Assembly (NCBI GenBank): GCA_028869995.1
Contig: JAGWQN010000093.1
Span: 1-64,000 of the forward strand
Origin: Rhodospirillales bacterium
Lineage (GTDB): Bacteria > Pseudomonadota > Alphaproteobacteria > Acetobacterales > Acetobacteraceae
Direction: 5' to 3'
Length of the DNA stretch: 64,000 nucleotides
Positions 1-64,000 of the stretch are shown piece by piece; position 1 is the first letter of the stretch, and each line of letters starts with the position of its first letter. A program made the position numbers and the translations under genes. Under the pieces are notes generated by a model. The model was not told the DNA's origin. It did no database searches and saw only the letters and a list, made by a program, of their open reading frames with translations.

Positions 1-90
1 ATCAACAAACTGAAGATGATCAAGCGCCAAATGTACGGCCGCGGCAACCTCGACCTGCTCCAGGCCCGGGTCATCGCCGCAGGTCGATGA
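1..90 (+). mobile_element. 3' end of an ISL3-family-like transposase (truncated by window edge)
   Basis: Frame 1 reads INKLKMIKRQMYGRGNLDLLQARVIAAGR*; the K-x-KRQMYGR-x-x-x-x-LL-x-AR motif is typical of the C-terminus of ISL3 (IS204/IS1001/IS1096/IS1165) transposases. Confidence 0.75.
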
Positions 91-627
91 TCATCACCAA
101 AACTGCGTCAGAACCAAAATTGCACGCCGAAACACACACTGAGTCTCTAGGTACTTTCGATACCAAACAGAACGGAGAGCGGGCTGCTCGTTTGCCAGAC
201 AATGCTCACCTGGCTGAAACGTCCACGAAGCGGCACCAGACAGTCGCATATCGTGCGGCCTTTTCCGGCTCGAGGGCCAGGCCGATCCCGTTCCGGTCGT
301 CATCGGGCCGCAAGTGCGACACCATCAATCGCCGATGCTTGCTCCGTCGCTAACTCGCCGCCTAACCTCCAGCACAGATCGGCCGGATCCTTGGCCAACC
401 ATCGAACGCCATTTTCCTACAGCATTCGACGGGGAACGCATCGTGCAGGCGCATCTTTCCCCGCTTCGGCTTGACGTGGGCCGTGAGTCGACCGGCATCG
501 GTCGCCAGGGTGCGTGCCTTCGTCGACCGCCCTACCTGTCACGCAACATCAGCCGCAGCGCTCGTCGCGCAACGACAATGCCGCGCTGTCGGGTAAGCTT
601 CCCGACGATGGAACGCACCGCTTGGTT

Positions 628-1134
628 TCAAAATACGCCGATAAGCTCCATCGTCCGCCGGAAGCTCGCCGCATAACTGCGGGTGCACAGCAGCTCATAG
701 GTCGGCATGTCATCGGCCTGCCACAGCAAGACTGGCAGATGCGCGGCCAATGTCGCAGCAGCGTGGCCGGCCTGCATCGCGCGCGGATGCAGGTCAAGCG
801 GCAGGAACTTCCCGAGCGCCGCACGGCTGCCGGCGCCACGCACCCGCATCCCAACATAGGCACCCGAGACATCGACCATGTTCGCCGCATCGCCAAACGC
901 TTCCGCAAGCAGCGCTCCCAGCCACTCGGCCGTCCCTTCCCCCAAGACGAGCCATTGGTCCGGCCTGACACACACCGTGCGCAGGCCATCCGTGAAAAGC
1001 GTGCGTCCGCATTCCGGTAGTGGTGTGGGGAGCGCCCGTTGCGAACGCTGCCGCAACGCCTCGCCTCGCCGTGGTGCGACGGCGAACATGGCCAACTCCG
1101 GCAGCACGACAGCCTCGAGATCCCGCTCAACCAT
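628..1134 (-). CDS. soxG: sarcosine oxidase, gamma subunit
   Basis: ORF 628..1371 trimmed to MVERDLEAVVLPELAMF...; contains GEGTAEWLGALLAEAFGDAANMVDVSGAYVGMRVRGAGSRAALGKFLPLDLHP, typical SoxG; start overlaps the soxA end. Confidence 0.85.
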   Translation of the reverse strand: MVERDLEAVVLPELAMFAVAPRRGEALRQRSQRALPTPLPECGRTLFTDGLRTVCVRPDQWLVLGEGTAEWLGALLAEAFGDAANMVDVSGAYVGMRVRGAGSRAALGKFLPLDLHPRAMQAGHAAATLAAHLPVLLWQADDMPTYELLCTRSYAASFRRTMELIGVF

Positions 1135-4090
1135 GCAGGCGCACTCCCTCTGGGTCGAACTGGCATGGCGGCATGATCTCGACCTCGGTTTCCCGGTTCC
1201 GCAGCGGATCGTAGGCCCGGACGCGTTCGCCGTGCCGCGCGGCGCCGTTTGCCAGAAAACCCAATCCGATCCAGTGGCCGAGCGTGGGCGAGAAGGCAAC
1301 CGAACTGACCCATCCCTCGTCGTGTGCCGCCGTCGCCGGCGCCTGGAGCGCGAGGAAATGCGCTCCCCCATGCAAGCGAGCTGAACGATCCGTTGGCCGC
1401 AGGCCGACGAGGGTGGGGCGCGAGGCCTCCTGCAGAGCCCGGCGGCGCATCAGCACGCGGCCGATATAGTCTTTGCGCTTCGCCAGCATCTTTTCGAGGC
1501 CCAGATCGCGCGGGGTGGTCTGACCGTTGATCTCGCCGCCCGCCGCATACCCCTTCTCGATGCGCATAACCGACATCGCCTCAAGCCCGTATGGCGTGAT
1601 CCCCTCGCCCGCGCCGGCCTGCATCAGAGCGCGAACCGCCGTCTCCGCCTGCGGCGCCGGCACCGCCAGCTCGTATGCCAACTCGCCAGAGAAAGAGATC
1701 CGGAACAGCCGGATCCGCAGTCCGCCGAAGGCGCGCCCTTCCGCCGCCGCCATGAACGGGAACGCGTCACCGGAGATGTCGAGCCCCGGGTCCAGCACCG
1801 CCTGCAGCACCGCGCGCGACCGTGGGCCAGCGACGGCGAACTGCGCCCATCGATCCGATATCGATACAAAATGAACATCGAGTTCCGGCCACAAGACCTG
1901 GTGGCAGTATTCCAGATGGCTCATCACCGCGTGAGCCTCGCCGGTTGTCGTTGTTATAACAAACCGATCAGGCTGGAGACGGGCGATGGTGCCGTCGTCG
2001 AGCGTGAACCCGTCCTCGCGCAGCATGAGCCCGTAGCGCGCGCGGCCAACCGGAAGTGTCGCGATCGTGTTGACATAGACCCGGTCGAGGAACGTCGCCG
2101 CATCGCTCCCTACGAGCTCGATCTTGCCCAGGGTCGAGACGTCGCAGAGTCCGACCGCACTGCGCACGGCATGGACCTCGCGCGTGACCGACTGCAACCA
2201 ATCGTCCTCGCCCGTTCGCGGAAAATACTGCGCTCGCAGCCACGGACCCGTCTCAATGAAGACCGCCCCCTGCTCGCGCGCCCATCCCTGCGCCGGCGTC
2301 AGTCGGGTTGGTCGGTAGTCGCGGCCCCGGTGCATACCGGCGAGTGCACCGATGGCAACGGGCGTGTGGGGTGGGCGCAAACGGGTCGTGCCGGTGGCAG
2401 CGATGTCTCGACCGGTCATCTGGGCCATCAGCGCCAGACCATTGACGTTGGCCGTCCGCCCCTGGTCCGTCGCCATGCCCAGCGTCGTGTAGCGCTTGAG
2501 ATGCTCGACCGACCGGTAACCCTCGCGATGGGCGAGCGCCACGTCGGAGACGGCAACATCGTGCTGGAAGTCCACAAACGCCTTCTGCCGGTTCGCCGGC
2601 ATGAACCATAGCGGCGCCGCCGCCTCGCTGTGCGTCGCCATCGCAGGCACCGCGACCGCGAAGCCGCACGCCGACGCGGCTTCGGCTCCGCCGTGAGCAC
2701 CGCTCTCGAGCGCCTGGACCAGTCCGATCAATCCAGCGGCCCCACCGACAAGACGCAGTCCTGGCGGAGCCTCGGCGGCCAGGAAGGCCGAGCTTTCCTC
2801 GTTCCACACGGGCTTGGCGCCGAGGTGGCAGGCAAGACCGATGGCCGGTGTCCAGCCACCGGCCATCGCCAACAGATCCGCCGTCAGCCGCTGGCGCTTC
2901 CCGCCCGAATCAAGCACCTCGACGGCGGACAATCTCCTTGCGCCGGCGGTAGCACCGATATGCCCGCCTGCAAAAACCTGCGCCCCGGCGCGGCGGGCGA
3001 GGTCGAGGCGATCGGCCGCAATCGTCCCGCGGCGGTCGACGATCGCCGCCACGTCCACGCCAAGGCGCACGCAATCGGCGAGCAGATCCCACCCGTCATC
3101 CCCCGTGGTGGCAATCACGGCTCGCCGTCCCGGTGTCACAGCGTAACGGTTCAGATAGGTCCGTACCGAGCCGGACAGCATCACGCCGGGCCGATCGTTG
3201 CCGCCGAAGACGAGCGGTCGTTCCGTAGCACCGCAGGCGACGATCGAGCGGCGCGCGATGATGTGCCACACTCGCTGGCGCGGCTCGCCACCCTCTGGCA
3301 TGAGCTTGTGATCGGCGACGCGTTCCACGGCGACATACGTTCCGTGGTCGAACGTCGCGAGGACGGTCGTGCGCGGCATCACCCGCACCTCGTCCATCGT
3401 CTGCAACTCGGCCACGGTTTGCTCTGCCCAGATTGCGGCTGGACGGTCACCGATTGGGCCGGGCTCCGACAGAAGCCAGCCCCCCAGGCGCGATCCCTCG
3501 TCGCAAAGAACCACCCGTGCCCCGCTGCGCCCTGCCTCACGCGCCGCCGCCAGTCCGGCCGCCCCACCGCCGATCACCAGCACGTCGCAGAACAACGTCG
3601 CCCGCTCGTAGTGATCGGGATCGGGTTCGGTGGCCGACCTGCCCAGGCCAGCCGCGCGGCGGATCAGTGGCTCGTACAATCTTTCCCAGAACGACGCCGG
3701 CCACATGAATGTCTTGTAGTAAAAACCAGCACCAAAAATCGGCGCTAGGAGCCCGTTGGCCGCCAGCAGATCGAACCGCAGCGAGGGATACCGGTTCTGG
3801 CTGGCCGCCACCAAGTCTGGATAGAGTTCGACCATGGTTGCCGGAACGTTCGGCTCCCTTCGGGCCCCCTCGCGCAACTCAACCAGCGCGTTGGGCTCTT
3901 CGGAACCCGCCGACAACAGACCGCGCGGCCGGTGATATTTGAAGGAGCGACCAAAGAGTCGCACGCCACTCGCCAGAAGTGCCGAGGCAAGGGTGTCGCC
4001 AGGATAGCCGGTATATGTGACGCCATCGAACCGGAATGGAATCGTGACGGACCTGTCGATCAGTCCTCCCTGCGAGAGACGGTTCGTCAT
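1127..4090 (-). CDS. soxA: sarcosine oxidase, alpha subunit
   Basis: 987 aa; N-terminal FDGVTYTGYPGDTLASALLASGVRLFGRSFKYHRPRG (2Fe-2S-like SoxA domain), central VIGGGAAGLAAA FAD motif, C-terminal GcvT-like domain. Confidence 0.95.
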   Translation of the reverse strand: MTNRLSQGGLIDRSVTIPFRFDGVTYTGYPGDTLASALLASGVRLFGRSFKYHRPRGLLSAGSEEPNALVELREGARREPNVPATMVELYPDLVAASQNRYPSLRFDLLAANGLLAPIFGAGFYYKTFMWPASFWERLYEPLIRRAAGLGRSATEPDPDHYERATLFCDVLVIGGGAAGLAAAREAGRSGARVVLCDEGSRLGGWLLSEPGPIGDRPAAIWAEQTVAELQTMDEVRVMPRTTVLATFDHGTYVAVERVADHKLMPEGGEPRQRVWHIIARRSIVACGATERPLVFGGNDRPGVMLSGSVRTYLNRYAVTPGRRAVIATTGDDGWDLLADCVRLGVDVAAIVDRRGTIAADRLDLARRAGAQVFAGGHIGATAGARRLSAVEVLDSGGKRQRLTADLLAMAGGWTPAIGLACHLGAKPVWNEESSAFLAAEAPPGLRLVGGAAGLIGLVQALESGAHGGAEAASACGFAVAVPAMATHSEAAAPLWFMPANRQKAFVDFQHDVAVSDVALAHREGYRSVEHLKRYTTLGMATDQGRTANVNGLALMAQMTGRDIAATGTTRLRPPHTPVAIGALAGMHRGRDYRPTRLTPAQGWAREQGAVFIETGPWLRAQYFPRTGEDDWLQSVTREVHAVRSAVGLCDVSTLGKIELVGSDAATFLDRVYVNTIATLPVGRARYGLMLREDGFTLDDGTIARLQPDRFVITTTTGEAHAVMSHLEYCHQVLWPELDVHFVSISDRWAQFAVAGPRSRAVLQAVLDPGLDISGDAFPFMAAAEGRAFGGLRIRLFRISFSGELAYELAVPAPQAETAVRALMQAGAGEGITPYGLEAMSVMRIEKGYAAGGEINGQTTPRDLGLEKMLAKRKDYIGRVLMRRRALQEASRPTLVGLRPTDRSARLHGGAHFLALQAPATAAHDEGWVSSVAFSPTLGHWIGLGFLANGAARHGERVRAYDPLRNRETEVEIMPPCQFDPEGVRLHG

Positions 4091-4347
4091 GACAGGGCCA
4101 TGCTAACGTCGGTGACGGCCGCAATCACATGCGTGCGCGTGTCGCGCGTTACAACCAGCCAGCGCCGGCACCCATGCACGTGCTGCCACAGCTCGCGATG
4201 GCTGCCGTATGGGTTGTCTCGCAGATAGACGTAATCATGCCATTGGGCTTCGGTCGCATCGGCCGGCGGTCGCGGCAGGCCCGCCGCACCACGATAGAGG
4301 AACTCGTCATTGCCACGCTCGCCGCAATGCGGACAGGGAATGCGCAT
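4087..4347 (-). CDS. soxD: sarcosine oxidase, delta subunit
   Basis: MRIPCPHCGERGNDEFLYRGAA...WHDYVYLRDNPYGSHRELWQHVHGCRRWLVVTRDTRTH, typical SoxD; 4-bp overlap with soxA. Confidence 0.92.
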   Translation of the reverse strand: MRIPCPHCGERGNDEFLYRGAAGLPRPPADATEAQWHDYVYLRDNPYGSHRELWQHVHGCRRWLVVTRDTRTHVIAAVTDVSMALS

Positions 4348-4358
4348 ACCCGTCTCCT

Positions 4359-5624
4359 CTAGTGGAGGTTCGGCTGGGCGCCAGCGCCCTTCTCGTCGAT
4401 CAGCGCGCCGGTGGCGAACCGGTCGAGCCGCATCGCAGCGTTCAGCGCGTGCGCCTCGTCGTGAGCGATGGTGTGGGCAAAGCACCAGCCGGAAGCCGGC
4501 GTGGCCTTGAAGCCGCCATAACACCAGCCGGCGTTGAGATAGAGCCCTTCGACCGAGGTGCGGTCGATGATCGGCGAACCGTCCATCGACATATCCATGA
4601 TCCCACCCCAGGAGCGCAGCATGCGCAAACGCCCCGTGCAAGGCAGCAACGCCACGCAAGCCTCAGCCACGTCCTCCACGATCGGCAGGCTGCCGCGCTG
4701 CGCATAGGAATTGTAGCCGTCGATGTCGCCCCCGAAGACCAGACTGCCCTTGTCGGACTGGCTGATGTAGAAATGTCCGGCGCCGAACGTGATCACGGTG
4801 TCGACCAGTGGCTTGATGGCCTCGGAGACGAAGGCCTGCAGCACGTGGCTTTCGATCGGCAGCCGCAAGCCGGCCATCGCCGCGACACGCGAGGTGTTCC
4901 CGGCGCAGGCGAGCCCGACTTTGCCGGCGCCGATGTATCCGCGCGTGGTCTCCACGCCGCGCACGCGCCCGCCCTCCACACGAATCCCCGTTACCTCGCA
5001 GTTCTGGATGATGTCCACGCCGCGCCGATCCGCCGCGCGGGCATAGCCCCAGACCACCGCATCATGCCGCGCGGTGCCGCCGCGGCGTTGCATCAAGCCG
5101 CCGGTGATCGGGAACCGGGCGTTGTCGAAGTCCAGCAGGGGCACCATGGTGCGAACCTGCGCGGCGTCGAGCAGTTCGCCGTCCGCTCCGTGCAGCCGCA
5201 TCGAATTGCCGCGGCGCGCCGCGGCGTCGCGTTCGGCGTCGGAATGAAAGAGATTCAACACGCCACGCTGGCTGACCATCGTGTTGAAGTTGAGATCCTG
5301 CTCGAGGCCCTCCCAGAGCTTCATGGAATGCTCGTAGAAGACCTCGTTGCCGGGAAGCAGATAGTTGGAGCGGATGATGGTGGTATTGCGCCCGGCATTA
5401 CCCGAGCCGATCCAGCCCTTCTCCAGGACCGCGACATTGGCGATCCCGTGCAGCTTCGCCAGGTAGTGGGCGGTCGCCAAGCCATGCCCGCCACCACCGA
5501 CAACGATAACATCGTAGCGCGGCTTGGGAGCCTGATCGCGCCAGGCCGGCTGCCACCCGGAGTTACCGCGCAATGCCTCTCGCGCGATCCGCCACACTGA
5601 ATATGTCATGCGATCAAAGCTCAT
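4359..5624 (-). CDS. soxB: sarcosine oxidase, beta subunit
   Basis: 421 aa; YDVIVVGGGGHGLATAHYLAKLHGIANVAVLEKGWIGSGNAGRNTTIIRSNYL and C-terminal LNAGWCYGGFKATPASGWCFAHTIA. Confidence 0.95.
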   Translation of the reverse strand: MSFDRMTYSVWRIAREALRGNSGWQPAWRDQAPKPRYDVIVVGGGGHGLATAHYLAKLHGIANVAVLEKGWIGSGNAGRNTTIIRSNYLLPGNEVFYEHSMKLWEGLEQDLNFNTMVSQRGVLNLFHSDAERDAAARRGNSMRLHGADGELLDAAQVRTMVPLLDFDNARFPITGGLMQRRGGTARHDAVVWGYARAADRRGVDIIQNCEVTGIRVEGGRVRGVETTRGYIGAGKVGLACAGNTSRVAAMAGLRLPIESHVLQAFVSEAIKPLVDTVITFGAGHFYISQSDKGSLVFGGDIDGYNSYAQRGSLPIVEDVAEACVALLPCTGRLRMLRSWGGIMDMSMDGSPIIDRTSVEGLYLNAGWCYGGFKATPASGWCFAHTIAHDEAHALNAAMRLDRFATGALIDEKGAGAQPNLH

Positions 5625-5669
5625 GAAGAACGTGACAAAGACTAGCGTAAGCGCTCAACATCGCCCGAC

Positions 5670-6686
5670 ATGACCAGCAGCGACATCCCCTTGCTTCTAC
5701 ACGACAGGCCGCCGACGACGATCGGCTATCTGCTGATACCGAATTTCAGCCTGCTCTCTTATGCCTGCGCCATCGAACCGCTGCGCGCCGCCAACACGCT
5801 TTCGCGCGCGCCGCTGTATCGCTGGCACCATATCTCACCCGATGGCGACCCGGTCGCGGCGTCGAACGGCGTGACTGTCATGCCCGATCTGCGGCTGGAA
5901 GACGCTGCCGGGCTGAACCTCCTGTTCGTCGTCGCTGGCGGCAACCCGGCGGCCTTCCGCGATCGCGCCACGCTGGCGCGGCTCCGCCGCTTGTCGCAGG
6001 GTAAGCTCGCGATCGGCGGCATTAGCGGCGGCACTTACATTCTCGCCCGCGCCGGCCTGCTGCACGGCTATCGCTGCGCGCTGCATTGAGAGCACGCCGA
6101 GAGTTTCCGCGAAGACTTTCCCGACCTCGACCTGCGGCACTCGCGCTATGAGATCGACCGCAGTCGCGTGACCTGCAGCGGCGGCACGGCGCCGCTCGAC
6201 TTGTTGCACGAACTGATCGCACGCCAGCACGGCTCCGCGCTCGCGATGCAGATAAGCGACTGGTTCCTGCAGGCGGAGATCCGCGCAAGCAACGACTTGA
6301 ACCGCATGGCCCCGGGCGCGCGTCTCGGTGTCGGCAATCCGGCGCTGCAGAAAGTCCTCGCCGCGATCGAGGCGCAAACCGACGTCCGCTTGTCGCCGCG
6401 GGAACTCGCGGGTCTGGCCGGGGTATCGGTCCGACAATTGGAGCGGCTGTTCCAAACCCATCTGGGCGTCGCGCCGCGGACCCATGACCGTCACGTCCGG
6501 CTGGACCGCGCCCGCCTGCTGCTTCGCCAGACCAACCTCTCCGTGCTGGAAGTCGCGGTCGCCTGTGGCTTCACGAGCGCCAGTCATTTCTCTCGCATTT
6601 ATCGCGCCACCTTCGGCCATCCGCCCATTCGGGAAAGAAAGCCCTCCACAGCCGATAACGGGCAGGGGAAGGCTGTCCGCGTTTGA
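5670..6686 (+). pseudogene. GlxA/GbdR/SouR-type AraC regulator (GATase1-like + AraC HTH) interrupted by in-frame TGA
   Basis: ORFs 5670..6089 and 6168..6686 are in the same frame. The junction reads ...GYRCALH*EHAESFREDFPDLDLRHSRYEIDRSRVTCSGGTAPLDLL..., where the family has W (LHWEHAESF). TGA at 6087-6089 replaces the expected TGG. Confidence 0.85.
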
Positions 6687-6825
6687 CAAGCTGCACGGCG
6701 AGCGCCGATGATCCGGCCGTATCGACCGCTCAGATGCCCGCGCTTTGCCGATCACCGTGCCCATGAGCGGCACGCCCGGCGCGATGCCATCATGGCGATC
6801 GCTGGTGCATCAGGAGAAAACTGAC

Positions 6826-8154
6826 ATGGGTCCGGTCGTCGATCCCGTTCCGCCGGAAGAATCGATCCCCGCGCAGGCCGATGTCGTGATCGTCGGCGGT
6901 GGAATCATCGGCACCAGCGCCGCGCTGTACCTAGCGCAAATGGGCGTTTCCGTGGCGCTCTGCGAAAAAGGGCACATTGCCGGCGAGCAGTCGAGCCGCA
7001 ACTGGGGGTGGGTTCGCAAGGCACGGCGCGATCCACGCGAGTTCCCGCTCATCGTCGAGAGTCTGCGCCTTTGGGGCGAGATGAATGAAAGGGTTGAGGG
7101 CGAAACGGGCTTCCGCGCGAGCGGGATCGCCTTCGCGGCCGAGGACGACGCAGCCGTCGCCCGGTACGAAGGCTGGCTCAGCCAGGCCCGTCCCTATCAG
7201 ATCGACGCACGGATGATTTCTGGCGACGAGTTGGACCGCATCATGCCCGGTGCCCGCGGCCGCTGGAAGGCTGCGCTTTACTGCCCGACAGACGGACGTG
7301 CGGAACCACAGAAGGCAGCACCCGCGATCGCCGCCGCGGCACGGCGCGCCGGTGCAGCCATTCTCGGCCATTGTGCTGTTCGGGGCGTGGAGCGCAGCGC
7401 GGGCGCGGTATCCGCCGTGGTCACGGAACATGGCCGCATCGCCTGCAACACCGTTGTCGTCGCCGCCGGCGCCTGGTCGCGCCGCTTTCTCAAGGATCTC
7501 GGCGTCACGCTGCCGCAGCTCAAGGTCCGAGCGAGTGTGATGCGCACGGCACCGCTCGAGGGTGCGCCAGAGACGGCTTTCTGGGGCGGCGAATTCGCCT
7601 TTCGCCGGCGTCTCGACGGCGGCTACACGATCGCCAACGGCTATGTGAACGTCGCTCCCCTCGTCGCTGACAGTCTTCGCTTCCTCCCCAATTTCCTGCC
7701 GGCTTTGCTGACGGAATCCAAGAGCCTGAAGCTGCGGCTGGACCATCGGTTCATGCAGGAATGGCGGGAGGCGAAGCCGGTGCCGCTCGACCAGCCATCC
7801 CCCTATGAGAAGATCCGTGTCCTCGACCCCGAACCCGATCGCCTGTTCCTGCGCCGGGCACTTGAGCGACTGCAACAGGCCTTCCCGGCCTTCGCGGCGG
7901 CGCAGGTGGTACAGGAATGGGCCGGGATGATCGACGTGACGCCCGATGCCGTTCCGGTGATCTCCCCGGTCGAGAGCGTGCCCGGCCTCATCATCGCCAC
8001 CGGATTCTCCGGCCACGGCTTCGGCATCGGACCCGGTGCGGGACGCCTCGTTGCCGATCTCGCCATGGGCAAGTCCCCGGTGGTCGATCCGAGGGATTTC
8101 CGCTTTTCACGCTTCACGGACGGCACACGCATACGGCCAATGTCCAGCATCTGA
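6826..8154 (+). CDS. FAD-dependent oxidoreductase (DadA/glycine-D-amino-acid oxidase family)
   Basis: ADVVIVGGGIIGTSAALYLAQMGVSVALCEKGHIAGEQSSRNWGWVRKARRD; C-terminal TGFSGHGFGIGPGAGRLVADL; preceded by AGGAG-like RBS. Confidence 0.88.
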   Translation: MGPVVDPVPPEESIPAQADVVIVGGGIIGTSAALYLAQMGVSVALCEKGHIAGEQSSRNWGWVRKARRDPREFPLIVESLRLWGEMNERVEGETGFRASGIAFAAEDDAAVARYEGWLSQARPYQIDARMISGDELDRIMPGARGRWKAALYCPTDGRAEPQKAAPAIAAAARRAGAAILGHCAVRGVERSAGAVSAVVTEHGRIACNTVVVAAGAWSRRFLKDLGVTLPQLKVRASVMRTAPLEGAPETAFWGGEFAFRRRLDGGYTIANGYVNVAPLVADSLRFLPNFLPALLTESKSLKLRLDHRFMQEWREAKPVPLDQPSPYEKIRVLDPEPDRLFLRRALERLQQAFPAFAAAQVVQEWAGMIDVTPDAVPVISPVESVPGLIIATGFSGHGFGIGPGAGRLVADLAMGKSPVVDPRDFRFSRFTDGTRIRPMSSI

Positions 8155-8178
8155 GGCGGCTCGCCCCGCCCGTGTCGG

Positions 8179-9180
8179 CTACATCGCCGGCTGCAGGGTA
8201 AGATCGTCGCGTATGCAGGCGCTCTGATGGTCAGGCGCGACGTGACGCAATGGCGGGATCTCGCCCGCGCAGGCGGGAAGCGCATAGCGGCAGCGCGTGC
8301 GGAAGACACAGCCAGACGGCGGATTGATGGGGCTCGGAATATCGCCGCTGAGGATGATGCGTGAGCGCCTTGCGTCCGGATCGGGATCCGGTGCGGCCGA
8401 AAACAGTGCTTCGGTATAAGGGTGGCGCGGGTTCGAAAACAGCTCGATCGTCGGAGCGCTCTCGACCATCCGGCCGAGATACATCACGGCGACCTTGTCG
8501 CAGAGATGTCCGACGACGGCGAGGTCGTGCGAGATGAACAGCATCGCCAGCGAGAAACGCGCCCGGAGATCGAGCAGAAGATTGACGATCTGCGCCTGGA
8601 TCGAGACGTCGAGCGCCGAGACGGGTTCGTCGGCGACGAGGAAATCCGGCCGCAGCAGAAGTGCCCGCGCGATACCGATGCGTTGCCTCTGGCCGCCCGA
8701 GAACTCGTGCGGGAAGCGCCCCGCATGGCCGGGCAGAAGGCCGACCATCTGCAGCATCTCCGCCACGCGCTCCGCTCGCTCCGCCTGACCCATCCGCGGC
8801 TCGTGGATGATGAGCGGTGCGGCGATGATGCGCCCGACCGTCATGCGCGGATTGAGCGAGGCGAACGGATCCTGGAACACGAGCTGAAGCTTGCGGCGAA
8901 TCGGGCGCATCTCGCGCCTCGATAGATGGGTGATGTCCCGACCACGGAACCGGATTGTCCCATCCGTTGGCTCCGTCAACCGCAGCAAGGTACGTCCAAC
9001 CGTCGTCTTGCCCGAGCCGGATTCGCCGACCAGCCCAAGAATCTCGCCACGACGAACCGAAAAGGAAACGCCGTCGACGGCCTTTACGTCAGCACCCGAT
9101 CGCGAGAACAAGCCTCCGCCAACTTGGAACCATTTACGCAGATTCAAAGCCTCGACGATCGTCTCGTCAGACGGGTTCAT
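8179..9180 (-). CDS. dppF: dipeptide/oligopeptide ABC transporter ATP-binding protein
   Basis: Walker [21 protein letters not shown], signature [18 protein letters not shown]-terminal oligopeptide_HPY-like [18 protein letters not shown]. Confidence 0.88.
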
Positions 9181-10214
9181 CGCCCAACCCCGTCCGCGAT
9201 CTCGCGCCAGCGGACGCAGCGCACGAAATGCCCCGCCCCCACCTCCTCGAGGGCGGGGCTTACCGCGTCGCATCGGCCTTCAGCGGCGTGGCTGCAACGC
9301 GGCGCAAAAGCACAGCCTGGCGGCAGGTTCGTCGGGTCGGGTACGCTGCCGGGGATCGCCTCCAGGACCACCCGCTCGCCCCCGATCTGCAGCCGCGGTA
9401 CCGAATGCATCAGCTTGACCGTGTAGGGCATGCGCGGCGCCTGGAACAGCGTGCGCATCGCCGCCTGTTCGACGATGCGCCCGGCATACATCACCATCAC
9501 CCGATCGGCGATCTCGGCGACAACACCAAGATTATGCGTAATGAAAATCACCGCCATACCGGTACGCTTCTGCAACCGTCGCAGCAGGTCGAGGATTTGC
9601 GCCTGTACCGTGACGTCAAGTGCGGTTGTCGGTTCATCGGCGATCAGCAGCGCCGGATCGCAGGAGAGTGCGATCGCGATCATCACCCGCTGGCGCATAC
9701 CGCCCGACAGATGGTGCGGGTAGGTAGCCAGCCGCGCTCGTGGTTCGGGAATGCCCACAAGTTCGAGCAAGTCGCCGGCCGCGTCCCACGCACTGGCGCG
9801 CGCCGTGCCCCGGTGCACCGCGATCGCCTCCGCGATCTGCTCGCCGATCGTCAGAACCGGGTTGAGCGAGGTCATCGGCTCCTGGAAGATCATGGCGATC
9901 CGATCGCCTCGCACCTTACGCATCGCCTCGCTGGGTAGCGCCAGCAGGTCGAGCGGCACGCCGTCGGTTCCGCGCAGCCATACGTGGCCACCGACCTGGC
10001 AGCCAGGCGGTGACGGCGTCAGGCGCATGATGGCAAGGCTCGTGACGCTCTTGCCCGACCCTGACTCACCCACAAGCGCCACCGTCTCCCCCGACCGCAC
10101 CGCAAAGCTAACGCCGTTGAGCGCCGAAACCACACCGGCGTCGCTGCGGAAGCGCACGCTCAGATCGTCCACCTGCAGCAAGGCACCGGGGTCCATTTGC
10201 CGTGGTTGCGTCAT
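9177..10214 (-). CDS. dppD: dipeptide/oligopeptide ABC transporter ATP-binding protein
   Basis: [69 protein letters not shown]. Confidence 0.88.
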
Positions 10215-11098
10215 GTGATGTCGAGCCGGGGGTCGAGAGCGTCACGCAGCCCATCGCCAACAAAGTTGAAGCCTGTGACCGCGAGAATAATGAAGAGACC
10301 CGGCAGCAGCGCGAGCCAGGGAGCGGTTGCGAGATACTCCTGCGCGTTGTTGAGCATGTTGCCCCAGCTCGGCGTCGGCGGCTGAATGCCGTAACCGAGA
10401 AAGCTGACATAGGCCTCGAGCAGGATCGCCCGGGCGACATTCAGCGTCGAGGCGACGACGATCGGCGCCACCGCGTTCGGCAGCAGCTCGTGAAACATGA
10501 TATGCGCATCGGAGGCGCCGAGCACCTTGGCAGCCAGGGCGAAGTCGCGTTCCCGCAGCGAACGGATCTGCGCCTCGACAACCCGCGCCACTTCCATCCA
10601 GGCGGTCGCCGCGATGACCAGGGTAATGGTGAAAAGATTGGGTTGCACAAAGGCCGCAAGTGCCAGCAGCAGAAAAATCGACGGGAAACAGAGCACCGCA
10701 TCGACGAAGCGCATGAGCATGCTGCCGATGGCGCCGCCGAAATAGCCCGCGATCGTCCCGACGAACGTGCCGATGACCGTGCTGATGGCCATCGCCGCGA
10801 AGCCAACGGTCAGAGAAACCCGGCCGGCGATCATCAAGCGCGCGAAGAGATCGCGCCCCAGGGCGTCCGCCCCAAGGATGTGCGCGCTCATGAAGGGCTC
10901 CGCAAAGCGGTGGCGTATATCGATGCGCAGATCGTTGTAGGGCCAAATGTAGGGCCCGACGGCACATAGCAGAACCAGGACGATAATCGCCCCAAGCCCG
11001 AACAGCGCCAGCCGGTGGCGCACGAAGCGTGCCAAAGCCCGACTGCGCGCACGCCGCGCCGGGCTTACACGGGGAGGAGTCTCAGTCGCAACTGCCAT
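10211..11098 (-). CDS. dppC: peptide ABC transporter permease (DppC-like)
   Basis: RHRFAEPFMSAHILGADALGRDLFARLMIAGRVSLTVGF, typical DppC/OppC. Confidence 0.88.
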   Translation of the reverse strand: MAVATETPPRVSPARRARSRALARFVRHRLALFGLGAIIVLVLLCAVGPYIWPYNDLRIDIRHRFAEPFMSAHILGADALGRDLFARLMIAGRVSLTVGFAAMAISTVIGTFVGTIAGYFGGAIGSMLMRFVDAVLCFPSIFLLLALAAFVQPNLFTITLVIAATAWMEVARVVEAQIRSLRERDFALAAKVLGASDAHIMFHELLPNAVAPIVVASTLNVARAILLEAYVSFLGYGIQPPTPSWGNMLNNAQEYLATAPWLALLPGLFIILAVTGFNFVGDGLRDALDPRLDIT

Positions 11099-11111
11099 GC
11101 CGGTCTACGCC

Positions 11112-12062
11112 TCAGTCCAGTCGGATACGCGGATCGGCGGCCGCATAAAGCAGATCCGCGGCGAGGTTGCCGAGCAACACGAGAACAGCCGAGAACATCA
11201 GGATTCCCATCACCACCGGATAGTCACGATACCCGATCGAATCGAGGAAAAGCCGCCCCATGCCGGGCCATGTGAAGACGGTTTCGGTAACGAGCGCCCC
11301 CGAGAGTAGTGTCGGCAGTTGCAGTCCGGCGATGGTAATCATAGGCAGCAGAGCGTTGCGGATCGTGTGCCTGAAGAGAATCGTCTGCTCCGGAACCCCT
11401 TTGGCACGAGCGGTACGGATGTAGTCCTGGTTTACGACCTCCAGCATCGAGGCGCGCAGGTACCGGCTCCAGATCGCAATGGTAACCAGTGCCAGAACGA
11501 TCGATGGGGAGATCAGGTGCACCGCGTAATCCAGGAAAGATCCATTACCGATCGTGTAGAGGTTACCTGCAGGAAGCCAGGCGAGCTTGACGGAAAAGAT
11601 GTAGATCACGACCAATCCGAACCAGAACGTCGGGATTGAAAGCGCGATCATCGCGCCTACGGTGGCCAGATAGTCGAACACTGAGTAACGCCGGATCGCT
11701 CCCAGAACCCCGACCCACGTGCCGAGGAGGATGGCAATCACGGTCGAGCTCACCATGAGTTCCAGCGTCGGCCAGAGATGCGCGGCTATGACGTAGAGCA
11801 CCGGCTGGCTATCGCGATATGATCGCCCCCAATTGCCCGCCAGCATGCGCCGGAACCATTCCCAGTATTGCACCGGGAGAGGACGGTCCAACCCCATCTG
11901 ATGCGCAATCAGCTTCAACTGGGCGGTCGTCATGCCGGGGATGAGTGTGAACTCCGCCAGTGGCCCCCCCGGCGCCAGATGAAGCACCGCAAAGCCAATG
12001 ACCGAGACCAGCCACAGGAGAACCAGGGATTGCGCCAGCCGGCGGAGCAGGAAGCGTGTCAT
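11112..12062 (-). CDS. dppB: peptide ABC transporter permease (DppB-like)
   Basis: MTRFLLRRLAQSLVLLWLVSVIGFAVLHLAPGGP...TVFTWPGMGRLFLDSIGYRDYPVVMGILM. Confidence 0.9.
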   Translation of the reverse strand: MTRFLLRRLAQSLVLLWLVSVIGFAVLHLAPGGPLAEFTLIPGMTTAQLKLIAHQMGLDRPLPVQYWEWFRRMLAGNWGRSYRDSQPVLYVIAAHLWPTLELMVSSTVIAILLGTWVGVLGAIRRYSVFDYLATVGAMIALSIPTFWFGLVVIYIFSVKLAWLPAGNLYTIGNGSFLDYAVHLISPSIVLALVTIAIWSRYLRASMLEVVNQDYIRTARAKGVPEQTILFRHTIRNALLPMITIAGLQLPTLLSGALVTETVFTWPGMGRLFLDSIGYRDYPVVMGILMFSAVLVLLGNLAADLLYAAADPRIRLD

Positions 12063-12093
12063 CGCTTCCTGCCCGCCATGCCGACGCCCGGGC

Positions 12094-13782
12094 TCAAGTA
12101 GCCCAGTACCATGTATTCACGTTCCATGTATTCGTGGAAACGTAGACACTCGGTTCATAACCCATAAGATTTTTCTTGGTTCCCTCGATCGTCGCATACT
12201 GAAAGATGGGAAGCAGGGGCAGATCGTGGCGGATAATCTCTGCGGCCTTCCAATAATCCTTCTGCCGGGTCGCGTGATCGAACGTCGACGCGCCCTCCTG
12301 CAGCAGCTTGTCAACCTCGGCATTGCTGTATTCCATCGTGTTCTGCCCCGCCCCGCCCTTCGCCGGAATCGCAGCGCTGAGGAAGAATTGCGACACATCC
12401 GGGTCTGGACCGGTCATGAAGTCCTCGCCAACCATGACCGTATCGTAGTGGGACATATTGAAATAATCGCCCCAGATTACGGCTGGCGGCATGTTTTTGA
12501 TCTTCATGTCGACGCCGATGTCCTGCCAATTTTGCTGCAGCAGCTGCTGGGCCTGCTCGCGCACATGGTTACCGGCGGTGGTCGAGTTCTGGAAGCTAAG
12601 ACGCACGCCGTTCTTCTCGCGGATACCTCCACTACCCGGCTTCCAGCCTGCCGCGTCGAGGATCGATTTCGCCTTCGCCGGGTCATAGACATGCGGCGCC
12701 ACATGCGGGTTGTAGGCCCAGGACTGCGTCGGGAGGTAGGACGACGTCAGCTTCGGGAGGCCGTAATAGATCTGCTCGACGATCGTCTTGTTATCCATGC
12801 CGTAATACAGCGCCTCCCGGACAGCCTGGTCCGCGAACTGTGGCTTCGAGAGATTCATCATGATGCTCTCGACGAACGGCGCGGGACCGACAACGACTGT
12901 CCGATACTTCAGCTTCTTCGCCTGCGCGTAATGATCCGCGGTGATTCCCTGAAGGCCGATATAATCAATCGCCCCGGTTTGGAATTGCGTGAACATCACT
13001 GTTAGATCAGGAATATACTTAAATACAATTTCCTGAAGATACGGGCCTGTACCGAAGTAGTGGGGATTGGCCTCCAGCGTGATGTGGTCACCAGGAACGC
13101 GCTGCTTCCACATGAATGCACCGGTACCGACGGGCGCCTGGTTGAAAGAGGATGTGTTAGGGTCCGCTGCCTTGCCGAGAATATGTTCGGGCACCATGAA
13201 CGTCCAGCACAGGATCGAGATCATGGGCGCATATGGCTTCGCCATCGTCCACGTGATCTCCGTCGGGCTTTCGACCTTGATGTTGCGCATCAGCTCATAG
13301 CCGCCCCGAGACCAGGCACGAAACTTCGGATTGTTGAGAAGGTCGAACGAGAATTTGACGTCCTTGGCCGAGAACGGCTGTCCGTCATGCCATTTCACGT
13401 CCGGTCGCAACTTCACGCGCCACGAAAGTCCATCCTTGGAAATCCCGCCGTTAGCAATCGTCGGGACCTCGGCCGCGAGTTGCGGCACCAGCTCTCCCTT
13501 TTCGTTGGCAAGCCACAACGGACTGAACAGGTTCCAGTGCACACCCTGGTCAACTTCAATGTGGGGCATCAGCGGGTTAAAGACCGTCGGCTCCTGCGAG
13601 AATCCGATTGTCATATGCCCGGTCGGATGTGCCGGCGGCTTCGAGGCCGCGCGCGCCGCCGCTGGCAGAAAAAGACCTGAGGCCCCGACTGCCGCCGATG
13701 CGCCGAGCAATCGGCGCCGCGAGATGCCACCATGAACCATCCTCGGGAAGCAACCAAAATCAGCACGCGCGTCGTCAGTCAT
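12094..13782 (-). CDS. peptide/solute ABC transporter substrate-binding protein (SBP family 5), Tat-like signal
   Basis: N-terminal SRRRLLGASAAVGASGLFLPAAARA; body SWRVKLRPDVKWHDGQPFSAKDVKFSFDLL typical of SBP_bac_5. Confidence 0.9.
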   Translation of the reverse strand: MTDDARADFGCFPRMVHGGISRRRLLGASAAVGASGLFLPAAARAASKPPAHPTGHMTIGFSQEPTVFNPLMPHIEVDQGVHWNLFSPLWLANEKGELVPQLAAEVPTIANGGISKDGLSWRVKLRPDVKWHDGQPFSAKDVKFSFDLLNNPKFRAWSRGGYELMRNIKVESPTEITWTMAKPYAPMISILCWTFMVPEHILGKAADPNTSSFNQAPVGTGAFMWKQRVPGDHITLEANPHYFGTGPYLQEIVFKYIPDLTVMFTQFQTGAIDYIGLQGITADHYAQAKKLKYRTVVVGPAPFVESIMMNLSKPQFADQAVREALYYGMDNKTIVEQIYYGLPKLTSSYLPTQSWAYNPHVAPHVYDPAKAKSILDAAGWKPGSGGIREKNGVRLSFQNSTTAGNHVREQAQQLLQQNWQDIGVDMKIKNMPPAVIWGDYFNMSHYDTVMVGEDFMTGPDPDVSQFFLSAAIPAKGGAGQNTMEYSNAEVDKLLQEGASTFDHATRQKDYWKAAEIIRHDLPLLPIFQYATIEGTKKNLMGYEPSVYVSTNTWNVNTWYWAT

Positions 13783-14610
13783 GTGTATCTCCTGAAGACT
13801 GCCGACCAGATCGGGTCGGGCTTATGGTTGACGTTGAAACCCACAGCTCGCTCTTGGCCGCCTCGGAACCCAGCGGCGACCCCGCAACCTAGCAACGATG
13901 GTGGAGATATCGGGCGCCGCATGACCGCCAGCGACATCAGCTTATCTACAGGCGACATACCGGCGCGCGCGATATCCGCACGGGAAAAGCACGGCTCGTG
14001 CGAACCCAGGAGACGGCGCGCGTCGGCGATACTCTCGCCGCCGGTCATGGCTGTCATGGGCATCACTCCCCCCATCGCTTGCTTGCCACAAACGAAGTTC
14101 TTCTTCTAGAAATTCTTATACCAAAGTCGGTCGCGATCAAGCCGGCGAAGGTTCACGACTTCGCAGGGGCGCAGAACAGCCAGGGCGTGCGAATCAGCTT
14201 TTGCCGGGTCGGGCTCAGTGACCGGCGCGTGGACCATCGTGGCTGAGTTCCACAGCGAGCAGCAAGACGAAGCCCGCCGCAAAAATCTCTACCAGCGCTG
14301 GCGGCCTGGATGAACCCGGCGAATGGGCGTGCCATCCGCGCGCGCCTCCGGAAATTTGCCAGAAACACCCGCATCGGCATTCGTCTGATCGTCGCTCTGA
14401 ATCACTCGATGCGTTGGATCCCGATCCGGGCAGGTCACTCTCGATATGTTGGCGTTCCTAAAAGATGACCTTGTGGCGCATCTGTCGGTGATCGAGTCTT
14501 GCGCGGAGCGGTTGCCCGGGACCTTGCTGTCGCGGCAGGATGCCCCTCGCATCGTCAGCGAATTTCTGCAATTCGTTGCGTCCGATCGAATGTACTCAGG
14601 AAGGCAGCCC

Positions 14611-15312
14611 ATGAACGGAAAAGTCGCTATCATCACGGCTGGCGGCAGCGGCATGGGCGCGGCCGCAGCAAGGCGGCTGGCGGCGGACGGATTCAACATC
14701 GCGATCCTGTCCTCGTCCGGCAAGGGAGAAGCGCTTGCGCAGGAACTCGGCGGCTATGGCGTCACGGGCTCCAACCAGTCGTCGGACGACCTGAAGCGCC
14801 TCGTCGACGGCACGATGGCGCGCTGGGGTCGCATCGATGCCCTCGTCAACAGCGCCGGGCATGGTCCGCGCGCACCAATCCTCGATATCACCGACGAGCA
14901 ATGGCTCGCTGGCATGGAGGTCTATTTCCTGAACGTGGTGCGCGCAACGCGACTGGTTGCCCCGATCATGCGCGCGCAGATGGGCGGCGCCATCGTCAAC
15001 ATCTCGACGGCTTGGGTCGGCGAACCGAGCGCGATGTTCCCGACTTCCGCCGTCTTTCGTTCAGGCCTCGCCGCCTATACCAAGATCTTCACCGACGCGT
15101 TCGCCGCCAGCAACGTAAGGATGAACAACGTATTGCCGGGCTGGATCGACAGCCTCCCCGCCACGGAGCAACGCCGGCAAACCGTCCCGCTTGGTCGCTA
15201 CGGCCGGGTCGAGGAAGTGGCCGCCGCCATTGCCTTTCTCGTCTCCGACGCGGCCGGCTACATCACCGGGCAAAGCCTCCGCATCGACGGCGGACTCACG
15301 CGCTCCGTCTGA
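14611..15312 (+). CDS. SDR-family oxidoreductase
   Basis: MNGKVAIITAGGSGMGAAAARRLAADGFNIAIL...LVNSAGH...FLVSDAAGYITGQSLRIDGGLTRSV. The catalytic Tyr region reads SGLAAYTKIF. Confidence 0.85.
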   Translation: MNGKVAIITAGGSGMGAAAARRLAADGFNIAILSSSGKGEALAQELGGYGVTGSNQSSDDLKRLVDGTMARWGRIDALVNSAGHGPRAPILDITDEQWLAGMEVYFLNVVRATRLVAPIMRAQMGGAIVNISTAWVGEPSAMFPTSAVFRSGLAAYTKIFTDAFAASNVRMNNVLPGWIDSLPATEQRRQTVPLGRYGRVEEVAAAIAFLVSDAAGYITGQSLRIDGGLTRSV

Positions 15313-16150
15313 CCGTGGCCGCGCCCGTGGCGGGCGGCTCCACGCGATCGTCCGGATGCCCGAGATTGACAAACCAGCCGCCGAGATATCGCACAGCGGG
15401 CGCATCGGGATCCGCTGCAGGCAACCTGGCTTCCACCGCAGCCCGGTCGGCCTCGGTACTGTCTTGCGGCTGAAACCCGATATGGCCTGCAAGACAATTG
15501 TCCACCATTTGATGGCGGTTGCGTGAGGTCCCGAAAATGATGGAATGCGCGACGCGTGGCGCTGTCAGGCAAGCTTCGACCAATCGAACGCAATCATCAA
15601 AGGTCAGCATGGACCAGAGCATACGACGGTCTGAGTATTGATCGAAGGAAGAAAAAATGCGACAGCAAGCCGTCTCGATTCCGAATTTATCCCAGTAAAG
15701 ACGGCTCAGATCCTCGACGAAGCATTTCGAAACGCCATAGAGGCTGTCCGGCCGATGCGATGCACTCGCATCGATATGGGCTTCGACCCCGTGGTACCCT
15801 ATTGCATGAACCGACGACGCGTAGACGACGCGCTTGACGCCATTTTGTCGTGCGCCTTCGTAGATGTTATAGCCGCCCCGGATATTGGCACTGAGGATCG
15901 TTTCCCAATCCGTCTCCAGCGCCGCGCCGCCGAAATGCACGATCGCATCGACGCCCTGCGTCATCCTCCGGACAGCCTCGGCATCAGCCAGATCGCAGAC
16001 CACCGCCTCTTCGTTTGCCCTCAGGTCGGCAATATCGGTTCGATCCGAAAGGCGCAGGCGCCGGGCAAGCGGGGCGAGGCCCCGGCGCAGCTGCGATCCG
16101 AGCCGCCCGGCAGCGCCTGTGATGAGAAGCGTGTCGAATTGGTGGCTCAT
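15296..16150 (-). CDS. NAD-dependent epimerase/dehydratase family protein, uronate-dehydrogenase-like
   Basis: LLITGAAGRLGSQLRRGLAP...VDAIVHFGGAALETDWETILSANIRGGYNIYEGARQNGVKRVVYASSVHAIGYHG. Confidence 0.8.
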   Translation of the reverse strand: MSHQFDTLLITGAAGRLGSQLRRGLAPLARRLRLSDRTDIADLRANEEAVVCDLADAEAVRRMTQGVDAIVHFGGAALETDWETILSANIRGGYNIYEGARQNGVKRVVYASSVHAIGYHGVEAHIDASASHRPDSLYGVSKCFVEDLSRLYWDKFGIETACCRIFSSFDQYSDRRMLWSMLTFDDCVRLVEACLTAPRVAHSIIFGTSRNRHQMVDNCLAGHIGFQPQDSTEADRAAVEARLPAADPDAPAVRYLGGWFVNLGHPDDRVEPPATGAATVRRSA

Positions 16151-17367
16151 GCCCTGCCTCCCCCGGTAGCGAGGGCTGCGACCGCCCGCCCGATCCGCGT
16201 CACGGCCTCCACCAGAATCGCATCAGCGGTAGCCGTGGAAATACGAAAAAATGGCGATAGCCCATAAGCGGTACCCGGCACCGCGCTCACGTGACCTTCC
16301 GCAAGAAGATAGTGCACCACATCGACGTCATCCTTGAGCACACTGCCTGACGGCGTCTGGCGACCGATAAGGTCGGCACAGCCGATATACGCATAAAAGG
16401 CACCTTCCGGCGGTGGCAGCGTCAGCCCTTTGATACCGGCAATGCCGGCAACAACCAGGTCTCGCCGACGCTCGAAAGCCGTACGGAACATTGGTACGCA
16501 ATCCTGCGGGCCGGTGAGTGCGGCGCGCGCGGCGGCTTGCATCGGGGCAGCGACGGAGGTGCAAGACTGGCTCTGCACGGTGTTCATAGCCTTGACCAGC
16601 GGGGCAGGACCAGCCGCGTAACCGATGCGCCAGCCGGTCATGGCAAAGGCTTTCGCAACGCCGTTCACAATGAGTGTACGCTCGCGCAGTTGCGGACAGG
16701 CCTTACCAAAGGACGTGAATTCCCGGCCATCGAAGATGATATGCTCATAAATTTCGTCGGAAAGAACGAGAACTCCGGGATGACGCTCGAGCACCGCTGC
16801 CAGCATCCGTAGCTGCGCCTGTGAATAGGCAGCGCCCGACGGGTTGTTGGGCATGTTGAGGAACAGCCACTTTGTCCTCGGCGTGATGGCCGCTTCCAGG
16901 GCATCGGGGGTCAGCCGGAAGCCCGTCGCCGCGGGACAGTCGGCGATGATTGGCACGCCCCCTAAAAGCTTCACCATCTCTGGATAAGAAACAAAATACG
17001 GCGCCGGCAGAATCACTTCGTCGCCGTGGTTGAGCGTTGCCATCAGCGCATTGAAAATAACTTGCTTCGCACCATTCGCGACCACGATGTCTGCGGGCCG
17101 ATAATCCAGATCATTCTCACGACGGAACTTCTCGACGATGGCCTCGCGCAGCGCCAGGGTTCCGGCGGCTGCAGTGTAGTGCGTTTCGCCGTCGAGCGCC
17201 GCCTTATACGTCGCTTCGATGATATGAACAGGCGTCGGAAAATCCGGCTCGCCAAGGCCGAGGTCGATCACGTCCACCCCCGTGGCACGCAAAGCTTGCG
17301 CGGCCATTGAAGCCGCCATCGACGCCGAGGGTTTGACGGCTGATAGCTTTGCAGAAATATAGTTCAT
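16147..17367 (-). CDS. pyridoxal-phosphate-dependent class I aminotransferase
   Basis: SASMAASMAAQALRATGVDVIDLGLGEPDFPTP...NMPNNPSGAAYS...VNGVAKAFAMTGWRIGYAAGP (PLP lysine motif). Confidence 0.92.
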   Translation of the reverse strand: MNYISAKLSAVKPSASMAASMAAQALRATGVDVIDLGLGEPDFPTPVHIIEATYKAALDGETHYTAAAGTLALREAIVEKFRRENDLDYRPADIVVANGAKQVIFNALMATLNHGDEVILPAPYFVSYPEMVKLLGGVPIIADCPAATGFRLTPDALEAAITPRTKWLFLNMPNNPSGAAYSQAQLRMLAAVLERHPGVLVLSDEIYEHIIFDGREFTSFGKACPQLRERTLIVNGVAKAFAMTGWRIGYAAGPAPLVKAMNTVQSQSCTSVAAPMQAAARAALTGPQDCVPMFRTAFERRRDLVVAGIAGIKGLTLPPPEGAFYAYIGCADLIGRQTPSGSVLKDDVDVVHYLLAEGHVSAVPGTAYGLSPFFRISTATADAILVEAVTRIGRAVAALATGGGRA

Positions 17368-18983
17368 ACTTCGCCCTCCACGATATATCCCCTTGCTCGG
17401 TCCTCCGCTCTCGCCGCCGCGGAGCGGTTAGCGCGATCGCCATAGCCCCCACCGCCGGGCAGCTCCAGAACCAGCCGCCGCCCCGCGGGTACGTGCTGCC
17501 AGCCCTTCGATCGCATTTTCGTTCCGTCATCGAGTCTTACGATCCCAGCGGCGCCCTCCTTACCGCCGGCGCGGCCCTTCGGCGCATGCTGGGAGCGGTC
17601 AAACATAGCGGAGAAGTCAAACTCGTGACCGTCGTCGGGTGCGATCTCGATAATCTGTCCGAGCCCGCCCCGGAATTCGCCATCACCGCCTGAATCGGGC
17701 CGAAGTTCCTTGCGCCAGATGACAATCGGGCCGGTTTGTTCTGTCGCCTCTGCCGGCATCGTATGAACACCGGAAGGAAATGCGGTCGCGGACAATCCGT
17801 CGAGTCCAGGACGCGCTCCCATCCCGCCGGAATTGAACATCAGCACCTCCGCGCGGCGCCCCTCCCGGCCGGCAGCTGGGCGGACGGATATGTGGATGTT
17901 CCACAGCGCTCCCGCCCCCTCAGCCAGGATCTTTCCTGGAAGAGCCTGCGCCAAGGCGCCGAAGACCAGATCCGGCACCAAGTGTCCCAAGATATGCCGC
18001 AGCGCTACGGGTGCCGGTCTCATCGCATTGAGCACATTGACGGGAGATACCACGTTGAAAAACGACAACGACGCCGCGTTGTTCGGGATATCCGGTGCCA
18101 CCACGCATTTCAGCGCATAAGACGCATAGGCCTTGCTGTAGATCCCGGGGCAGTTGATACCCCATCGGCTCATTGGATCGCTGCCGCTGAAGTCGACGAG
18201 CACATCCTCATCAAGAATGGCCACCTTCACCATGAGCTTTATCGGTTCGTCGTAACCGTCGGTCACCAACTCGTTTGACCAACTTCCCTTCGGTAGCGAC
18301 TTAATTCGGTCGCGCATCGCTTCCCGCGTCCGCGAGAAGATGAAGGTCCCCAGATCCGCGAGTGACGAAAGGCCGATTTCGTCCATCATCTCAACGAGGC
18401 GCCGGTGCCCGACCTCGTTGCACGACGCCAGCGAATAAAAATCGCCGATCACTTGTCTCGGCTCTCGGACATTCACCTGAAGGATCCTAGTCAAATCCCG
18501 GTTGACCTCGCCTCGCTCGGCGAATTTCATGATCGGGATCTGGATTCCTTCCTCGTAAACCGACCGGCCGTCCGCACCAAAGCCGCGCCCACCGACATCC
18601 ACCACGTGCGCCGTACATGCGAAAAATGCGACGAGCTTCCCATCCCGGAAGGAAGGAGAAACCATCGTGATATCATGCAAATGGCCCGTCCCCTTCCAAG
18701 GGTCGTTGGTGACGTAGGTATCCCCCTCGTACATAGCCTCGCGCGGAATCTCCCGGATAAAGTTGAGGACCGCCTCGGCCATCGTATTGACGTGCCCAGG
18801 CGTTCCGGTGACGGCTTGCGCCAGCATCAGCCCCTGCGGATCGAAGACACCCGCAGACAAGTCGCCCGATTCACGCACCGAGGTCGAAAATGCCGTGCGC
18901 AACAGGGTGAGCGCCTGCTCCTCGACCACCGAAATCAGCCGGTTCCACATGACCTGCATGCGGATTTCACCGATGTCCCTCAC
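17364..18983 (-). CDS. hyuB: hydantoinase B/oxoprolinase family protein
   Basis: RTAFSTSVRESGDLSAGVFDPQGLMLAQAVTGTPGHVNTM...TNDPWKGTGHLHDITMVSP...PAGRRLVLELPGGGGYGD. Confidence 0.92.
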   Translation of the reverse strand: MRDIGEIRMQVMWNRLISVVEEQALTLLRTAFSTSVRESGDLSAGVFDPQGLMLAQAVTGTPGHVNTMAEAVLNFIREIPREAMYEGDTYVTNDPWKGTGHLHDITMVSPSFRDGKLVAFFACTAHVVDVGGRGFGADGRSVYEEGIQIPIMKFAERGEVNRDLTRILQVNVREPRQVIGDFYSLASCNEVGHRRLVEMMDEIGLSSLADLGTFIFSRTREAMRDRIKSLPKGSWSNELVTDGYDEPIKLMVKVAILDEDVLVDFSGSDPMSRWGINCPGIYSKAYASYALKCVVAPDIPNNAASLSFFNVVSPVNVLNAMRPAPVALRHILGHLVPDLVFGALAQALPGKILAEGAGALWNIHISVRPAAGREGRRAEVLMFNSGGMGARPGLDGLSATAFPSGVHTMPAEATEQTGPIVIWRKELRPDSGGDGEFRGGLGQIIEIAPDDGHEFDFSAMFDRSQHAPKGRAGGKEGAAGIVRLDDGTKMRSKGWQHVPAGRRLVLELPGGGGYGDRANRSAAARAEDRARGYIVEGEV

Positions 18984-21097
18984 GTGTTCCGTACCTTACG
19001 AATGAGAAGAATCGAGCCGTCATTCTGCACCACGGCATCAAACAACGAACTCACAACGGTTGTTGTCTCGTCCTCGACGACGACCGCTGGTCCTACGACC
19101 AGATCGCCCTTCACAAGAAGGCCTCTCGGCACAATCGAATGCCGGCGCATCGCACCCACGGCTGGATCGAAGACGCATCGAAAAGACGAAGGCTCGACGG
19201 TTCGCCCCTTCGTTAGCAGTTCTCGACGCTCAACGCCCGGTCGCTCATCCATTGCCTTGACCGACCAGGTCACAACTTCGATCTCCAGGCCGTCGAGTGC
19301 GTCGATGCTGCGTCCAAAGAAGCGCTGGTAGTTATCCCGAAAGAGATCGGCCAGTTTGACCGGTGCATCCGCATCGAACGGCACATCCGGGAGCAAGACC
19401 GGTATTTCCCAACCCTGTCCGGCATAACGCATGAAGGCCGTAACTTCCCGCACGATGCTTCGGCTTGTGCCGGCGCGCACAAATCTCTCCGCCGATTCCT
19501 TGAGGTCAGCCAGCATCTGGTTCACCACCTCCACGTCGAACTCCGAAAGTCTGGTGAACCGCGACGCCAGCGCTTCATAACCGAATGGCGCTTTGAGAAA
19601 GCCGATGGCCGAGCCGACGCCTGCACCTCGCGGAACCAGGCATAATTCCACACCCAACTTTTCGCACAGCCGCGCGGCGTGAAGCGGGGCAGCTCCACCG
19701 AACGCAATCATGACGTTCTCAGAAATATTCTTACCACTTTCGACAGCGTGCACACGCGCGGCATTGGCCATGTTCTCGTCGACCACTTCGCAGATGCCAA
19801 ACGCCGTCGCAACCGCGTCGAGACCGATCTGATCGCCCACCTCCTTCAGGATCGCTCGCTTGGCCTCGCCCTCATTGAGCCGGATCTTGCCGCCCGCAAA
19901 ATTGTCCGCATCGAGCTTTCCCAGGACGAGATCCGCATCCGTAATCGCCGGCCAGGTCCCCCCACGATCGTAACAGGCAGGACCTGGCTCCGAGCCCGCG
20001 CTTTCGGGCCCGGTCTGGATACGACCCATTGTATCCAACCACGCAATCGAGCCGCCTCCTGCGCCGATCTCAATCATCTCGATAACCGGAATCGAGATAG
20101 GCATGCCCGACCCCCTGCTGAAGCGGTAAGTTCGGGCCACCTCAAACGTACGCGCGGTACGCGGAGCAAACTCTTCGATCAGGCAGATCTTCGCTGTGGT
20201 ACCTCCCATGTCATAAGAAACGACCTTCTCCAGACCGAAGCGACGCGCGATATCAGCCGCAAAAATCGCTCCGCCCGCAGGTCCTGACTCCACCAGCCGG
20301 ACAGGAAATTCGGCAGCCGTCTCGACCGCGATGAGTCCGCCACCCGAATGGATCATGAAGACCGGACAATTCACACCGATATCCTTGAGACGCATCCTCA
20401 AGCGCCCGAGATACGTCGCCATTCGGGGTCGGACATAAGCATTCGCGCACACCGTATTAAATCGCTCGAACTCGCGCATCTGAGGAGAGACTTCGGCGCT
20501 AATCGAGATGGGAACGCTCAGTTTACGGGAGAGAATTTCCTGCGCCCGGCGCTCGTGCCGTATGTTCACATAAGAGTGGATAAAGCCAATCGCCACCGAC
20601 TCGAATGCTTGCTCCGCGATGACCGCGGCCAGCGCCTCAACTCCCGCCTCATCCAGCGGCTCCAACTCGCGACCATTTGCCCCGATGCGACCCCTGACCG
20701 GGAATCGATGCTCACGGGGGATCAGCGGCTGCGGCAGCCGCAAATTCAGGTCGTATTGATTAAAGCGGTTTTCCGTCCGCATTTCGATAACATCACGAAA
20801 GCCAGACGTTGTGACGAGCGCTGTCTTAGCACCACGACGCTCGATCAGAGCGTTGGTCGCAAGTGTCGTACCATGGATAACAACACCGATATCGCTTCGA
20901 TCGACGCCGGCCTCCCGTATCACGATGTCGATCCCATCCAGGATCGCCTGCTCCGGAGCCGAATAGTTCGTCAAAACTTTGGCCGAAAAAATTTTTTCAT
21001 CGCCAAAATCACCCGATGGCCCGACAGCAAGAACGATATCCGTGAAAGTGCCACCAATATCCGCTCCAAGGCGGATGCGATCTTTCGCGGACGTCAT
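18980..21097 (-). CDS. hyuA: hydantoinase/oxoprolinase family protein (HyuA)
   Basis: RLGADIGGTFTDIVLAV...VIHGTTLATNALIERRGAKTALVTTSGFRDVIEMRTENR...IGAGGGSIAWLD. Confidence 0.93.
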   Translation of the reverse strand: MTSAKDRIRLGADIGGTFTDIVLAVGPSGDFGDEKIFSAKVLTNYSAPEQAILDGIDIVIREAGVDRSDIGVVIHGTTLATNALIERRGAKTALVTTSGFRDVIEMRTENRFNQYDLNLRLPQPLIPREHRFPVRGRIGANGRELEPLDEAGVEALAAVIAEQAFESVAIGFIHSYVNIRHERRAQEILSRKLSVPISISAEVSPQMREFERFNTVCANAYVRPRMATYLGRLRMRLKDIGVNCPVFMIHSGGGLIAVETAAEFPVRLVESGPAGGAIFAADIARRFGLEKVVSYDMGGTTAKICLIEEFAPRTARTFEVARTYRFSRGSGMPISIPVIEMIEIGAGGGSIAWLDTMGRIQTGPESAGSEPGPACYDRGGTWPAITDADLVLGKLDADNFAGGKIRLNEGEAKRAILKEVGDQIGLDAVATAFGICEVVDENMANAARVHAVESGKNISENVMIAFGGAAPLHAARLCEKLGVELCLVPRGAGVGSAIGFLKAPFGYEALASRFTRLSEFDVEVVNQMLADLKESAERFVRAGTSRSIVREVTAFMRYAGQGWEIPVLLPDVPFDADAPVKLADLFRDNYQRFFGRSIDALDGLEIEVVTWSVKAMDERPGVERRELLTKGRTVEPSSFRCVFDPAVGAMRRHSIVPRGLLVKGDLVVGPAVVVEDETTTVVSSLFDAVVQNDGSILLIRKVRNT

Positions 21098-21680
21098 GAA
21101 CTGGCTCTCCTCGGAGCGATCACATTCGTGCGTAGGTGTACGGCCTGCGTACCCTTATTGCGTAATGAGCGGACCCTTGTCATCCCCATCACTATTTCTT
21201 CTACCCCCATGATCGTCTCACTCTCTTTTTGCCGGCAACGCCTGACAAATCCTACAACGGATCCTGGCGACAGAACGCAGAGATAGGCCAACTCCTATCT
21301 CGTGACGTGCCCCCCTCTGAGCGTCCTCACCAAAAAGCCAGCGCCTTGGTGACATAATGCAGCGCGCGGCAACGCGAGACGCCTCTCCCGCCAAGAGCTT
21401 GCCGCAAGTTTGTGGCTCGTGCGCCGCGCTCATTGTGGCTCGTTGGGTCCCTTCGTCTATGCACTGCCAGTCACGGCGAGCTTGTTGTCCGATTGTCTTC
21501 GCTCGAATGCGCGCCACCAACTGCGCCCAACTCAGCGGACTGCTGGATCGCCTCAAGAGCGCTTCACGATAAAAATGCTCCAGGCAACCCGCTTACAAAA
21601 CGAAGAAAAGCCGCCGATCGGAAAGATATTCTTTTCCGCGCCTTTGCGCTTACGCGTCTCCCGGCGGTTGGAGCTTACGA

Positions 21681-22628
21681 TCAGGCGAGTGGCGTCGTCC
21701 TAGGCCACGCCGGAAGGTCCGGATCGTGCCGCCAGTCCTGATGGATGAGCCACTGATGAAGCGCGGCAACGACCTTTGAACGCAAATGCCCTCGCGGTAC
21801 CACGAGAAAAAATCCCGGAATTTCCTCTGATTTCATATTTCTAAGCACGTCTCGCCCCAGCGGGGCAACCAACGCTCCCGAACGCAGGTCCTCTTCCGCG
21901 TGCAGCAACGAAACCAGTCCGATGCCGATGCCTTGCAGCGCGGCGCGACGCATCGTCGCCGCATCGTCAAAGCCGATGCTGCGGTCGCTCTCGGTCATCT
22001 CGACACCAAGATGCCGCAGGATATCGGGCCACAATCGCTTCGACTTGACTGCATCCAGTAATGTAAATCGCGTCAGATCGGCTGGACCGCCAATCTCTTT
22101 GGCGATCTCCGGCGTGCAGCAGATAATTTTGGGATCAGAAACGAGAAGTGTCGTCTGGTAGCCTTGCCAACTCCCATATCCCCACTGGATCGCCATATCC
22201 ACATCGTCTCGGCTGAAGTCGGGTAGGTCCACTCTGGTAGTGAGCCGCAAATCCGCATCGGGCAACATCGCGCGGAACAATGAGAGGCGCGGCAGCAGGT
22301 AGTGAGCTGCGAAATAGGGACTGGCGTTAAGATTGATCAGGTCTCGCAACGTTGTGCGTCTGACAGCGCGGACGCCTGCGTAAAATTCGTCGAATCCCGC
22401 CTTCACGTAATGTGAGAGCATCATCGCCGGTTCCGTAAGTTCGACAGACCTTCCCTTTCTTTCGAACAGAGTTACCTGCAGCGTGTCCTCGAGCAGCTTA
22501 ATTTGTTGACCGACAGCCTGCGGCGTCACGAGCAATTCATCCGCCGCCTGGCGAAAACTGCGGTGCTGTACCACAGCATGAAAAACACGTAGCGCATTCA
22601 GTGGTGGCAGCCGCAACTTGGCGGACAT
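21681..22628 (-). CDS. LysR-family transcriptional regulator (GcvA-like)
   Basis: LRLPPLNALRVFHAVVQHRSFRQAADELLVTPQAVGQQIKLLEDTLQVTLFERKGRSVELT, classic LysR HTH. Confidence 0.92.
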   Translation of the reverse strand: MSAKLRLPPLNALRVFHAVVQHRSFRQAADELLVTPQAVGQQIKLLEDTLQVTLFERKGRSVELTEPAMMLSHYVKAGFDEFYAGVRAVRRTTLRDLINLNASPYFAAHYLLPRLSLFRAMLPDADLRLTTRVDLPDFSRDDVDMAIQWGYGSWQGYQTTLLVSDPKIICCTPEIAKEIGGPADLTRFTLLDAVKSKRLWPDILRHLGVEMTESDRSIGFDDAATMRRAALQGIGIGLVSLLHAEEDLRSGALVAPLGRDVLRNMKSEEIPGFFLVVPRGHLRSKVVAALHQWLIHQDWRHDPDLPAWPRTTPLA

Positions 22629-22674
22629 CGGCGCCCTTGCTTCTTACCCTCCCATTGCTGGGCGACCCCAACGC

Positions 22675-23430
22675 TCAGGCGTAGATGTAACCCCCTGAGA
22701 CGATGACCTGCTCACCGGTCATGTACGTGTTCCTCGGACCACCTGCCATAAGCACCCATTCGGCGACCTCGCGAGGTTCCGCGCCGCGCCCGAGCGGACT
22801 GGCTTTTGCCAATTCTGGGAGGAAGCCGAGCGCCTTCGCGCGCTCGGTGGCCATCCCGGCCGGTGCAACTGAGTTGACAAGGATCCCGTCTTTGGCGACC
22901 TCCTGGGCAAAAGAACGTGTCAGACTCACCACGGCAGCCTTTGTCGCTGCGTAATGGGCGTTCTGCGGATGGGCCTTAAAGGCATCGACGGAAGTCAGGT
23001 TGACAATGCGTCCCCGCACATGATTACGCGGTTCCTGCCTGCGCATATGCAGCACGGCCGCGACCATCATGTGATACGTGCCTTTGATGTTGACGCCATT
23101 CTCGGCGTCCCACTCGGCATCGGTTATTTCAAGTATCGGCCGCCGCGGATAAATGGCAGCACAGTTGATAAGGGTATCAATTCGTCCCAGCACATCAGCC
23201 ACCGCGCCGAAAGCGCCATGGCATTGTGCCCCCACCTGAATGTCGCAGGAGCGTGCTTCAGCCGGCACCCCTCGTGCGCGTGCATGCCCAAGAGCTTCTT
23301 CCGCCGCTTCGCGATTGATGTCGATGATGCCGATAGCCGCCGCACCCGCGTCCACTGCCGTGTCGGCGAGCAGGGCACCCAGCCCTGATCCTCCACCGAC
23401 GATAAGTACCGACAAACCGTTCATTGCCAC
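22675..23430 (-). CDS. SDR-family oxidoreductase
   Basis: [42 protein letters not shown]...[34 protein letters not shown]. Confidence 0.9.
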
Positions 23431-23434
23431 CTCT

Positions 23435-24148
23435 CTACTTTGTTCCGCTCGGTGTGACCGGTCGTGTCGGGACGATATCGAAACGTACCACGGTCGCTCT
23501 TTCGGGCAGGGCGAGGATAGCCTCGACTACCTTGGCAACATCTTCCGGCTGCAGCGCCACATCACCCGCATACATCGCGGCCCGGGCCTTCTCGTCGAGA
23601 ATCGTCTCATACAAACGTGTCTCGACACGCCCGGCGACGATCTCCGTCACGCGAACGCCATGTGGCGAAAGATCGGCTCGCAACGACGCTGCGAAGCCGG
23701 CGATTGCCGCCTTGGTGGCGCTATAGACGGCGATGTTGGCGAAGCCGCTGTGCCCCGCCACGGAGCCCGTGAAGATCACATGCCCCGATCGGCGTTTGCA
23801 CATCTGGGGCAGGACAAGACGCGTGAGGAGGATCGGCGCGTTAAGATTGATCTCCAATGCCGCATCGATATCCGCGATCTCCATCTCGGCAAAATTGCCG
23901 AGCGGCGGCATGATACCAGCATTGTTGATAAGGACATCGATGGTGAGGTCAGCGACTGCCGCGGCCACCGCATGGCGATCAGTGATATCAAGGCAGATTG
24001 GTGAAATACTGGGACCGTTCCGCCGAAGCTCTTCAAGAGCCGCCTCGTTACGGCCGACAGCGTAGACAGTGTAGCCAGCCTCGTTCAGGCCGACGGCTAT
24101 CGCCTGGCCAATGCCGCTCGTTGCTCCGGTGATAAGAGCCGTCGTCAC
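23435..24148 (-). CDS. SDR-family oxidoreductase
   Basis: [34 protein letters not shown]...[10 protein letters not shown]...[19 protein letters not shown]. Confidence 0.9.
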
Positions 24149-24149
24149 G

Positions 24150-24989
24150 TCAGGTCTCCTGTCGTGTTGGAAGTGATTGCGGTGGGACGTCCGCGCTAGA
24201 CCGTCGCGGCGCCTTCCCCGGCGGCTTCAGCCCCGCGAAGAGAGCAGCCGCCGCCTGCTTTTGTTCCTCATCGGTCGTCGCAACTTCGACACCTTGGACG
24301 AGTGCGCGTACACGAGCGAGGCTGTTGGAGAGATGTCGGCGCATGGCCTGTCGAGCCGAGCGATCATTGCGCCGGTCGATTGCGTCGACGACGGCTCTAT
24401 GCTCACGGTGAATCTGCGCGTAGTAGCGATCCTTGAGTCCCGGCTCGACAACGTAACCGAGCCGGAGCCTCGGCACGATCCGCGGCTTCAGGTAACTTAG
24501 GAAGCCATGGATAAATTCATTGCGAGCGGCTTTGGCAATAGCGAGATGGAAATCGTAATCGTAATGGACATGGACAGAGCTTGGATCCTGCTGTTCGGCG
24601 TCGATCCTTTCCATCAGCGCCCGGATAGCAAGGACCTCACTCTTCGTTCGCCGTTCCGCACACAGGCCTGCGGCTTCGACCTCGACGCTCAGACGAAGTT
24701 CAAGAAGCGCGATCGTTTCGGGAAGCGTTCGCAGCGCCTCGTCGGGTATTGTAAAATTCCGCGCCTCTGGCATCTCGCTGACAAACATCCCGCGCCCCTG
24801 ATGCGGAATTACGAGACCGTCAGAGCGTAGACGCGCGACCGCCTCGCGCACGACCGTACGGCTCACGTCATACCGGGTACACAGCTCCGCCTCCGTCGGG
24901 AGCTGCGCTCCCGGTTTGAGGCGTCCCGAACGAATGGTTCGGGCCAGACTCTCGGCCACGACAGTCGACAAGGACGGTCGCCTGGTCAT
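24150..24989 (-). CDS. GntR-family (FadR/FCD) transcriptional regulator
   Basis: IRSGRLKPGAQLPTEAELCTRYDVSRTVVREAVARLRSDGLVIPHQGRGMFV plus FCD-like C-terminus. Confidence 0.92.
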   Translation of the reverse strand: MTRRPSLSTVVAESLARTIRSGRLKPGAQLPTEAELCTRYDVSRTVVREAVARLRSDGLVIPHQGRGMFVSEMPEARNFTIPDEALRTLPETIALLELRLSVEVEAAGLCAERRTKSEVLAIRALMERIDAEQQDPSSVHVHYDYDFHLAIAKAARNEFIHGFLSYLKPRIVPRLRLGYVVEPGLKDRYYAQIHREHRAVVDAIDRRNDRSARQAMRRHLSNSLARVRALVQGVEVATTDEEQKQAAAALFAGLKPPGKAPRRSSADVPPQSLPTRQET

Positions 24990-25042
24990 CGCTTTCTTTC
25001 TCGCTCGCAGCGGCGGTTAGGGACCACGGCTCTTCATTCCGA

Positions 25043-25849
25043 TCAGATGGCGACGATGGGGCGGATCGGGTTTCCCTGTAGGTAGTGGGCGTAGGGCGCC
25101 TGCACCAGCCAGCCCGCATCGACCGGCAGGGTCACCCCGGTGACGGCACTCGCGCGATCCGAGCAGAGGAACATCGCCGCCTCGGCGACGTCGCGCGGGT
25201 CGACGAACCGGCGCAGCGCCGTGCTCGCCTTGATGGCCTCGGGGTTGCGCTCGCCCTTGGCGATCTTCTCCTTGAGCCCATCCGACAACGTATAGCCCGG
25301 CGCCACAGCGTTGACGCGCACGCCCCGCGGACCGAGTTCCGCTGCCAGGATCTGGGTCAGGGCCAGCACCGCATGCTTTCCCGGCGTATAGGCTGGCAAC
25401 GACAAGGGTGCGAAAGAAGCGAGCGATCCGACATTGAGGATCGCCCCTCGCCCCGCCGCGGCCATCATCCGGCCGAAAACCTGGCACCCGAGCAGGGTGC
25501 CACGATAGTTGACGCGCCAGATCGCCTCGTCTTCGTCGAGTGCCTGATCGAGGACCCGTTTGCCGCTCTGCAGGATCCCGGCGCAGTTAATGAGCACAGA
25601 CGGTACGCCAAACTCCCCGGCTACCGCTACGCCGAGAGCCTCGACCGACCTCGCTTCGCCAACATCGGTCTCAACATACCGCGCCGCCGGTGCGCCGGCC
25701 GCTTCACAGGCACGCGCAACCTCCAGCCCCGATGCCTTGCCGCGCCCCGCGACCACGACGTGCGCTCCGTCCTCGGCGAACCGCATCGCAATTGCCTTGC
25801 CGATACCGCGCGTCCCGCCGATTACGACGACGGTACGCGCCTCATCCAT
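25043..25849 (-). CDS. SDR-family oxidoreductase
   Basis: ARTVVVIGGTRGIGKAIAMRFAEDGAHVVVAGRG...LINCAGIL...YTPGKHAVLALTQILAAELGPRGVRVNAVAPG. Confidence 0.9.
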   Translation of the reverse strand: MDEARTVVVIGGTRGIGKAIAMRFAEDGAHVVVAGRGKASGLEVARACEAAGAPAARYVETDVGEARSVEALGVAVAGEFGVPSVLINCAGILQSGKRVLDQALDEDEAIWRVNYRGTLLGCQVFGRMMAAAGRGAILNVGSLASFAPLSLPAYTPGKHAVLALTQILAAELGPRGVRVNAVAPGYTLSDGLKEKIAKGERNPEAIKASTALRRFVDPRDVAEAAMFLCSDRASAVTGVTLPVDAGWLVQAPYAHYLQGNPIRPIVAI

Positions 25850-26654
25850 GGCCGCGATCCCTGCGCTCGATATCGAAGAACTCCGACATTCCGCGCACCT
25901 GGAAATCCATCATCGGCTGTCCCGGCTGTATGCGGCAGCCTCTGTTTTTGGCCTCGAGCAGCAGTGCCGTCTCGACCGGGTCCATGATGATGTCAACGAC
26001 CGTCATGGCGGGTGTCAGCTTCGTCACGTCCATCGGCAGTGGATCGTTCTCGTGCAGGCCAGACGGCGTCGCGTTGATCGCCATGTCCATCCCCTCGGGA
26101 TCAGCATCGCCGACCTCGATGCGGCAGGCGGGAAAGGCCTCCGCCACCAAAGCAGCAAGCCTTGCCGCGCGCGTGGGATCAATATCATGGAGGCGAATTT
26201 CCGCCGCCCCCTCCTCCGCGAGGCAGTAAGCTAGCGAAGCGCCCGCACCTCCCGCTCCAACCTGCAAGATCTTGCGTCCCGCAATAGGATGGTTGCCGGC
26301 CTTGAGCCCTTCGATGAAGCCAACACCGTCAAAGTTGTCAGCATACCAACTTCCGTCCTCCTGCCGACGCACGGAGTTGGCACTTTGTACACGGGATGCG
26401 CGCGGATGCGCTGCCGAGCATTTGTGAAAGACGGCGACTTTATATGGAACCGAGACAATAACACCGCGCACATTTTGCGCGGCCGTAACGCCAGCCCAGA
26501 ATGTATCGAAATCCTTCGGCTGGCAGGTGATGGGGACCATCAAACTGTCCAGCCCCTTCGCCTCGAAAATATCATTGAACATGCCAGGACTTTTAGTGTG
26601 CCCAATTGGATGGGCCAGCATCAGGAAGACATCCGCCTTGCCGCTTCCACGCAT
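25842..26654 (-). CDS. shikimate/quinate dehydrogenase-like protein (AroE family)
   Basis: MRGSGKADVFLMLAHPIGHTKSPGMFNDIFEAKGLDSLMVP...NFDGVGFIEGLKAG...ILQVGAGGAGASLAYCLAEEGAAEIRLHDIDPTRA; GAAAGGAAAGAGACG precedes the start. Confidence 0.85.
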   Translation of the reverse strand: MRGSGKADVFLMLAHPIGHTKSPGMFNDIFEAKGLDSLMVPITCQPKDFDTFWAGVTAAQNVRGVIVSVPYKVAVFHKCSAAHPRASRVQSANSVRRQEDGSWYADNFDGVGFIEGLKAGNHPIAGRKILQVGAGGAGASLAYCLAEEGAAEIRLHDIDPTRAARLAALVAEAFPACRIEVGDADPEGMDMAINATPSGLHENDPLPMDVTKLTPAMTVVDIIMDPVETALLLEAKNRGCRIQPGQPMMDFQVRGMSEFFDIERRDRGHG

Positions 26655-26976
26655 CGTCTCTTTCCTTTTCGATCGACGCCCGGTGGTGTGGGTCGTTTGC
26701 GCGACTGTGCTCACCGGGTGACTTGCTTGCCGCCCGCTACGTAGGATATAAGATATCATACAAATTTCAATCCACCAGGAAACGCCGCATGTTGGGACGC
26801 CCGAAGCCACCGTTCGTGCACGCCAATAGGGCTTTTGACCGGCTCTCGGCCCATGCCGGTCGTCGCCTGACTTGGGGGCACGATCGGAGGCTCCATCACG
26901 TCAGATGCCGATCGACGAGCCCGCGGCACTGATAACCTGACGACGTTCTTCGCCCGCTGAAACCGGAGCTTCGCTG

Positions 26977-28194
26977 ATGCCGATTCCCCGCTATAAATCG
27001 CCTTCCCGCGACGCCTATGACATCGTCATCGTCGGCGGCGCAGCCGTTGGTTCCTCGACCGCCTACTGGTTGAGCCTGGCACTCGGGAGAGCCGCATCAA
27101 TTCTAGTCGTCGAGCGTGACAGCAGCTACGAGTTCGCGTCGACCGCTCTGTCAACGAGCTCGATTCGCCAGCAGTATTCCAACCCGATTAACGTCAAGAT
27201 CAGCCAATTTGGCATCGAGGTCATCCGTAGCTTTCAGGCGCGCATGGCGCCCTTTTTTCCCGGAGAGGCCGCGCCCGATCTCGGCTTTCGGGAGCACGGC
27301 TATCTTTATTGCTGCTCGCCCGACGGCGTGGATGCCGCCAAGGCACGGGTGGAGCTCCAGCGAAGCCTCGGCGCTGGCACCGTTTTTCTTGAGCCTGCAG
27401 CGCTGAAGGAAAAATTTCCATGGATCAATGTCGACGATCTCGGCGGGGCCTCATGGGGCTCACGCGACGAGGGATGGTTCGATTCGATGGGGCTGATGAA
27501 CGGCTTCCGCCGCGCGGCACGCATGGGGGGCGTCGACTATCTCGATAATGCTGTCACCGACCTGAAGGTGGTCGACAACCGGGTTGTCGCAGCTCGCCTG
27601 GCAACGGGCGACACGGTGACGTGCGGCACGCTGGTCAATGCCGCCGGCCCGCGCGCCCAGGTGGTGGCACAAATGGCAGGTCTCTCGATTCCTGTTCGTC
27701 CATACAAACGCTACAGCTTTGTCTTCGCCAGCGCCACGCCGATACCTGGTCGGATGCCGAATGTCATCGACCTCTCGGGCACGTTCGTGCGCCCCGAAGG
27801 GGAGCTCTTTCTCACCGGAAACACACCGCAGGACGACGGCCCGGCTGACTACGACGACTTCGAGATGCATCACGAAGAGTTCACGGACCACATCTGGCCG
27901 GCGCTATGGCACCGAATTCCCGCCTTCGATGCTCTCAAGGTGCAATCGAGCTGGACCGGTCATTACGAATACAATATGATGGATCACAATGGAATTGTCG
28001 GCTTTCACCCTGACGTGGCGAACTTCATGTTCGCCAACGGATTTTCGGGGCACGGGCTGCAGCAATCGCCGGCTGTCGGACGCGCGGTGTCGGAACTGAT
28101 TGTCCACGGTCGCTTTCAGACACTCGATCTCTCGCCGTTCGCCTACGAGCGCATTCCCCGCAACGAGCCATTCATGGAAGAGGCTGTGATCTGA
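26977..28194 (+). CDS. FAD-dependent oxidoreductase (DAO family)
   Basis: AYDIVIVGGAAVGSSTAYWLSLALGRAASILVVERDSSYEFASTALSTSSIRQQYSNPINV...FMFANGFSGHGLQQSPAVGRAVSELIVHG. Confidence 0.9.
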   Translation: MPIPRYKSPSRDAYDIVIVGGAAVGSSTAYWLSLALGRAASILVVERDSSYEFASTALSTSSIRQQYSNPINVKISQFGIEVIRSFQARMAPFFPGEAAPDLGFREHGYLYCCSPDGVDAAKARVELQRSLGAGTVFLEPAALKEKFPWINVDDLGGASWGSRDEGWFDSMGLMNGFRRAARMGGVDYLDNAVTDLKVVDNRVVAARLATGDTVTCGTLVNAAGPRAQVVAQMAGLSIPVRPYKRYSFVFASATPIPGRMPNVIDLSGTFVRPEGELFLTGNTPQDDGPADYDDFEMHHEEFTDHIWPALWHRIPAFDALKVQSSWTGHYEYNMMDHNGIVGFHPDVANFMFANGFSGHGLQQSPAVGRAVSELIVHGRFQTLDLSPFAYERIPRNEPFMEEAVI

Positions 28195-28456
28195 ACCGCC
28201 GATCACATGGGAAGGCAAAGGATGCAAATCTCAGTATCTCGGCTGCATGATCTTTGATTGCTGTCCATGAAGGTCGATGCGACTGATCGGCGGCAAACGA
28301 AAAGTTTTTCTTTGGCCCAAGAAAACGAACTTGAGCGACGGGTCGGCGAAGTGCCACTAGGGTTTCACGCTTCCCCGATCCAAAACGTCGGATCGTCTAG
28401 GAAACCCGCAAACGAAGTATGACTCAATAATCAGGCTTCCATCAGGAGGGGACTCC

Positions 28457-29638
28457 ATGAAGAAAATTTTGCTAGCCGCCGCGGCAGTGGCACTGGTGAC
28501 ACAGGTCGCTGCGGCCCAGACGGTCAAGATTGGCATCCTGCTGGGCTTTACCGGCCCAGAGGAATCGCAGGCGCCCGGCATCTACAACGGCGCCGAACTG
28601 GCCATCAAGCAGATCGATGCATCGCATGCCTTCCTCAAGGGTGCGCAGCTCGAGGGCGTGAAGGGTGACGATACGTGCACCGATGCGTCGGCGGCAGTGG
28701 CTGCCGCGACGCGCCTGGTAACATCGGACCACGTGGCCGGTATCGTCGGTGGGCACTGCTCGGGTGTGACTGCGGCTGTGCTGCAGTCCGTTGCACGCCC
28801 CAACGGCGTTGTCATGATCTCGCCTTCGGCAACGTCGCCTTCGCTGTCGACTGCGCCATCCGACGGGCTGTTCTTCCGCACAGCTCCATCGGATGCTCGT
28901 CAGGGCCAGGTGATGGCGGATGTCCTCATCAAGCAGGGCATCAAGAAGGTCGCGCTGACCTACACTGATAATGACTACGGCAAGGGCCTCGCCGATGCTT
29001 TCAGCGCCGCCTACAAGAAAGAGGGCGGGACAATCACGATCTCGCTGCCGCATCAGGATGGCAAAGCAGACTACTCAGCCGAGGTCGGGACCCTTGCGGC
29101 CGCGGGCGGGCAGATGCTGGTTGTCGCGGGATACGCTGATCAGGGGGGTAAGGGCATTATCCAGGGCGCGCTCGACACCGGCGCCTTCAGCAAATTTTAT
29201 CTGCCGGACGGCATGTACACGGCAAGCCTGCTGCAGCATTTCGGCAAGTCGCTCGACGGTTCGATCGGCGACATCGGAGAAAGCAACAGCTCCGGCTTCA
29301 AAACCTTCGTTGCTGAGGCTAAAAAAGCTGGCTTCGACGGCACGGCCGCATACTCGGCCCAAGGTTATGATGCGGTGGCGCTGATGGCGCTGGCCATGGA
29401 GGCCGCCCACTCGACCAAGGGTACGGTCTACAAGAACAAGATCGAGGCTATTGCCAATGGTCCCGGCGTGAAGATCTATGCCGGTCAGTTGGCGAAGGGC
29501 CTGAAGCTTCTGTCGGAGGGCAAAGCGATCAACTACGAAGGCGCGTCGAGCGTCCGCCTGATCGGACCCGATAGCGCCGGCAGCTATCGTGTCTACACGA
29601 TCAAGAACGGCAAGCGCGTGACCGACTACTACGAGTAA
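28457..29638 (+). CDS. livJ: branched-chain amino acid-type ABC transporter substrate-binding protein
   Basis: Signal MKKILLAAAAVALVTQVAAAQTVKIGILLGFTGPEESQAPGIYNGAELAIKQI; LivJ/periplasmic binding type I. Confidence 0.9.
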   Translation: MKKILLAAAAVALVTQVAAAQTVKIGILLGFTGPEESQAPGIYNGAELAIKQIDASHAFLKGAQLEGVKGDDTCTDASAAVAAATRLVTSDHVAGIVGGHCSGVTAAVLQSVARPNGVVMISPSATSPSLSTAPSDGLFFRTAPSDARQGQVMADVLIKQGIKKVALTYTDNDYGKGLADAFSAAYKKEGGTITISLPHQDGKADYSAEVGTLAAAGGQMLVVAGYADQGGKGIIQGALDTGAFSKFYLPDGMYTASLLQHFGKSLDGSIGDIGESNSSGFKTFVAEAKKAGFDGTAAYSAQGYDAVALMALAMEAAHSTKGTVYKNKIEAIANGPGVKIYAGQLAKGLKLLSEGKAINYEGASSVRLIGPDSAGSYRVYTIKNGKRVTDYYE

Positions 29639-29661
29639 CGTCTGGTCGCTTTCGTCTCTCG

Positions 29662-29689
29662 GAACGGCCCGGCCTCGTCCGGGCCGTTC
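29662..29689 (+). other. GC-rich intercistronic stem-loop between livJ and livG
   Basis: GAACGGCCCGG-CCTCGT-CCGGGCCGTTC, perfect 11-bp arms, no T-tract. Confidence 0.7.
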
Positions 29690-29743
29690 ACTCTGCGCCA
29701 GGCTCGTCCGCCATCCAGCCAACGACAAGCGGGGCGAAGGAAA

Positions 29744-30532
29744 ATGGGCATGATCGTCGTCGACAATCTGCACAAGAGCTTTGGCGGCTTCCACGCCGTC
29801 CAAGGGGTCTCGCTCACGGTCGCGAAAGGATCGATCACCGGTCTCATCGGGCCGAACGGCGCCGGCAAGACCACACTCTTCAACGTGATTGCGGGCCATC
29901 TGGCACCAACGTCCGGCCGGGTCCTGATGGACGGCGAAGACATTACCGGTCTCTCTCCGCACGAGCTCTTCGCCCGCGGCTTACTGCGCACGTTTCAGAT
30001 TGCGCGCGAGTTCCGATCGATGACAGTGCGCGAGAATCTCATGATGGTTCCCGGCGGTCAGAAGGGCGAGAGTCTGTGGAACACCTGGTTTCGTCGTCGC
30101 GAGATCGCTCGCGACGAGCGAGCGCTGGCAAAGAAGGCGGACGAGGTGCTGGAGTTCCTGACCATTTCACATCTGGCCGACCACAAGGCAGGCCAGCTCT
30201 CCGGCGGTCAGAAGAAACTTCTCGAGCTTGGTCGTACGATGATGGTGGAAGCCAAGATCGTCTTTCTTGATGAGGTAGGAGCCGGCGTGAATCGAACCTT
30301 GCTCAACACCATCGGCGACGCCATCGTTCGCCTCAACAAGGAGCGCGGCTACACGTTCTGCGTGATCGAGCACGATATGGATTTCATCGCGCGACTGTGC
30401 GACCCGGTGATCGTGATGGCGGAAGGGCGGGTGCTTGCCACCGGTCCCGCCGAGCACATCATGGAGAACGAGGCCGTGATCGAGGCGTATCTGGGGCGGG
30501 GCCTGAAGAACAAGATCAGGGCCAGCGCGTAG
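29744..30532 (+). CDS. livG: branched-chain amino acid-type ABC transporter ATP-binding protein LivG
   Basis: GLIGPNGAGKTTLFNVIAGHLAP...AGQLSGGQKKLLELGRTMM...VIEHDMDFIARLCDPVIVMAEG. Confidence 0.92.
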   Translation: MGMIVVDNLHKSFGGFHAVQGVSLTVAKGSITGLIGPNGAGKTTLFNVIAGHLAPTSGRVLMDGEDITGLSPHELFARGLLRTFQIAREFRSMTVRENLMMVPGGQKGESLWNTWFRRREIARDERALAKKADEVLEFLTISHLADHKAGQLSGGQKKLLELGRTMMVEAKIVFLDEVGAGVNRTLLNTIGDAIVRLNKERGYTFCVIEHDMDFIARLCDPVIVMAEGRVLATGPAEHIMENEAVIEAYLGRGLKNKIRASA

Positions 30533-30555
30533 CTGGCTGCGGGGGAAAAGAAAGC

Positions 30556-31266
30556 ATGGGCGCGCCCTTCCTCATCGGAGAGAAGATGACCGGTGGCTAT
30601 GGCGCTGCCGATATTCTCCATGATTGCACGATCGCGGTCGAGAAGGGCGAAATCGCGGTCATCGTCGGTCCCAACGGTGCCGGCAAATCAACGGCGATGA
30701 AGGCCGTCTTCGGAATGCTGACGCTGCGTCACGGGCAGGTACGCCTCGACGGAGAGGATATCACCGCCTTCTCGCCGCAGGCGCGCGTGGCTAAGGGCAT
30801 GGCTTTCGTGCCGCAGACCGACAACGTGTTCCTTTCCATGTCGGTGGAGGAAAACCTCGAAATGGGAGCCTTCCTCCGCCGCGACGACATCCGTCCGACC
30901 ATGGCTAGGATCTATGATCTGTTCCCCGTCCTCAAGGAAAAGAGGCGCCAGGCAGCCGGCGAGCTCTCCGGCGGTCAGCGTCAGCAGGTGGCCGTTGGGC
31001 GGGCTTTGATGACCCAGCCCAAGGTCCTCATGCTCGACGAGCCGACTGCCGGCGTGTCGCCCATCGTGATGGACGAGCTTTTCGACCGTATCATCGAGAT
31101 CTCCCGCACAGGCATTTCCATCTTGATGGTGGAACAAAATGCGCGGCAGGCACTGAACATCGCCGACAAGGGTTACGTGCTGGTCCAGGGGGCCAATCGC
31201 TATACGGACACGGGCGAGGCGCTCCTTGCCGATCCAGACGTCCGCAAGACGTTCCTGGGAGGTTGA
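30556..31266 (+). CDS. livF: branched-chain amino acid-type ABC transporter ATP-binding protein LivF
   Basis: MGAPFLIGEKMTGGYGAADILHDCTIAVEKGEIAVIVGPNGAGKSTAMKAVFGML...ELSGGQRQQVAVGRALM. Confidence 0.92.
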   Translation: MGAPFLIGEKMTGGYGAADILHDCTIAVEKGEIAVIVGPNGAGKSTAMKAVFGMLTLRHGQVRLDGEDITAFSPQARVAKGMAFVPQTDNVFLSMSVEENLEMGAFLRRDDIRPTMARIYDLFPVLKEKRRQAAGELSGGQRQQVAVGRALMTQPKVLMLDEPTAGVSPIVMDELFDRIIEISRTGISILMVEQNARQALNIADKGYVLVQGANRYTDTGEALLADPDVRKTFLGG

Positions 31267-31270
31267 TCCC

Positions 31271-32281
31271 ATGAACATTCTCGATGCCATCGTTGTTCTT
31301 CTCAACTACGTTATCATTCCGGCGACGTCCTATGGCGCACAGCTCGCCCTCGGTGCGCTCGGCGTCACGCTGATCTACGGCATCCTGCGATTCTCGAATT
31401 TCGCCCACGGCGATACCATGGCCTTCGGCACCGCGGTGACGATCCTTATCACCTGGGCGTTCCAGGCCGCCGGAATCACCTTCGGCCCCTTGCCGACGGC
31501 ACTGCTCGCCCTCCCCTTGGGGATCGCGGTGACGGCCCTGGTCCTGCTCTTCACCGACCGCGCCGTCTATCGTTTCTATCGCCGGAAGAAGGCGGCACCG
31601 GTCATCCTCGTTATCGTCTCGATGGGTGTCATGTTCGTCATGAACGGGCTGACCCGTCTGATCATAGGCGTCCAGGATCAAAACTTCGCCGACGGCCAGC
31701 GCTTCATCATCAACGCCTTCCAGTTTCGCAAAATGACCGGCCTCGCGCAGGGCCTGGCGCTGCGGACGACGTCGGTCATCACGCTGCTGACCGCGATCAT
31801 CGTGGTCGCTGCCCTCTTCTGGTTTCTCAACCATACGCGGACCGGCAAGTCGATGCGTGCCTTTGCCGATAACGAAGACCTGGCCCTGCTCTCGGGCATC
31901 AACCCCGAACGGGTGGTCACAGTGACCTGGCTCCTCGTCGCCGGCCTGGCGACGACCGCCGGCGTCCTCTACGGACTCGACAAGTCCTTCATGCCCTTCA
32001 CCTACTTCCAGCTCCTGCTGCCGATCTTTGCGGCCGCCGTGGTGGGCGGCCTCGGCAACCCGCTCGGTGCCATCGTCGGCGGCTTCGTCGTCGCGTTCTC
32101 GGAGGTGATGTCAACCTATGCATGGCGGATGGTCGCCGCCTACGTGCTGCCCCGCTCGCTCGTGCCTGGCGGGCTGATGCAACTGCTGACGACCGATTAT
32201 AAGTTTGCCGTCTCGTTCGCCATTCTCGTGGCCGTGCTGCTGTTCAAGCCGACCGGCATCTTCAAGGGAAAATCGGTATGA
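31271..32281 (+). CDS. livH: branched-chain amino acid-type ABC transporter permease LivH
   Basis: LGALGVTLIYGILRFSNFAHGDTMAFGT...RTGKSMRAFADNEDLALLSGINPERVV. Confidence 0.92.
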   Translation: MNILDAIVVLLNYVIIPATSYGAQLALGALGVTLIYGILRFSNFAHGDTMAFGTAVTILITWAFQAAGITFGPLPTALLALPLGIAVTALVLLFTDRAVYRFYRRKKAAPVILVIVSMGVMFVMNGLTRLIIGVQDQNFADGQRFIINAFQFRKMTGLAQGLALRTTSVITLLTAIIVVAALFWFLNHTRTGKSMRAFADNEDLALLSGINPERVVTVTWLLVAGLATTAGVLYGLDKSFMPFTYFQLLLPIFAAAVVGGLGNPLGAIVGGFVVAFSEVMSTYAWRMVAAYVLPRSLVPGGLMQLLTTDYKFAVSFAILVAVLLFKPTGIFKGKSV

Positions 32282-33585
32282 ACGGCAGGTCGCGCTCGCT
32301 CTGGGTCTTAGCTGTCGTCGGCCTGCTTTATGTCGCCGTCGGCGTGCTTCAGAGCTGGCCACTCGCTCTGACCATCCTCAACGACGGCCTTATCGTTGCG
32401 ATCACGGCACTCGGCGTCAACATGCAATGGGGCTACGCCGGTCTCTTCAACGTCGGTGTGTCGGGCTTCTTTGCTCTCGGCGGACTGGCCGTCGTTCTCG
32501 TCTCCATGCCGCTCGATCCTCAGGCTTGGTCAGCCGGCACGCCACGGCTCCTCGTCGCACTCGTGATTCTCGCGCTGGTCATCTTCGCGGCCATGCGCCT
32601 CTACCGTGTGCTCGGCGCGGGGTGGCTGCGCATCGTCAGCCTCATCGTCTTCATCGGCGTCGGCGTGACGGTCTTTCGCACGGTCTTCAATCCAGCGGCC
32701 AAAGCCGTCGAGGCGATCAACGCCGCCGTCACCGGCAATATCGGCGGCCTCGGCCTTCCGGTGCCCTTTTCGTTCATCGTTGCCGCTGCCTTCGCCGCTG
32801 CGGCCGGATGGGCGGTCGCGAAGATCGCCCTCGGCCTGCGCTCGGACTACCTCGCGATCGCAACGCTCGGTATCGGGCAGATTATCATTTCCGTTCTGAT
32901 GAACGAAAGCTGGCTCGATCGCGGTGTGAAGAACGTCGTTGGGATCAGCCGGTGGCCCGTTCCGGAGGAAGTGCGGCTGCAGAAGCAGCCCTGGTTCATC
33001 GATCTCGCCCACACCCTCGGCATGCACCTGACGACAACGTCGACCGTCTTCGTCGGCCTGTGTTTCGCCGCCCTGTTCACCGCCATACTGCTGGTGATCC
33101 TGCTGTTGGCCGAACTGTCGCTGCGCTCACCGTGGGGGCGCATGATGCGCGCCATCCGCGACAACGAGGTCGCGGCCGAAGCCATGGGCAAGGACGTCAA
33201 GCGCCGGCATCTGCAGGTCTTCGTGCTGGGGTGTGCCGTCATCGGGATCGCCGGTGCGCTGTTTGTGATGCTGCACGGGCTGTTCTCGCCGGTGAACTAC
33301 AACGACGCGCTGCGCTACACGTTCCTCATCTGGTCGATGGTGATCCTCGGCGGCTCCGGCAACAACCTGGGTTCGGTGCTCGGCGCGCTCATCATCATGC
33401 TCATCTGGGACGAGGCGGGCAGTGTCGGGCCGCATCTGTTCGCGCTGCTGACCTCGCCGCTGGCCGACGGGCCGCTCAAGACCCATCTTATTAACAGTGC
33501 CGTGGAGATGCGGCTGCCGGCCGTGGGGCTGGTGCTGCTTCTCGTCCTGCGCTTCAGCCCCAAAGGCCTCCTGCCCGAGCGCTGA
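32278..33585 (+). CDS. livM: branched-chain amino acid-type ABC transporter permease LivM
   Basis: ALGVNMQWGYAGLFNVGVSGFFALGG...SPWGRMMRAIRDNEVAAEAMGKDVKRRHLQVFVLG. Confidence 0.92.
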   Translation: MNGRSRSLWVLAVVGLLYVAVGVLQSWPLALTILNDGLIVAITALGVNMQWGYAGLFNVGVSGFFALGGLAVVLVSMPLDPQAWSAGTPRLLVALVILALVIFAAMRLYRVLGAGWLRIVSLIVFIGVGVTVFRTVFNPAAKAVEAINAAVTGNIGGLGLPVPFSFIVAAAFAAAAGWAVAKIALGLRSDYLAIATLGIGQIIISVLMNESWLDRGVKNVVGISRWPVPEEVRLQKQPWFIDLAHTLGMHLTTTSTVFVGLCFAALFTAILLVILLLAELSLRSPWGRMMRAIRDNEVAAEAMGKDVKRRHLQVFVLGCAVIGIAGALFVMLHGLFSPVNYNDALRYTFLIWSMVILGGSGNNLGSVLGALIIMLIWDEAGSVGPHLFALLTSPLADGPLKTHLINSAVEMRLPAVGLVLLLVLRFSPKGLLPER

Positions 33586-33662
33586 CCGGCCGGAGAGCCC
33601 TGCTTGCGTGTCGTGCAGGCGCGCCGGTAGAACAGGCAGGCAAAAAATGCGGAGGTGATGCG

Positions 33663-34319
33663 ATGCAGCGCAAACACGCGGCCGTGGCAGCGGCCCTCCT
33701 GCTGGGCCTGGCCGGATGCGCCCAGACGCCCACGACTGCGCGGGTCACCGCCATGCCCGGGCCAGGCAAGAGCTTCCAGGCCTTCCAGGCGGACCAGGCT
33801 TCTTGCCAGCAATTCGCCCAGGCGCAGGTCGCAGGGCAGGCGCAGAAGGCGAACCAGACCACGGCGATCGGCGCGGGTGCCGGCGTGGTGGGCGGCGCAG
33901 CCCTGGGTGCGGCGGCCGGGGCGATCGGCGGCAATGCCGGCACCGGCGCTGCGATCGGCGCGCTCAGCGGCGCGGTGCTCGGCACGGCGGGCGGCGCCTA
34001 TCTCTCCAACCAGCAGCAACAGGCGAGCCAGAACCAGTTCGACCAGGCCTACGCGCAATGCATGTATTCGCGTGGCAACAACGTGCAGGGCTTTGCCCCG
34101 CAGGCGCAGACCACCTCGCTCTCACCCGCCAATGCGTCTCTCGTGCAGAGCGTCCAGGAACAGCTGATCCGCCTGCACTACCTCGCTCCGCCGGCCGATG
34201 GCATCGCCGGGCCGCAGACGATCTCGGCCATCACCCGCTTCCAGCAGGCGAACGGCATGCCCCCGACCGGCGAGGCCACGCCGGCGCTGCTGGCGCGCCT
34301 GCAACAAGCCCAGGGATAG
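33663..34319 (+). CDS. glycine-zipper lipoprotein with C-terminal peptidoglycan-binding domain
   Basis: Lipobox LGLAGC; GAGAGVVGGAALGAAAGAIGGNAGTGAAIGALSGAVLG glycine zipper; PG_binding_1-like LIRLHYLAPPADGIAGPQTISAITRFQQANGMPPTGEATPALLARL. Confidence 0.85.
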   Translation: MQRKHAAVAAALLLGLAGCAQTPTTARVTAMPGPGKSFQAFQADQASCQQFAQAQVAGQAQKANQTTAIGAGAGVVGGAALGAAAGAIGGNAGTGAAIGALSGAVLGTAGGAYLSNQQQQASQNQFDQAYAQCMYSRGNNVQGFAPQAQTTSLSPANASLVQSVQEQLIRLHYLAPPADGIAGPQTISAITRFQQANGMPPTGEATPALLARLQQAQG

Positions 34320-34343
34320 CAAGCCTAGGGATAAGGCTGCGGA

Positions 34344-34883
34344 TCAGGCCCGGCGGCGGCGCAGCGTGAGCAGCGCCGCCGCCGCGACGACAAAGAGTGC
34401 AGCGCTCGACGGTTCGGGAACGGGCGAGGGTGGCGTGTTGCCGTTGCCGGGCGGAATGTTGCCGCCAGGGGGGATGTTGCCGCCAGGGGGGGTGTTGTCG
34501 CCAGGAGGTGGCGATCCCGGGTGGGGCGGTATCGAGCCGCCGCCACCGCCGGGGCCCCCGACGGGTAGGAACAGCACGGGCGGAGTCCCCATCGGGCCAT
34601 GATATCCCCAGTTGCCGGGAACCCAGCTCGCGGCGACGTCCGGCACGCCCGGGTCACCTGAGGAAGCCTGCGGCCCTCCAGGGTCGCCGGCCGACGGCTG
34701 CGCCCCTCTCGGGGAAGGTGCCGGCTTCCCAGACTCCGCGGGCGCGGCCGGAACCCATGCCAGGCTCGTGCCCGTGCAGTGGCACGCCACGCCCGCGGGG
34801 ATCGGATGGGCGGCAATGAGCGCTGAGAGCGCGGCGGGCGCAAGATGTTTGATTTTGCCGACCGGCAGGCAGATCCAGGGCAT
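34344..34883 (-). CDS. PEP-CTERM sorting domain protein, Pro/Gly-rich
   Basis: C-terminus PVPEPSSAALFVVAAAALLTLRRRRA (PEP motif + TM + basic tail); Pro/Gly-rich repeats PPGGNIPPGGNIPPGNGN. Confidence 0.8.
   Translation of the reverse strand: MPWICLPVGKIKHLAPAALSALIAAHPIPAGVACHCTGTSLAWVPAAPAESGKPAPSPRGAQPSAGDPGGPQASSGDPGVPDVAASWVPGNWGYHGPMGTPPVLFLPVGGPGGGGGSIPPHPGSPPPGDNTPPGGNIPPGGNIPPGNGNTPPSPVPEPSSAALFVVAAAALLTLRRRRA
34453..34506. repeat. 3x ~18-bp imperfect tandem repeat inside the PEP-CTERM CDS
   Basis: ggaatgttgccgccaggg / gggatgttgccgccaggg / ggggtgttgtcgccagga, encoding the PPGGNI-type hexapeptide on the minus strand. Confidence 0.8.
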
Positions 34884-35112
34884 CGCTTATCCCCTGACGG
34901 CAGCGCAGCGCGACCGCGCCTCAAGATAGGTCGCGACGGCCAGGCACGGGGCGCAGCGGAGAACATGGCAGGATCGGGACGAGATCAGCATGGCACGTCG
35001 AGCTTTCGATTCGCGTCGATTCTAGTCGCTAGGATCAGGACCACCAGCCCATGGACTGAGAGGACTCCGCGAACATAGGACCATCTGCCAAAAGCACCAT
35101 ATTTAAGAGATG

Positions 35113-35129
35113 TTTCAAATGATTTGAAA
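35113..35129. promoter_or_regulatory. perfect AT-rich dyad upstream of PEP-CTERM gene
   Basis: TTTCAAAT-G-ATTTGAAA in an AT-rich intergenic segment within an otherwise GC-rich window. Confidence 0.45.
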
Positions 35130-35417
35130 TGTTATGCTCGCTTTTTGCATCGGAAAAAGTCATAAAATATCTCAATTTTAGCAATGTTTCCATGTCAGAG
35201 GGATTCTCCCGACCTCGAGTCCGCCCATGCTGCTACCCGGCTGCCGAAGCCACGCCAACGGGACGTGGCGCCGCCGGAGCGACGGCGGGAGATAGGGTCG
35301 GCTGCACGGCCTCCATCGAGCGGGGTCAGTGAAAATTCTTTACCGTATCCCAAAAATATGACTCGACTCTCGAGGGATTCAGGTTAGATTAACGTTCGTT
35401 CGGGTTCTGAGGGTGAC

Positions 35418-36152
35418 ATGCGTCATTGGATTCTTTCGATTGCGGCAGCGGCTGCTCTGCTCGTGCCCGCAGCGGCCGCCAGGGCAAACGTGGTTTATTA
35501 TACAGCGAGCAATTTGACCGGCACGCTGGACGCGAAGGCTCAGTTCACTTTGAGCACCGGCCAGATCGACCTCACGGTCACGAACCTCCTCAGCGCCGGG
35601 TCAATACGGAGTGCCGGCCAGGCAGTGAGCGGCATCATCTTTTCGGTGAGCGACCCACTTGGCACGCTGGGAGCTTTGTCCGCAGTTGGTACTATGGGGG
35701 ATATCACCTACAGCAAGACGGCCGCAAAGAATGGCACCGTGAAAACTGTCTCCGGGACGCCGACGCGATGGATCAACAACTCAAAAATCTCGGGAAGCAC
35801 CATCACGCTTGAAGCGCTCGGGGGCGGACAACCCAGCGAGATGATTATTCCAGCGAGCAACGGCGGTAGATATCAAAAGATCAATAAGGGCTTCCCGAAC
35901 TTCAATTCGTATGTGGATGGACCCGCGACCTTCGGCATCAACCTGACCGGTATTACAGACACGACGACCATCACGGGAGTTACGTTCTTGTTCGGGACGG
36001 GGCCGGACACGACACTTACGGGGGGATGCTCCGGGAGCGGCTGCCCCGAGGGCAATCCGCACCTGCCGGTGCCCGAGCCGGCAAGCCTGGCGCTCCTCGG
36101 CGTTGGCCTGGTCGGACTTGGCTTGGCACGCCGCCGCCGCCGCCCGGCCTGA
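35418..36152 (+). CDS. PEP-CTERM sorting domain protein
   Basis: Signal peptide MRHWILSIAAAAALLVPAAAARA; C-terminus LPVPEPASLALLGVGLVGLGLARRRRRPA. Confidence 0.92.
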   Translation: MRHWILSIAAAAALLVPAAAARANVVYYTASNLTGTLDAKAQFTLSTGQIDLTVTNLLSAGSIRSAGQAVSGIIFSVSDPLGTLGALSAVGTMGDITYSKTAAKNGTVKTVSGTPTRWINNSKISGSTITLEALGGGQPSEMIIPASNGGRYQKINKGFPNFNSYVDGPATFGINLTGITDTTTITGVTFLFGTGPDTTLTGGCSGSGCPEGNPHLPVPEPASLALLGVGLVGLGLARRRRRPA

Positions 36153-36173
36153 GACACAACACGAGCCAATGGA

Positions 36174-36210
36174 AACCCTGGGCACCAGCAGGTGCCCAGG
36201 GTTTTGTTTT
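36174..36210 (+). terminator. rho-independent terminator after PEP-CTERM gene
   Basis: AACCCTGGGCACC-AGCA-GGTGCCCAGGGTT followed by TTGTTTT; perfect 13-bp stem, 4-nt loop. Confidence 0.92.
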
Positions 36211-36233
36211 GCCGGGCAGGTCGCCTGCCGGCT

Positions 36234-36956
36234 TTAGAGTCCCGGCGGCAGGGGCGAAACCCCGATCAAACGCGGGTGCAGCGCCAGCAGGGCGAGCCAT
36301 AGTGCCAGCCCGAGCACCAGACGCAGCGCATCCCGTAGCCTCGGCCGTGGCTTCCAGCGCCCGTCGATCAGGGCTGCCAGAGGCCAGGTGGAGGTGTTGG
36401 CCGCCAGCCGCGCCCACACGGCTGGTCCGAGCTGCCGGCGTCGCCGCCGGTCGAGCATATGCATGCCCAGCACGGCAAAGCCGGTAAAGCCGCCGAACAG
36501 CACCACATGCACGAGGTCGCCGTTGGCGAGCGTGTGCAGCCCGCCCCACAGCGCCAGCGCCAGCAGCAGCGGGTGGCGGGCCACCCCGGCAACCCCGGGG
36601 TGCGCAGGCTCGAACCCCGCTGCCGGCCCCCCGAAGGAAAGCGGATTCGCCGCCCCCACCGCGAAGGCCACGAGGAGGCAGGCGAGCGGCATCCCAAGGT
36701 TGACGAGCCAGACCCGCCAGATCGCATAGGGCCACAGCGCGACATAGGGCGCCCGCCCTGCCGCCACGATGAGCCAGGCAAGGGCGCCGACCGAGACTGT
36801 GGCATAGGCGGCCAGGTAGAGCCGCTCCCCCAGCACAGCGACCAGGCGCGCGCGCAACGCCGGACGCGCCGGCACGGCATGCGAGAGCAGGAAAACGCCA
36901 AAGGCGGTGGCGAAGCCGGCCCAGTCGGCCACGGCCGCGCCAAAGGTCGCGCTCAC
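36234..36956 (-). CDS. nnrU: NnrU-family membrane protein
   Basis: GTG start giving VSATFGAAVADWAGFATAFGVFLLSHAVPARPALRARLVAVLGERLYLAAYATVSVGALAWLI...GVARHPLLLALALWGGLHTLANGDL; 4-bp overlap with upstream Rrf2 gene. Confidence 0.82.
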   Translation of the reverse strand: MSATFGAAVADWAGFATAFGVFLLSHAVPARPALRARLVAVLGERLYLAAYATVSVGALAWLIVAAGRAPYVALWPYAIWRVWLVNLGMPLACLLVAFAVGAANPLSFGGPAAGFEPAHPGVAGVARHPLLLALALWGGLHTLANGDLVHVVLFGGFTGFAVLGMHMLDRRRRRQLGPAVWARLAANTSTWPLAALIDGRWKPRPRLRDALRLVLGLALWLALLALHPRLIGVSPLPPGL

Positions 36957-37381
36957 CTGCCGCGCGCCTCCACACCCGGCGGCACGCACTCGGCGAGCGT
37001 GTGTTCGTCGAGCGCCGCGTAAAATTCCTGCTGGGCTTGCCGCAGCATGCCCTTGAGCCGGCATTCCTCGACCAGCGTGCAGGCGCAGCCCTGCCCTTGG
37101 AAACATTCGACCAGCGGCTGCTTGCTTTCCAGCCGGCGCACCAGCGTACCGAGCTGCAGCGTCGCCGGATCGACCGCCAGGGCAACCCCACCGGCCATGC
37201 CGCGCGTCGTCCGCGTGACGCCGAGAGCCGTCAGCTCCTGCACGATCTTGTGCAGATGGTGGCGTGAGAGTCCGCCGAGCTCGCGCGCCAGCGTTTCGAC
37301 GCTGACCGGCCGGCCAGGGGGCTGGCGCACCAGCAGCATCAGCACGCGCAGCGCGAAATCCGTGGCAGCGAGAAGGCGCAT
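36953..37381 (-). CDS. Rrf2-family transcriptional regulator (NsrR/IscR-like, Cys-cluster)
   Basis: MRLLAATDFALRVLMLLVRQPPGRPVSVETLARELGGLSRHHLHKIVQELTALGVTRTTRGMAGGVALA; cysteines CFQGQGCACTLVEEC suit an Fe-S sensor. Confidence 0.9.
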   Translation of the reverse strand: MRLLAATDFALRVLMLLVRQPPGRPVSVETLARELGGLSRHHLHKIVQELTALGVTRTTRGMAGGVALAVDPATLQLGTLVRRLESKQPLVECFQGQGCACTLVEECRLKGMLRQAQQEFYAALDEHTLAECVPPGVEARGR

Positions 37382-37396
37382 CGGCGAACCCCTATT

Positions 37397-37413
37397 TGGT
37401 ATTGACCATACCA
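37397..37413. promoter_or_regulatory. dyad TGGTAT-TTGACC... upstream of Rrf2 gene (TGGTAT-N5-ATACCA)
   Basis: tggtat-tgacc-atacca, perfect 6-bp arms, 15 bp upstream of the Rrf2 start codon. Confidence 0.6.
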
Positions 37414-37440
37414 CATTTGTCCGGATATAAAACTGGCATC

Positions 37441-37458
37441 GCCGATACCAGTATCGGC
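37441..37458. promoter_or_regulatory. dyad GCCGATAC-CA-GTATCGGC in the Rrf2/ric intergenic region
   Basis: Perfect 8-bp arms between the divergent Rrf2 and ric genes. Confidence 0.6.
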
Positions 37459-37526
37459 CACGCCGCGCCCGCGAGGCAGCGTCAACCTGAAAGCGACAGC
37501 CCCGGCATCGGGGCAGGAGGATTTGC

Positions 37527-38204
37527 ATGAGTGCCACCACCTCTGCCGAGCCCGGCTTCGCCACGCGCCGGCTGGGCGAGATTGCCGCGACCCTCCCCGG
37601 CGCCACCGCCGTGCTGCGTCGTCACAAGCTCGATTTCTGCTGCGGCGGCCAGGCGACCCTGGGCGAAGTCGCGACGCTCCGTGGGCTCTCGCTCGATGCG
37701 CTGGAGCAGGAGCTGGGAGAGGTCGCGGCCCTTGCCCGCAAGGCGACGCCGCCCGAGAGCACCGAGGAGCTGATCGGGCTCATCGAGACCCGCTACCATG
37801 AGGCGCATCGCCGCGAGCTGCCGGAGCTCATCCGCCTGGCGCGCCGCGTCGAGGCCGTGCACCGCGAGCATCCCGCCACACCGGCCGGCCTCGCCGATCT
37901 GCTGGAGACCACGCTGGCAGAGCTGCAGGACCACATGTCCAAGGAGGAGCAGGTTCTGTTCCCGCTGATGCGCCGGGGTGGTCACCCGATGATCGCGCAG
38001 CCGATCGGCATGATGCTCGCCGAGCACGAGGATCACGGCAATTACCTGCGCGAACTGGAGCGGCTCACGAGCGACTTCACGCTGCCGGCGGAGGCTTGTT
38101 CGACCTGGCGCGCGCTCTATGCCGGCGGGCGCAAGTTTGCCGACGACCTGGTCGAGCACATCCACACGGAAAACAATATCCTGTTCCCGCGCTTCACCGC
38201 CTGA
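37527..38204 (+). CDS. ric: iron-sulfur cluster repair di-iron protein (RIC/YtfE/ScdA/NorA family)
   Basis: TRRLGEIAATLPGATAVLRRHKLDFCCGGQATLGEVA; hemerythrin-like C-terminal HMSKEEQVLFPLMRRGGHPM...MLAEHEDHG...HIHTENNILFPRF. Confidence 0.93.
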   Translation: MSATTSAEPGFATRRLGEIAATLPGATAVLRRHKLDFCCGGQATLGEVATLRGLSLDALEQELGEVAALARKATPPESTEELIGLIETRYHEAHRRELPELIRLARRVEAVHREHPATPAGLADLLETTLAELQDHMSKEEQVLFPLMRRGGHPMIAQPIGMMLAEHEDHGNYLRELERLTSDFTLPAEACSTWRALYAGGRKFADDLVEHIHTENNILFPRFTA

Positions 38205-38237
38205 AGCCTCGCCGGCGCAACCACGATCAACGATCGG

Positions 38238-39491
38238 TCACGGCGCAACCGGGATTGGCTGGAAGGGCAGCACGTCGAGCATCTCGCCCGCGCGCAGCGC
38301 CGCAACGGGCGCCTCGAGCCTGGCCAGTCCGCCCGCCCCGAGCAGCGGCGCCAGCCGGCCCGAACCTTCCGGGCCCGCGCGCTCCGCCCACAGTTCGGCG
38401 CCGCGCTGAACGAGCCGCACCGCAACGAACTCCGTGCGGCCCGCCTTGCGCACGAGGGTGAAAGAGGACCGGGCACGCAACGGCACGGGCATGGCGGCAC
38501 CTGTGAGCCGTGCCAGCAGCGGACGCAGGAAGGCAACGGCGCCGGCCAGTGCCGCTTGCGGGTTACCGGGCAGGCCGACGAACAGAGACGTGCCGAGCCG
38601 CCCGACGGCGAGCGGCTTGCCGGGCTTCATCGCCACCGTCAGCACCTCGAGCGACCCACCGAGATCCTCCAGCGCGCGCCGAACGTGATCCTCCTCCCCC
38701 ACCGAAAGACCCGCCGTGGTCACCACGAGGTCCGCGTCCGCCGCCGCCTCACGCAAGGCCTCCCGCAGCGCTTCGACACGATCCTCGACACGGGGCAGCC
38801 GTCGCGGCGCTGCTCCCCACGCGCCCAGCAGCGCCGCGAGCATCGGCAGATTGGAATCGTGGATCTGACTTTCGGCCAGGCTTTCGTCGGTGCCGCGCAA
38901 CTCGTGCCCGCCCGAGAGCAGCGCCACGCGCGGGCGTCGTCGGACGCTTGCCTCGTCGATCCCCTGTGCCGCCAGCATCGCGGCATGTCGCCAGTCGAGC
39001 AGCGTGCCAGGTGACATCAGCCTCTGGCCGGCGCGCACGTCCTCACCCCGCCGGCGCAGATTGGTTCCCGCCGGCGGCGCGATGGCGAAGACGACCTCCT
39101 GGCCCACGCGTTGCGCCCGTTCCTGCGCGATCACGGCGTCCGCTCCCTGCGGAAGCGGCGCGCCAGTCAGGATGCGGTGAACCCCGCCCGGCACGAGCGA
39201 CCCGCGCGGATCGCCGGCGGCGGTCCGGCCGGTTATGGCCATTGAGCGGCCCGGCACGAGTTCCGCCGTGCGCACCGCGTAGCCGTCCATCGCCGACTGG
39301 TCGAAACCCGGCAGGTCGAGCCGTGCGCATATCGGGCTTGCCAGCACCCGGCCCGGACACGCCTCGGCCGCAACGCGCTCCGCCTCCAGCACGCTTCCGG
39401 CCAGCACCAGCACGCGCTCGAGGGCCTGTTCGAAGTCGAGGCTCGCCCGGCCGCCGCCGGCATGAGCCGAAATCGCGCTCATCGCCGCCAT
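38238..39491 (-). CDS. moeA: molybdopterin molybdotransferase
   Basis: DLPGFDQSAMDGYAVRTAEL...ILTGAPLPQGADAVIAQE...VVTTAGLSVGEEDHVRRAL...MKPGKPLAVGRLG...FVGLPGNPQAAL. Confidence 0.93.
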   Translation of the reverse strand: MAAMSAISAHAGGGRASLDFEQALERVLVLAGSVLEAERVAAEACPGRVLASPICARLDLPGFDQSAMDGYAVRTAELVPGRSMAITGRTAAGDPRGSLVPGGVHRILTGAPLPQGADAVIAQERAQRVGQEVVFAIAPPAGTNLRRRGEDVRAGQRLMSPGTLLDWRHAAMLAAQGIDEASVRRRPRVALLSGGHELRGTDESLAESQIHDSNLPMLAALLGAWGAAPRRLPRVEDRVEALREALREAAADADLVVTTAGLSVGEEDHVRRALEDLGGSLEVLTVAMKPGKPLAVGRLGTSLFVGLPGNPQAALAGAVAFLRPLLARLTGAAMPVPLRARSSFTLVRKAGRTEFVAVRLVQRGAELWAERAGPEGSGRLAPLLGAGGLARLEAPVAALRAGEMLDVLPFQPIPVAP

Positions 39492-39492
39492 C

Positions 39493-40689
39493 TCACCCCG
39501 CGCCGCGCCGGCGCGGCCTCGTGAGCAACGGGGCGAACTGCACGACGAACAGCGCGAAGGCTCCGGCCCAGGCAGCACCCGAGAAATCAAGCATGAGCAC
39601 ATAACTTCCTGGGACGATGGCCGCCAACAGCCGCAGCATGGCGGCGACGCTGACGAGCACGAAGACGACGGTGAGACGCGTGGAAGAGGTCAGGGCCTGG
39701 CCGGTATGGCCGAGCGATGCACGAGCCATGACGGCCAGCGTCATCGTACCGATCGCACCGACCGTGAGCGCATGCAGCGCGACCGATGCGGGCATGAGAG
39801 TGACGAAGCGGTCGACACCGAGCAGTGCGAGCCCGAAGGCGAGCCACGCATAGCCCAGGTGCAGCACGGCCAGCAGCGGCTCGCCAAGCGTCGCAAGCCC
39901 GCGCCACCGCGCGAGACGCAGCGCGTGGGCCACGCCAGCGGCCAGCAGCAGCACCGCCACCACGGCCGACCCGGGACGTACGACCCAAAGCGCCAGTCCG
40001 GCTAAACTCATGGCCAGCGCGGCACGATCGACCAGTCCGAACGGCGCCGGCAAGGCACCTTGGGGCTCGCGTCGCAGCAGCCAGTTGCGAGTAAAGCTCG
40101 GAATGATGCGACCGCCGATCAGCGTCACCAGCGCGGTCAGCGTCGCAATGCCGAGCCGCGCTCCCGCCATCGCAAGCCCGAAGCGCGCCGCTGCGCCGAC
40201 CTGCATCAACAGGTCGGCCACGAGCAGCACCCCGAGTGCCGCGAGAACCGGCAGGTTGCGCCAGTTTCGCCCGGTCACGATTTCCCGTCCGATCGCTGCC
40301 GTCAGCGCCGCCGGGAAGGCAAGGTCGAGCACGGCAGGAACCGCGACGGGAAGGCCACCGCCGACCAGCATCGCCACCCGCCCGACGATCCACAGCAACA
40401 CCAGCACGCCGAGCGAAGCGCCCTGCAGCGGCATGCGCCCGGTCCAGTTCGGGACCGCAGTGAACAGGAAGCCCGCCACCGTGGCGAGGGCAAAGCCGAA
40501 GATCATTTCATGGGCGTGCCAGAGCAGCGGCGCCATGGCCACCGGCAGAACCCTCCCCGCAGCCAGCAGCAGCAGCCAGAAAGGCACGGCGAACGCCGCC
40601 CACAATCCAGCGAGGAGGAAGAATGGTCGGAATCCGGCCGAGAGAACCGCCGGCGCCGTGGTTGCCCGGTAACGGGGAATGGCGCTCAT
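39493..40689 (-). CDS. nnrS: NnrS-family heme/copper-related membrane protein
   Basis: VLSAGFRPFFLLAGLWAAFAVPFWLLLLA...PLLWHAHEMIFGFALATVAGFLFTAVPNWTGR...LGHTGQAL. Confidence 0.93.
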   Translation of the reverse strand: MSAIPRYRATTAPAVLSAGFRPFFLLAGLWAAFAVPFWLLLLAAGRVLPVAMAPLLWHAHEMIFGFALATVAGFLFTAVPNWTGRMPLQGASLGVLVLLWIVGRVAMLVGGGLPVAVPAVLDLAFPAALTAAIGREIVTGRNWRNLPVLAALGVLLVADLLMQVGAAARFGLAMAGARLGIATLTALVTLIGGRIIPSFTRNWLLRREPQGALPAPFGLVDRAALAMSLAGLALWVVRPGSAVVAVLLLAAGVAHALRLARWRGLATLGEPLLAVLHLGYAWLAFGLALLGVDRFVTLMPASVALHALTVGAIGTMTLAVMARASLGHTGQALTSSTRLTVVFVLVSVAAMLRLLAAIVPGSYVLMLDFSGAAWAGAFALFVVQFAPLLTRPRRRGAG

Positions 40690-41018
40690 AAGCTGCCCTC
40701 GGCGTCGCCGCCCGTCCTAGTCTTGTGCGTGACCCGCACGCGTTGCGGCTCGGGGAAGCTCCACGCCAGCACGCGCTCGAGTGCCACCTTGGCCGGCTGC
40801 GGCGTGTTGGCCATGGCGCCGATCAAGTCCAGCCACATCTCTTCGCCACCATGGTCCAGGAGATGACGCAGGCGCGCTGCCACCAGAGCCCCCTCCTCGA
40901 CGCCTTCCGCCGCCGCGGCGGCGGTGATGCGCTGGCGCACGGTCGGTTCGGCGACGATCGCGAGCACAGCATCGGCACGCGTCGGGTTGGTGAGCTCGTC
41001 GAGGATATCGCCCAGCAC
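40686..41018 (-). CDS. small protein of unknown function in nitrate/NO cluster
   Basis: 110 aa MLGDILDELTNPTRADAVLAIVAEPTVRQRITAAAAAEGVEEGALVAARLRHLLDHGGEEMWLDLIGAMANTPQPAKVALERVLAWSFPEPQ...; 4-bp overlap with nnrS. Confidence 0.75.
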   Translation of the reverse strand: MLGDILDELTNPTRADAVLAIVAEPTVRQRITAAAAAEGVEEGALVAARLRHLLDHGGEEMWLDLIGAMANTPQPAKVALERVLAWSFPEPQRVRVTHKTRTGGDAEGSL

Positions 41019-41026
41019 GCCAACCT

Positions 41027-41851
41027 CTACTGCAGCAGCGGCGAGGTGGCCGCCGCCATGTCGCAGCCCAGCACCTCAGCCCCGCCGGCGAGAAGAGCGA
41101 CATACTGCGCAACAGCGCGCCGCCAGGCCTTTTCCTCAAGATAGGCCGCAAGGCGCTCGTGCACCTGCTCAAACGGCAGCTCCGCGCCCTGCGCCTTACG
41201 CTCGAGCCGCACAAGGTGAATGCCGTAGCGCGTTTCCACCAGCTCCGCCCCTGTCTCGCCTGGGCGCAGGCGGCGAAGAGCGTCCTCGAACTCGGGCGTG
41301 GTCTGCCCCGACGTGACCTGGCCCAACCGTCCGCCCGCCTCGGCGGAAGGGCAATCCGAGAGCGTGCGGGCAAAATCCTCAAACCGGTTCGGACACGTAC
41401 GGATCTCCTCGAGCACCGCCTGGGCTCGGGAAAGTGCCAGGGCGAAGGCAGCACGGTCGTTTCGGTCTGCACGGAACAGGATATGCAGCGGCTCATAGAG
41501 GTCGGGGCCGCGGAAGCGCGCACGGTTGGCAGCATGGTAACGGCGGCACGTCGCCTCATCTGCGCGTGGCGTGTGGATCTCCGCCTCCAGCAGTGCGCGG
41601 ATCAGCGCCTCGTCCTCCGTCTCGCGCATGCCCTCCTCGCTCCTCGGCTCCGCCACCAGGCCGAGCGCATGGGCACGTTGCAGCAGCAGTTCCCGCACGA
41701 CGACAGCGCGCGTCGCCGCGGCCCAAGCGGCCTGCGGTGAGTCCTCGGGATGGTTTTGGACCTCCCGTGCAATTGCTGCCGCAGGAATGACGACGCCGTT
41801 GACGGCAACCGTTACGCGCGCTGCTTGAGGATGTTGAATTGCGATGCGCAT
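41027..41851 (-). CDS. PpiC-type peptidyl-prolyl cis-trans isomerase (NifM-like), nar-associated
   Basis: MRIAIQHPQAARVTVAVNGVVI...EPLHILFRADRND...CPSAEAGGRLGQVTSGQTTPEFEDALRRLRPGETGAELVETRYGIHLVRLERK. Confidence 0.88.
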   Translation of the reverse strand: MRIAIQHPQAARVTVAVNGVVIPAAAIAREVQNHPEDSPQAAWAAATRAVVVRELLLQRAHALGLVAEPRSEEGMRETEDEALIRALLEAEIHTPRADEATCRRYHAANRARFRGPDLYEPLHILFRADRNDRAAFALALSRAQAVLEEIRTCPNRFEDFARTLSDCPSAEAGGRLGQVTSGQTTPEFEDALRRLRPGETGAELVETRYGIHLVRLERKAQGAELPFEQVHERLAAYLEEKAWRRAVAQYVALLAGGAEVLGCDMAAATSPLLQ

Positions 41852-41858
41852 GCCGCCC

Positions 41859-42581
41859 TCAGTCCCCGGCGCCTGTTGCCGGATGCGTGCTTGCCGGGTT
41901 CCGGCTACGCACCACCTGGTAGCCGGGACGACCCAAATACCAGACCGGCGCACTCCAGATATGAACCAGGCGGGTAAACGGGAACACCAGGAAGACCGTG
42001 AGCCCGAAGAACAGATGCACCCTGAAGATCGGGCTCGTCCCGACCAGCAGTGCCGCCGCACCGGGGTGCAGTGTCAGGATCCCCTGTGCCCAGCCCATGA
42101 AACGGACCATTTCCGCGCCATCGAGATGCTGCGCGGAGAAGGGGATGGTCGCCAGCCCCAGGGTCAACTGCAGCCACAGCAGCATCAGGATAAAGATATC
42201 GGCGAAGCTCGACGTGACGCGTATGCGTGCATCGAGAAGCCGACGATGAACCAGCATCGCGAGCCCGATCCAGCAGGCGATACCCGCGAGACCGCCAACG
42301 ACCATCGCCAGAAGTTGTTTGGCCGTGTGACTGATGCCGAGTGCCTCCAGCAACGCCAGCGGTGTCAACAGCCCGACGAGATGACCGACGAAGATCACCA
42401 GAATACCGACGTGGAACAGATTGGATCCCCAGATCATCTGTCGCCGGCGCAAAAGCTGGCTCGAACCCGAGCGCCATGTGTATTGCGAGTGATCGAACCG
42501 CAGCACACTCCCGACCAGAAAAACGGTCAGAGCGAAATATGGGTACCAGCCGTAGAGTGCCGTGTTGAGCCAAGCGCTCAT
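41859..42581 (-). CDS. narI: respiratory nitrate reductase, gamma subunit
   Basis: GWYPYFALTVFLVGSVLRFDHSQYTWRSGSSQLLRRRQMIWGSNLFHVGILVIFVGHLVGLLTP. Confidence 0.95.
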   Translation of the reverse strand: MSAWLNTALYGWYPYFALTVFLVGSVLRFDHSQYTWRSGSSQLLRRRQMIWGSNLFHVGILVIFVGHLVGLLTPLALLEALGISHTAKQLLAMVVGGLAGIACWIGLAMLVHRRLLDARIRVTSSFADIFILMLLWLQLTLGLATIPFSAQHLDGAEMVRFMGWAQGILTLHPGAAALLVGTSPIFRVHLFFGLTVFLVFPFTRLVHIWSAPVWYLGRPGYQVVRSRNPASTHPATGAGD

Positions 42582-42593
42582 GATCGTCTCTCC

Positions 42594-43289
42594 TCAGGCG
42601 CCGAGGGCGTCGCCACGCCCCATATCGCGTTGGGCCGCGCGCAGGCGGGTGCGCAGCCGGTCGGAGCTGCACCCATCTATGGACTCGCCGGGACCAAAAC
42701 GAACCGCTGTCTCTTCCCATGCCGCATCGAGCGCCGCGAGATCATCCGGATCCTCGTCGGGAATAGCCGAGGCCCCCGTTCGCGGCGCCTGAGCAAGTGC
42801 CGCCACGGCCGCCATCACGACGCCGTATCCGGCATCGCGCCTCGCGAGCCGCTCGGTCAGTTCTCGCAGAATGGCAGCCGGTTCGGCGAGCAGCGCCTGG
42901 GCGGCAGCGACCGCGAGCAGCGACAGGAACTCAAGAAACAAGGGAAGAAAATCGGGCAACTCACCGGGCACAACGTCAAGCCCGTGTTCCTCGTAAAGGC
43001 TCAGCAGGTCGACCATAGCCTGGCCGCGGTCACGTCCTTCGCCGTGCACATGTTCGAACAAATGCAGCGACAGCGAACGACCTCGATCGAACAGCCCGAC
43101 ATAGCGTTCTTCGATTTCGTAAAGATCCGTCTCGGCAATCTCGTGGAGGAACGTTGATAGAGCCGCCTGGTGCTCAACCTCCAGCAACGCCTCCTCTTCC
43201 AGGATGGCCGCCATGGCGTTCGCGTTGTCTCTGAGTTCCGCGGTGGGATATGACAGCAGCGCCGCGAGCACCCGATAGGTCTGCGCCAT
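42594..43289 (-). CDS. narJ: nitrate reductase molybdenum cofactor assembly chaperone
   Basis: MAQTYRVLAALLSYPTAELRDNANAMAAILEEE...DRGRSLSLHLFEHVHGEGRDRGQAMVDLL...ELPDFLPLFLEFLS. Confidence 0.95.
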   Translation of the reverse strand: MAQTYRVLAALLSYPTAELRDNANAMAAILEEEALLEVEHQAALSTFLHEIAETDLYEIEERYVGLFDRGRSLSLHLFEHVHGEGRDRGQAMVDLLSLYEEHGLDVVPGELPDFLPLFLEFLSLLAVAAAQALLAEPAAILRELTERLARRDAGYGVVMAAVAALAQAPRTGASAIPDEDPDDLAALDAAWEETAVRFGPGESIDGCSSDRLRTRLRAAQRDMGRGDALGA

Positions 43290-44812
43290 CACCCGACCTC
43301 CATCGGAGACCTGCCACGCGCTGCCTTCTGGCCGAACAGATCGAATCCGGTTCGCCCGCTGCAGCCTTCGCCGAAGGAAAAGCCGCAACCGCCTCGCAGC
43401 TGGTAGGCATCCTCACCCGTCTCCCGGTGCACCGTGGGAATGACGAAGCGGTCTTCATAGTTGGCGATCGCCAGCAGCTTGCACATCGCCTCGATATCCG
43501 TCCCGGTGAGGCCCACGCTCTGAGCCACCGCCTCGTCGGTCAGGCCATCGACGGTCTTCGCCCGCATATAGGCGCGCATGGCGAGCATCCGTCGCAGCGC
43601 CAACTCCACAGGTTCAGTGCGGCCGGCGGTGAGCATGTTGGCGAGATAGCGGACCGGTATGCGCAGCGAGGCGACATCCGGCAGGCCGCCATTCTCCCCA
43701 AGGTTGCCCGCCGCGGCCGCAGACTGGATCGGTGACAGCGGCGGCACATACCAAACCATCGGCAAGGTGCGGTACTCGGGATGCAGCGGGAAGGCGATGC
43801 GCCAGTCCATTGCCATCCGCCATACGGGCGAGCGCCGCGCCGCCTCCAGCCACGCCTCGGCAATTCCGTCGGCGCGCGCCTGCGCCTGTACCGCGGGATC
43901 GAATGGATCGAGAAAAACCTTGAGCTGCGCCTCATAAAGATCGCCCTCATCAGCGACCGAAGCGGCTTCCTCGATACGGTCGGCATCGTAAAGAACGACG
44001 CCGAGGTAGCGTATCCTGCCAACGCAGGTTTCTGAGCATACGGTTGGCTGGCCCGCCTCGATGCGAGGGTAACAAAAAATGCACTTTTCCGATTTCCCGG
44101 ACGACCAGTTATAGTAAATCTTTTTGTATGGGCATCCCGACACGCACATGCGCCACCCACGACATTTGTCCTGATCGATCAGGACGATCCCATCTTCCTC
44201 TCGCTTGTAAATCGCACCTGACGGGCACGCAGCGGCGCAAGCCGGATTGAGGCAATGTTCGCACAGACGCGGCAGATACATCATGAAGGTATTTTCGAAG
44301 GCGCCGTAGATGTCCTTCTGAACGCCTTCGAAGTTGATGTCGCGTGACCTCTTCTCGAACTCTCCCCCCAGGATCTCCTCCCAGTTCGGACCCCACTCGA
44401 TCTTTTCCATCCGCTCACCCGAGATCAACGAGCGCGGCCGCGCGGTCGGCATCGACTTGCCTTCCGGCGCGGTCTGCAAGTGCGCATAATCGAAGGTGAA
44501 GGGTTCGTAGTAGTCATCAATTTCGGGTAAATCTGGGTTGGCAAAGATATTGGCAAGCACACGCCACTTGGCACCGATGCGCGGCTCGATACGACCGTTG
44601 CTTTTTCGTATCCACCCGCCATTCCATCGCTTCTGGTTTTCCCACTCCTTGGGATAGCCAATCCCCGGTTTGGTCTCGACGTTGTTGAACCAGGCGTATT
44701 CCACACCCTCCCGGCTGGTCCATACGTTCTTGCACGTAACAGAGCACGTGTGGCAGCCAATGCACTTGTCCAGATTCAGGACCATCGCAATCTGCGCCCG
44801 GACCTTCATCAC
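43289..44812 (-). CDS. narH: respiratory nitrate reductase, beta subunit
   Basis: MKVRAQIAMVLNLDKCIGCHTCSVTCKNVWTSREGVEYAWFNNVETKPGIGYPKEWENQ; multiple 4Fe-4S Cys clusters. Confidence 0.97.
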   Translation of the reverse strand: MMKVRAQIAMVLNLDKCIGCHTCSVTCKNVWTSREGVEYAWFNNVETKPGIGYPKEWENQKRWNGGWIRKSNGRIEPRIGAKWRVLANIFANPDLPEIDDYYEPFTFDYAHLQTAPEGKSMPTARPRSLISGERMEKIEWGPNWEEILGGEFEKRSRDINFEGVQKDIYGAFENTFMMYLPRLCEHCLNPACAAACPSGAIYKREEDGIVLIDQDKCRGWRMCVSGCPYKKIYYNWSSGKSEKCIFCYPRIEAGQPTVCSETCVGRIRYLGVVLYDADRIEEAASVADEGDLYEAQLKVFLDPFDPAVQAQARADGIAEAWLEAARRSPVWRMAMDWRIAFPLHPEYRTLPMVWYVPPLSPIQSAAAAGNLGENGGLPDVASLRIPVRYLANMLTAGRTEPVELALRRMLAMRAYMRAKTVDGLTDEAVAQSVGLTGTDIEAMCKLLAIANYEDRFVIPTVHRETGEDAYQLRGGCGFSFGEGCSGRTGFDLFGQKAARGRSPMEVG

Positions 44813-47800
44813 ACGCTCTCCTTTGCGGTCGCGGGTTCGTCATCGAGCCAGTCGATTTTTGTCATGCGTCGTACAACGATAAATTCGTCGCGATTGGAGC
44901 CGACCGTGCCGTAGTAGTTGAAACCATAGGCTTGCTGTGCATAGCCGCCGATCATGTGTGTGGGCTTCAGCACGGCCCTCGTCACCGAATTGTGGATGCC
45001 TCCACGCTGCCCCGTGATCTCGCTGCCGGGAACGTTCACGATCTTCTCCTGCGCGTGGTACATCAACGACATACCAGGGTTCACGCGTTGGGAGACGACG
45101 GCACGGGCCACCAAGGCGCCATTGGCGTTATAGGCTTCCACCCAGTCATTGTCGGCGATGCCCGCCTCGCGCGCGTCGTCCTCGCTGATCCAGATGACCG
45201 GCCCGCCGCGGTTCAGCGTCAGCATAAGAAGATTATCCGTGTACGTGCTGTGGATGCCCCATTTCTGGTGTGGCGTAATGAAGTTAAGCACGATCTCCTT
45301 GTTGCCGTTACCATGCCGGCCACGCACCGGCGCCACGGCTTTGGTATCAACCGGCGGCCTCCAGGTCGCAAACGCTTCCCCGAACGCACGCATCCACGTG
45401 TGATCTTGATATAATTGTTGGCGTCCGGTCAGTGTACGCCACGGAATAAGTTCGTGTACGTTGGTATATCCGGCGTTGTAGCAGACCTTTTCGCTCTCAA
45501 TACCGGACCAGGTCGGTGAGGTGATGATCTTCCGAGGCTGCGCCTGCAGGTCCCGGTAGCGAATCTTCTCGTCTTCCTTCGATTGCGCAAGATGGGTGTG
45601 AGTGCGACCCGTTATCTTACCGAGCGCCTCCCAAGCCTTGACTGCAACTTCGCCATTCGTTTCGGGTGCGAGGCTAAGAACCGCCTCGATGGCATCGATA
45701 TCGGTGCTCATGTTCGGTTGGCCGTTGGCGGCGCGGCCGTTCAGTTCGCGCAGAAAGTCCATCTCATGCTGGGTGTTCCAGCCGATCCCTTTGCCTCCGT
45801 TTCCAAGCTTCTCCAGAAGAGGTCCGACCGAGGTGAAGCGTTCGTGGATCGCCGTATAGTCCCGTTCGATAACCGTGACGGACGGCATGGTGCGTCCGGG
45901 TACCGGCGCCGTCCCGGCAGCCTTCCAGTCACGCACGTCATAGGGCTGCGCCAGCTCACCGGCGGTGTCATGCAGGATCGGGCTGAGCACGACATCCGTT
46001 TCCTTACCCAGCACCTCCGGCGCGACCTTCGAGAAGACTTCCGCGAAACCACGGTAGATGTCCCAGTCAGACCGTGACTCCCACGCCGGATCCACCGCCG
46101 CGGAAAGCGGATGGATGAACGGATGCATGTCAGAAGTGTTGAGATCCGCCTTCTCATACCACGTCGCCGTCGGGAGCACGATGTCGGAATAGACACACGT
46201 TGTGCTCATGCGGAAATCGATCGTCACCAGCAGGTCGAGCTTTCCCTCGGGGGCCTTCTCATGCCAGGCAACGTCGCGCGGCTTCTCCCGCCCCTCGGCG
46301 CCGAGATCGCGGCCAAGCACACCATTCGACGTACCCAACAGATGCCTGAGAAAATACTCGTGGCCTTTTCCCGATGAACCGAGAAGATTGGACCTCCAGA
46401 CAAACATATTGCGGGGCCAATTCGCAGGATCGTCAGGATCGTGACAGGCGAGCTCAAGCTCGCCTGATGCCAGTGCCCGTGCGACATAATCCTTCGTATC
46501 CAACCCTGCAGACCTGGCACGTGCTGCGATCGAAAGTGGATTTTGTTTCAATTGCGGCGCAGACGGAAGCCAGCCCATGCGTTCGGCGCGAACGTTGTAG
46601 TCGATCAGACTGCCCGACCAGTCGCCGGCAGGAGCTGTGGGCGACAGGATTTCCGACGGCGCAAGCGTTTCATAGCGCCACTGGTCGGTATGGGCATAGA
46701 AAAAGGATGTCGCGTTCTGCTGGCGTGGCGGCCGGTTCCAGTCGAGTGCAAAGGCCACAGGCAGCCACCCGGTCTGCGGGCGCAGCTTCTCCTGACCCAC
46801 ATAGTGCGACCAGCCTCCGCCGGACTGCCCGACACATCCGCAGAACACCAGGAGATTGATGATCCCCCGATAGCTCATATCCATATGATACCAATGATTG
46901 AGCCCCGCACCGAGGATAACCATCGACCGGCCGTTGGTTTTTTCAGCCGTGGACGCGAACTCTCGCGCAACATGGATAATCTGCTGACGCGGTACGCCGG
47001 TCACGCGCTCCGCCCAGGCCGGCGTGAAGGGCTGGTCCGCATCGTAGTCACGCGCAACGTTGTCGCCGCCCAAGCCTCGATCGAGCCCGTAATTGGCACA
47101 AAGCAGATCGAAGACCGTCGCGACGAGCGTCTCCCCCTCGCGCAGGTGAAGCTTGCGAGCCGGCACGTTGCGCGGCTGCACCTCTGGATGATCCGTCGCG
47201 GCAAATCCGTTGCGCGCGGCCGCACCAAAATAGGGGAACGCAACGGGCACGACCTCCCCGCCGGACGCGAGCGTGAGCATGAGCCGGACCTCGCGCCCGA
47301 GGCCATCGCGCGGCTCAAGATTCCATTTGCCCTGCTCTCCCCACCGGAATCCGATCGAGCCGCGCGGCACAACCGGCAGTCCCGCCTCGTCCAGCGCCAC
47401 CGTCTTCCAGGCGGGGTTGTTCGCCTCGGCGAGCCCGTCGGAAAAGTCGTCTGCCCGCAATAGACGCTCCGGCACGAAGTGCTCGCCCTGGCGCACGAGA
47501 CGCACCAGCATCGGCATATCACTGTAGCGCCTCGCATAGTCGTCGAAGTAGGGAACCTGACGATCGAGATGGAACTCACGCAGGACGACATGGCCCATCG
47601 CCATCGCCAGAGCCGCATCCGTTCCCTGCTTCGGATGGAGCCAGAGATCGGCGAATTTCGTTGCTTCAGCGTAATCGGGAGAAATGACAACGCTCTTGGC
47701 GCCGCGGTATCGCGCTTCGGTGTAGAAATGAGCGTCCGGCGTGCGCGTCTGCGGCACATTGGAGCCCCAGAGGATGAGGTAGCCCGCGTTGTACCAGTCG

Positions 47801-48522
47801 GCACTCTCGGGTACATCGGTCTGCTCGCCCCATGTCATCGGACTGGCCGGCGGCAAGTCACAATACCAGTCATAGAAACTGAGGCAGACACCGCCGAGCA
47901 GCGAGAGATAACGCGCACCGGCGGCATAGGAGAGCATCGACATCGCCGGGATCGGCGAGAAGCCGACGACACGGTCCGGACCATGAGCCTTGATCGTGTA
48001 TGCGTTTGCGGCGGCGACGATCTCGTTGACCTCGTCCCAGCGTGCGCGCACGAAGCCCCCCAGACCGCGCCGGGTGACATAACTCGCGCGCTTCTCGGCG
48101 TCCTCGACGATCGATGCCCATGCGGCGACGGGCGAACGCGTCGCGCGCGCCTCGCGCCACAGTCTCAGAAGGCGGCTGCGCACCAGCGGGTGCTTCAGAC
48201 GGTTCGCAGAATAGAGATACCATGAATAGCTCGCCCCGCGCGCGCAGCCGCGTGGCTCGTGATTGGGCATGTCTGGGCGCGTACGGGGATAATCTGTCTG
48301 TTGTGTTTCCCAGGTAACAATCCCACCCTTGACGTAGATCTTCCAGGAACAGGACCCGGTGCAGTTCACGCCGTGTGTCGATCGGACGATTTTGTCGTGC
48401 TGCCAGCGCTTACGATAGGCGTCCTCCCAGTCGCGCGGTTCGTCGGTGGTGACACCGTGGCCGCCAGCAAAGGTTTCGTTGCGACGACGGAAGAACGTCA
48501 GGCGATCCAGAAACAAGCTCAT
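44809..48522 (-). CDS. narG: respiratory nitrate reductase, alpha subunit
   Basis: 1237 aa; WEDAYRKRWQHDKIVRSTHGVNCTGSCSWKIYVKGGIVTWETQQTDYPRTRPDMPNHEPRGCARGASYSWYLYSANRLKHP. Confidence 0.98.
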   Translation of the reverse strand: MSLFLDRLTFFRRRNETFAGGHGVTTDEPRDWEDAYRKRWQHDKIVRSTHGVNCTGSCSWKIYVKGGIVTWETQQTDYPRTRPDMPNHEPRGCARGASYSWYLYSANRLKHPLVRSRLLRLWREARATRSPVAAWASIVEDAEKRASYVTRRGLGGFVRARWDEVNEIVAAANAYTIKAHGPDRVVGFSPIPAMSMLSYAAGARYLSLLGGVCLSFYDWYCDLPPASPMTWGEQTDVPESADWYNAGYLILWGSNVPQTRTPDAHFYTEARYRGAKSVVISPDYAEATKFADLWLHPKQGTDAALAMAMGHVVLREFHLDRQVPYFDDYARRYSDMPMLVRLVRQGEHFVPERLLRADDFSDGLAEANNPAWKTVALDEAGLPVVPRGSIGFRWGEQGKWNLEPRDGLGREVRLMLTLASGGEVVPVAFPYFGAAARNGFAATDHPEVQPRNVPARKLHLREGETLVATVFDLLCANYGLDRGLGGDNVARDYDADQPFTPAWAERVTGVPRQQIIHVAREFASTAEKTNGRSMVILGAGLNHWYHMDMSYRGIINLLVFCGCVGQSGGGWSHYVGQEKLRPQTGWLPVAFALDWNRPPRQQNATSFFYAHTDQWRYETLAPSEILSPTAPAGDWSGSLIDYNVRAERMGWLPSAPQLKQNPLSIAARARSAGLDTKDYVARALASGELELACHDPDDPANWPRNMFVWRSNLLGSSGKGHEYFLRHLLGTSNGVLGRDLGAEGREKPRDVAWHEKAPEGKLDLLVTIDFRMSTTCVYSDIVLPTATWYEKADLNTSDMHPFIHPLSAAVDPAWESRSDWDIYRGFAEVFSKVAPEVLGKETDVVLSPILHDTAGELAQPYDVRDWKAAGTAPVPGRTMPSVTVIERDYTAIHERFTSVGPLLEKLGNGGKGIGWNTQHEMDFLRELNGRAANGQPNMSTDIDAIEAVLSLAPETNGEVAVKAWEALGKITGRTHTHLAQSKEDEKIRYRDLQAQPRKIITSPTWSGIESEKVCYNAGYTNVHELIPWRTLTGRQQLYQDHTWMRAFGEAFATWRPPVDTKAVAPVRGRHGNGNKEIVLNFITPHQKWGIHSTYTDNLLMLTLNRGGPVIWISEDDAREAGIADNDWVEAYNANGALVARAVVSQRVNPGMSLMYHAQEKIVNVPGSEITGQRGGIHNSVTRAVLKPTHMIGGYAQQAYGFNYYGTVGSNRDEFIVVRRMTKIDWLDDEPATAKESV

Positions 48523-48532
48523 CGTTGTGCCC

Positions 48533-49876
48533 TCACGCTGTCGCGATGCGGTTGCGGGTGCGGATGAAGCCGATGGCGATCAGCATCGCCGCGATCGCAA
48601 GCACGACATAGACGAAGAACCCGCCGGAATAGCCTCGTGCGCCCAGGGCGCTGGCGAACAGGCCGAGCGTTGGCGGTATCACAAACCCGCCAAGCGCGCC
48701 GAGGCCGCCGACGATACCGGACGCACCGCCAACCGCGTGCGGAACGTATTTCGGCACCATCTTGAACACAGCGGCGTTGCCGAGCCCCATGCCCAGACCG
48801 ATCGCGAGTTCACCCGCAACATTGACGGGGAACGCAACGATGAAGGTCAGCAGCACCGCCCCGACCAACACGATCACGAAGGCGAGCAGCGACATGATTT
48901 CGCCGCCGAACTTCTCCGCGAGCGGGCCGCCGCCGACGCGCGCAACCGCCGCGAGAAGCGAGAAGCCCAGACCGCCGAGCATGCCGGCGTGCACGGGCGT
49001 CAGATGGTAAAGGTTCGTCCAGTAGGTGGGGAACCAGGCGGTCAGCGCGAGGAAGCCTCCAAAGGAGACGAAGTAAAGGAAGGTGAGGCCCCAGGTTCGC
49101 GTCTCGTCCGCGGCCATCATCAGCGCGCCCCAGACGGAATCGCGCGGGAACAACTCCTGCCCGTGCGCGCCGGCGATGGCCCGCGCCTCCTCAGCCGCGA
49201 CATCTCGCGCGCGCAGCTGAAAGTAATAGGCATCCCGGGCAAGCCAGCCATAGATGCCGGTGCCGATGAGCAGAAACGCGAGCCAGGCGAGATAGGAGCC
49301 GGCAAGGCCGAACGCCTTGATGGCGAAGGGCAGCAGCAGCGTGAAGAGGCCCGGCGCCAGATTGCCGACGCCGCCGTAGATGCCGAGTGCCGTGCCCTGG
49401 CGGTTTTTCGGAAACCAGTATGAGACTTGCGGGATACCGACCGAGAAGGAGGCGACGCCGCACCCACTCATGAAGCCGAACAGCAAGATGACCGGATAGA
49501 GCGCGGCGGTGACGTGCGTGACGGTAACCAGGATGAAGACCAGGCCCCACATGCCGACGATCGAGACCCCGAACAGCACCAGCATCGGCAGCCTCCCGCC
49601 CGCCTTGTCCACCCAGGCGCCAAACGGGATGCGCAGCAGCGAGCCCGTCAGCTGCGGTGCCGCAACCAGCAGCCCGACGAGCAGCGGCGAGAGGTGCATG
49701 GAGAGCTGGAATGTGTGTGCCGCCGGCCCATACAGCGCGACGCCGGCAAAGCCGATGAAGAAGCCCCAGGTACCCATGATCAGGCCCTGGCGCGGATTAC
49801 CTTGCAGTCCTCGCTCCGCGGGGGTCGCGGTTCCGGAGGCGGTTGATGCGAGGGTCGGTGCGTCCACTGTCGACAC
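48533..49876 (-). CDS. narK: nitrate/nitrite MFS transporter NarK
   Basis: GTWGFFIGFAGVALYGPAA...LLRIPFGAWVDKAGGRLPMLVLFGVSIVGM...FSVGIPQVSYWFPKNRQGTALGIYGGVGNLAPG. Confidence 0.93.
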   Translation of the reverse strand: MSTVDAPTLASTASGTATPAERGLQGNPRQGLIMGTWGFFIGFAGVALYGPAAHTFQLSMHLSPLLVGLLVAAPQLTGSLLRIPFGAWVDKAGGRLPMLVLFGVSIVGMWGLVFILVTVTHVTAALYPVILLFGFMSGCGVASFSVGIPQVSYWFPKNRQGTALGIYGGVGNLAPGLFTLLLPFAIKAFGLAGSYLAWLAFLLIGTGIYGWLARDAYYFQLRARDVAAEEARAIAGAHGQELFPRDSVWGALMMAADETRTWGLTFLYFVSFGGFLALTAWFPTYWTNLYHLTPVHAGMLGGLGFSLLAAVARVGGGPLAEKFGGEIMSLLAFVIVLVGAVLLTFIVAFPVNVAGELAIGLGMGLGNAAVFKMVPKYVPHAVGGASGIVGGLGALGGFVIPPTLGLFASALGARGYSGGFFVYVVLAIAAMLIAIGFIRTRNRIATA

Positions 49877-49990
49877 TCCTTGCTATGCGCTTCGCCCGAC
49901 ACCCGACGCGGTCAGCGCCGAGGTGCAGGGTCTCGCGGCCCGATGCCGCGGCATCGGTAAGCAATCTGAGCGTAAGCTTACGGCGGCACA

Positions 49991-50004
49991 TTGATATGGA
50001 TCAA
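49991..50004. promoter_or_regulatory. FNR/Dnr/Anr box
   Basis: TTGATATGGATCAA matches TTGAT-N4-ATCAA exactly; lies in the divergent narK / crp-fnr regulator intergenic region. Confidence 0.85.
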
Positions 50005-50091
50005 AGCCAAGCCTGATGATCGGCGTAGTAAAGCGTGACTTATGTCACCGGAATCTGTCCCCCCGCCCCACGAGCGACAGGTGAACGAGCC

Positions 50092-50874
50092 ATGGAAGCG
50101 ATGATTTTGCCCCCGGCGCCCCCCATTGGGCACAACCCGCGGCCGGTCCCGGAGCCGCCACTGGCCGAAACGCTGTCGCGCATTCCCTGGCTGCGCCACG
50201 TTCGGACCGCGACGATCGAGCACCTGGCACGCCAGGCGGTCCTGCACCGCGTTCCGGCGGGCAGCATCCTGTTCGAACAGTCCGAGATCCCGACCTTCGC
50301 GCCGTGGTTGCTGCGCGGCGCCGTCGAGCTCGTCGGCGTGGAGGGCGACAACGAGGTGGTGATCGAGACGGTGCAGCCGTTCGACCCGCTGCTCCCCGCG
50401 GCCGTCCTGAACCGCCAGCCCTTCCTGACACGCGCGCGCGCGCTCGAGCCGTCACACCTCGCGCTGATCCAGGCAGACACGTTCCGCGACGCCGTCGCCA
50501 GCGACCATGCCCTTTGCCTCGCGATCCTGGCCTGCGAGGCGGCGCAGTTCCGCCGCCAGGTCAAGCAGGCGAAGAACCTCAAGCTGCGCCCTGCTGAGGA
50601 CCGGGTCGGGTGTTATCTGCTCAGCCTGGTGGAACGCCACCCCGAGGCAACGACGATCCGACTGCCCATCGAAAAGCGTCGCATCGCCGGCCAGCTTGGC
50701 ATGACGCGCGAGACCCTTTCGCGCACCTTGGCCGCCATGGCGAAGCACGGGCTGCGGATCGCCGGGGATACCGTCACCGTGACCGATGCGGCGACCCTTC
50801 GCGCACGGTTTCATCTCGATCCGCTGATCGACGCACCCGAGCCGATCGACCCCATCGCTCCGCTCGCGCCCTAA
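50092..50874 (+). CDS. Crp/Fnr-family transcriptional regulator (Dnr/NarR-like)
   Basis: cNMP-binding-like N-terminus; HTH RRIAGQLGMTRETLSRTLAAMAKHG with the ExxSR recognition motif. An upstream GTG start at 50035 is possible. Confidence 0.9.
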   Translation: MEAMILPPAPPIGHNPRPVPEPPLAETLSRIPWLRHVRTATIEHLARQAVLHRVPAGSILFEQSEIPTFAPWLLRGAVELVGVEGDNEVVIETVQPFDPLLPAAVLNRQPFLTRARALEPSHLALIQADTFRDAVASDHALCLAILACEAAQFRRQVKQAKNLKLRPAEDRVGCYLLSLVERHPEATTIRLPIEKRRIAGQLGMTRETLSRTLAAMAKHGLRIAGDTVTVTDAATLRARFHLDPLIDAPEPIDPIAPLAP

Positions 50875-50935
50875 GACCGGCCCCCGGGGCGCGCCGGAGG
50901 TTGCCGCCGACGCGCAAAGGCAGCACGCTGGAACC

Positions 50936-51838
50936 GTGCCGGACCGACCGTCAGGACGACAGGATCACGCCGAAAGCGTCGCCGAACGCTTTGCGCTGAT
51001 GGCGCGGCAAGGCGCGACTGAAGTCATGGCCGCGGCCGACATCGCCGCCCGCACCGACGACCCCGAAGCCCTTCACCGCCTGCGCGTGGCGATCCGGCGC
51101 ATGCGCGCCGCGCTCTCGATCCTGCGTTACGCCATGCGCGGGCCGAGTCCCCCATCGCTCGCGCGGGAGTTGCGCCGGCTGCAGCGCCGGCTCGGCGCCG
51201 CACGGGAATGGGACGTGCTGGTGGACGAGACGCTGGCCGGCCTGCCGCGGCGACTGCACGCACGGGGCACGACACGCGCGCTGATCCGGGCGGCCGAATG
51301 CCAACGACTGCACAGCCGTATGCAGATGCAGACCGCCCTGCTCGACCCCTCAAGCCTGGCCACGCTGGGGCGGCTCGCCGCTTGGCCTGACCGTTCGTTC
51401 GGCCCCGCGGCATCCTCCCAGCGGCGCTGGGTCCAGGCGGCCCTGGCGGAGCCAGCCACGACCATGGCCGCCGCCGTCTTGGCCAGGCGGCACCGCAAGG
51501 CGCGCCGGCTCGGGCGCGACCTGCGCGAACTCGACGCGGCAGCGCTGCACCAGTTCCGGATCCGCATCAAGAAGCTGCGCTATGCCGCCGAGTTCCTGGG
51601 TGACCTCTGGCCCCGCCGTCGGACGCGCCACTATCTCACCGCCCTCAAGAATCTGCAGCAGGCGCTCGGTGACTGGCACGACATGAGCGTCGCCGAGGCG
51701 CGCGTCACCGAACTCCAGCGGCATGGTGCGGAAGACGTCGCAGCGTGGCTCGCCGCGGGCGAGAAGCGCCAGCGCGAAGCGGCGCTGGCGTGCTGGCATC
51801 GCTTCGCGCGGCGATCGCCTTTCTGGGAAGACGATTGA
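50936..51838 (+). CDS. CHAD-domain protein
   Basis: DDPEALHRLRVAIRRMRAALSILRYAM...LHQFRIRIKKLRYAAEFLGDLWP...LKNLQQALGDWHDM, typical CHAD His-rich helices. Confidence 0.9.
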   Translation: MPDRPSGRQDHAESVAERFALMARQGATEVMAAADIAARTDDPEALHRLRVAIRRMRAALSILRYAMRGPSPPSLARELRRLQRRLGAAREWDVLVDETLAGLPRRLHARGTTRALIRAAECQRLHSRMQMQTALLDPSSLATLGRLAAWPDRSFGPAASSQRRWVQAALAEPATTMAAAVLARRHRKARRLGRDLRELDAAALHQFRIRIKKLRYAAEFLGDLWPRRRTRHYLTALKNLQQALGDWHDMSVAEARVTELQRHGAEDVAAWLAAGEKRQREAALACWHRFARRSPFWEDD

Positions 51839-51972
51839 CGCCACAGGCCACCCGCGTGGGGTAGCCTCTCTCCTTGCCAAGATTTCAGGCGCCGAATGCC
51901 TCCTCTCGGCGTCCGACAGCCATCAAATAGCCTTGGCTTGGCCAGACAAGAATTCTGGTCGCCACGTTCGCG

Positions 51973-52572
51973 GTGAAGGTCATGCGCATGCGCCATCGCT
52001 CGTTGATACTGGTCCTCCCGGCAGCGCTCGCCGCCTGTGCGGTGGCACCGCCCAGCGGGCCGGACGTGGTCGCCATGCCGGGCCAGGGCAAGAACCTCGC
52101 GACGTTCCAGCAGGACGACCTGGCGTGCCGAAGCTATGCCTCCCAGGCCAGCGGCGGTGCCCAGGCGGCCCAGGCGGCAACGAACAGCGCCGTCGGCAGC
52201 GCCGTGCTCGGCACCGCGATCGGCGCCGCGGCCGGGGCCGCGCTGGGGTCCACCGGTGCCGCCGTCGGAGCCGGAGCGGCGATCGGCGGCGCCACCGGCC
52301 TGATCGCCGGCAGCGCCATCGGCGCGAACAACGCGAGTATGTCCGCAGGCGACATGCAGTTTCGCTATGATGTTGCCTACGCTCAGTGCATGACGGCGCG
52401 CGGCAACCAGGTGAACTCGCCACAGCCCGGATACGCCGCCTACCCCTATGCCGCCTACCCTTACGCCTATACGTACCCGGCCTATGCTTATCCTCCCGCA
52501 TATTATGCGCCTCCGGTCGTGCTTCATTACGGCTGGGGTTGGGGCTGGCGCCGCCCGTACTGGCATCACTGA
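51973..52572 (+). CDS. glycine-zipper family lipoprotein with Tyr/Pro/Ala-rich C-terminus
   Basis: LPAALAACA lipobox; AIGAAAGAALGSTGAAVGAGAAIGGATGLIAGSAIGA; C-terminal GYAAYPYAAYPYAYTYPAYAYPPAYYAPP. Confidence 0.82.
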   Translation: MKVMRMRHRSLILVLPAALAACAVAPPSGPDVVAMPGQGKNLATFQQDDLACRSYASQASGGAQAAQAATNSAVGSAVLGTAIGAAAGAALGSTGAAVGAGAAIGGATGLIAGSAIGANNASMSAGDMQFRYDVAYAQCMTARGNQVNSPQPGYAAYPYAAYPYAYTYPAYAYPPAYYAPPVVLHYGWGWGWRRPYWHH

Positions 52573-52831
52573 TAACACTGGCACCACTGATAACAGCGCC
52601 GCGACATGCCTGCCCCGCGCCGGCACGCTTGCGTTGGCGCGCCCGGACGTCCATAGATTGCCCGTTGCCGGCGTACGCGTGATCGGCGCGCCTTGCTGTC
52701 GCGATTGTTGATTGCGACGCAGCGGCGTGCCTGGCCCGGCTCCCCATCCCCAACGTTCGCCCCGCATTCACGCGGGCAGGCGAGCCTGCAGCGTCCGCGC
52801 CGCGCATCCCGCGCGCCCGTGACGCCGGAGA

Positions 52832-54046
52832 GTGACTGTGTCTCATGACTTCGCCTCGCTCGGCCTGGCCGAGCCCCTGCTGCGTGCTCTCGACAGTGCG
52901 CGCTACACGACGCCGACGCCCATCCAATCCGCAGCCATCCCGCCGCTCCTGACGGGGCGCGATCTCCTGGGCATCGCCCAGACCGGCACCGGCAAGACCG
53001 CGTCCTTCGCGCTGCCGCTGCTCCACCGCCTGCATACCGTACGCATGGCCACCCGCCCGCAATCGGCGCACGCGTTGATCCTGGCGCCGACGCGCGAGCT
53101 TGCCCTGCAGATCGTGGACAGCCTGCGCATGTTCGCAGAGCCGCGCCTGCGCATCGTCGCCGTGATCGGCGGGCAAGGGCGTTTCGGGCAGGTCCAGCGC
53201 TTGCGCCCGGGGGCGGATATCGTCGTCGGCACGCCCGGGCGCGTCCGCGACCTGATGGGGACCAACGAGCTGCGCCTCGACGCCGTGCGCCACTTCGTGC
53301 TCGACGAAGCGGACCGCATGCTCGACCTGGGCTTCATCCGCGACATTACCCACATCGCCAGCGCCCTGCCGGAGGATCGCCAGTCGGCGCTGTTCTCGGC
53401 AACGATGCCCGCCGAGGTGGAAAAGCTCACCCGTAGCATGCTGCGCGACCCCATTCGGGTCGCCGTCACCCCAACCGAGGCGGTGGTGCCGCGCATCGCG
53501 CAGAGCGTGCATTTCGTGCCTCAGGCGGCGCGTGCTCAGCTGCTCGCGGAGTTGCTGGACGACCGGGCGCTGTCGCGCGTCATCGTCTTCACCCGGACCA
53601 AGCGCGGCGCCGACCGTGTCGCCGACGCGCTGACCGACGCCGGGCATGGCGTGGTGGCGCTCCACGGCAACAAGAGCCAGCCGCAGCGCCTCAAGGCGCT
53701 CGACCGGTTCCGCGACGGACGGGCCCGGGTGCTGGTGGCGACCGATATCGCCGCGCGCGGCATCGACGTCCAGGCCGTCACCCATGTCATCAACTACGAT
53801 CTGCCGGCGCAGCCCGAGGATTACGTCCATCGTATCGGCCGCACCGCGCGCGCCGGGGCGAACGGCGCGGCGATCTCCTTCTGCGACCCGCAGGAAGCCA
53901 AGATGTTCCGCGCGATCGAGCGGGCCGCCGGCGCGGCGATCGCCATCGCCAGCGGCACACCGGCCGCACGGCCCGCCGAAGCCATGCCGCAGTTCGTCCG
54001 CCCGACGGGGCCGTCGCGCCGCAAGTTCCGTCGCCGGGCCGCCTGA
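52832..54046 (+). CDS. rhlE: DEAD/DEAH-box RNA helicase (RhlE-like)
   Basis: FASLGLAEPLLRAL...TPTPIQSAAIPPLLTGRDLLGIAQTGTGKTASFALPLL...LDEADRMLDLGF...SATMPAEV...HRIGRTARAG. Confidence 0.93.
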   Translation: MTVSHDFASLGLAEPLLRALDSARYTTPTPIQSAAIPPLLTGRDLLGIAQTGTGKTASFALPLLHRLHTVRMATRPQSAHALILAPTRELALQIVDSLRMFAEPRLRIVAVIGGQGRFGQVQRLRPGADIVVGTPGRVRDLMGTNELRLDAVRHFVLDEADRMLDLGFIRDITHIASALPEDRQSALFSATMPAEVEKLTRSMLRDPIRVAVTPTEAVVPRIAQSVHFVPQAARAQLLAELLDDRALSRVIVFTRTKRGADRVADALTDAGHGVVALHGNKSQPQRLKALDRFRDGRARVLVATDIAARGIDVQAVTHVINYDLPAQPEDYVHRIGRTARAGANGAAISFCDPQEAKMFRAIERAAGAAIAIASGTPAARPAEAMPQFVRPTGPSRRKFRRRAA

Positions 54047-54075
54047 AGCCGGGAGGACGTGAGGCGGCGGGGCGG

Positions 54076-54450
54076 TCAGGCCCCGCCGTGATACGCCTCG
54101 ATCCGGTGGCCGTCGGGATCAATCGCGAAGGCCGCGTAATAGTCGGGCCCATAATCCGGGCGCAGTCCCGGCTTGCCGTTGTCCTTGCCACCGGCCCGAA
54201 GCGCCGCCTGGTGAAAGGCATCCACGGCGTGCCGGCTCGGCGCATCGAAGCAGAAATGTAGCCCCGATCGCATGTCAGCCGACACCGGATGCGCCGTCTC
54301 GTTCAGCCACCACACCGGCGCATCCGTACCATAGCCGGCATAGCCGTCGCCGTGTGCCAGGCATGTCGCGCCGATCGCGCCGAGGACGGAATCGTAGAAT
54401 CGTCGGGCGGCGGCTACATCGCGAACGCCGACGGAAACATGGTTGAGCAT
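54076..54450 (-). CDS. VOC-family (glyoxalase/bleomycin resistance-like) protein
   Basis: MLNHVSVGVRDVAAARRFYDSVLGAIGATCLAHGDG...GLHFCFDAPSRHAVDAFHQAALRAGGKDNGKPGLRPDYGPDYYAAFAIDPDGHRIEAYHGG. Confidence 0.92.
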   Translation of the reverse strand: MLNHVSVGVRDVAAARRFYDSVLGAIGATCLAHGDGYAGYGTDAPVWWLNETAHPVSADMRSGLHFCFDAPSRHAVDAFHQAALRAGGKDNGKPGLRPDYGPDYYAAFAIDPDGHRIEAYHGGA

Positions 54451-54486
54451 GTGGGAACTCCTTTTTTTTCTGGCTGGGGCGTGCAT

Positions 54487-54548
54487 AACCACTATGATGG
54501 TTAGGACTATGCCGCCACCTCGACGCATCGTCAACCAGCATGACGGTT
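54487..54548. promoter_or_regulatory. two copies of a 16-bp inverted repeat AACCA-N6-(T/C)GGTT
   Basis: AACCACTATGATGGTT (54487-54502) and AACCAGCATGACGGTT (54533-54548) between the divergent VOC and CGNR genes; the second copy overlaps the CGNR ATG. Confidence 0.65.
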
Positions 54549-55157
54549 AGGGACGCACCGCGCCCGGCCCTGCCGCCCGACGCGTGCCTGGATTTCATCA
54601 ACACCCGCTACTGGCGCGGCAAGGCGGAGCCCACCGAAACGCTGCATGGCGCGGCGGACCTCGTCGCCTGGGCGGCGCGGCACGCCGGTGCGCCGACGAC
54701 GACACCCGGCCCCGGCCTGTTCTCGGCGGGCATCGCGCTGCGCGAACTGCTGCATCGGATCATGAGCGCGCGCGCCGCCGGCGAGAGCGTGACCGAGGCC
54801 GACCTCGCTGCCCTGGATGCAGCATTGGAGGCGGCACCGGCGCGGCGCTCGCTCGTGGCGGCGAACGACGGGTATGCGTGGCGGACACGGCCCGCCGGAC
54901 CGGAGGCGGGCGAGCCGCACGCTTCAGGAGCAGCAACGTTGCTGGCGCCGATCCTATGGGCGGCGGCCGACCTGCTGGCTCAGGGAGCGGGGAGCGGCGA
55001 GCGGTTGCGCCTGCGCGCCTGCGCCAACCCGGAATGTCGCTGGCTGTTCATCGATGCCAGCCGCAACGGCTCGCGCCGATGGTGCGACATGGCCGCCTGC
55101 GGCAACCGCGCCAAGGCGCATCGCCACTATCTGCGCGCCAAGGCCGCGAAGGGCTAG
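54540..55157 (+). CDS. CGNR zinc-finger (ABATE-domain) putative regulator
   Basis: N-terminal LPPDACLDFINTRYWRG; C-terminal LRLRACANPECRWLFIDASRNGSRRWCDMAACGNRAKAHRHYLR. Confidence 0.92.
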   Translation: MTVRDAPRPALPPDACLDFINTRYWRGKAEPTETLHGAADLVAWAARHAGAPTTTPGPGLFSAGIALRELLHRIMSARAAGESVTEADLAALDAALEAAPARRSLVAANDGYAWRTRPAGPEAGEPHASGAATLLAPILWAAADLLAQGAGSGERLRLRACANPECRWLFIDASRNGSRRWCDMAACGNRAKAHRHYLRAKAAKG

Positions 55158-55215
55158 CGCAACAAAAGGACGAGAGCCGGCGGCGGCGACGTGGACGGGA
55201 AGACCGGCTCGCGAC

Positions 55216-55893
55216 CTATGCGTGCCCTGCCGATCCGGCGAGATGCGCCGGGTCGATATGCAGCTTGGCGAGAGCGCGGCGCCATTTGGTATCGTGCTTG
55301 CCGTCGAACAGCAGGTCCGGATCGGCGGGAACGGTGAGCCAGGCGTTCTGGCGCATCTCGTTTTCGAGCTGGCCGGCCGCCCAGCCGGCATAGCCCAGCG
55401 CCAGCAGGCTTTCGCGGGGGCCTCCGCCCTCCGCAATGGCCTTGAGGATGTCGAGACTGGCGGTCAGCGCCAGTTGTTCGTCCACGCGCAGGCTGCCCTC
55501 GCCGGTCCAGTCCGTCGTGTGCAGCACGAAGCCGCGCGCGTTGTCGACCGGCCCGCCATGGCAAAGCCGGATCGAGCGAGCGGGTGGTACCGGCTTGATC
55601 TCGAGCTGGCGCAACAGATCCTCGAACGTCGGGGCGGAAAGCGGGCGGTTGAGCACGAGCCCCATGGCGCCATCCGACGTGTGGGCGCAGAGAAACACGA
55701 CACTCTGGGCAAAGCGCGGATCCTCCATGCCGGGCATGGCAATCAGCAGCTGGCCGGTGAGGTTGGAGCCCAGGTCCTCGTCCGCGCCGGCCGGCCCGCG
55801 GCCACCCGGCGGCGGCGTCGCACCGCGATCCCGCTTCTTTCCGGGCGGAATTGCAGCTTTCGGCTTGCGCGAGCGTGGCGGATCTTTTTGCAT
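55216..55893 (-). CDS. YqgE/AlgH family protein
   Basis: LTGQLLIAMPGMEDPRFAQSVVFLCAHTSDGAMGLVLNRPL...HGGPVDNARGFVLHTTDW...LALGYAGWAAGQLENEM. Confidence 0.95.
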   Translation of the reverse strand: MQKDPPRSRKPKAAIPPGKKRDRGATPPPGGRGPAGADEDLGSNLTGQLLIAMPGMEDPRFAQSVVFLCAHTSDGAMGLVLNRPLSAPTFEDLLRQLEIKPVPPARSIRLCHGGPVDNARGFVLHTTDWTGEGSLRVDEQLALTASLDILKAIAEGGGPRESLLALGYAGWAAGQLENEMRQNAWLTVPADPDLLFDGKHDTKWRRALAKLHIDPAHLAGSAGHA

Positions 55894-56098
55894 GCGGGGG
55901 TTATCTTGCGCTGCGCCATCACCGGCGCAAGAGAGCGCCACACAAGCGGTGCCCGTCGCCTCCCGCGGCGGCGCGCCGTGACAGCTTCCCTCGAGCACGC
56001 TAGGAACCGCCGCGGGTCCGCAGACGGCCGGCGCGCGGGGAGCGGATGCCCTCGGCGGCGGGCGGAGGAGCCACCAACGAGCGAACGGAGAGGCGAGG

Positions 56099-56575
56099 AT
56101 GATCAAGGTCGGGGATAAGCTGCCGTCGATGAAGTTGTCGATGGCGACGACGGACGGACCGAAGGAGGTTTCGACCGACGACGTGTTCAAGGGGCGCGTG
56201 GTGATGTTCGCCGTTCCCGGAGCCTTCACCCCTACGTGCAGCGCCAAGCACCTGCCCGGGTTCCTCCAGAACATCGACGCGATCAAGGCAAAGGGCGTCG
56301 ATAGCATCGTCTGCATGGCGGTGAATGACGCCTTCGTCATGGGTGCCTGGGCGAAGGACCAGGGCGTCGACGGGCGCATCGTGATGCTGGCCGACGGCTC
56401 GGGGGCCTTCACCAAGGCGCTGGGACTGGAGCTCGATCTGATCGCCCGCGGACTCGGGACCCGCAGCCAGCGCTTTGCCCTCGTCGCCGAGGACGGCGTG
56501 GTCCGGCATCTCGCGGTCGAGCAGCCGGGCGGGTTCGACGTCAGCCGCGCCGAGGCGGTGCTCGCCGCCCTTTAG
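56099..56575 (+). CDS. peroxiredoxin (thioredoxin-dependent, Prx5-like)
   Basis: IKVGDKLPSMKLSM...GRVVMFAVPGAFTPTCSAKHLPGFLQNIDAIKAKGVDSIVCMAVNDAFVMGAW. Confidence 0.95.
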   Translation: MIKVGDKLPSMKLSMATTDGPKEVSTDDVFKGRVVMFAVPGAFTPTCSAKHLPGFLQNIDAIKAKGVDSIVCMAVNDAFVMGAWAKDQGVDGRIVMLADGSGAFTKALGLELDLIARGLGTRSQRFALVAEDGVVRHLAVEQPGGFDVSRAEAVLAAL

Positions 56576-56580
56576 GCCGC

Positions 56581-57687
56581 CTACGCCTCGGACACCGCCG
56601 CCGGGGGCGGAGAAGGCTCGCCGGCCAGGGGTTCGAGCAACAGAGGCTCCAGGGCCAGAGGTTCGGGCGTCACGATGTAGAGCAACTCCTTGTTGCGCAC
56701 ATGCGAGACCTGCCCGACCTTCTGGCCGCTCGGATTATAGATGCCGATGCGTGCGCCGACGTAGCGGGCGTGGTCCAACTCGACCACGCGCACATGGCCG
56801 CGTGCGGCCAGCATCGACTCGATCGCCTCGCGGCCCAGAAAGCCCTCGTTGTTGAAGGAGACGACAAGCGCTTTCGCGCGCAAGGCCGCGATCGTGGCGG
56901 CCAGCGCCGGCCCGATTGCCCCGCGCCCGTTGAACGCGCTCTTGCGGCTCTTCACATCGACACGCTTGCAGGCGACGCCGTAAACGGCCGGCTTGTCCCA
57001 GCGAACCAGCGTCTCCCAGACATGGTAGTTGGCCAGGTAAGCGTGCTGGTTGTAGGGCGGGTCGAGATAGGCGATGTCGGCGTCGATCGCCGCCGCGACC
57101 GTCTGTGCATCCCCCATCAGCGCTTGGCATGCGCCGGCTGCAGGACGGGCCAGGAGAGCGGGCATCCGCAGTTCGATGTCGTTGTAGGCGCGCGGCGCCC
57201 AGCGCTTCATGTAAGCCATTTGCAGGCCGGCGGTGCTGTCGACGCGGTCAGCGGCTTCCATCAGGGCGACGAGCAGGATGGCCTCCAGCTCCGGCTCGGC
57301 GTGCATCGCCGCGATCGCCTCGCGGATCGCATCCACGCGCTCCCCGTTCTTCGGCTGGAAGAAGCGGGAGCGAACGCAGAATGTCTCGGTGAAATAGCCC
57401 GGTCGGCCGGGCAGACGAGCCAGATCGGCCAGGATCGCGGGTAGTCGAGGCTCCCATCGTTCGCGGTCCGCCTGGACGTAGCAGGTCGCGAGCGCCGCGG
57501 CATAGGCGTTGTGGTCGTTGGCGATGACACGATAGCCCGCCGCCTTCAGCGCGTGGCCGACCCGTGCCGTGCCGGAGAAGAGATCGGCAACGGTGATGCC
57601 GCCTGGAGCATCCGCCGGCGCGATAGAGCCGATCGCGGCAAGGATGTAGCGCAGCAGCGCCCGCTTGGAGCCGATATACTTGATCAA
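56581..57687 (-). CDS. DNA adenine methylase, D12 class (orphan)
   Basis: [15 protein letters not shown]...[39 protein letters not shown]...[32 protein letters not shown] (DPPY). Confidence 0.9.
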
Positions 57688-58163
57688 CGACCCAGCGCTC
57701 GCTCCCGCGCCTCGGTCGCCAACTGGTCGGCGCGCTCATTCATGTCATGACCGGAATGACCACGCACCCATTTCCACTCGATCTCATGCGGCTCGGCGGC
57801 GGCCAGCAGACGCTGCCAGAGATCCATGTTGGCAACCGGATCGCCCGCGGCATTGCGCCAGCGCCGCCGCACCCAGCCCTGGCGCCAGCGGGTGATGCCA
57901 AGGCGGACGTACTCGCTGTCGGTGTGCAGCACCACGCGGCATGGCCGCTTCAGCGCCTCCAGCGCCATGGCCGCCGCGGTGAGCTCCATACGGTTGTTGG
58001 TGGTAGCGGAATCGAAGCCCGAGAGTTCCCTCTCGTGCTCGCCACGACGCAGGATCGCCGCCCACCCGCCGGGGCCGGGGTTGGGCTTGCAGCCGCCATC
58101 GGTCCATATCTCCACAGGCGCGATCTTCCCCGGCGCGCCAGGCCGGGGTGGGTCAGAGTCCAT
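57684..58163 (-). CDS. rnhA: ribonuclease HI
   Basis: [70 protein letters not shown]...[18 protein letters not shown]. Confidence 0.97.
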
Positions 58164-59118
58164 ACGCGGCCTCGTCCTTTGCCGAGCGATGAAAGCGCAG
58201 ACGGCGCAGATATTCGAGCGGGTCCTTCCGCGTGACGAGTGCGCCTGCCGGCGTGTTGATCCAGTCGTACAGGCGCGTCGCCGCAAAACGCAGCGCCGCT
58301 CCGGCGGCAAGGGTCGGCAGTGCGCCGCGCTCCTCACGCGTCAGCGGGCGAGCGGCATCGTAGGCGCCGATCAGAGCCCGCGATTTCGTCACGTTATAGG
58401 AACCATCGGCCTCGAAGCACCAGGCATTGAGGCACACCGCCAGATCGTAGGCGTAGAAATCCGTAGCGGCGAAGTAGAAGTCGATGAGGCCCGAGACCCG
58501 TCCATCGAGGAAGAACACGTTGTCGGGAAACAGGTCTGCATGGATATGCCCCTGGGGAAGCCGGGCCGGCCAGGCGGCGAGTATCGGCGTGAGGCTGGCG
58601 CGCAGTTCCTCGGCCACCGCTGCCATCTCGCGCCCAGCGGCACCGGTCGTGTCGCAGCGTTCCAGCAACGGCCCCCATGCCGCGGGCCCCAGGGTGTTGG
58701 GCCGGCCAGGCGCATAGCCCTCACCCGCGCGGTGCAGGGCGGCCAGAGCCGCTCCGAGCGGCGCGCAATGTTCCGGGCGCACGCGGCGCGGCCAGATGCC
58801 AGGCAGGAAGGTAGTGATCGCTGCGGCCTTACCGGCGAGCCGGCGCAGCGCCGCGCCATCGCGCCCACCCACCGGGCGCGGGCAGGCGATCCCATGCGCC
58901 GCCAGATGCTGCATCAGCCCGAGGAACCAGGGCAGGTCGCGTGGATCGACCCGCTTCTCGTAGAGCGTGAGAATGAAGTCGCCGGCCGTGGTACGAAGGG
59001 AGAAATTGCTATTTTCAACCCCCTCCGCAATGCCGCGGAAGGCGACCAGCTCGCCGATCGCGTAGTCGCCGAGGAAGGTGGCCAGCGCCTCGTCCGAAAC
59101 CTCAGTGTAGACCGCCAT
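58153..59118 (-). CDS. thrB: homoserine kinase (ThrB2 type)
   Basis: [57 protein letters not shown]...[31 protein letters not shown]. Confidence 0.95.
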
Positions 59119-59134
59119 CAGAAGCAGCGAGCGG

Positions 59135-60118
59135 TCATCCGGCGGACAGGGCCGCCGGCAGCTTGAAGGTCAGGTCCTCGGTGGTGACCCGCCGCTCCTG
59201 CACGTCGAGCGTGTAGCGTTCCCCGATCCGCGCCAGCAGGCCCTGGACAAGGGATTCGGGGGCTGAGGCACCGGCGGTGATGCCGATTACCGTCTCGCCC
59301 TCGAGCACGCTCCAGTCGAGCGCCTCGGGTCCTTCGAGCAGCTGCGCACGTGCGCCGGCGCGGCTGGCAACCTCGCAGAGCCGCACCGTGTTGGAGGAGT
59401 TGGCGCTGCCGACCACGAGCACAAGCCCGGCCTCGGCCGCCACCGCCCGTACCGCCGCCTGGCGGTTGGTGGTCGCATAGCAGATGTCTTCCTTCGCCGG
59501 CCCCTCGATGCCGGGGAAGCGCCGACGCAGAACGGCAACGATCTCGGCTGCATCCTCCACCGACAACGTGGTCTGCGTCACGAAGGCAAGCGGGCCGGGC
59601 GGCGGCGCGACCGCCTCGGCTTCGGCCAGCGACTGCACCAGGGTCATCGCTCCGGGACGAACCTGTCCCATCGTCCCCTCGACCTCCGGGTGGCCGGCAT
59701 GGCCGATCATCAGGATATGATGGCCCATGGCCTCGTGGCGCTCCGCCTCGCGGTGTACTTTGGAGACCAGCGGACACGTCGCGTCGAAGGCGGTCAGGCC
59801 GCGCGCCGCCGCGGCGAGCGGTACGGACTTCGCCACGCCATGCGCCGAGAACACGACCGGCACGCCCGGCGGCACCTCGTCGAGCTCCTCGACAAACACC
59901 GCGCCCTGTGCAGCCAGGCCGTCGACCACGACGCGGTTGTGCACGATCTCGTGGCGGACATAAACGGGCGCGCCGTCGCGCTTCAGCGCCTCCTCGACGA
60001 CCCGTACAGCGCGGTCCACGCCGGCACAGAAGCCGCGCGGGGCGGCCAGCAGCACGCGCAGGCGCGGCAACGCACCTGCAGGATCATGGTCGGAGGTATG
60101 AGCGGTATCGGCGGGCAT
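59135..60118 (-). CDS. ispH: 4-hydroxy-3-methylbut-2-enyl diphosphate reductase
   Basis: LRVLLAAPRGFCAGVDRAVRVVEEALKRDGAPVYVRHEIVHNRVVVDGLAAQGAVFVEELDEVP...TCPLVSKVHREAERH. Confidence 0.97.
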   Translation of the reverse strand: MPADTAHTSDHDPAGALPRLRVLLAAPRGFCAGVDRAVRVVEEALKRDGAPVYVRHEIVHNRVVVDGLAAQGAVFVEELDEVPPGVPVVFSAHGVAKSVPLAAAARGLTAFDATCPLVSKVHREAERHEAMGHHILMIGHAGHPEVEGTMGQVRPGAMTLVQSLAEAEAVAPPPGPLAFVTQTTLSVEDAAEIVAVLRRRFPGIEGPAKEDICYATTNRQAAVRAVAAEAGLVLVVGSANSSNTVRLCEVASRAGARAQLLEGPEALDWSVLEGETVIGITAGASAPESLVQGLLARIGERYTLDVQERRVTTEDLTFKLPAALSAG

Positions 60119-60276
60119 GCGTAAACGGCTCCAGCCTGGGCGCAACCGGGAGCTGCGACCGGGCATATGATCGACGGCGCAGACATAGAGGCCCTTCCCC
60201 TTGCGGGCAATGCACGGCATGGAGGCGCAACAGCATCATGTGATCATGGCCGCGCGGCCATCACGGCGGAGGATTC

Positions 60277-60843
60277 ATGGCGAAGCACACCGCTAACCAG
60301 GCGACGACCCGCACGACAGCGCGGCGTGCGGGAGGCCGATTCGCCACCGCGCTTGCGGCGCTGGCGCTCGCCGGATGCACACCCAGCGGCTTTCCTCCCG
60401 CCTGCCCGCAACTGTCGCTGATCAGCGGTGCCTCCGACCTGCTCAAGATGGCCGGCAAGAGCAACCAGCACGACATCCGCGACCTCGTTCTGGCAGCACG
60501 AATTGAGGCGGTCCCGGCAAGCTGCCAGTTCACCGGCCGGCGTTCGGTGGGCGCCCAGCTGCGCGCGGAGTTTGCCGTCCAGCGCGGCCCGGCGGCGACG
60601 AGCCCCGACGTCGCCCTGCACTACTTTGTCGCCGCCGCGAAGGGGCGCACGATCCTCGACGAGCAGGACTATGTCGTGACCGGCCGCTTCCCGCCGAACG
60701 TCGATCGCATGACGCTGGTGGGCCAGCAGATCCATCTTGACTTCCCGGTGGGGGCCGATCAGTCCGCCGCCGGCTATCACATTTACGTGGGCTTCCGGCT
60801 GAGCAAGGCAGAACTCGATTCCAACCGCGCCAACGGCCTGTAG
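60277..60843 (+). CDS. hypothetical lipoprotein
   Basis: LALAGCTPSGFPPACPQLSLISGASDLLKMAGKSNQHDIRDLVLAARIEAVPASCQF...; lipobox present. Confidence 0.75.
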   Translation: MAKHTANQATTRTTARRAGGRFATALAALALAGCTPSGFPPACPQLSLISGASDLLKMAGKSNQHDIRDLVLAARIEAVPASCQFTGRRSVGAQLRAEFAVQRGPAATSPDVALHYFVAAAKGRTILDEQDYVVTGRFPPNVDRMTLVGQQIHLDFPVGADQSAAGYHIYVGFRLSKAELDSNRANGL

Positions 60844-60852
60844 CACCGCGCG

Positions 60853-62289
60853 TCAGCCGAACGCCGGCGCAAGGAAGCGGGCCCAGGCATAGGCATTGCT
60901 CGCCGCGCCCGCCTCCATCGCCGTGGCGAGCACGGCACGATGCGGGCCGAACGCCGGCGCAAAACCGAGGGTCAGACGTTGGGATGAGCCTGGCCCGAGC
61001 GTCCGTGTTTCGGTGGCGAGCGTCGCACCGGCGGCGTTTTCGAGCGTCACCGTGAACCGGATTCGGCCGCCCCCCGGCCCGGCGTGAGCGAGCCCCGTCT
61101 CGAGGCGGGTCTGGCCCGCAAGCGTGCGCACGAACACCGCCCGAGCCATCGCACCGGGTGACGGTGCATGCAGCTGGAACCCGCCATCGCCGACCAGGAA
61201 GAAGCCCCATGGCTCGCGCAGCAGGCCTTCCAGGCGCAGCGGCGCGATCCCCGGCCCATCCTCGATCAGCGGCAGATGCCGCGGCACGGTGACCGGCAGA
61301 TGGCGGGGCGTGCGGCGCTCCGCGACATCGACCGGCGCATGACGGCCGCTGGTATGGGTGACGACGTCAAACCCATCCATTCCCCCATGCGTTGAAGCGA
61401 GCAAGCCGGCATCCAGCGGCGCCGCCGGCCTGCCGAGCGGGTCCGGATGGCGAACGATGGCGAGCGCATCGAGCGCGGCCACCCAGGTCGGCCCCGGCAC
61501 GGCCAGCAACGTCTCCGCGGCAGCGGGGAAGTCCGCGACAACGAGATCCGCCCCCGTCCATCCGAGCAGCTCCAGCACTGAAGCGACCGTCAGCGCGCGA
61601 AAGTGCCGCGCCTCGAGCGGTAGGCGGTCGGTGAACCGCGCCGACCACCCAGCGGCATCCTCGCCCATCAGCCCGATGCGCGAGGATGAATGCCATACCG
61701 CGGCCCCGATGGTGCGGATGCGTGGATAGGGCATGGTGTTCTGAACCAGCAGCCGCATCAGGGGCGCCAGCGGCTCCACGGCCGCCAGCTCCGCCTGCGG
61801 GAATCGCCGTGCCAAGGCCACTGTCAGATATCCGCAACCGGCACCGAGCACGAGGATGCGTCGCGGCTCGCAGCGCAGCGGGAAGGCGGCGGCACCGTCG
61901 AGAAAAGAGCGCGCCATCGCGGCCAGATCCGATGTAGCACAGCGAAACGAGAGTGGATGGCCGATCTCCGGCAGCAGCGCGTAGCCAAGCCCCGTATGCG
62001 AGCCGGCAAAGCCTGCCAACAAGGCAAAATAGCCGCGCCGCAATGTCGCATCGTTGGGGGCCGCAAGCAGGCGCCCGGCCGCCTCGTGTAAGCCGAGCAA
62101 CGCGGCCGGCGGCAGATCCTCGGGAACCGGCGGCGCCCCCGGCGTGCCGGGATCGCTCACGGCAAGGCCGGAAGCATGACGGGCGGAGGTAGCATGCGCG
62201 GGAGCATGGCGCAGCGGCGCCCGGGACTCCAGGCCATCGTGTCCGGCGCGACGCCAGCATGCCGCACATGCGAAGAACGGGTTCCGCAA
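60853..62289 (-). CDS. FkbM-like/SAM-dependent methyltransferase-fold protein
   Basis: CEPRRILVLGAGCGYLTVALARRFPQAELAAVEPLAPLMRLLVQNTMPYPRIRTIGAAVWHSSSRIGL; start codon uncertain. Confidence 0.65.
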   Translation of the reverse strand: MRNPFFACAACWRRAGHDGLESRAPLRHAPAHATSARHASGLAVSDPGTPGAPPVPEDLPPAALLGLHEAAGRLLAAPNDATLRRGYFALLAGFAGSHTGLGYALLPEIGHPLSFRCATSDLAAMARSFLDGAAAFPLRCEPRRILVLGAGCGYLTVALARRFPQAELAAVEPLAPLMRLLVQNTMPYPRIRTIGAAVWHSSSRIGLMGEDAAGWSARFTDRLPLEARHFRALTVASVLELLGWTGADLVVADFPAAAETLLAVPGPTWVAALDALAIVRHPDPLGRPAAPLDAGLLASTHGGMDGFDVVTHTSGRHAPVDVAERRTPRHLPVTVPRHLPLIEDGPGIAPLRLEGLLREPWGFFLVGDGGFQLHAPSPGAMARAVFVRTLAGQTRLETGLAHAGPGGGRIRFTVTLENAAGATLATETRTLGPGSSQRLTLGFAPAFGPHRAVLATAMEAGAASNAYAWARFLAPAFG

Positions 62290-62388
62290 GCGTGGACAAC
62301 ATTTTGCGAGCGCGCCATTTGTCGAGGCGTATTTATCGCAGAATCATACTGTTACGGCATGCACTTCGTAGATCGTGATTGCATCAAA

Positions 62389-62438
62389 ACATTTTTGATC
62401 GAAAAATGTAACGATGCCCTTTCGTTGTCGGGACGAAA
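62389..62438. promoter_or_regulatory. two dyads upstream of the MarR gene
   Basis: ACATTTTT-GATCG-AAAAATGT (62389-62409) and TTTCGT-TGTCGGG-ACGAAA (62420-62438) between the divergent genes 60853..62289(-) and 62480..62857(+). Confidence 0.5.
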
Positions 62439-62479
62439 TCTGATACATTCCTCGAAACTGAGCCCATAAGGAGACACCG

Positions 62480-62857
62480 ATGGCCTCTGCCGTTCTGCCC
62501 GACAAACTGCCGGGCATACTGCGCGACGCAATCCTGGGAATGGTGCATCGCGAGGGGCCGGATCTCTCGGCTCGTCAGCTGGTCGTCTTCCTGATCTGCT
62601 ACCTTGAGGATGGCCCACATACGGTGCGCGGCCTGGCCGCCCGGCTCGATGTCTCCAAGCCGGCGATCACGCGTTCGCTCGATCGTCTGACCGATCTCGG
62701 TTTCGCCAAGCGCGCCGCCGATCCGGCCGACCGTCGCAGCGTTCTGGTCACGCGGACGCGCAAGGGCGAGGCTCTGCTTACCGAGCTCAAGCGCCTGCTC
62801 ACCTCGGCGGTGGCAGCCAGCAACAAGCCGGCCAAGAAGCCAGGCCGCGGCAAGTAG
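62480..62857 (+). CDS. MarR-family transcriptional regulator
   Basis: LSARQLVVFLICYLEDGPHTVRGLAARLDVSKPAITRSLDRLTDLGFAKRAADPADRRSVLVTRTRKGEALL. Confidence 0.92.
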   Translation: MASAVLPDKLPGILRDAILGMVHREGPDLSARQLVVFLICYLEDGPHTVRGLAARLDVSKPAITRSLDRLTDLGFAKRAADPADRRSVLVTRTRKGEALLTELKRLLTSAVAASNKPAKKPGRGK

Positions 62858-62965
62858 GCAACAGTTTCGGCACCGGGCGAGGCATCGAGGTCAAAGGCCG
62901 CGCCCTTCGCCGGCAGCACGACGCAGCTATTCGCGAGGGCCCGAAAGCCCTCGCGCCTTTTCTTC

Positions 62966-63904
62966 TCAAAGCATTGCGTCAATCTCGGACACGGCTGCAG
63001 CGTCGAGTGCCCAACTGCCGGCGGCGACGTTCTGGTGAACCTGCTCGGGCTTCGTCGCACCCGCAATGACGCTCGCCACCGGTGCCTTGGCCAGCAGCCA
63101 GGCAAAGGCCAGGTCGAGAAGGCTGCGCCCGCGCGCCTCGGCGTAATCCGCCAGCTTCTCCGCGCAAACCCAGTTCGCTTCAGTCAGATACTTATCGGCC
63201 AGGCGCTGCGTCTTGGTGAGCCTCGCGCCCACCGGCAGCGGAGAATTGCGGCGGTACTTGCCGGTGAGCAGACCCGAAGCCAGCGGGAAATAGGGCAGCA
63301 GGCCCAGCCCGTGCGCACGCATCATCGGCATCAGCTCGGCCTCTGCCTTGCGTACCAGCAACGAATATTCGTCCTGGCATGAAACGAAGGCGGAAAGCCC
63401 CATGGAGCGCGCGATGGCGTTCGCTTCCACAACCTGCCATGCTGGCATGTTGGAGACGCCGACATAGCGCACCTTGCCGGCACGCACGAGGTCGTCGAGC
63501 GCGCGCAGGGTCTCGGCAAGCGGGGTGCGCGGGTCCGGCTGGTGCAGTTGATAAAGATCGATCCAGTCTGTCTTGAGCCGCGACAGGCTGTCGTCCACCG
63601 CGCGCATGATCCAGGCGCGCGAGCCGCCCTGGTGTTCGCCGTCGTCTGCCATGGGCATGCCGAACTTCGTAGCGAGCACGATACGCTTGCGCATCGACGC
63701 GTCGATGACCTGACCCATCGCGCTCTCCGAGCCACCGCGTTCGCCATAGATATCAGCGGTGTCGAACAGTGTGATACCGGCATCGATCGCGGCATGGATC
63801 ACCGCGCGCGTCGCCGCGAGGTCGATCCGGCCGCCGAAATTGTTGCAGCCGAGCCCCACTGCCGACACACGCAGCCCACTCGCGCCGAGATTGCGCATTT
63901 CCAT
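62966..63904 (-). CDS. aldo/keto reductase
   Basis: MEMRNLGASGLRVSAVGLGCNNFGGRIDLAATRAVIHAAIDAGITLFDTADIYGERGGSESAMGQVI...DLYQLHQPDPRTPLAETLRALDDLVRAGKVRYVGVSN. Confidence 0.95.
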   Translation of the reverse strand: MEMRNLGASGLRVSAVGLGCNNFGGRIDLAATRAVIHAAIDAGITLFDTADIYGERGGSESAMGQVIDASMRKRIVLATKFGMPMADDGEHQGGSRAWIMRAVDDSLSRLKTDWIDLYQLHQPDPRTPLAETLRALDDLVRAGKVRYVGVSNMPAWQVVEANAIARSMGLSAFVSCQDEYSLLVRKAEAELMPMMRAHGLGLLPYFPLASGLLTGKYRRNSPLPVGARLTKTQRLADKYLTEANWVCAEKLADYAEARGRSLLDLAFAWLLAKAPVASVIAGATKPEQVHQNVAAGSWALDAAAVSEIDAML

Positions 63905-64000
63905 TCCAGGTTCTCCTTTTCACCAAACCGTGATTCTGCGCGCGCCGTGCTATCGCCTCAACCCCCCGCGCCGCGACGGTTTCAGCGCCAGGCGATCTCC

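Follow-up and report, generated by a model that had tools for sequence, protein, structure and literature searches.

What is the role of four overlapping genes that encode the two subunits of a HyuA/HyuB-type ATP-dependent enzyme, an aminotransferase (AT) and a uronate dehydrogenase-like protein (ext)? We addressed this question in the window, a 64,000 nt stretch of contig JAGWQN010000093.1 from a Rhodospirillales bacterium. An earlier note on this DNA had read the genes as an obligately co-expressed, possibly undescribed catabolic unit in which ATP-dependent ring opening of a cyclic amide is followed by transamination and then oxidation. The Pfam domains of the four proteins bear out its family assignments, and the ORFs, all on the minus strand, overlap by 4 bp at each junction: GTGA between hyuA and hyuB (18980–18983), and ATGA between hyuB and AT (17364–17367) and between AT and ext (16147–16150). 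Our analysis makes it highly likely that these genes belong to a conserved catabolic module with an uncharacterized HyuAB.

Conservation and extent of the module

Gene-neighbourhood comparison showed that the order hyuA–hyuB–AT–ext occurs elsewhere too: of 67 full-length loci from named alphaproteobacteria, 55 have it. It is also present in another species of the genus, with 82–90% protein identity and dN/dS values of 0.06–0.09 between the two copies. Strong purifying selection acts on the window copy (dN/dS ~0.06), which looks horizontally acquired. Members of the sister HyuA clade (~50% identity), which are frequent in the family of the window's bacterium, occur in gene contexts without AT or ext, for example beside an M24 peptidase.

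Obligate co-expression proved an overstatement. At 60/67 hyuA/hyuB junctions and 53/67 hyuB/AT junctions, the upstream stop codon forms part of an ATGA or GTGA start-overlap tetramer, but only 14/55 AT/ext junctions have this arrangement, and AT is missing altogether from 12 of the 67 loci, nine of which keep ext. In four loci that lack AT (L091, L107, L110 and L111), a DAO gene follows ext.

The four genes are the core of a larger conserved unit (Table 1), which takes in SDRs, a DAO-family flavoprotein, LysR and GntR regulators and an AroE-like enzyme. In relatives the module further includes a thiamine-diphosphate (TPP) enzyme, an amino-acid ABC transporter and a D-2-hydroxyacid dehydrogenase. 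HyuB accompanies HyuA in all 67 full-length loci, ext in 64 and the TPP enzyme in 60; in most relatives the TPP gene immediately precedes HyuA. The window lacks this enzyme, which counts against the oxidation-first pathway set out below. None of the relatives' versions of the TPP, D-2-hydroxyacid dehydrogenase, aldehyde dehydrogenase, RidA or amino-acid ABC genes was found in the window; the best TPP match in the 77%-complete genome was 45% identical, and a TPP gene is also missing from L077, the locus nearest in architecture to the window. The best explanation of the sequence data is a module, largely co-transcribed, that comprises HyuA–HyuB–AT–ext with LysR, SDR7, SDR8, GntR, SDR10, the AroE-like enzyme and DAO.

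Table 1. Genes of the module and its surroundings in the window
Feature	Coordinates	Strand	Remarks
hyuA	18980..21097	-	705 aa, ATG start; Hydant_A_N + Hydantoinase_A; HyuA-type ATP-binding (ASKHA) subunit
hyuB	17364..18983	-	539 aa, GTG start; Hydantoinase_B; HyuB-type metal-site subunit
AT	16147..17367	-	406 aa, ATG start; Aminotran_1_2; class I PLP aminotransferase
ext	15296..16150	-	284 aa, ATG start; Epimerase domain; uronate-dehydrogenase-like SDR
LysR regulator (GcvA-like)	21681..22628	-	71–79% identical orthologue in Mesorhizobium/Bosea-type relatives, ~55–61% in others; 62/67 full-length loci
SDR7 (SDR)	22675..23430	-	conserved part of the module; in 54/67 full-length loci (>=65% identity)
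SDR8 (SDR)	23435..24148	-	conserved part of the module; in 63/67 full-length loci (>=40% identity)
FadR/GntR regulator	24150..24989	-	second half of the module; 57% to P. yeei
SDR10 (SDR)	25043..25849	-	73% to P. yeei module gene
Shikimate-dehydrogenase (AroE)-like enzyme	25842..26654	-	76% to P. yeei module gene; mechanical ORF extends to 26810, homology begins near 26654
DAO-family flavoprotein	26977..28194	+	77% to P. yeei module gene; ~52% to DAO after ext in other relatives
Branched-chain-amino-acid-type (Liv) ABC transporter	28457..33585	+	tie to module uncertain
Liv SBP	28457..29638	+
Liv ATPases	29744..30532, 30397..31266	+	ORF extent
Liv permeases	31226..32281, 32278..33585	+
SDR convergent with ext	14446..15312	+	3' ends overlap by 17 bp; synteny kept in another species of the genus
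Peptide-type (Dpp/Opp) ABC transporter	8179..13782	-	syntenic in same genus only

Catalytic motifs and placement of HyuAB

Both subunits carry the features of the HyuA/HyuB ATP-dependent hydrolase/carboxylase superfamily. The ATP motifs of HyuA are intact (P1, DIGGTFTD; P2, DMGGT; adenosine, GSEPGP), and the key residues tested in them are invariant in 87 relatives. HyuB has an Asp/His/Asp/His metal site equivalent to CapB D41/H99/D102/H124, with D41, H101 and/or H103, D104 and H126 invariant in 88 aligned relatives. The activity of CapAB depends on the P1, P2 and adenosine residues and on HyuB-type metal ligands (PMC8453981). HyuAB of the window probably opens an amide or lactam ring.

In a HyuA tree built with four characterized references on long branches, leaving out IaaCE, OplBA and true 5-oxoprolinases, the window protein fell within a 23-row clade with 100% support, and 7hk5, CapA, Apc and Acx all lay outside a larger clade with 99% support. 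The highest-scoring solved relative of both subunits is N-methylhydantoinase (PDB 7hk5, 9h03), which likewise opens a cyclic amide with ATP. That enzyme, however, is a single fused chain of 1288 aa, and the window HyuA does not group with it. Pfam scanning of the window's larger ORFs (a few ORFs were left out) turned up no carbamoylase, racemase or dihydropyrimidinase, in agreement with the earlier view that classical hydantoin metabolism is not in evidence here.

CapAB of Pseudomonas jessenii (PDB 6yra) shares with the window the HyuA/HyuB architecture, the ATP motifs, the metal site and the logic of a linked aminotransferase, but it has other gene neighbours. The window proteins scored 448.3 and 161.2 bits against the CapA and CapB NCBIfam equivalog cut-offs of 1000, and the window HyuB sequence lacks a Cys–Cys pair such as the vicinal disulfide Cys410–Cys411 of CapB (PMC8453981). 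At the position of CapA Asp302, HyuA has Lys303, as do 123/123 homologues checked (>=45% identity), whereas the four characterized subunits compared, N-methylhydantoinase among them, have Asp. This replacement of the Asp of characterized lactamases may mean that the activation chemistry differs. A further likeness, drawn from its description, is to the indoleacetate gamma-lactamase IaaCE of Aromatoleum, a HyuAB-type enzyme that opens, with ATP, a lactam formed inside a pathway (PMC5214803). No CoA-ligase or aromatic-pathway genes were recognized in the window.

The aminotransferase and the residue switch in ext

AT belongs with the class I (AatA/AatB-like) aminotransferases, its closest solved relatives being aspartate aminotransferases B and A (6f35, 6f77). 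Its PLP- and carboxylate-binding residues (Lys239, Asp204, Tyr207 and Arg375) are present in all 72 aligned orthologues.

Ext matches the uronate dehydrogenases 6mfh and 3ay3 with 264 and 255 bits. It shares their fold and catalytic Tyr/Lys/Ser/His/Arg set, including Tyr138 and Lys142 of the Tyr-x3-Lys motif, and keeps Arg176, with Arg at the carboxylate-site position. Uronate dehydrogenase acts on a cyclic hemiacetal and makes a lactone (PMC4476818). In place of the Asn (beta5) and Gly (beta6) found in the substrate site of efficient enzymes, ext has V114 and F166, a pair present in 81/81 close orthologues. Nearly all HyuAB-linked ext proteins have Val or Ile for Asn, usually together with Phe for Gly. 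The same two positions are altered in UdhOg of Oceanicola granulosus, which has Ile and Phe there (PMC4476818); the exact Ile/Phe pair was in none of the sampled ext proteins. UdhOg has a kcat/Km of 0.03–0.11 s-1 mM-1 on three uronates, as against ~200–830 s-1 mM-1 on glucuronate and ~90–800 s-1 mM-1 on galacturonate for four other enzymes; it is thousands-fold poorer, and the study that measured it leaves open what it oxidizes naturally (PMC4476818).

Gene context follows the switch. In a Roseobacter-family sample with three reference loci, as raw counts that ignore shared ancestry, non-Asn/Gly ext genes lie beside HyuAB in 18/28 cases and Asn/Gly forms in 1/35; with DAO and TPP genes included, the counts are 26/28 and 1/35. 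SMP-30 lactonase or sugar-acid genes, frequent companions of true uronate dehydrogenases, adjoin 20/35 Asn/Gly but 0/28 non-Asn/Gly genes. The switch is not absolute, because L182, a HyuAB–AT–ext–DAO operon, has the ordinary Asn/Gly in ext. At L215–L217, where HyuAB is absent, the TPP gene abuts ext or shares 4 bp with it; together with the position of the TPP gene upstream of HyuA, this is consistent with an aldehyde being passed to ext.

A candidate oxidation-first pathway

The proposal of an undescribed-looking, ATP-dependent ring-opening module is supported by the 55/67 loci and by the position of HyuAB outside the characterized clades that could be compared. The proposed order of reactions fared less well: oxidation first is likelier than oxidation last, because ext is a homologue of uronate dehydrogenase, whose chemistry turns a cyclic hemiacetal into a lactone, and because HyuAB sits where a lactonase often adjoins true uronate dehydrogenases. 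Our tentative reading is that the module breaks down, by way of a lactam, a compound that contains nitrogen and bears a carboxylate, and ext may, with similar reserve, act before HyuAB and make that lactam. This model draws on the intact catalytic motifs, purifying selection, conserved order, HyuA placement and an ext residue switch that tracks HyuAB, DAO and TPP context.

AT or the DAO flavoprotein would turn an amino acid into a 2-oxo acid, which in relatives the TPP enzyme would decarboxylate to an aldehyde. The aldehyde would cyclize onto an internal nitrogen to give a carboxylated cyclic hemiaminal, and ext, with NAD, would oxidize the hemiaminal carbon to a carbonyl, yielding a lactam where true uronate dehydrogenases yield a lactone. 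HyuA would then use ATP to phosphorylate the lactam (or bicarbonate), and the HyuB metal site would open the ring in place of a lactonase. The freed amino acid might be transaminated, with AT or DAO removing nitrogen, and reduced or oxidized by the SDRs; in relatives, D-2-hydroxyacid and aldehyde dehydrogenases could lead on to central metabolites, perhaps C5 dicarboxylates.

As substrates we considered caprolactam, 5-oxoproline, hydroxyproline, diaminopimelate/6-oxopipecolate, opine lactams, iminosugars and mycosporine-type compounds, and we claim none of them; any specific choice would be a long shot.

Alternative explanations

HyuAB might instead open an imported lactam first; AT would then deaminate what is released to a semialdehyde or an oxo acid for ext to oxidize, as for caprolactam. 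This order parallels caprolactamase with its aminotransferase and dehydrogenase (PMC6061476, PMC8453981), and amino-acid transporters adjoin many module copies. We consider it unlikely: far from being an aldehyde dehydrogenase, ext is of the uronate-dehydrogenase type that handles cyclic hemiacetals, with its carboxylate-site Arg kept; dedicated aldehyde dehydrogenases are separate genes in some relatives; TPP–ext pairs occur without HyuAB; and ext mostly persists where AT is lost. Ordinary use of 5-oxoproline, with HyuAB as a 5-oxoprolinase, AT converting glutamate to 2-oxoglutarate and ext a bystander, appears very improbable, even with an AT of the aspartate/glutamate type and D-2-hydroxyglutarate-dehydrogenase-like and 2-oxoglutarate-semialdehyde-dehydrogenase-like genes in relatives. 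Here HyuA is one chain and HyuB another, whereas elsewhere in the genome, which has eight HyuA homologues in all, there is an open frame of 1208 aa, the kind expected of a fused OPLAH-type enzyme; ext, TPP, DAO, the SDRs and the strict association with ext would also be left unexplained.

A role in sugar-acid breakdown, in which ext would be a uronate dehydrogenase that takes an amino-sugar acid or some other uronate while HyuAB handles an unrelated side intermediate, is distinctly unlikely. The family of ext, the L182 exception and the HpcH-type aldolase and 2-hydroxy-3-oxopropionate reductase that the P. yeei module additionally carries speak for it, but the non-Asn/Gly genes lack lactonase and sugar-acid neighbours, and the UdhOg residue pattern goes with very poor uronate kinetics (PMC4476818). 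Ext could also oxidize an ordinary hemiacetal while HyuAB acts on another intermediate. The HyuAB clade might, improbably, be carboxylase-like or carboxyphosphate-forming and not a lactamase. Acetone and acetophenone carboxylases likewise pair an ASKHA kinase subunit with a metal subunit, and the position of the invariant Lys303 is occupied by Lys281 in ApcA', tentatively the bicarbonate kinase (PMC8453981; PMC5214803). A single residue is weak evidence, however, and gene set and subunit length, which tell the Hyd branch from Acx or Apc (PMC5214803), place the window with the former: no gamma subunit gene was found in the run from HyuA to ext, and the subunits are short. The NCBIfam carboxylase models also scored far below their cut-offs (234.6/1500, 141/1250 and 59.8/1500).

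Implications and flanking genes

Returning to the oxidation-first model, we speculate, as a doubtful extension, that the subfamily of 'uronate dehydrogenases' with a nonpolar residue for Asn (and often Phe for Gly) are lactam-forming hemiaminal dehydrogenases, partnered with Lys303-class HyuAB as an ATP-dependent lactamase that replaces the lactonase, in a widespread alphaproteobacterial oxidise-then-open route. If so, a sizeable set of database 'uronate dehydrogenases' would be misnamed, the missing substrate class of UdhOg would be supplied, and it would become possible to test for a new way of scavenging nitrogen in rhizobia, roseobacters and soil bacteria. HyuAB proteins are very common, nearly all without assigned function; the module offers a conserved operon in which two residues of ext and one of HyuA are diagnostic, and it makes the published UdhOg substrate question directly assayable. 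Our literature searches found nothing joining HyuAB with uronate dehydrogenase or with iminosugars/lactams, and nothing relevant on HyuAB with TPP/aminotransferase/rhizobial catabolism, on HyuAB with TnSeq/homarine or on Roseobacter homarine operons.

The SDR convergent with ext probably starts downstream of its ORF start, as homology begins near residue 53; among the module loci compared, it was not found beside the module outside the genus. The Dpp/Opp transporter is a possible uptake system. The Liv SBP and ATPase are 54 and 67% identical to counterparts beside the Shinella module.

The four-gene core and its conservation

Re-reading of the ORFs confirmed the positions of the four minus-strand genes set out in the earlier note, and the 4 bp overlap at every junction (GTGA, ATGA and ATGA). 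Pfam and NCBIfam assigned the products to HyuA, HyuB, class I aminotransferase (AT) and extended SDR (ext). Among solved structures, HyuA came nearest to N-methylhydantoinase (332 bits) and caprolactamase (318 bits), as did HyuB; AT came nearest to aspartate aminotransferases B and A, and ext to uronate dehydrogenases (264 and 255 bits).

Positions of features in the window
Feature	Position	Strand	Remarks
hyuA	18980-21097	-	
hyuB	17364-18983	-	
AT	16147-17367	-	
ext	15296-16150	-	
SDR ORF	14446-15312		homology from ~residue 53; true start probably downstream of the mechanical ATG
LysR, SDR7, SDR8, GntR, SDR10, AroE-like, DAO	21681-28194		homologous to parts of the Paracoccus yeei module
SDR7	22675-23430		
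SDR8	23435-24148		
SDR10	25043-25849		
DAO-family flavoprotein	26977-28194	+	
Sarcosine-oxidase-alpha-like protein, second DAO flavoprotein	1127-5624		upstream of the island; suggests further N-methyl amino acid catabolism
Respiratory nitrate reductase alpha and beta, MFS transporter	43289-49876		in second low-GC stretch

A total of 80 named alphaproteobacterial loci were gathered by HyuA (71-77% identity), mostly from Mesorhizobium and also from Bosea, Labrys, Aureimonas, Shinella, Paracoccus, Ruegeria and others; the 67 with full flanks were used for counts. HyuB was present at 67, ext at 64 and AT at 55, and the four-gene order sought elsewhere was found, with HyuB-AT-ext in order at 55/67. 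The stop of the upstream gene lay within an ATGA/GTGA tetramer at 60/67 HyuA/HyuB and 53/67 HyuB/AT junctions. Since this held for only 14/55 AT/ext junctions, the full coupling from which obligate co-expression had been proposed is particular to the window copy and not a general trait. A congeneric second species carries a partial hyuA followed by complete-order hyuB, AT and ext, plus the SDR convergent with ext and an ABC transporter of the peptide type (82-97% protein identity); dN/dS is 0.063 for hyuB and for ext, 0.060 for AT and 0.093 for the partial hyuA.

A larger module

The module is larger than its four core genes. Conserved beside it were a LysR regulator (62/67 loci), two SDRs (63/67 and 54/67), a thiamine-diphosphate (TPP) enzyme gene immediately upstream of hyuA (60/67), a GlcD/D-2-hydroxyglutarate-dehydrogenase-like flavoprotein (41/67), an amino-acid ABC transporter (~38/67) and the DAO flavoprotein (23/67). 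The fullest version among the loci compared, on a P. yeei plasmid, runs DAO, aldolase, 2-hydroxy-3-oxopropionate reductase, AroE-like, SDR, RidA, GntR, aldehyde dehydrogenase, GlcD-like, TPP, HyuA, HyuB, AT, ext, DAO, LysR, SDR, SDR, ABC transporter. The window GntR, SDR10, AroE-like and DAO proteins match their P. yeei counterparts at 57-77%. No TPP, GlcD-like, aldehyde dehydrogenase, RidA or amino-acid ABC genes were found within the window, and the best TPP homologue in its genome (77% complete) is 45% identical; the closest architecture, Mesorhizobium composti L077, likewise lacks TPP. No paper describing the module was found in the open-access literature searched.

A compact variant lacking AT and TPP (SDR8-SDR7-LysR-HyuA-HyuB-ext) occurs in Mesorhizobium loci L046, L052, L054, L063 and L072. 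A DHDPS-family gene lies upstream in L046 and L052, the two loci examined, and L052 also has a proline-racemase/hydroxyproline-type enzyme, an Fe-alcohol dehydrogenase and sugar-type ABC genes nearby.

Horizontal acquisition is the likeliest origin of the module. Among 195 relatives, ext matches at E <= 1e-70 were confined to the genome of the window, that of its congener and three further, distant genomes; no other sampled genus of the family had one. In a quick HyuA tree, with long reference branches and without IaaCE, OplBA or true 5-oxoprolinases, the window protein grouped with those of Mesorhizobium, Aureimonas, Rhodobacterales and others at 100% support. GC content is mostly 58-63% across ~10-33 kb versus 65-71% over most of the remaining window; a second dip, to about 58-60%, lies near 43-47 kb.

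Substrate-site residues of ext

The most informative part of the module is ext. Uronate dehydrogenases convert uronic acids to lactones (PMC4476818). The window protein retains Ser/His, Tyr138, Lys142 and Arg176, while the substrate-site beta5 Asn and beta6 Gly are replaced by Val114 and Phe166, a pair found in 81/81 close orthologues. Gene context was compared for 60 homologues drawn from the family to which a Leisingera-type genome belongs, together with three reference loci; 35 were Asn/Gly and 28 were not. HyuAB lay within ~4 kb of 18/28 non-Asn/Gly versus 1/35 Asn/Gly genes (Fisher 8e-8), and HyuAB, DAO or TPP near 26/28 versus 1/35 (Fisher 3e-14), whereas lactonase or sugar-acid genes accompanied 0/28 versus 20/35 (Fisher 3e-7), kinship being ignored in all three tests. 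The sole HyuAB-linked exception among those found was L182 (Roseobacter-family genome G511), where the ext of a HyuA-HyuB-AT-ext-DAO operon has the Asn/Gly pair typical of true uronate dehydrogenases.

The published 'uronate dehydrogenase' of Oceanicola granulosus, UdhOg, departs from four efficient enzymes at precisely the beta5 and beta6 sites, with Ile and Phe; its kcat/Km on uronates is 0.03-0.11 s-1 mM-1, against hundreds on glucuronate for the others, and it may have 'different natural substrates ... yet to be determined' (PMC4476818). We infer that UdhOg would belong to the HyuAB-type group, although its exact Ile/Phe pair was absent from every sampled ext.

Class of HyuAB

ATP motifs and HyuB metal ligands, important in caprolactamase (PMC8453981), are invariant wherever relatives were aligned. 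Identity with caprolactamase itself was ruled out by scores (448 and 161 bits) far short of the cut-off of 1000 and by the absence of a Cys-Cys pair from HyuB; as against the carboxylases, gene-set and length criteria (PMC5214803) place the window HyuAB on the hydrolase branch. Position 303 is Lys in 123/123 checked homologues of at least 45% identity, versus Asp in 4/4 characterized subunits compared. The caprolactamase Asp at this position matches Lys281 of the acetophenone carboxylase subunit ApcA' (PMC8453981), tentatively named a bicarbonate kinase (PMC5214803). This match hints that bicarbonate or a charged substrate may take part in activation by Lys303-type HyuAB.

Besides the window copy, the genome encodes seven HyuA homologues at 34-52% identity. 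The closest of these (52%; G000:C42, L137) falls within a sister clade that is frequent in the family, also Lys303-type and without AT or ext.

Proposed pathway

The interpretation given in the earlier note was upheld in part. Uronate-dehydrogenase chemistry by ext on a nitrogen ring would yield a lactam, and lactams, unlike lactones, require ATP for opening; hydrolysing caprolactam, for instance, costs 23 kJ/mol (PMC8453981). HyuAB would therefore be expected to stand in for the lactonase, opening the lactam with ATP. At L215, L216 and L217 a TPP gene directly precedes ext (Ile/Cys or Ile/Ala) with no HyuAB nearby, overlapping it by 4 bp in L216 and L217. These pairs suggest that a TPP decarboxylase supplies the aldehyde, which would cyclize and be oxidized by ext in its cyclic form. 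DAO follows ext at the AT-less loci L091, L107, L110 and L111, so AT and DAO may be alternative ways of removing nitrogen. We infer this order of reactions, and this reading of the module offers a specific, cheap test.

In relatives, a D-2-hydroxyglutarate dehydrogenase (YdiJ, L094) exceeding its NCBIfam cut-off and 2-oxoglutarate-semialdehyde-dehydrogenase-like genes hint at C5 dicarboxylates as possible products. In Shinella sp. PSBB067 (L118, 5408-22905), Liv ABC, SDR, kynureninase, SDR, TPP, HyuAB, AT, ext, DAO and LysR genes lie on one strand throughout, and the kynureninase-type beta-ketone hydrolase may be part of the pathway.
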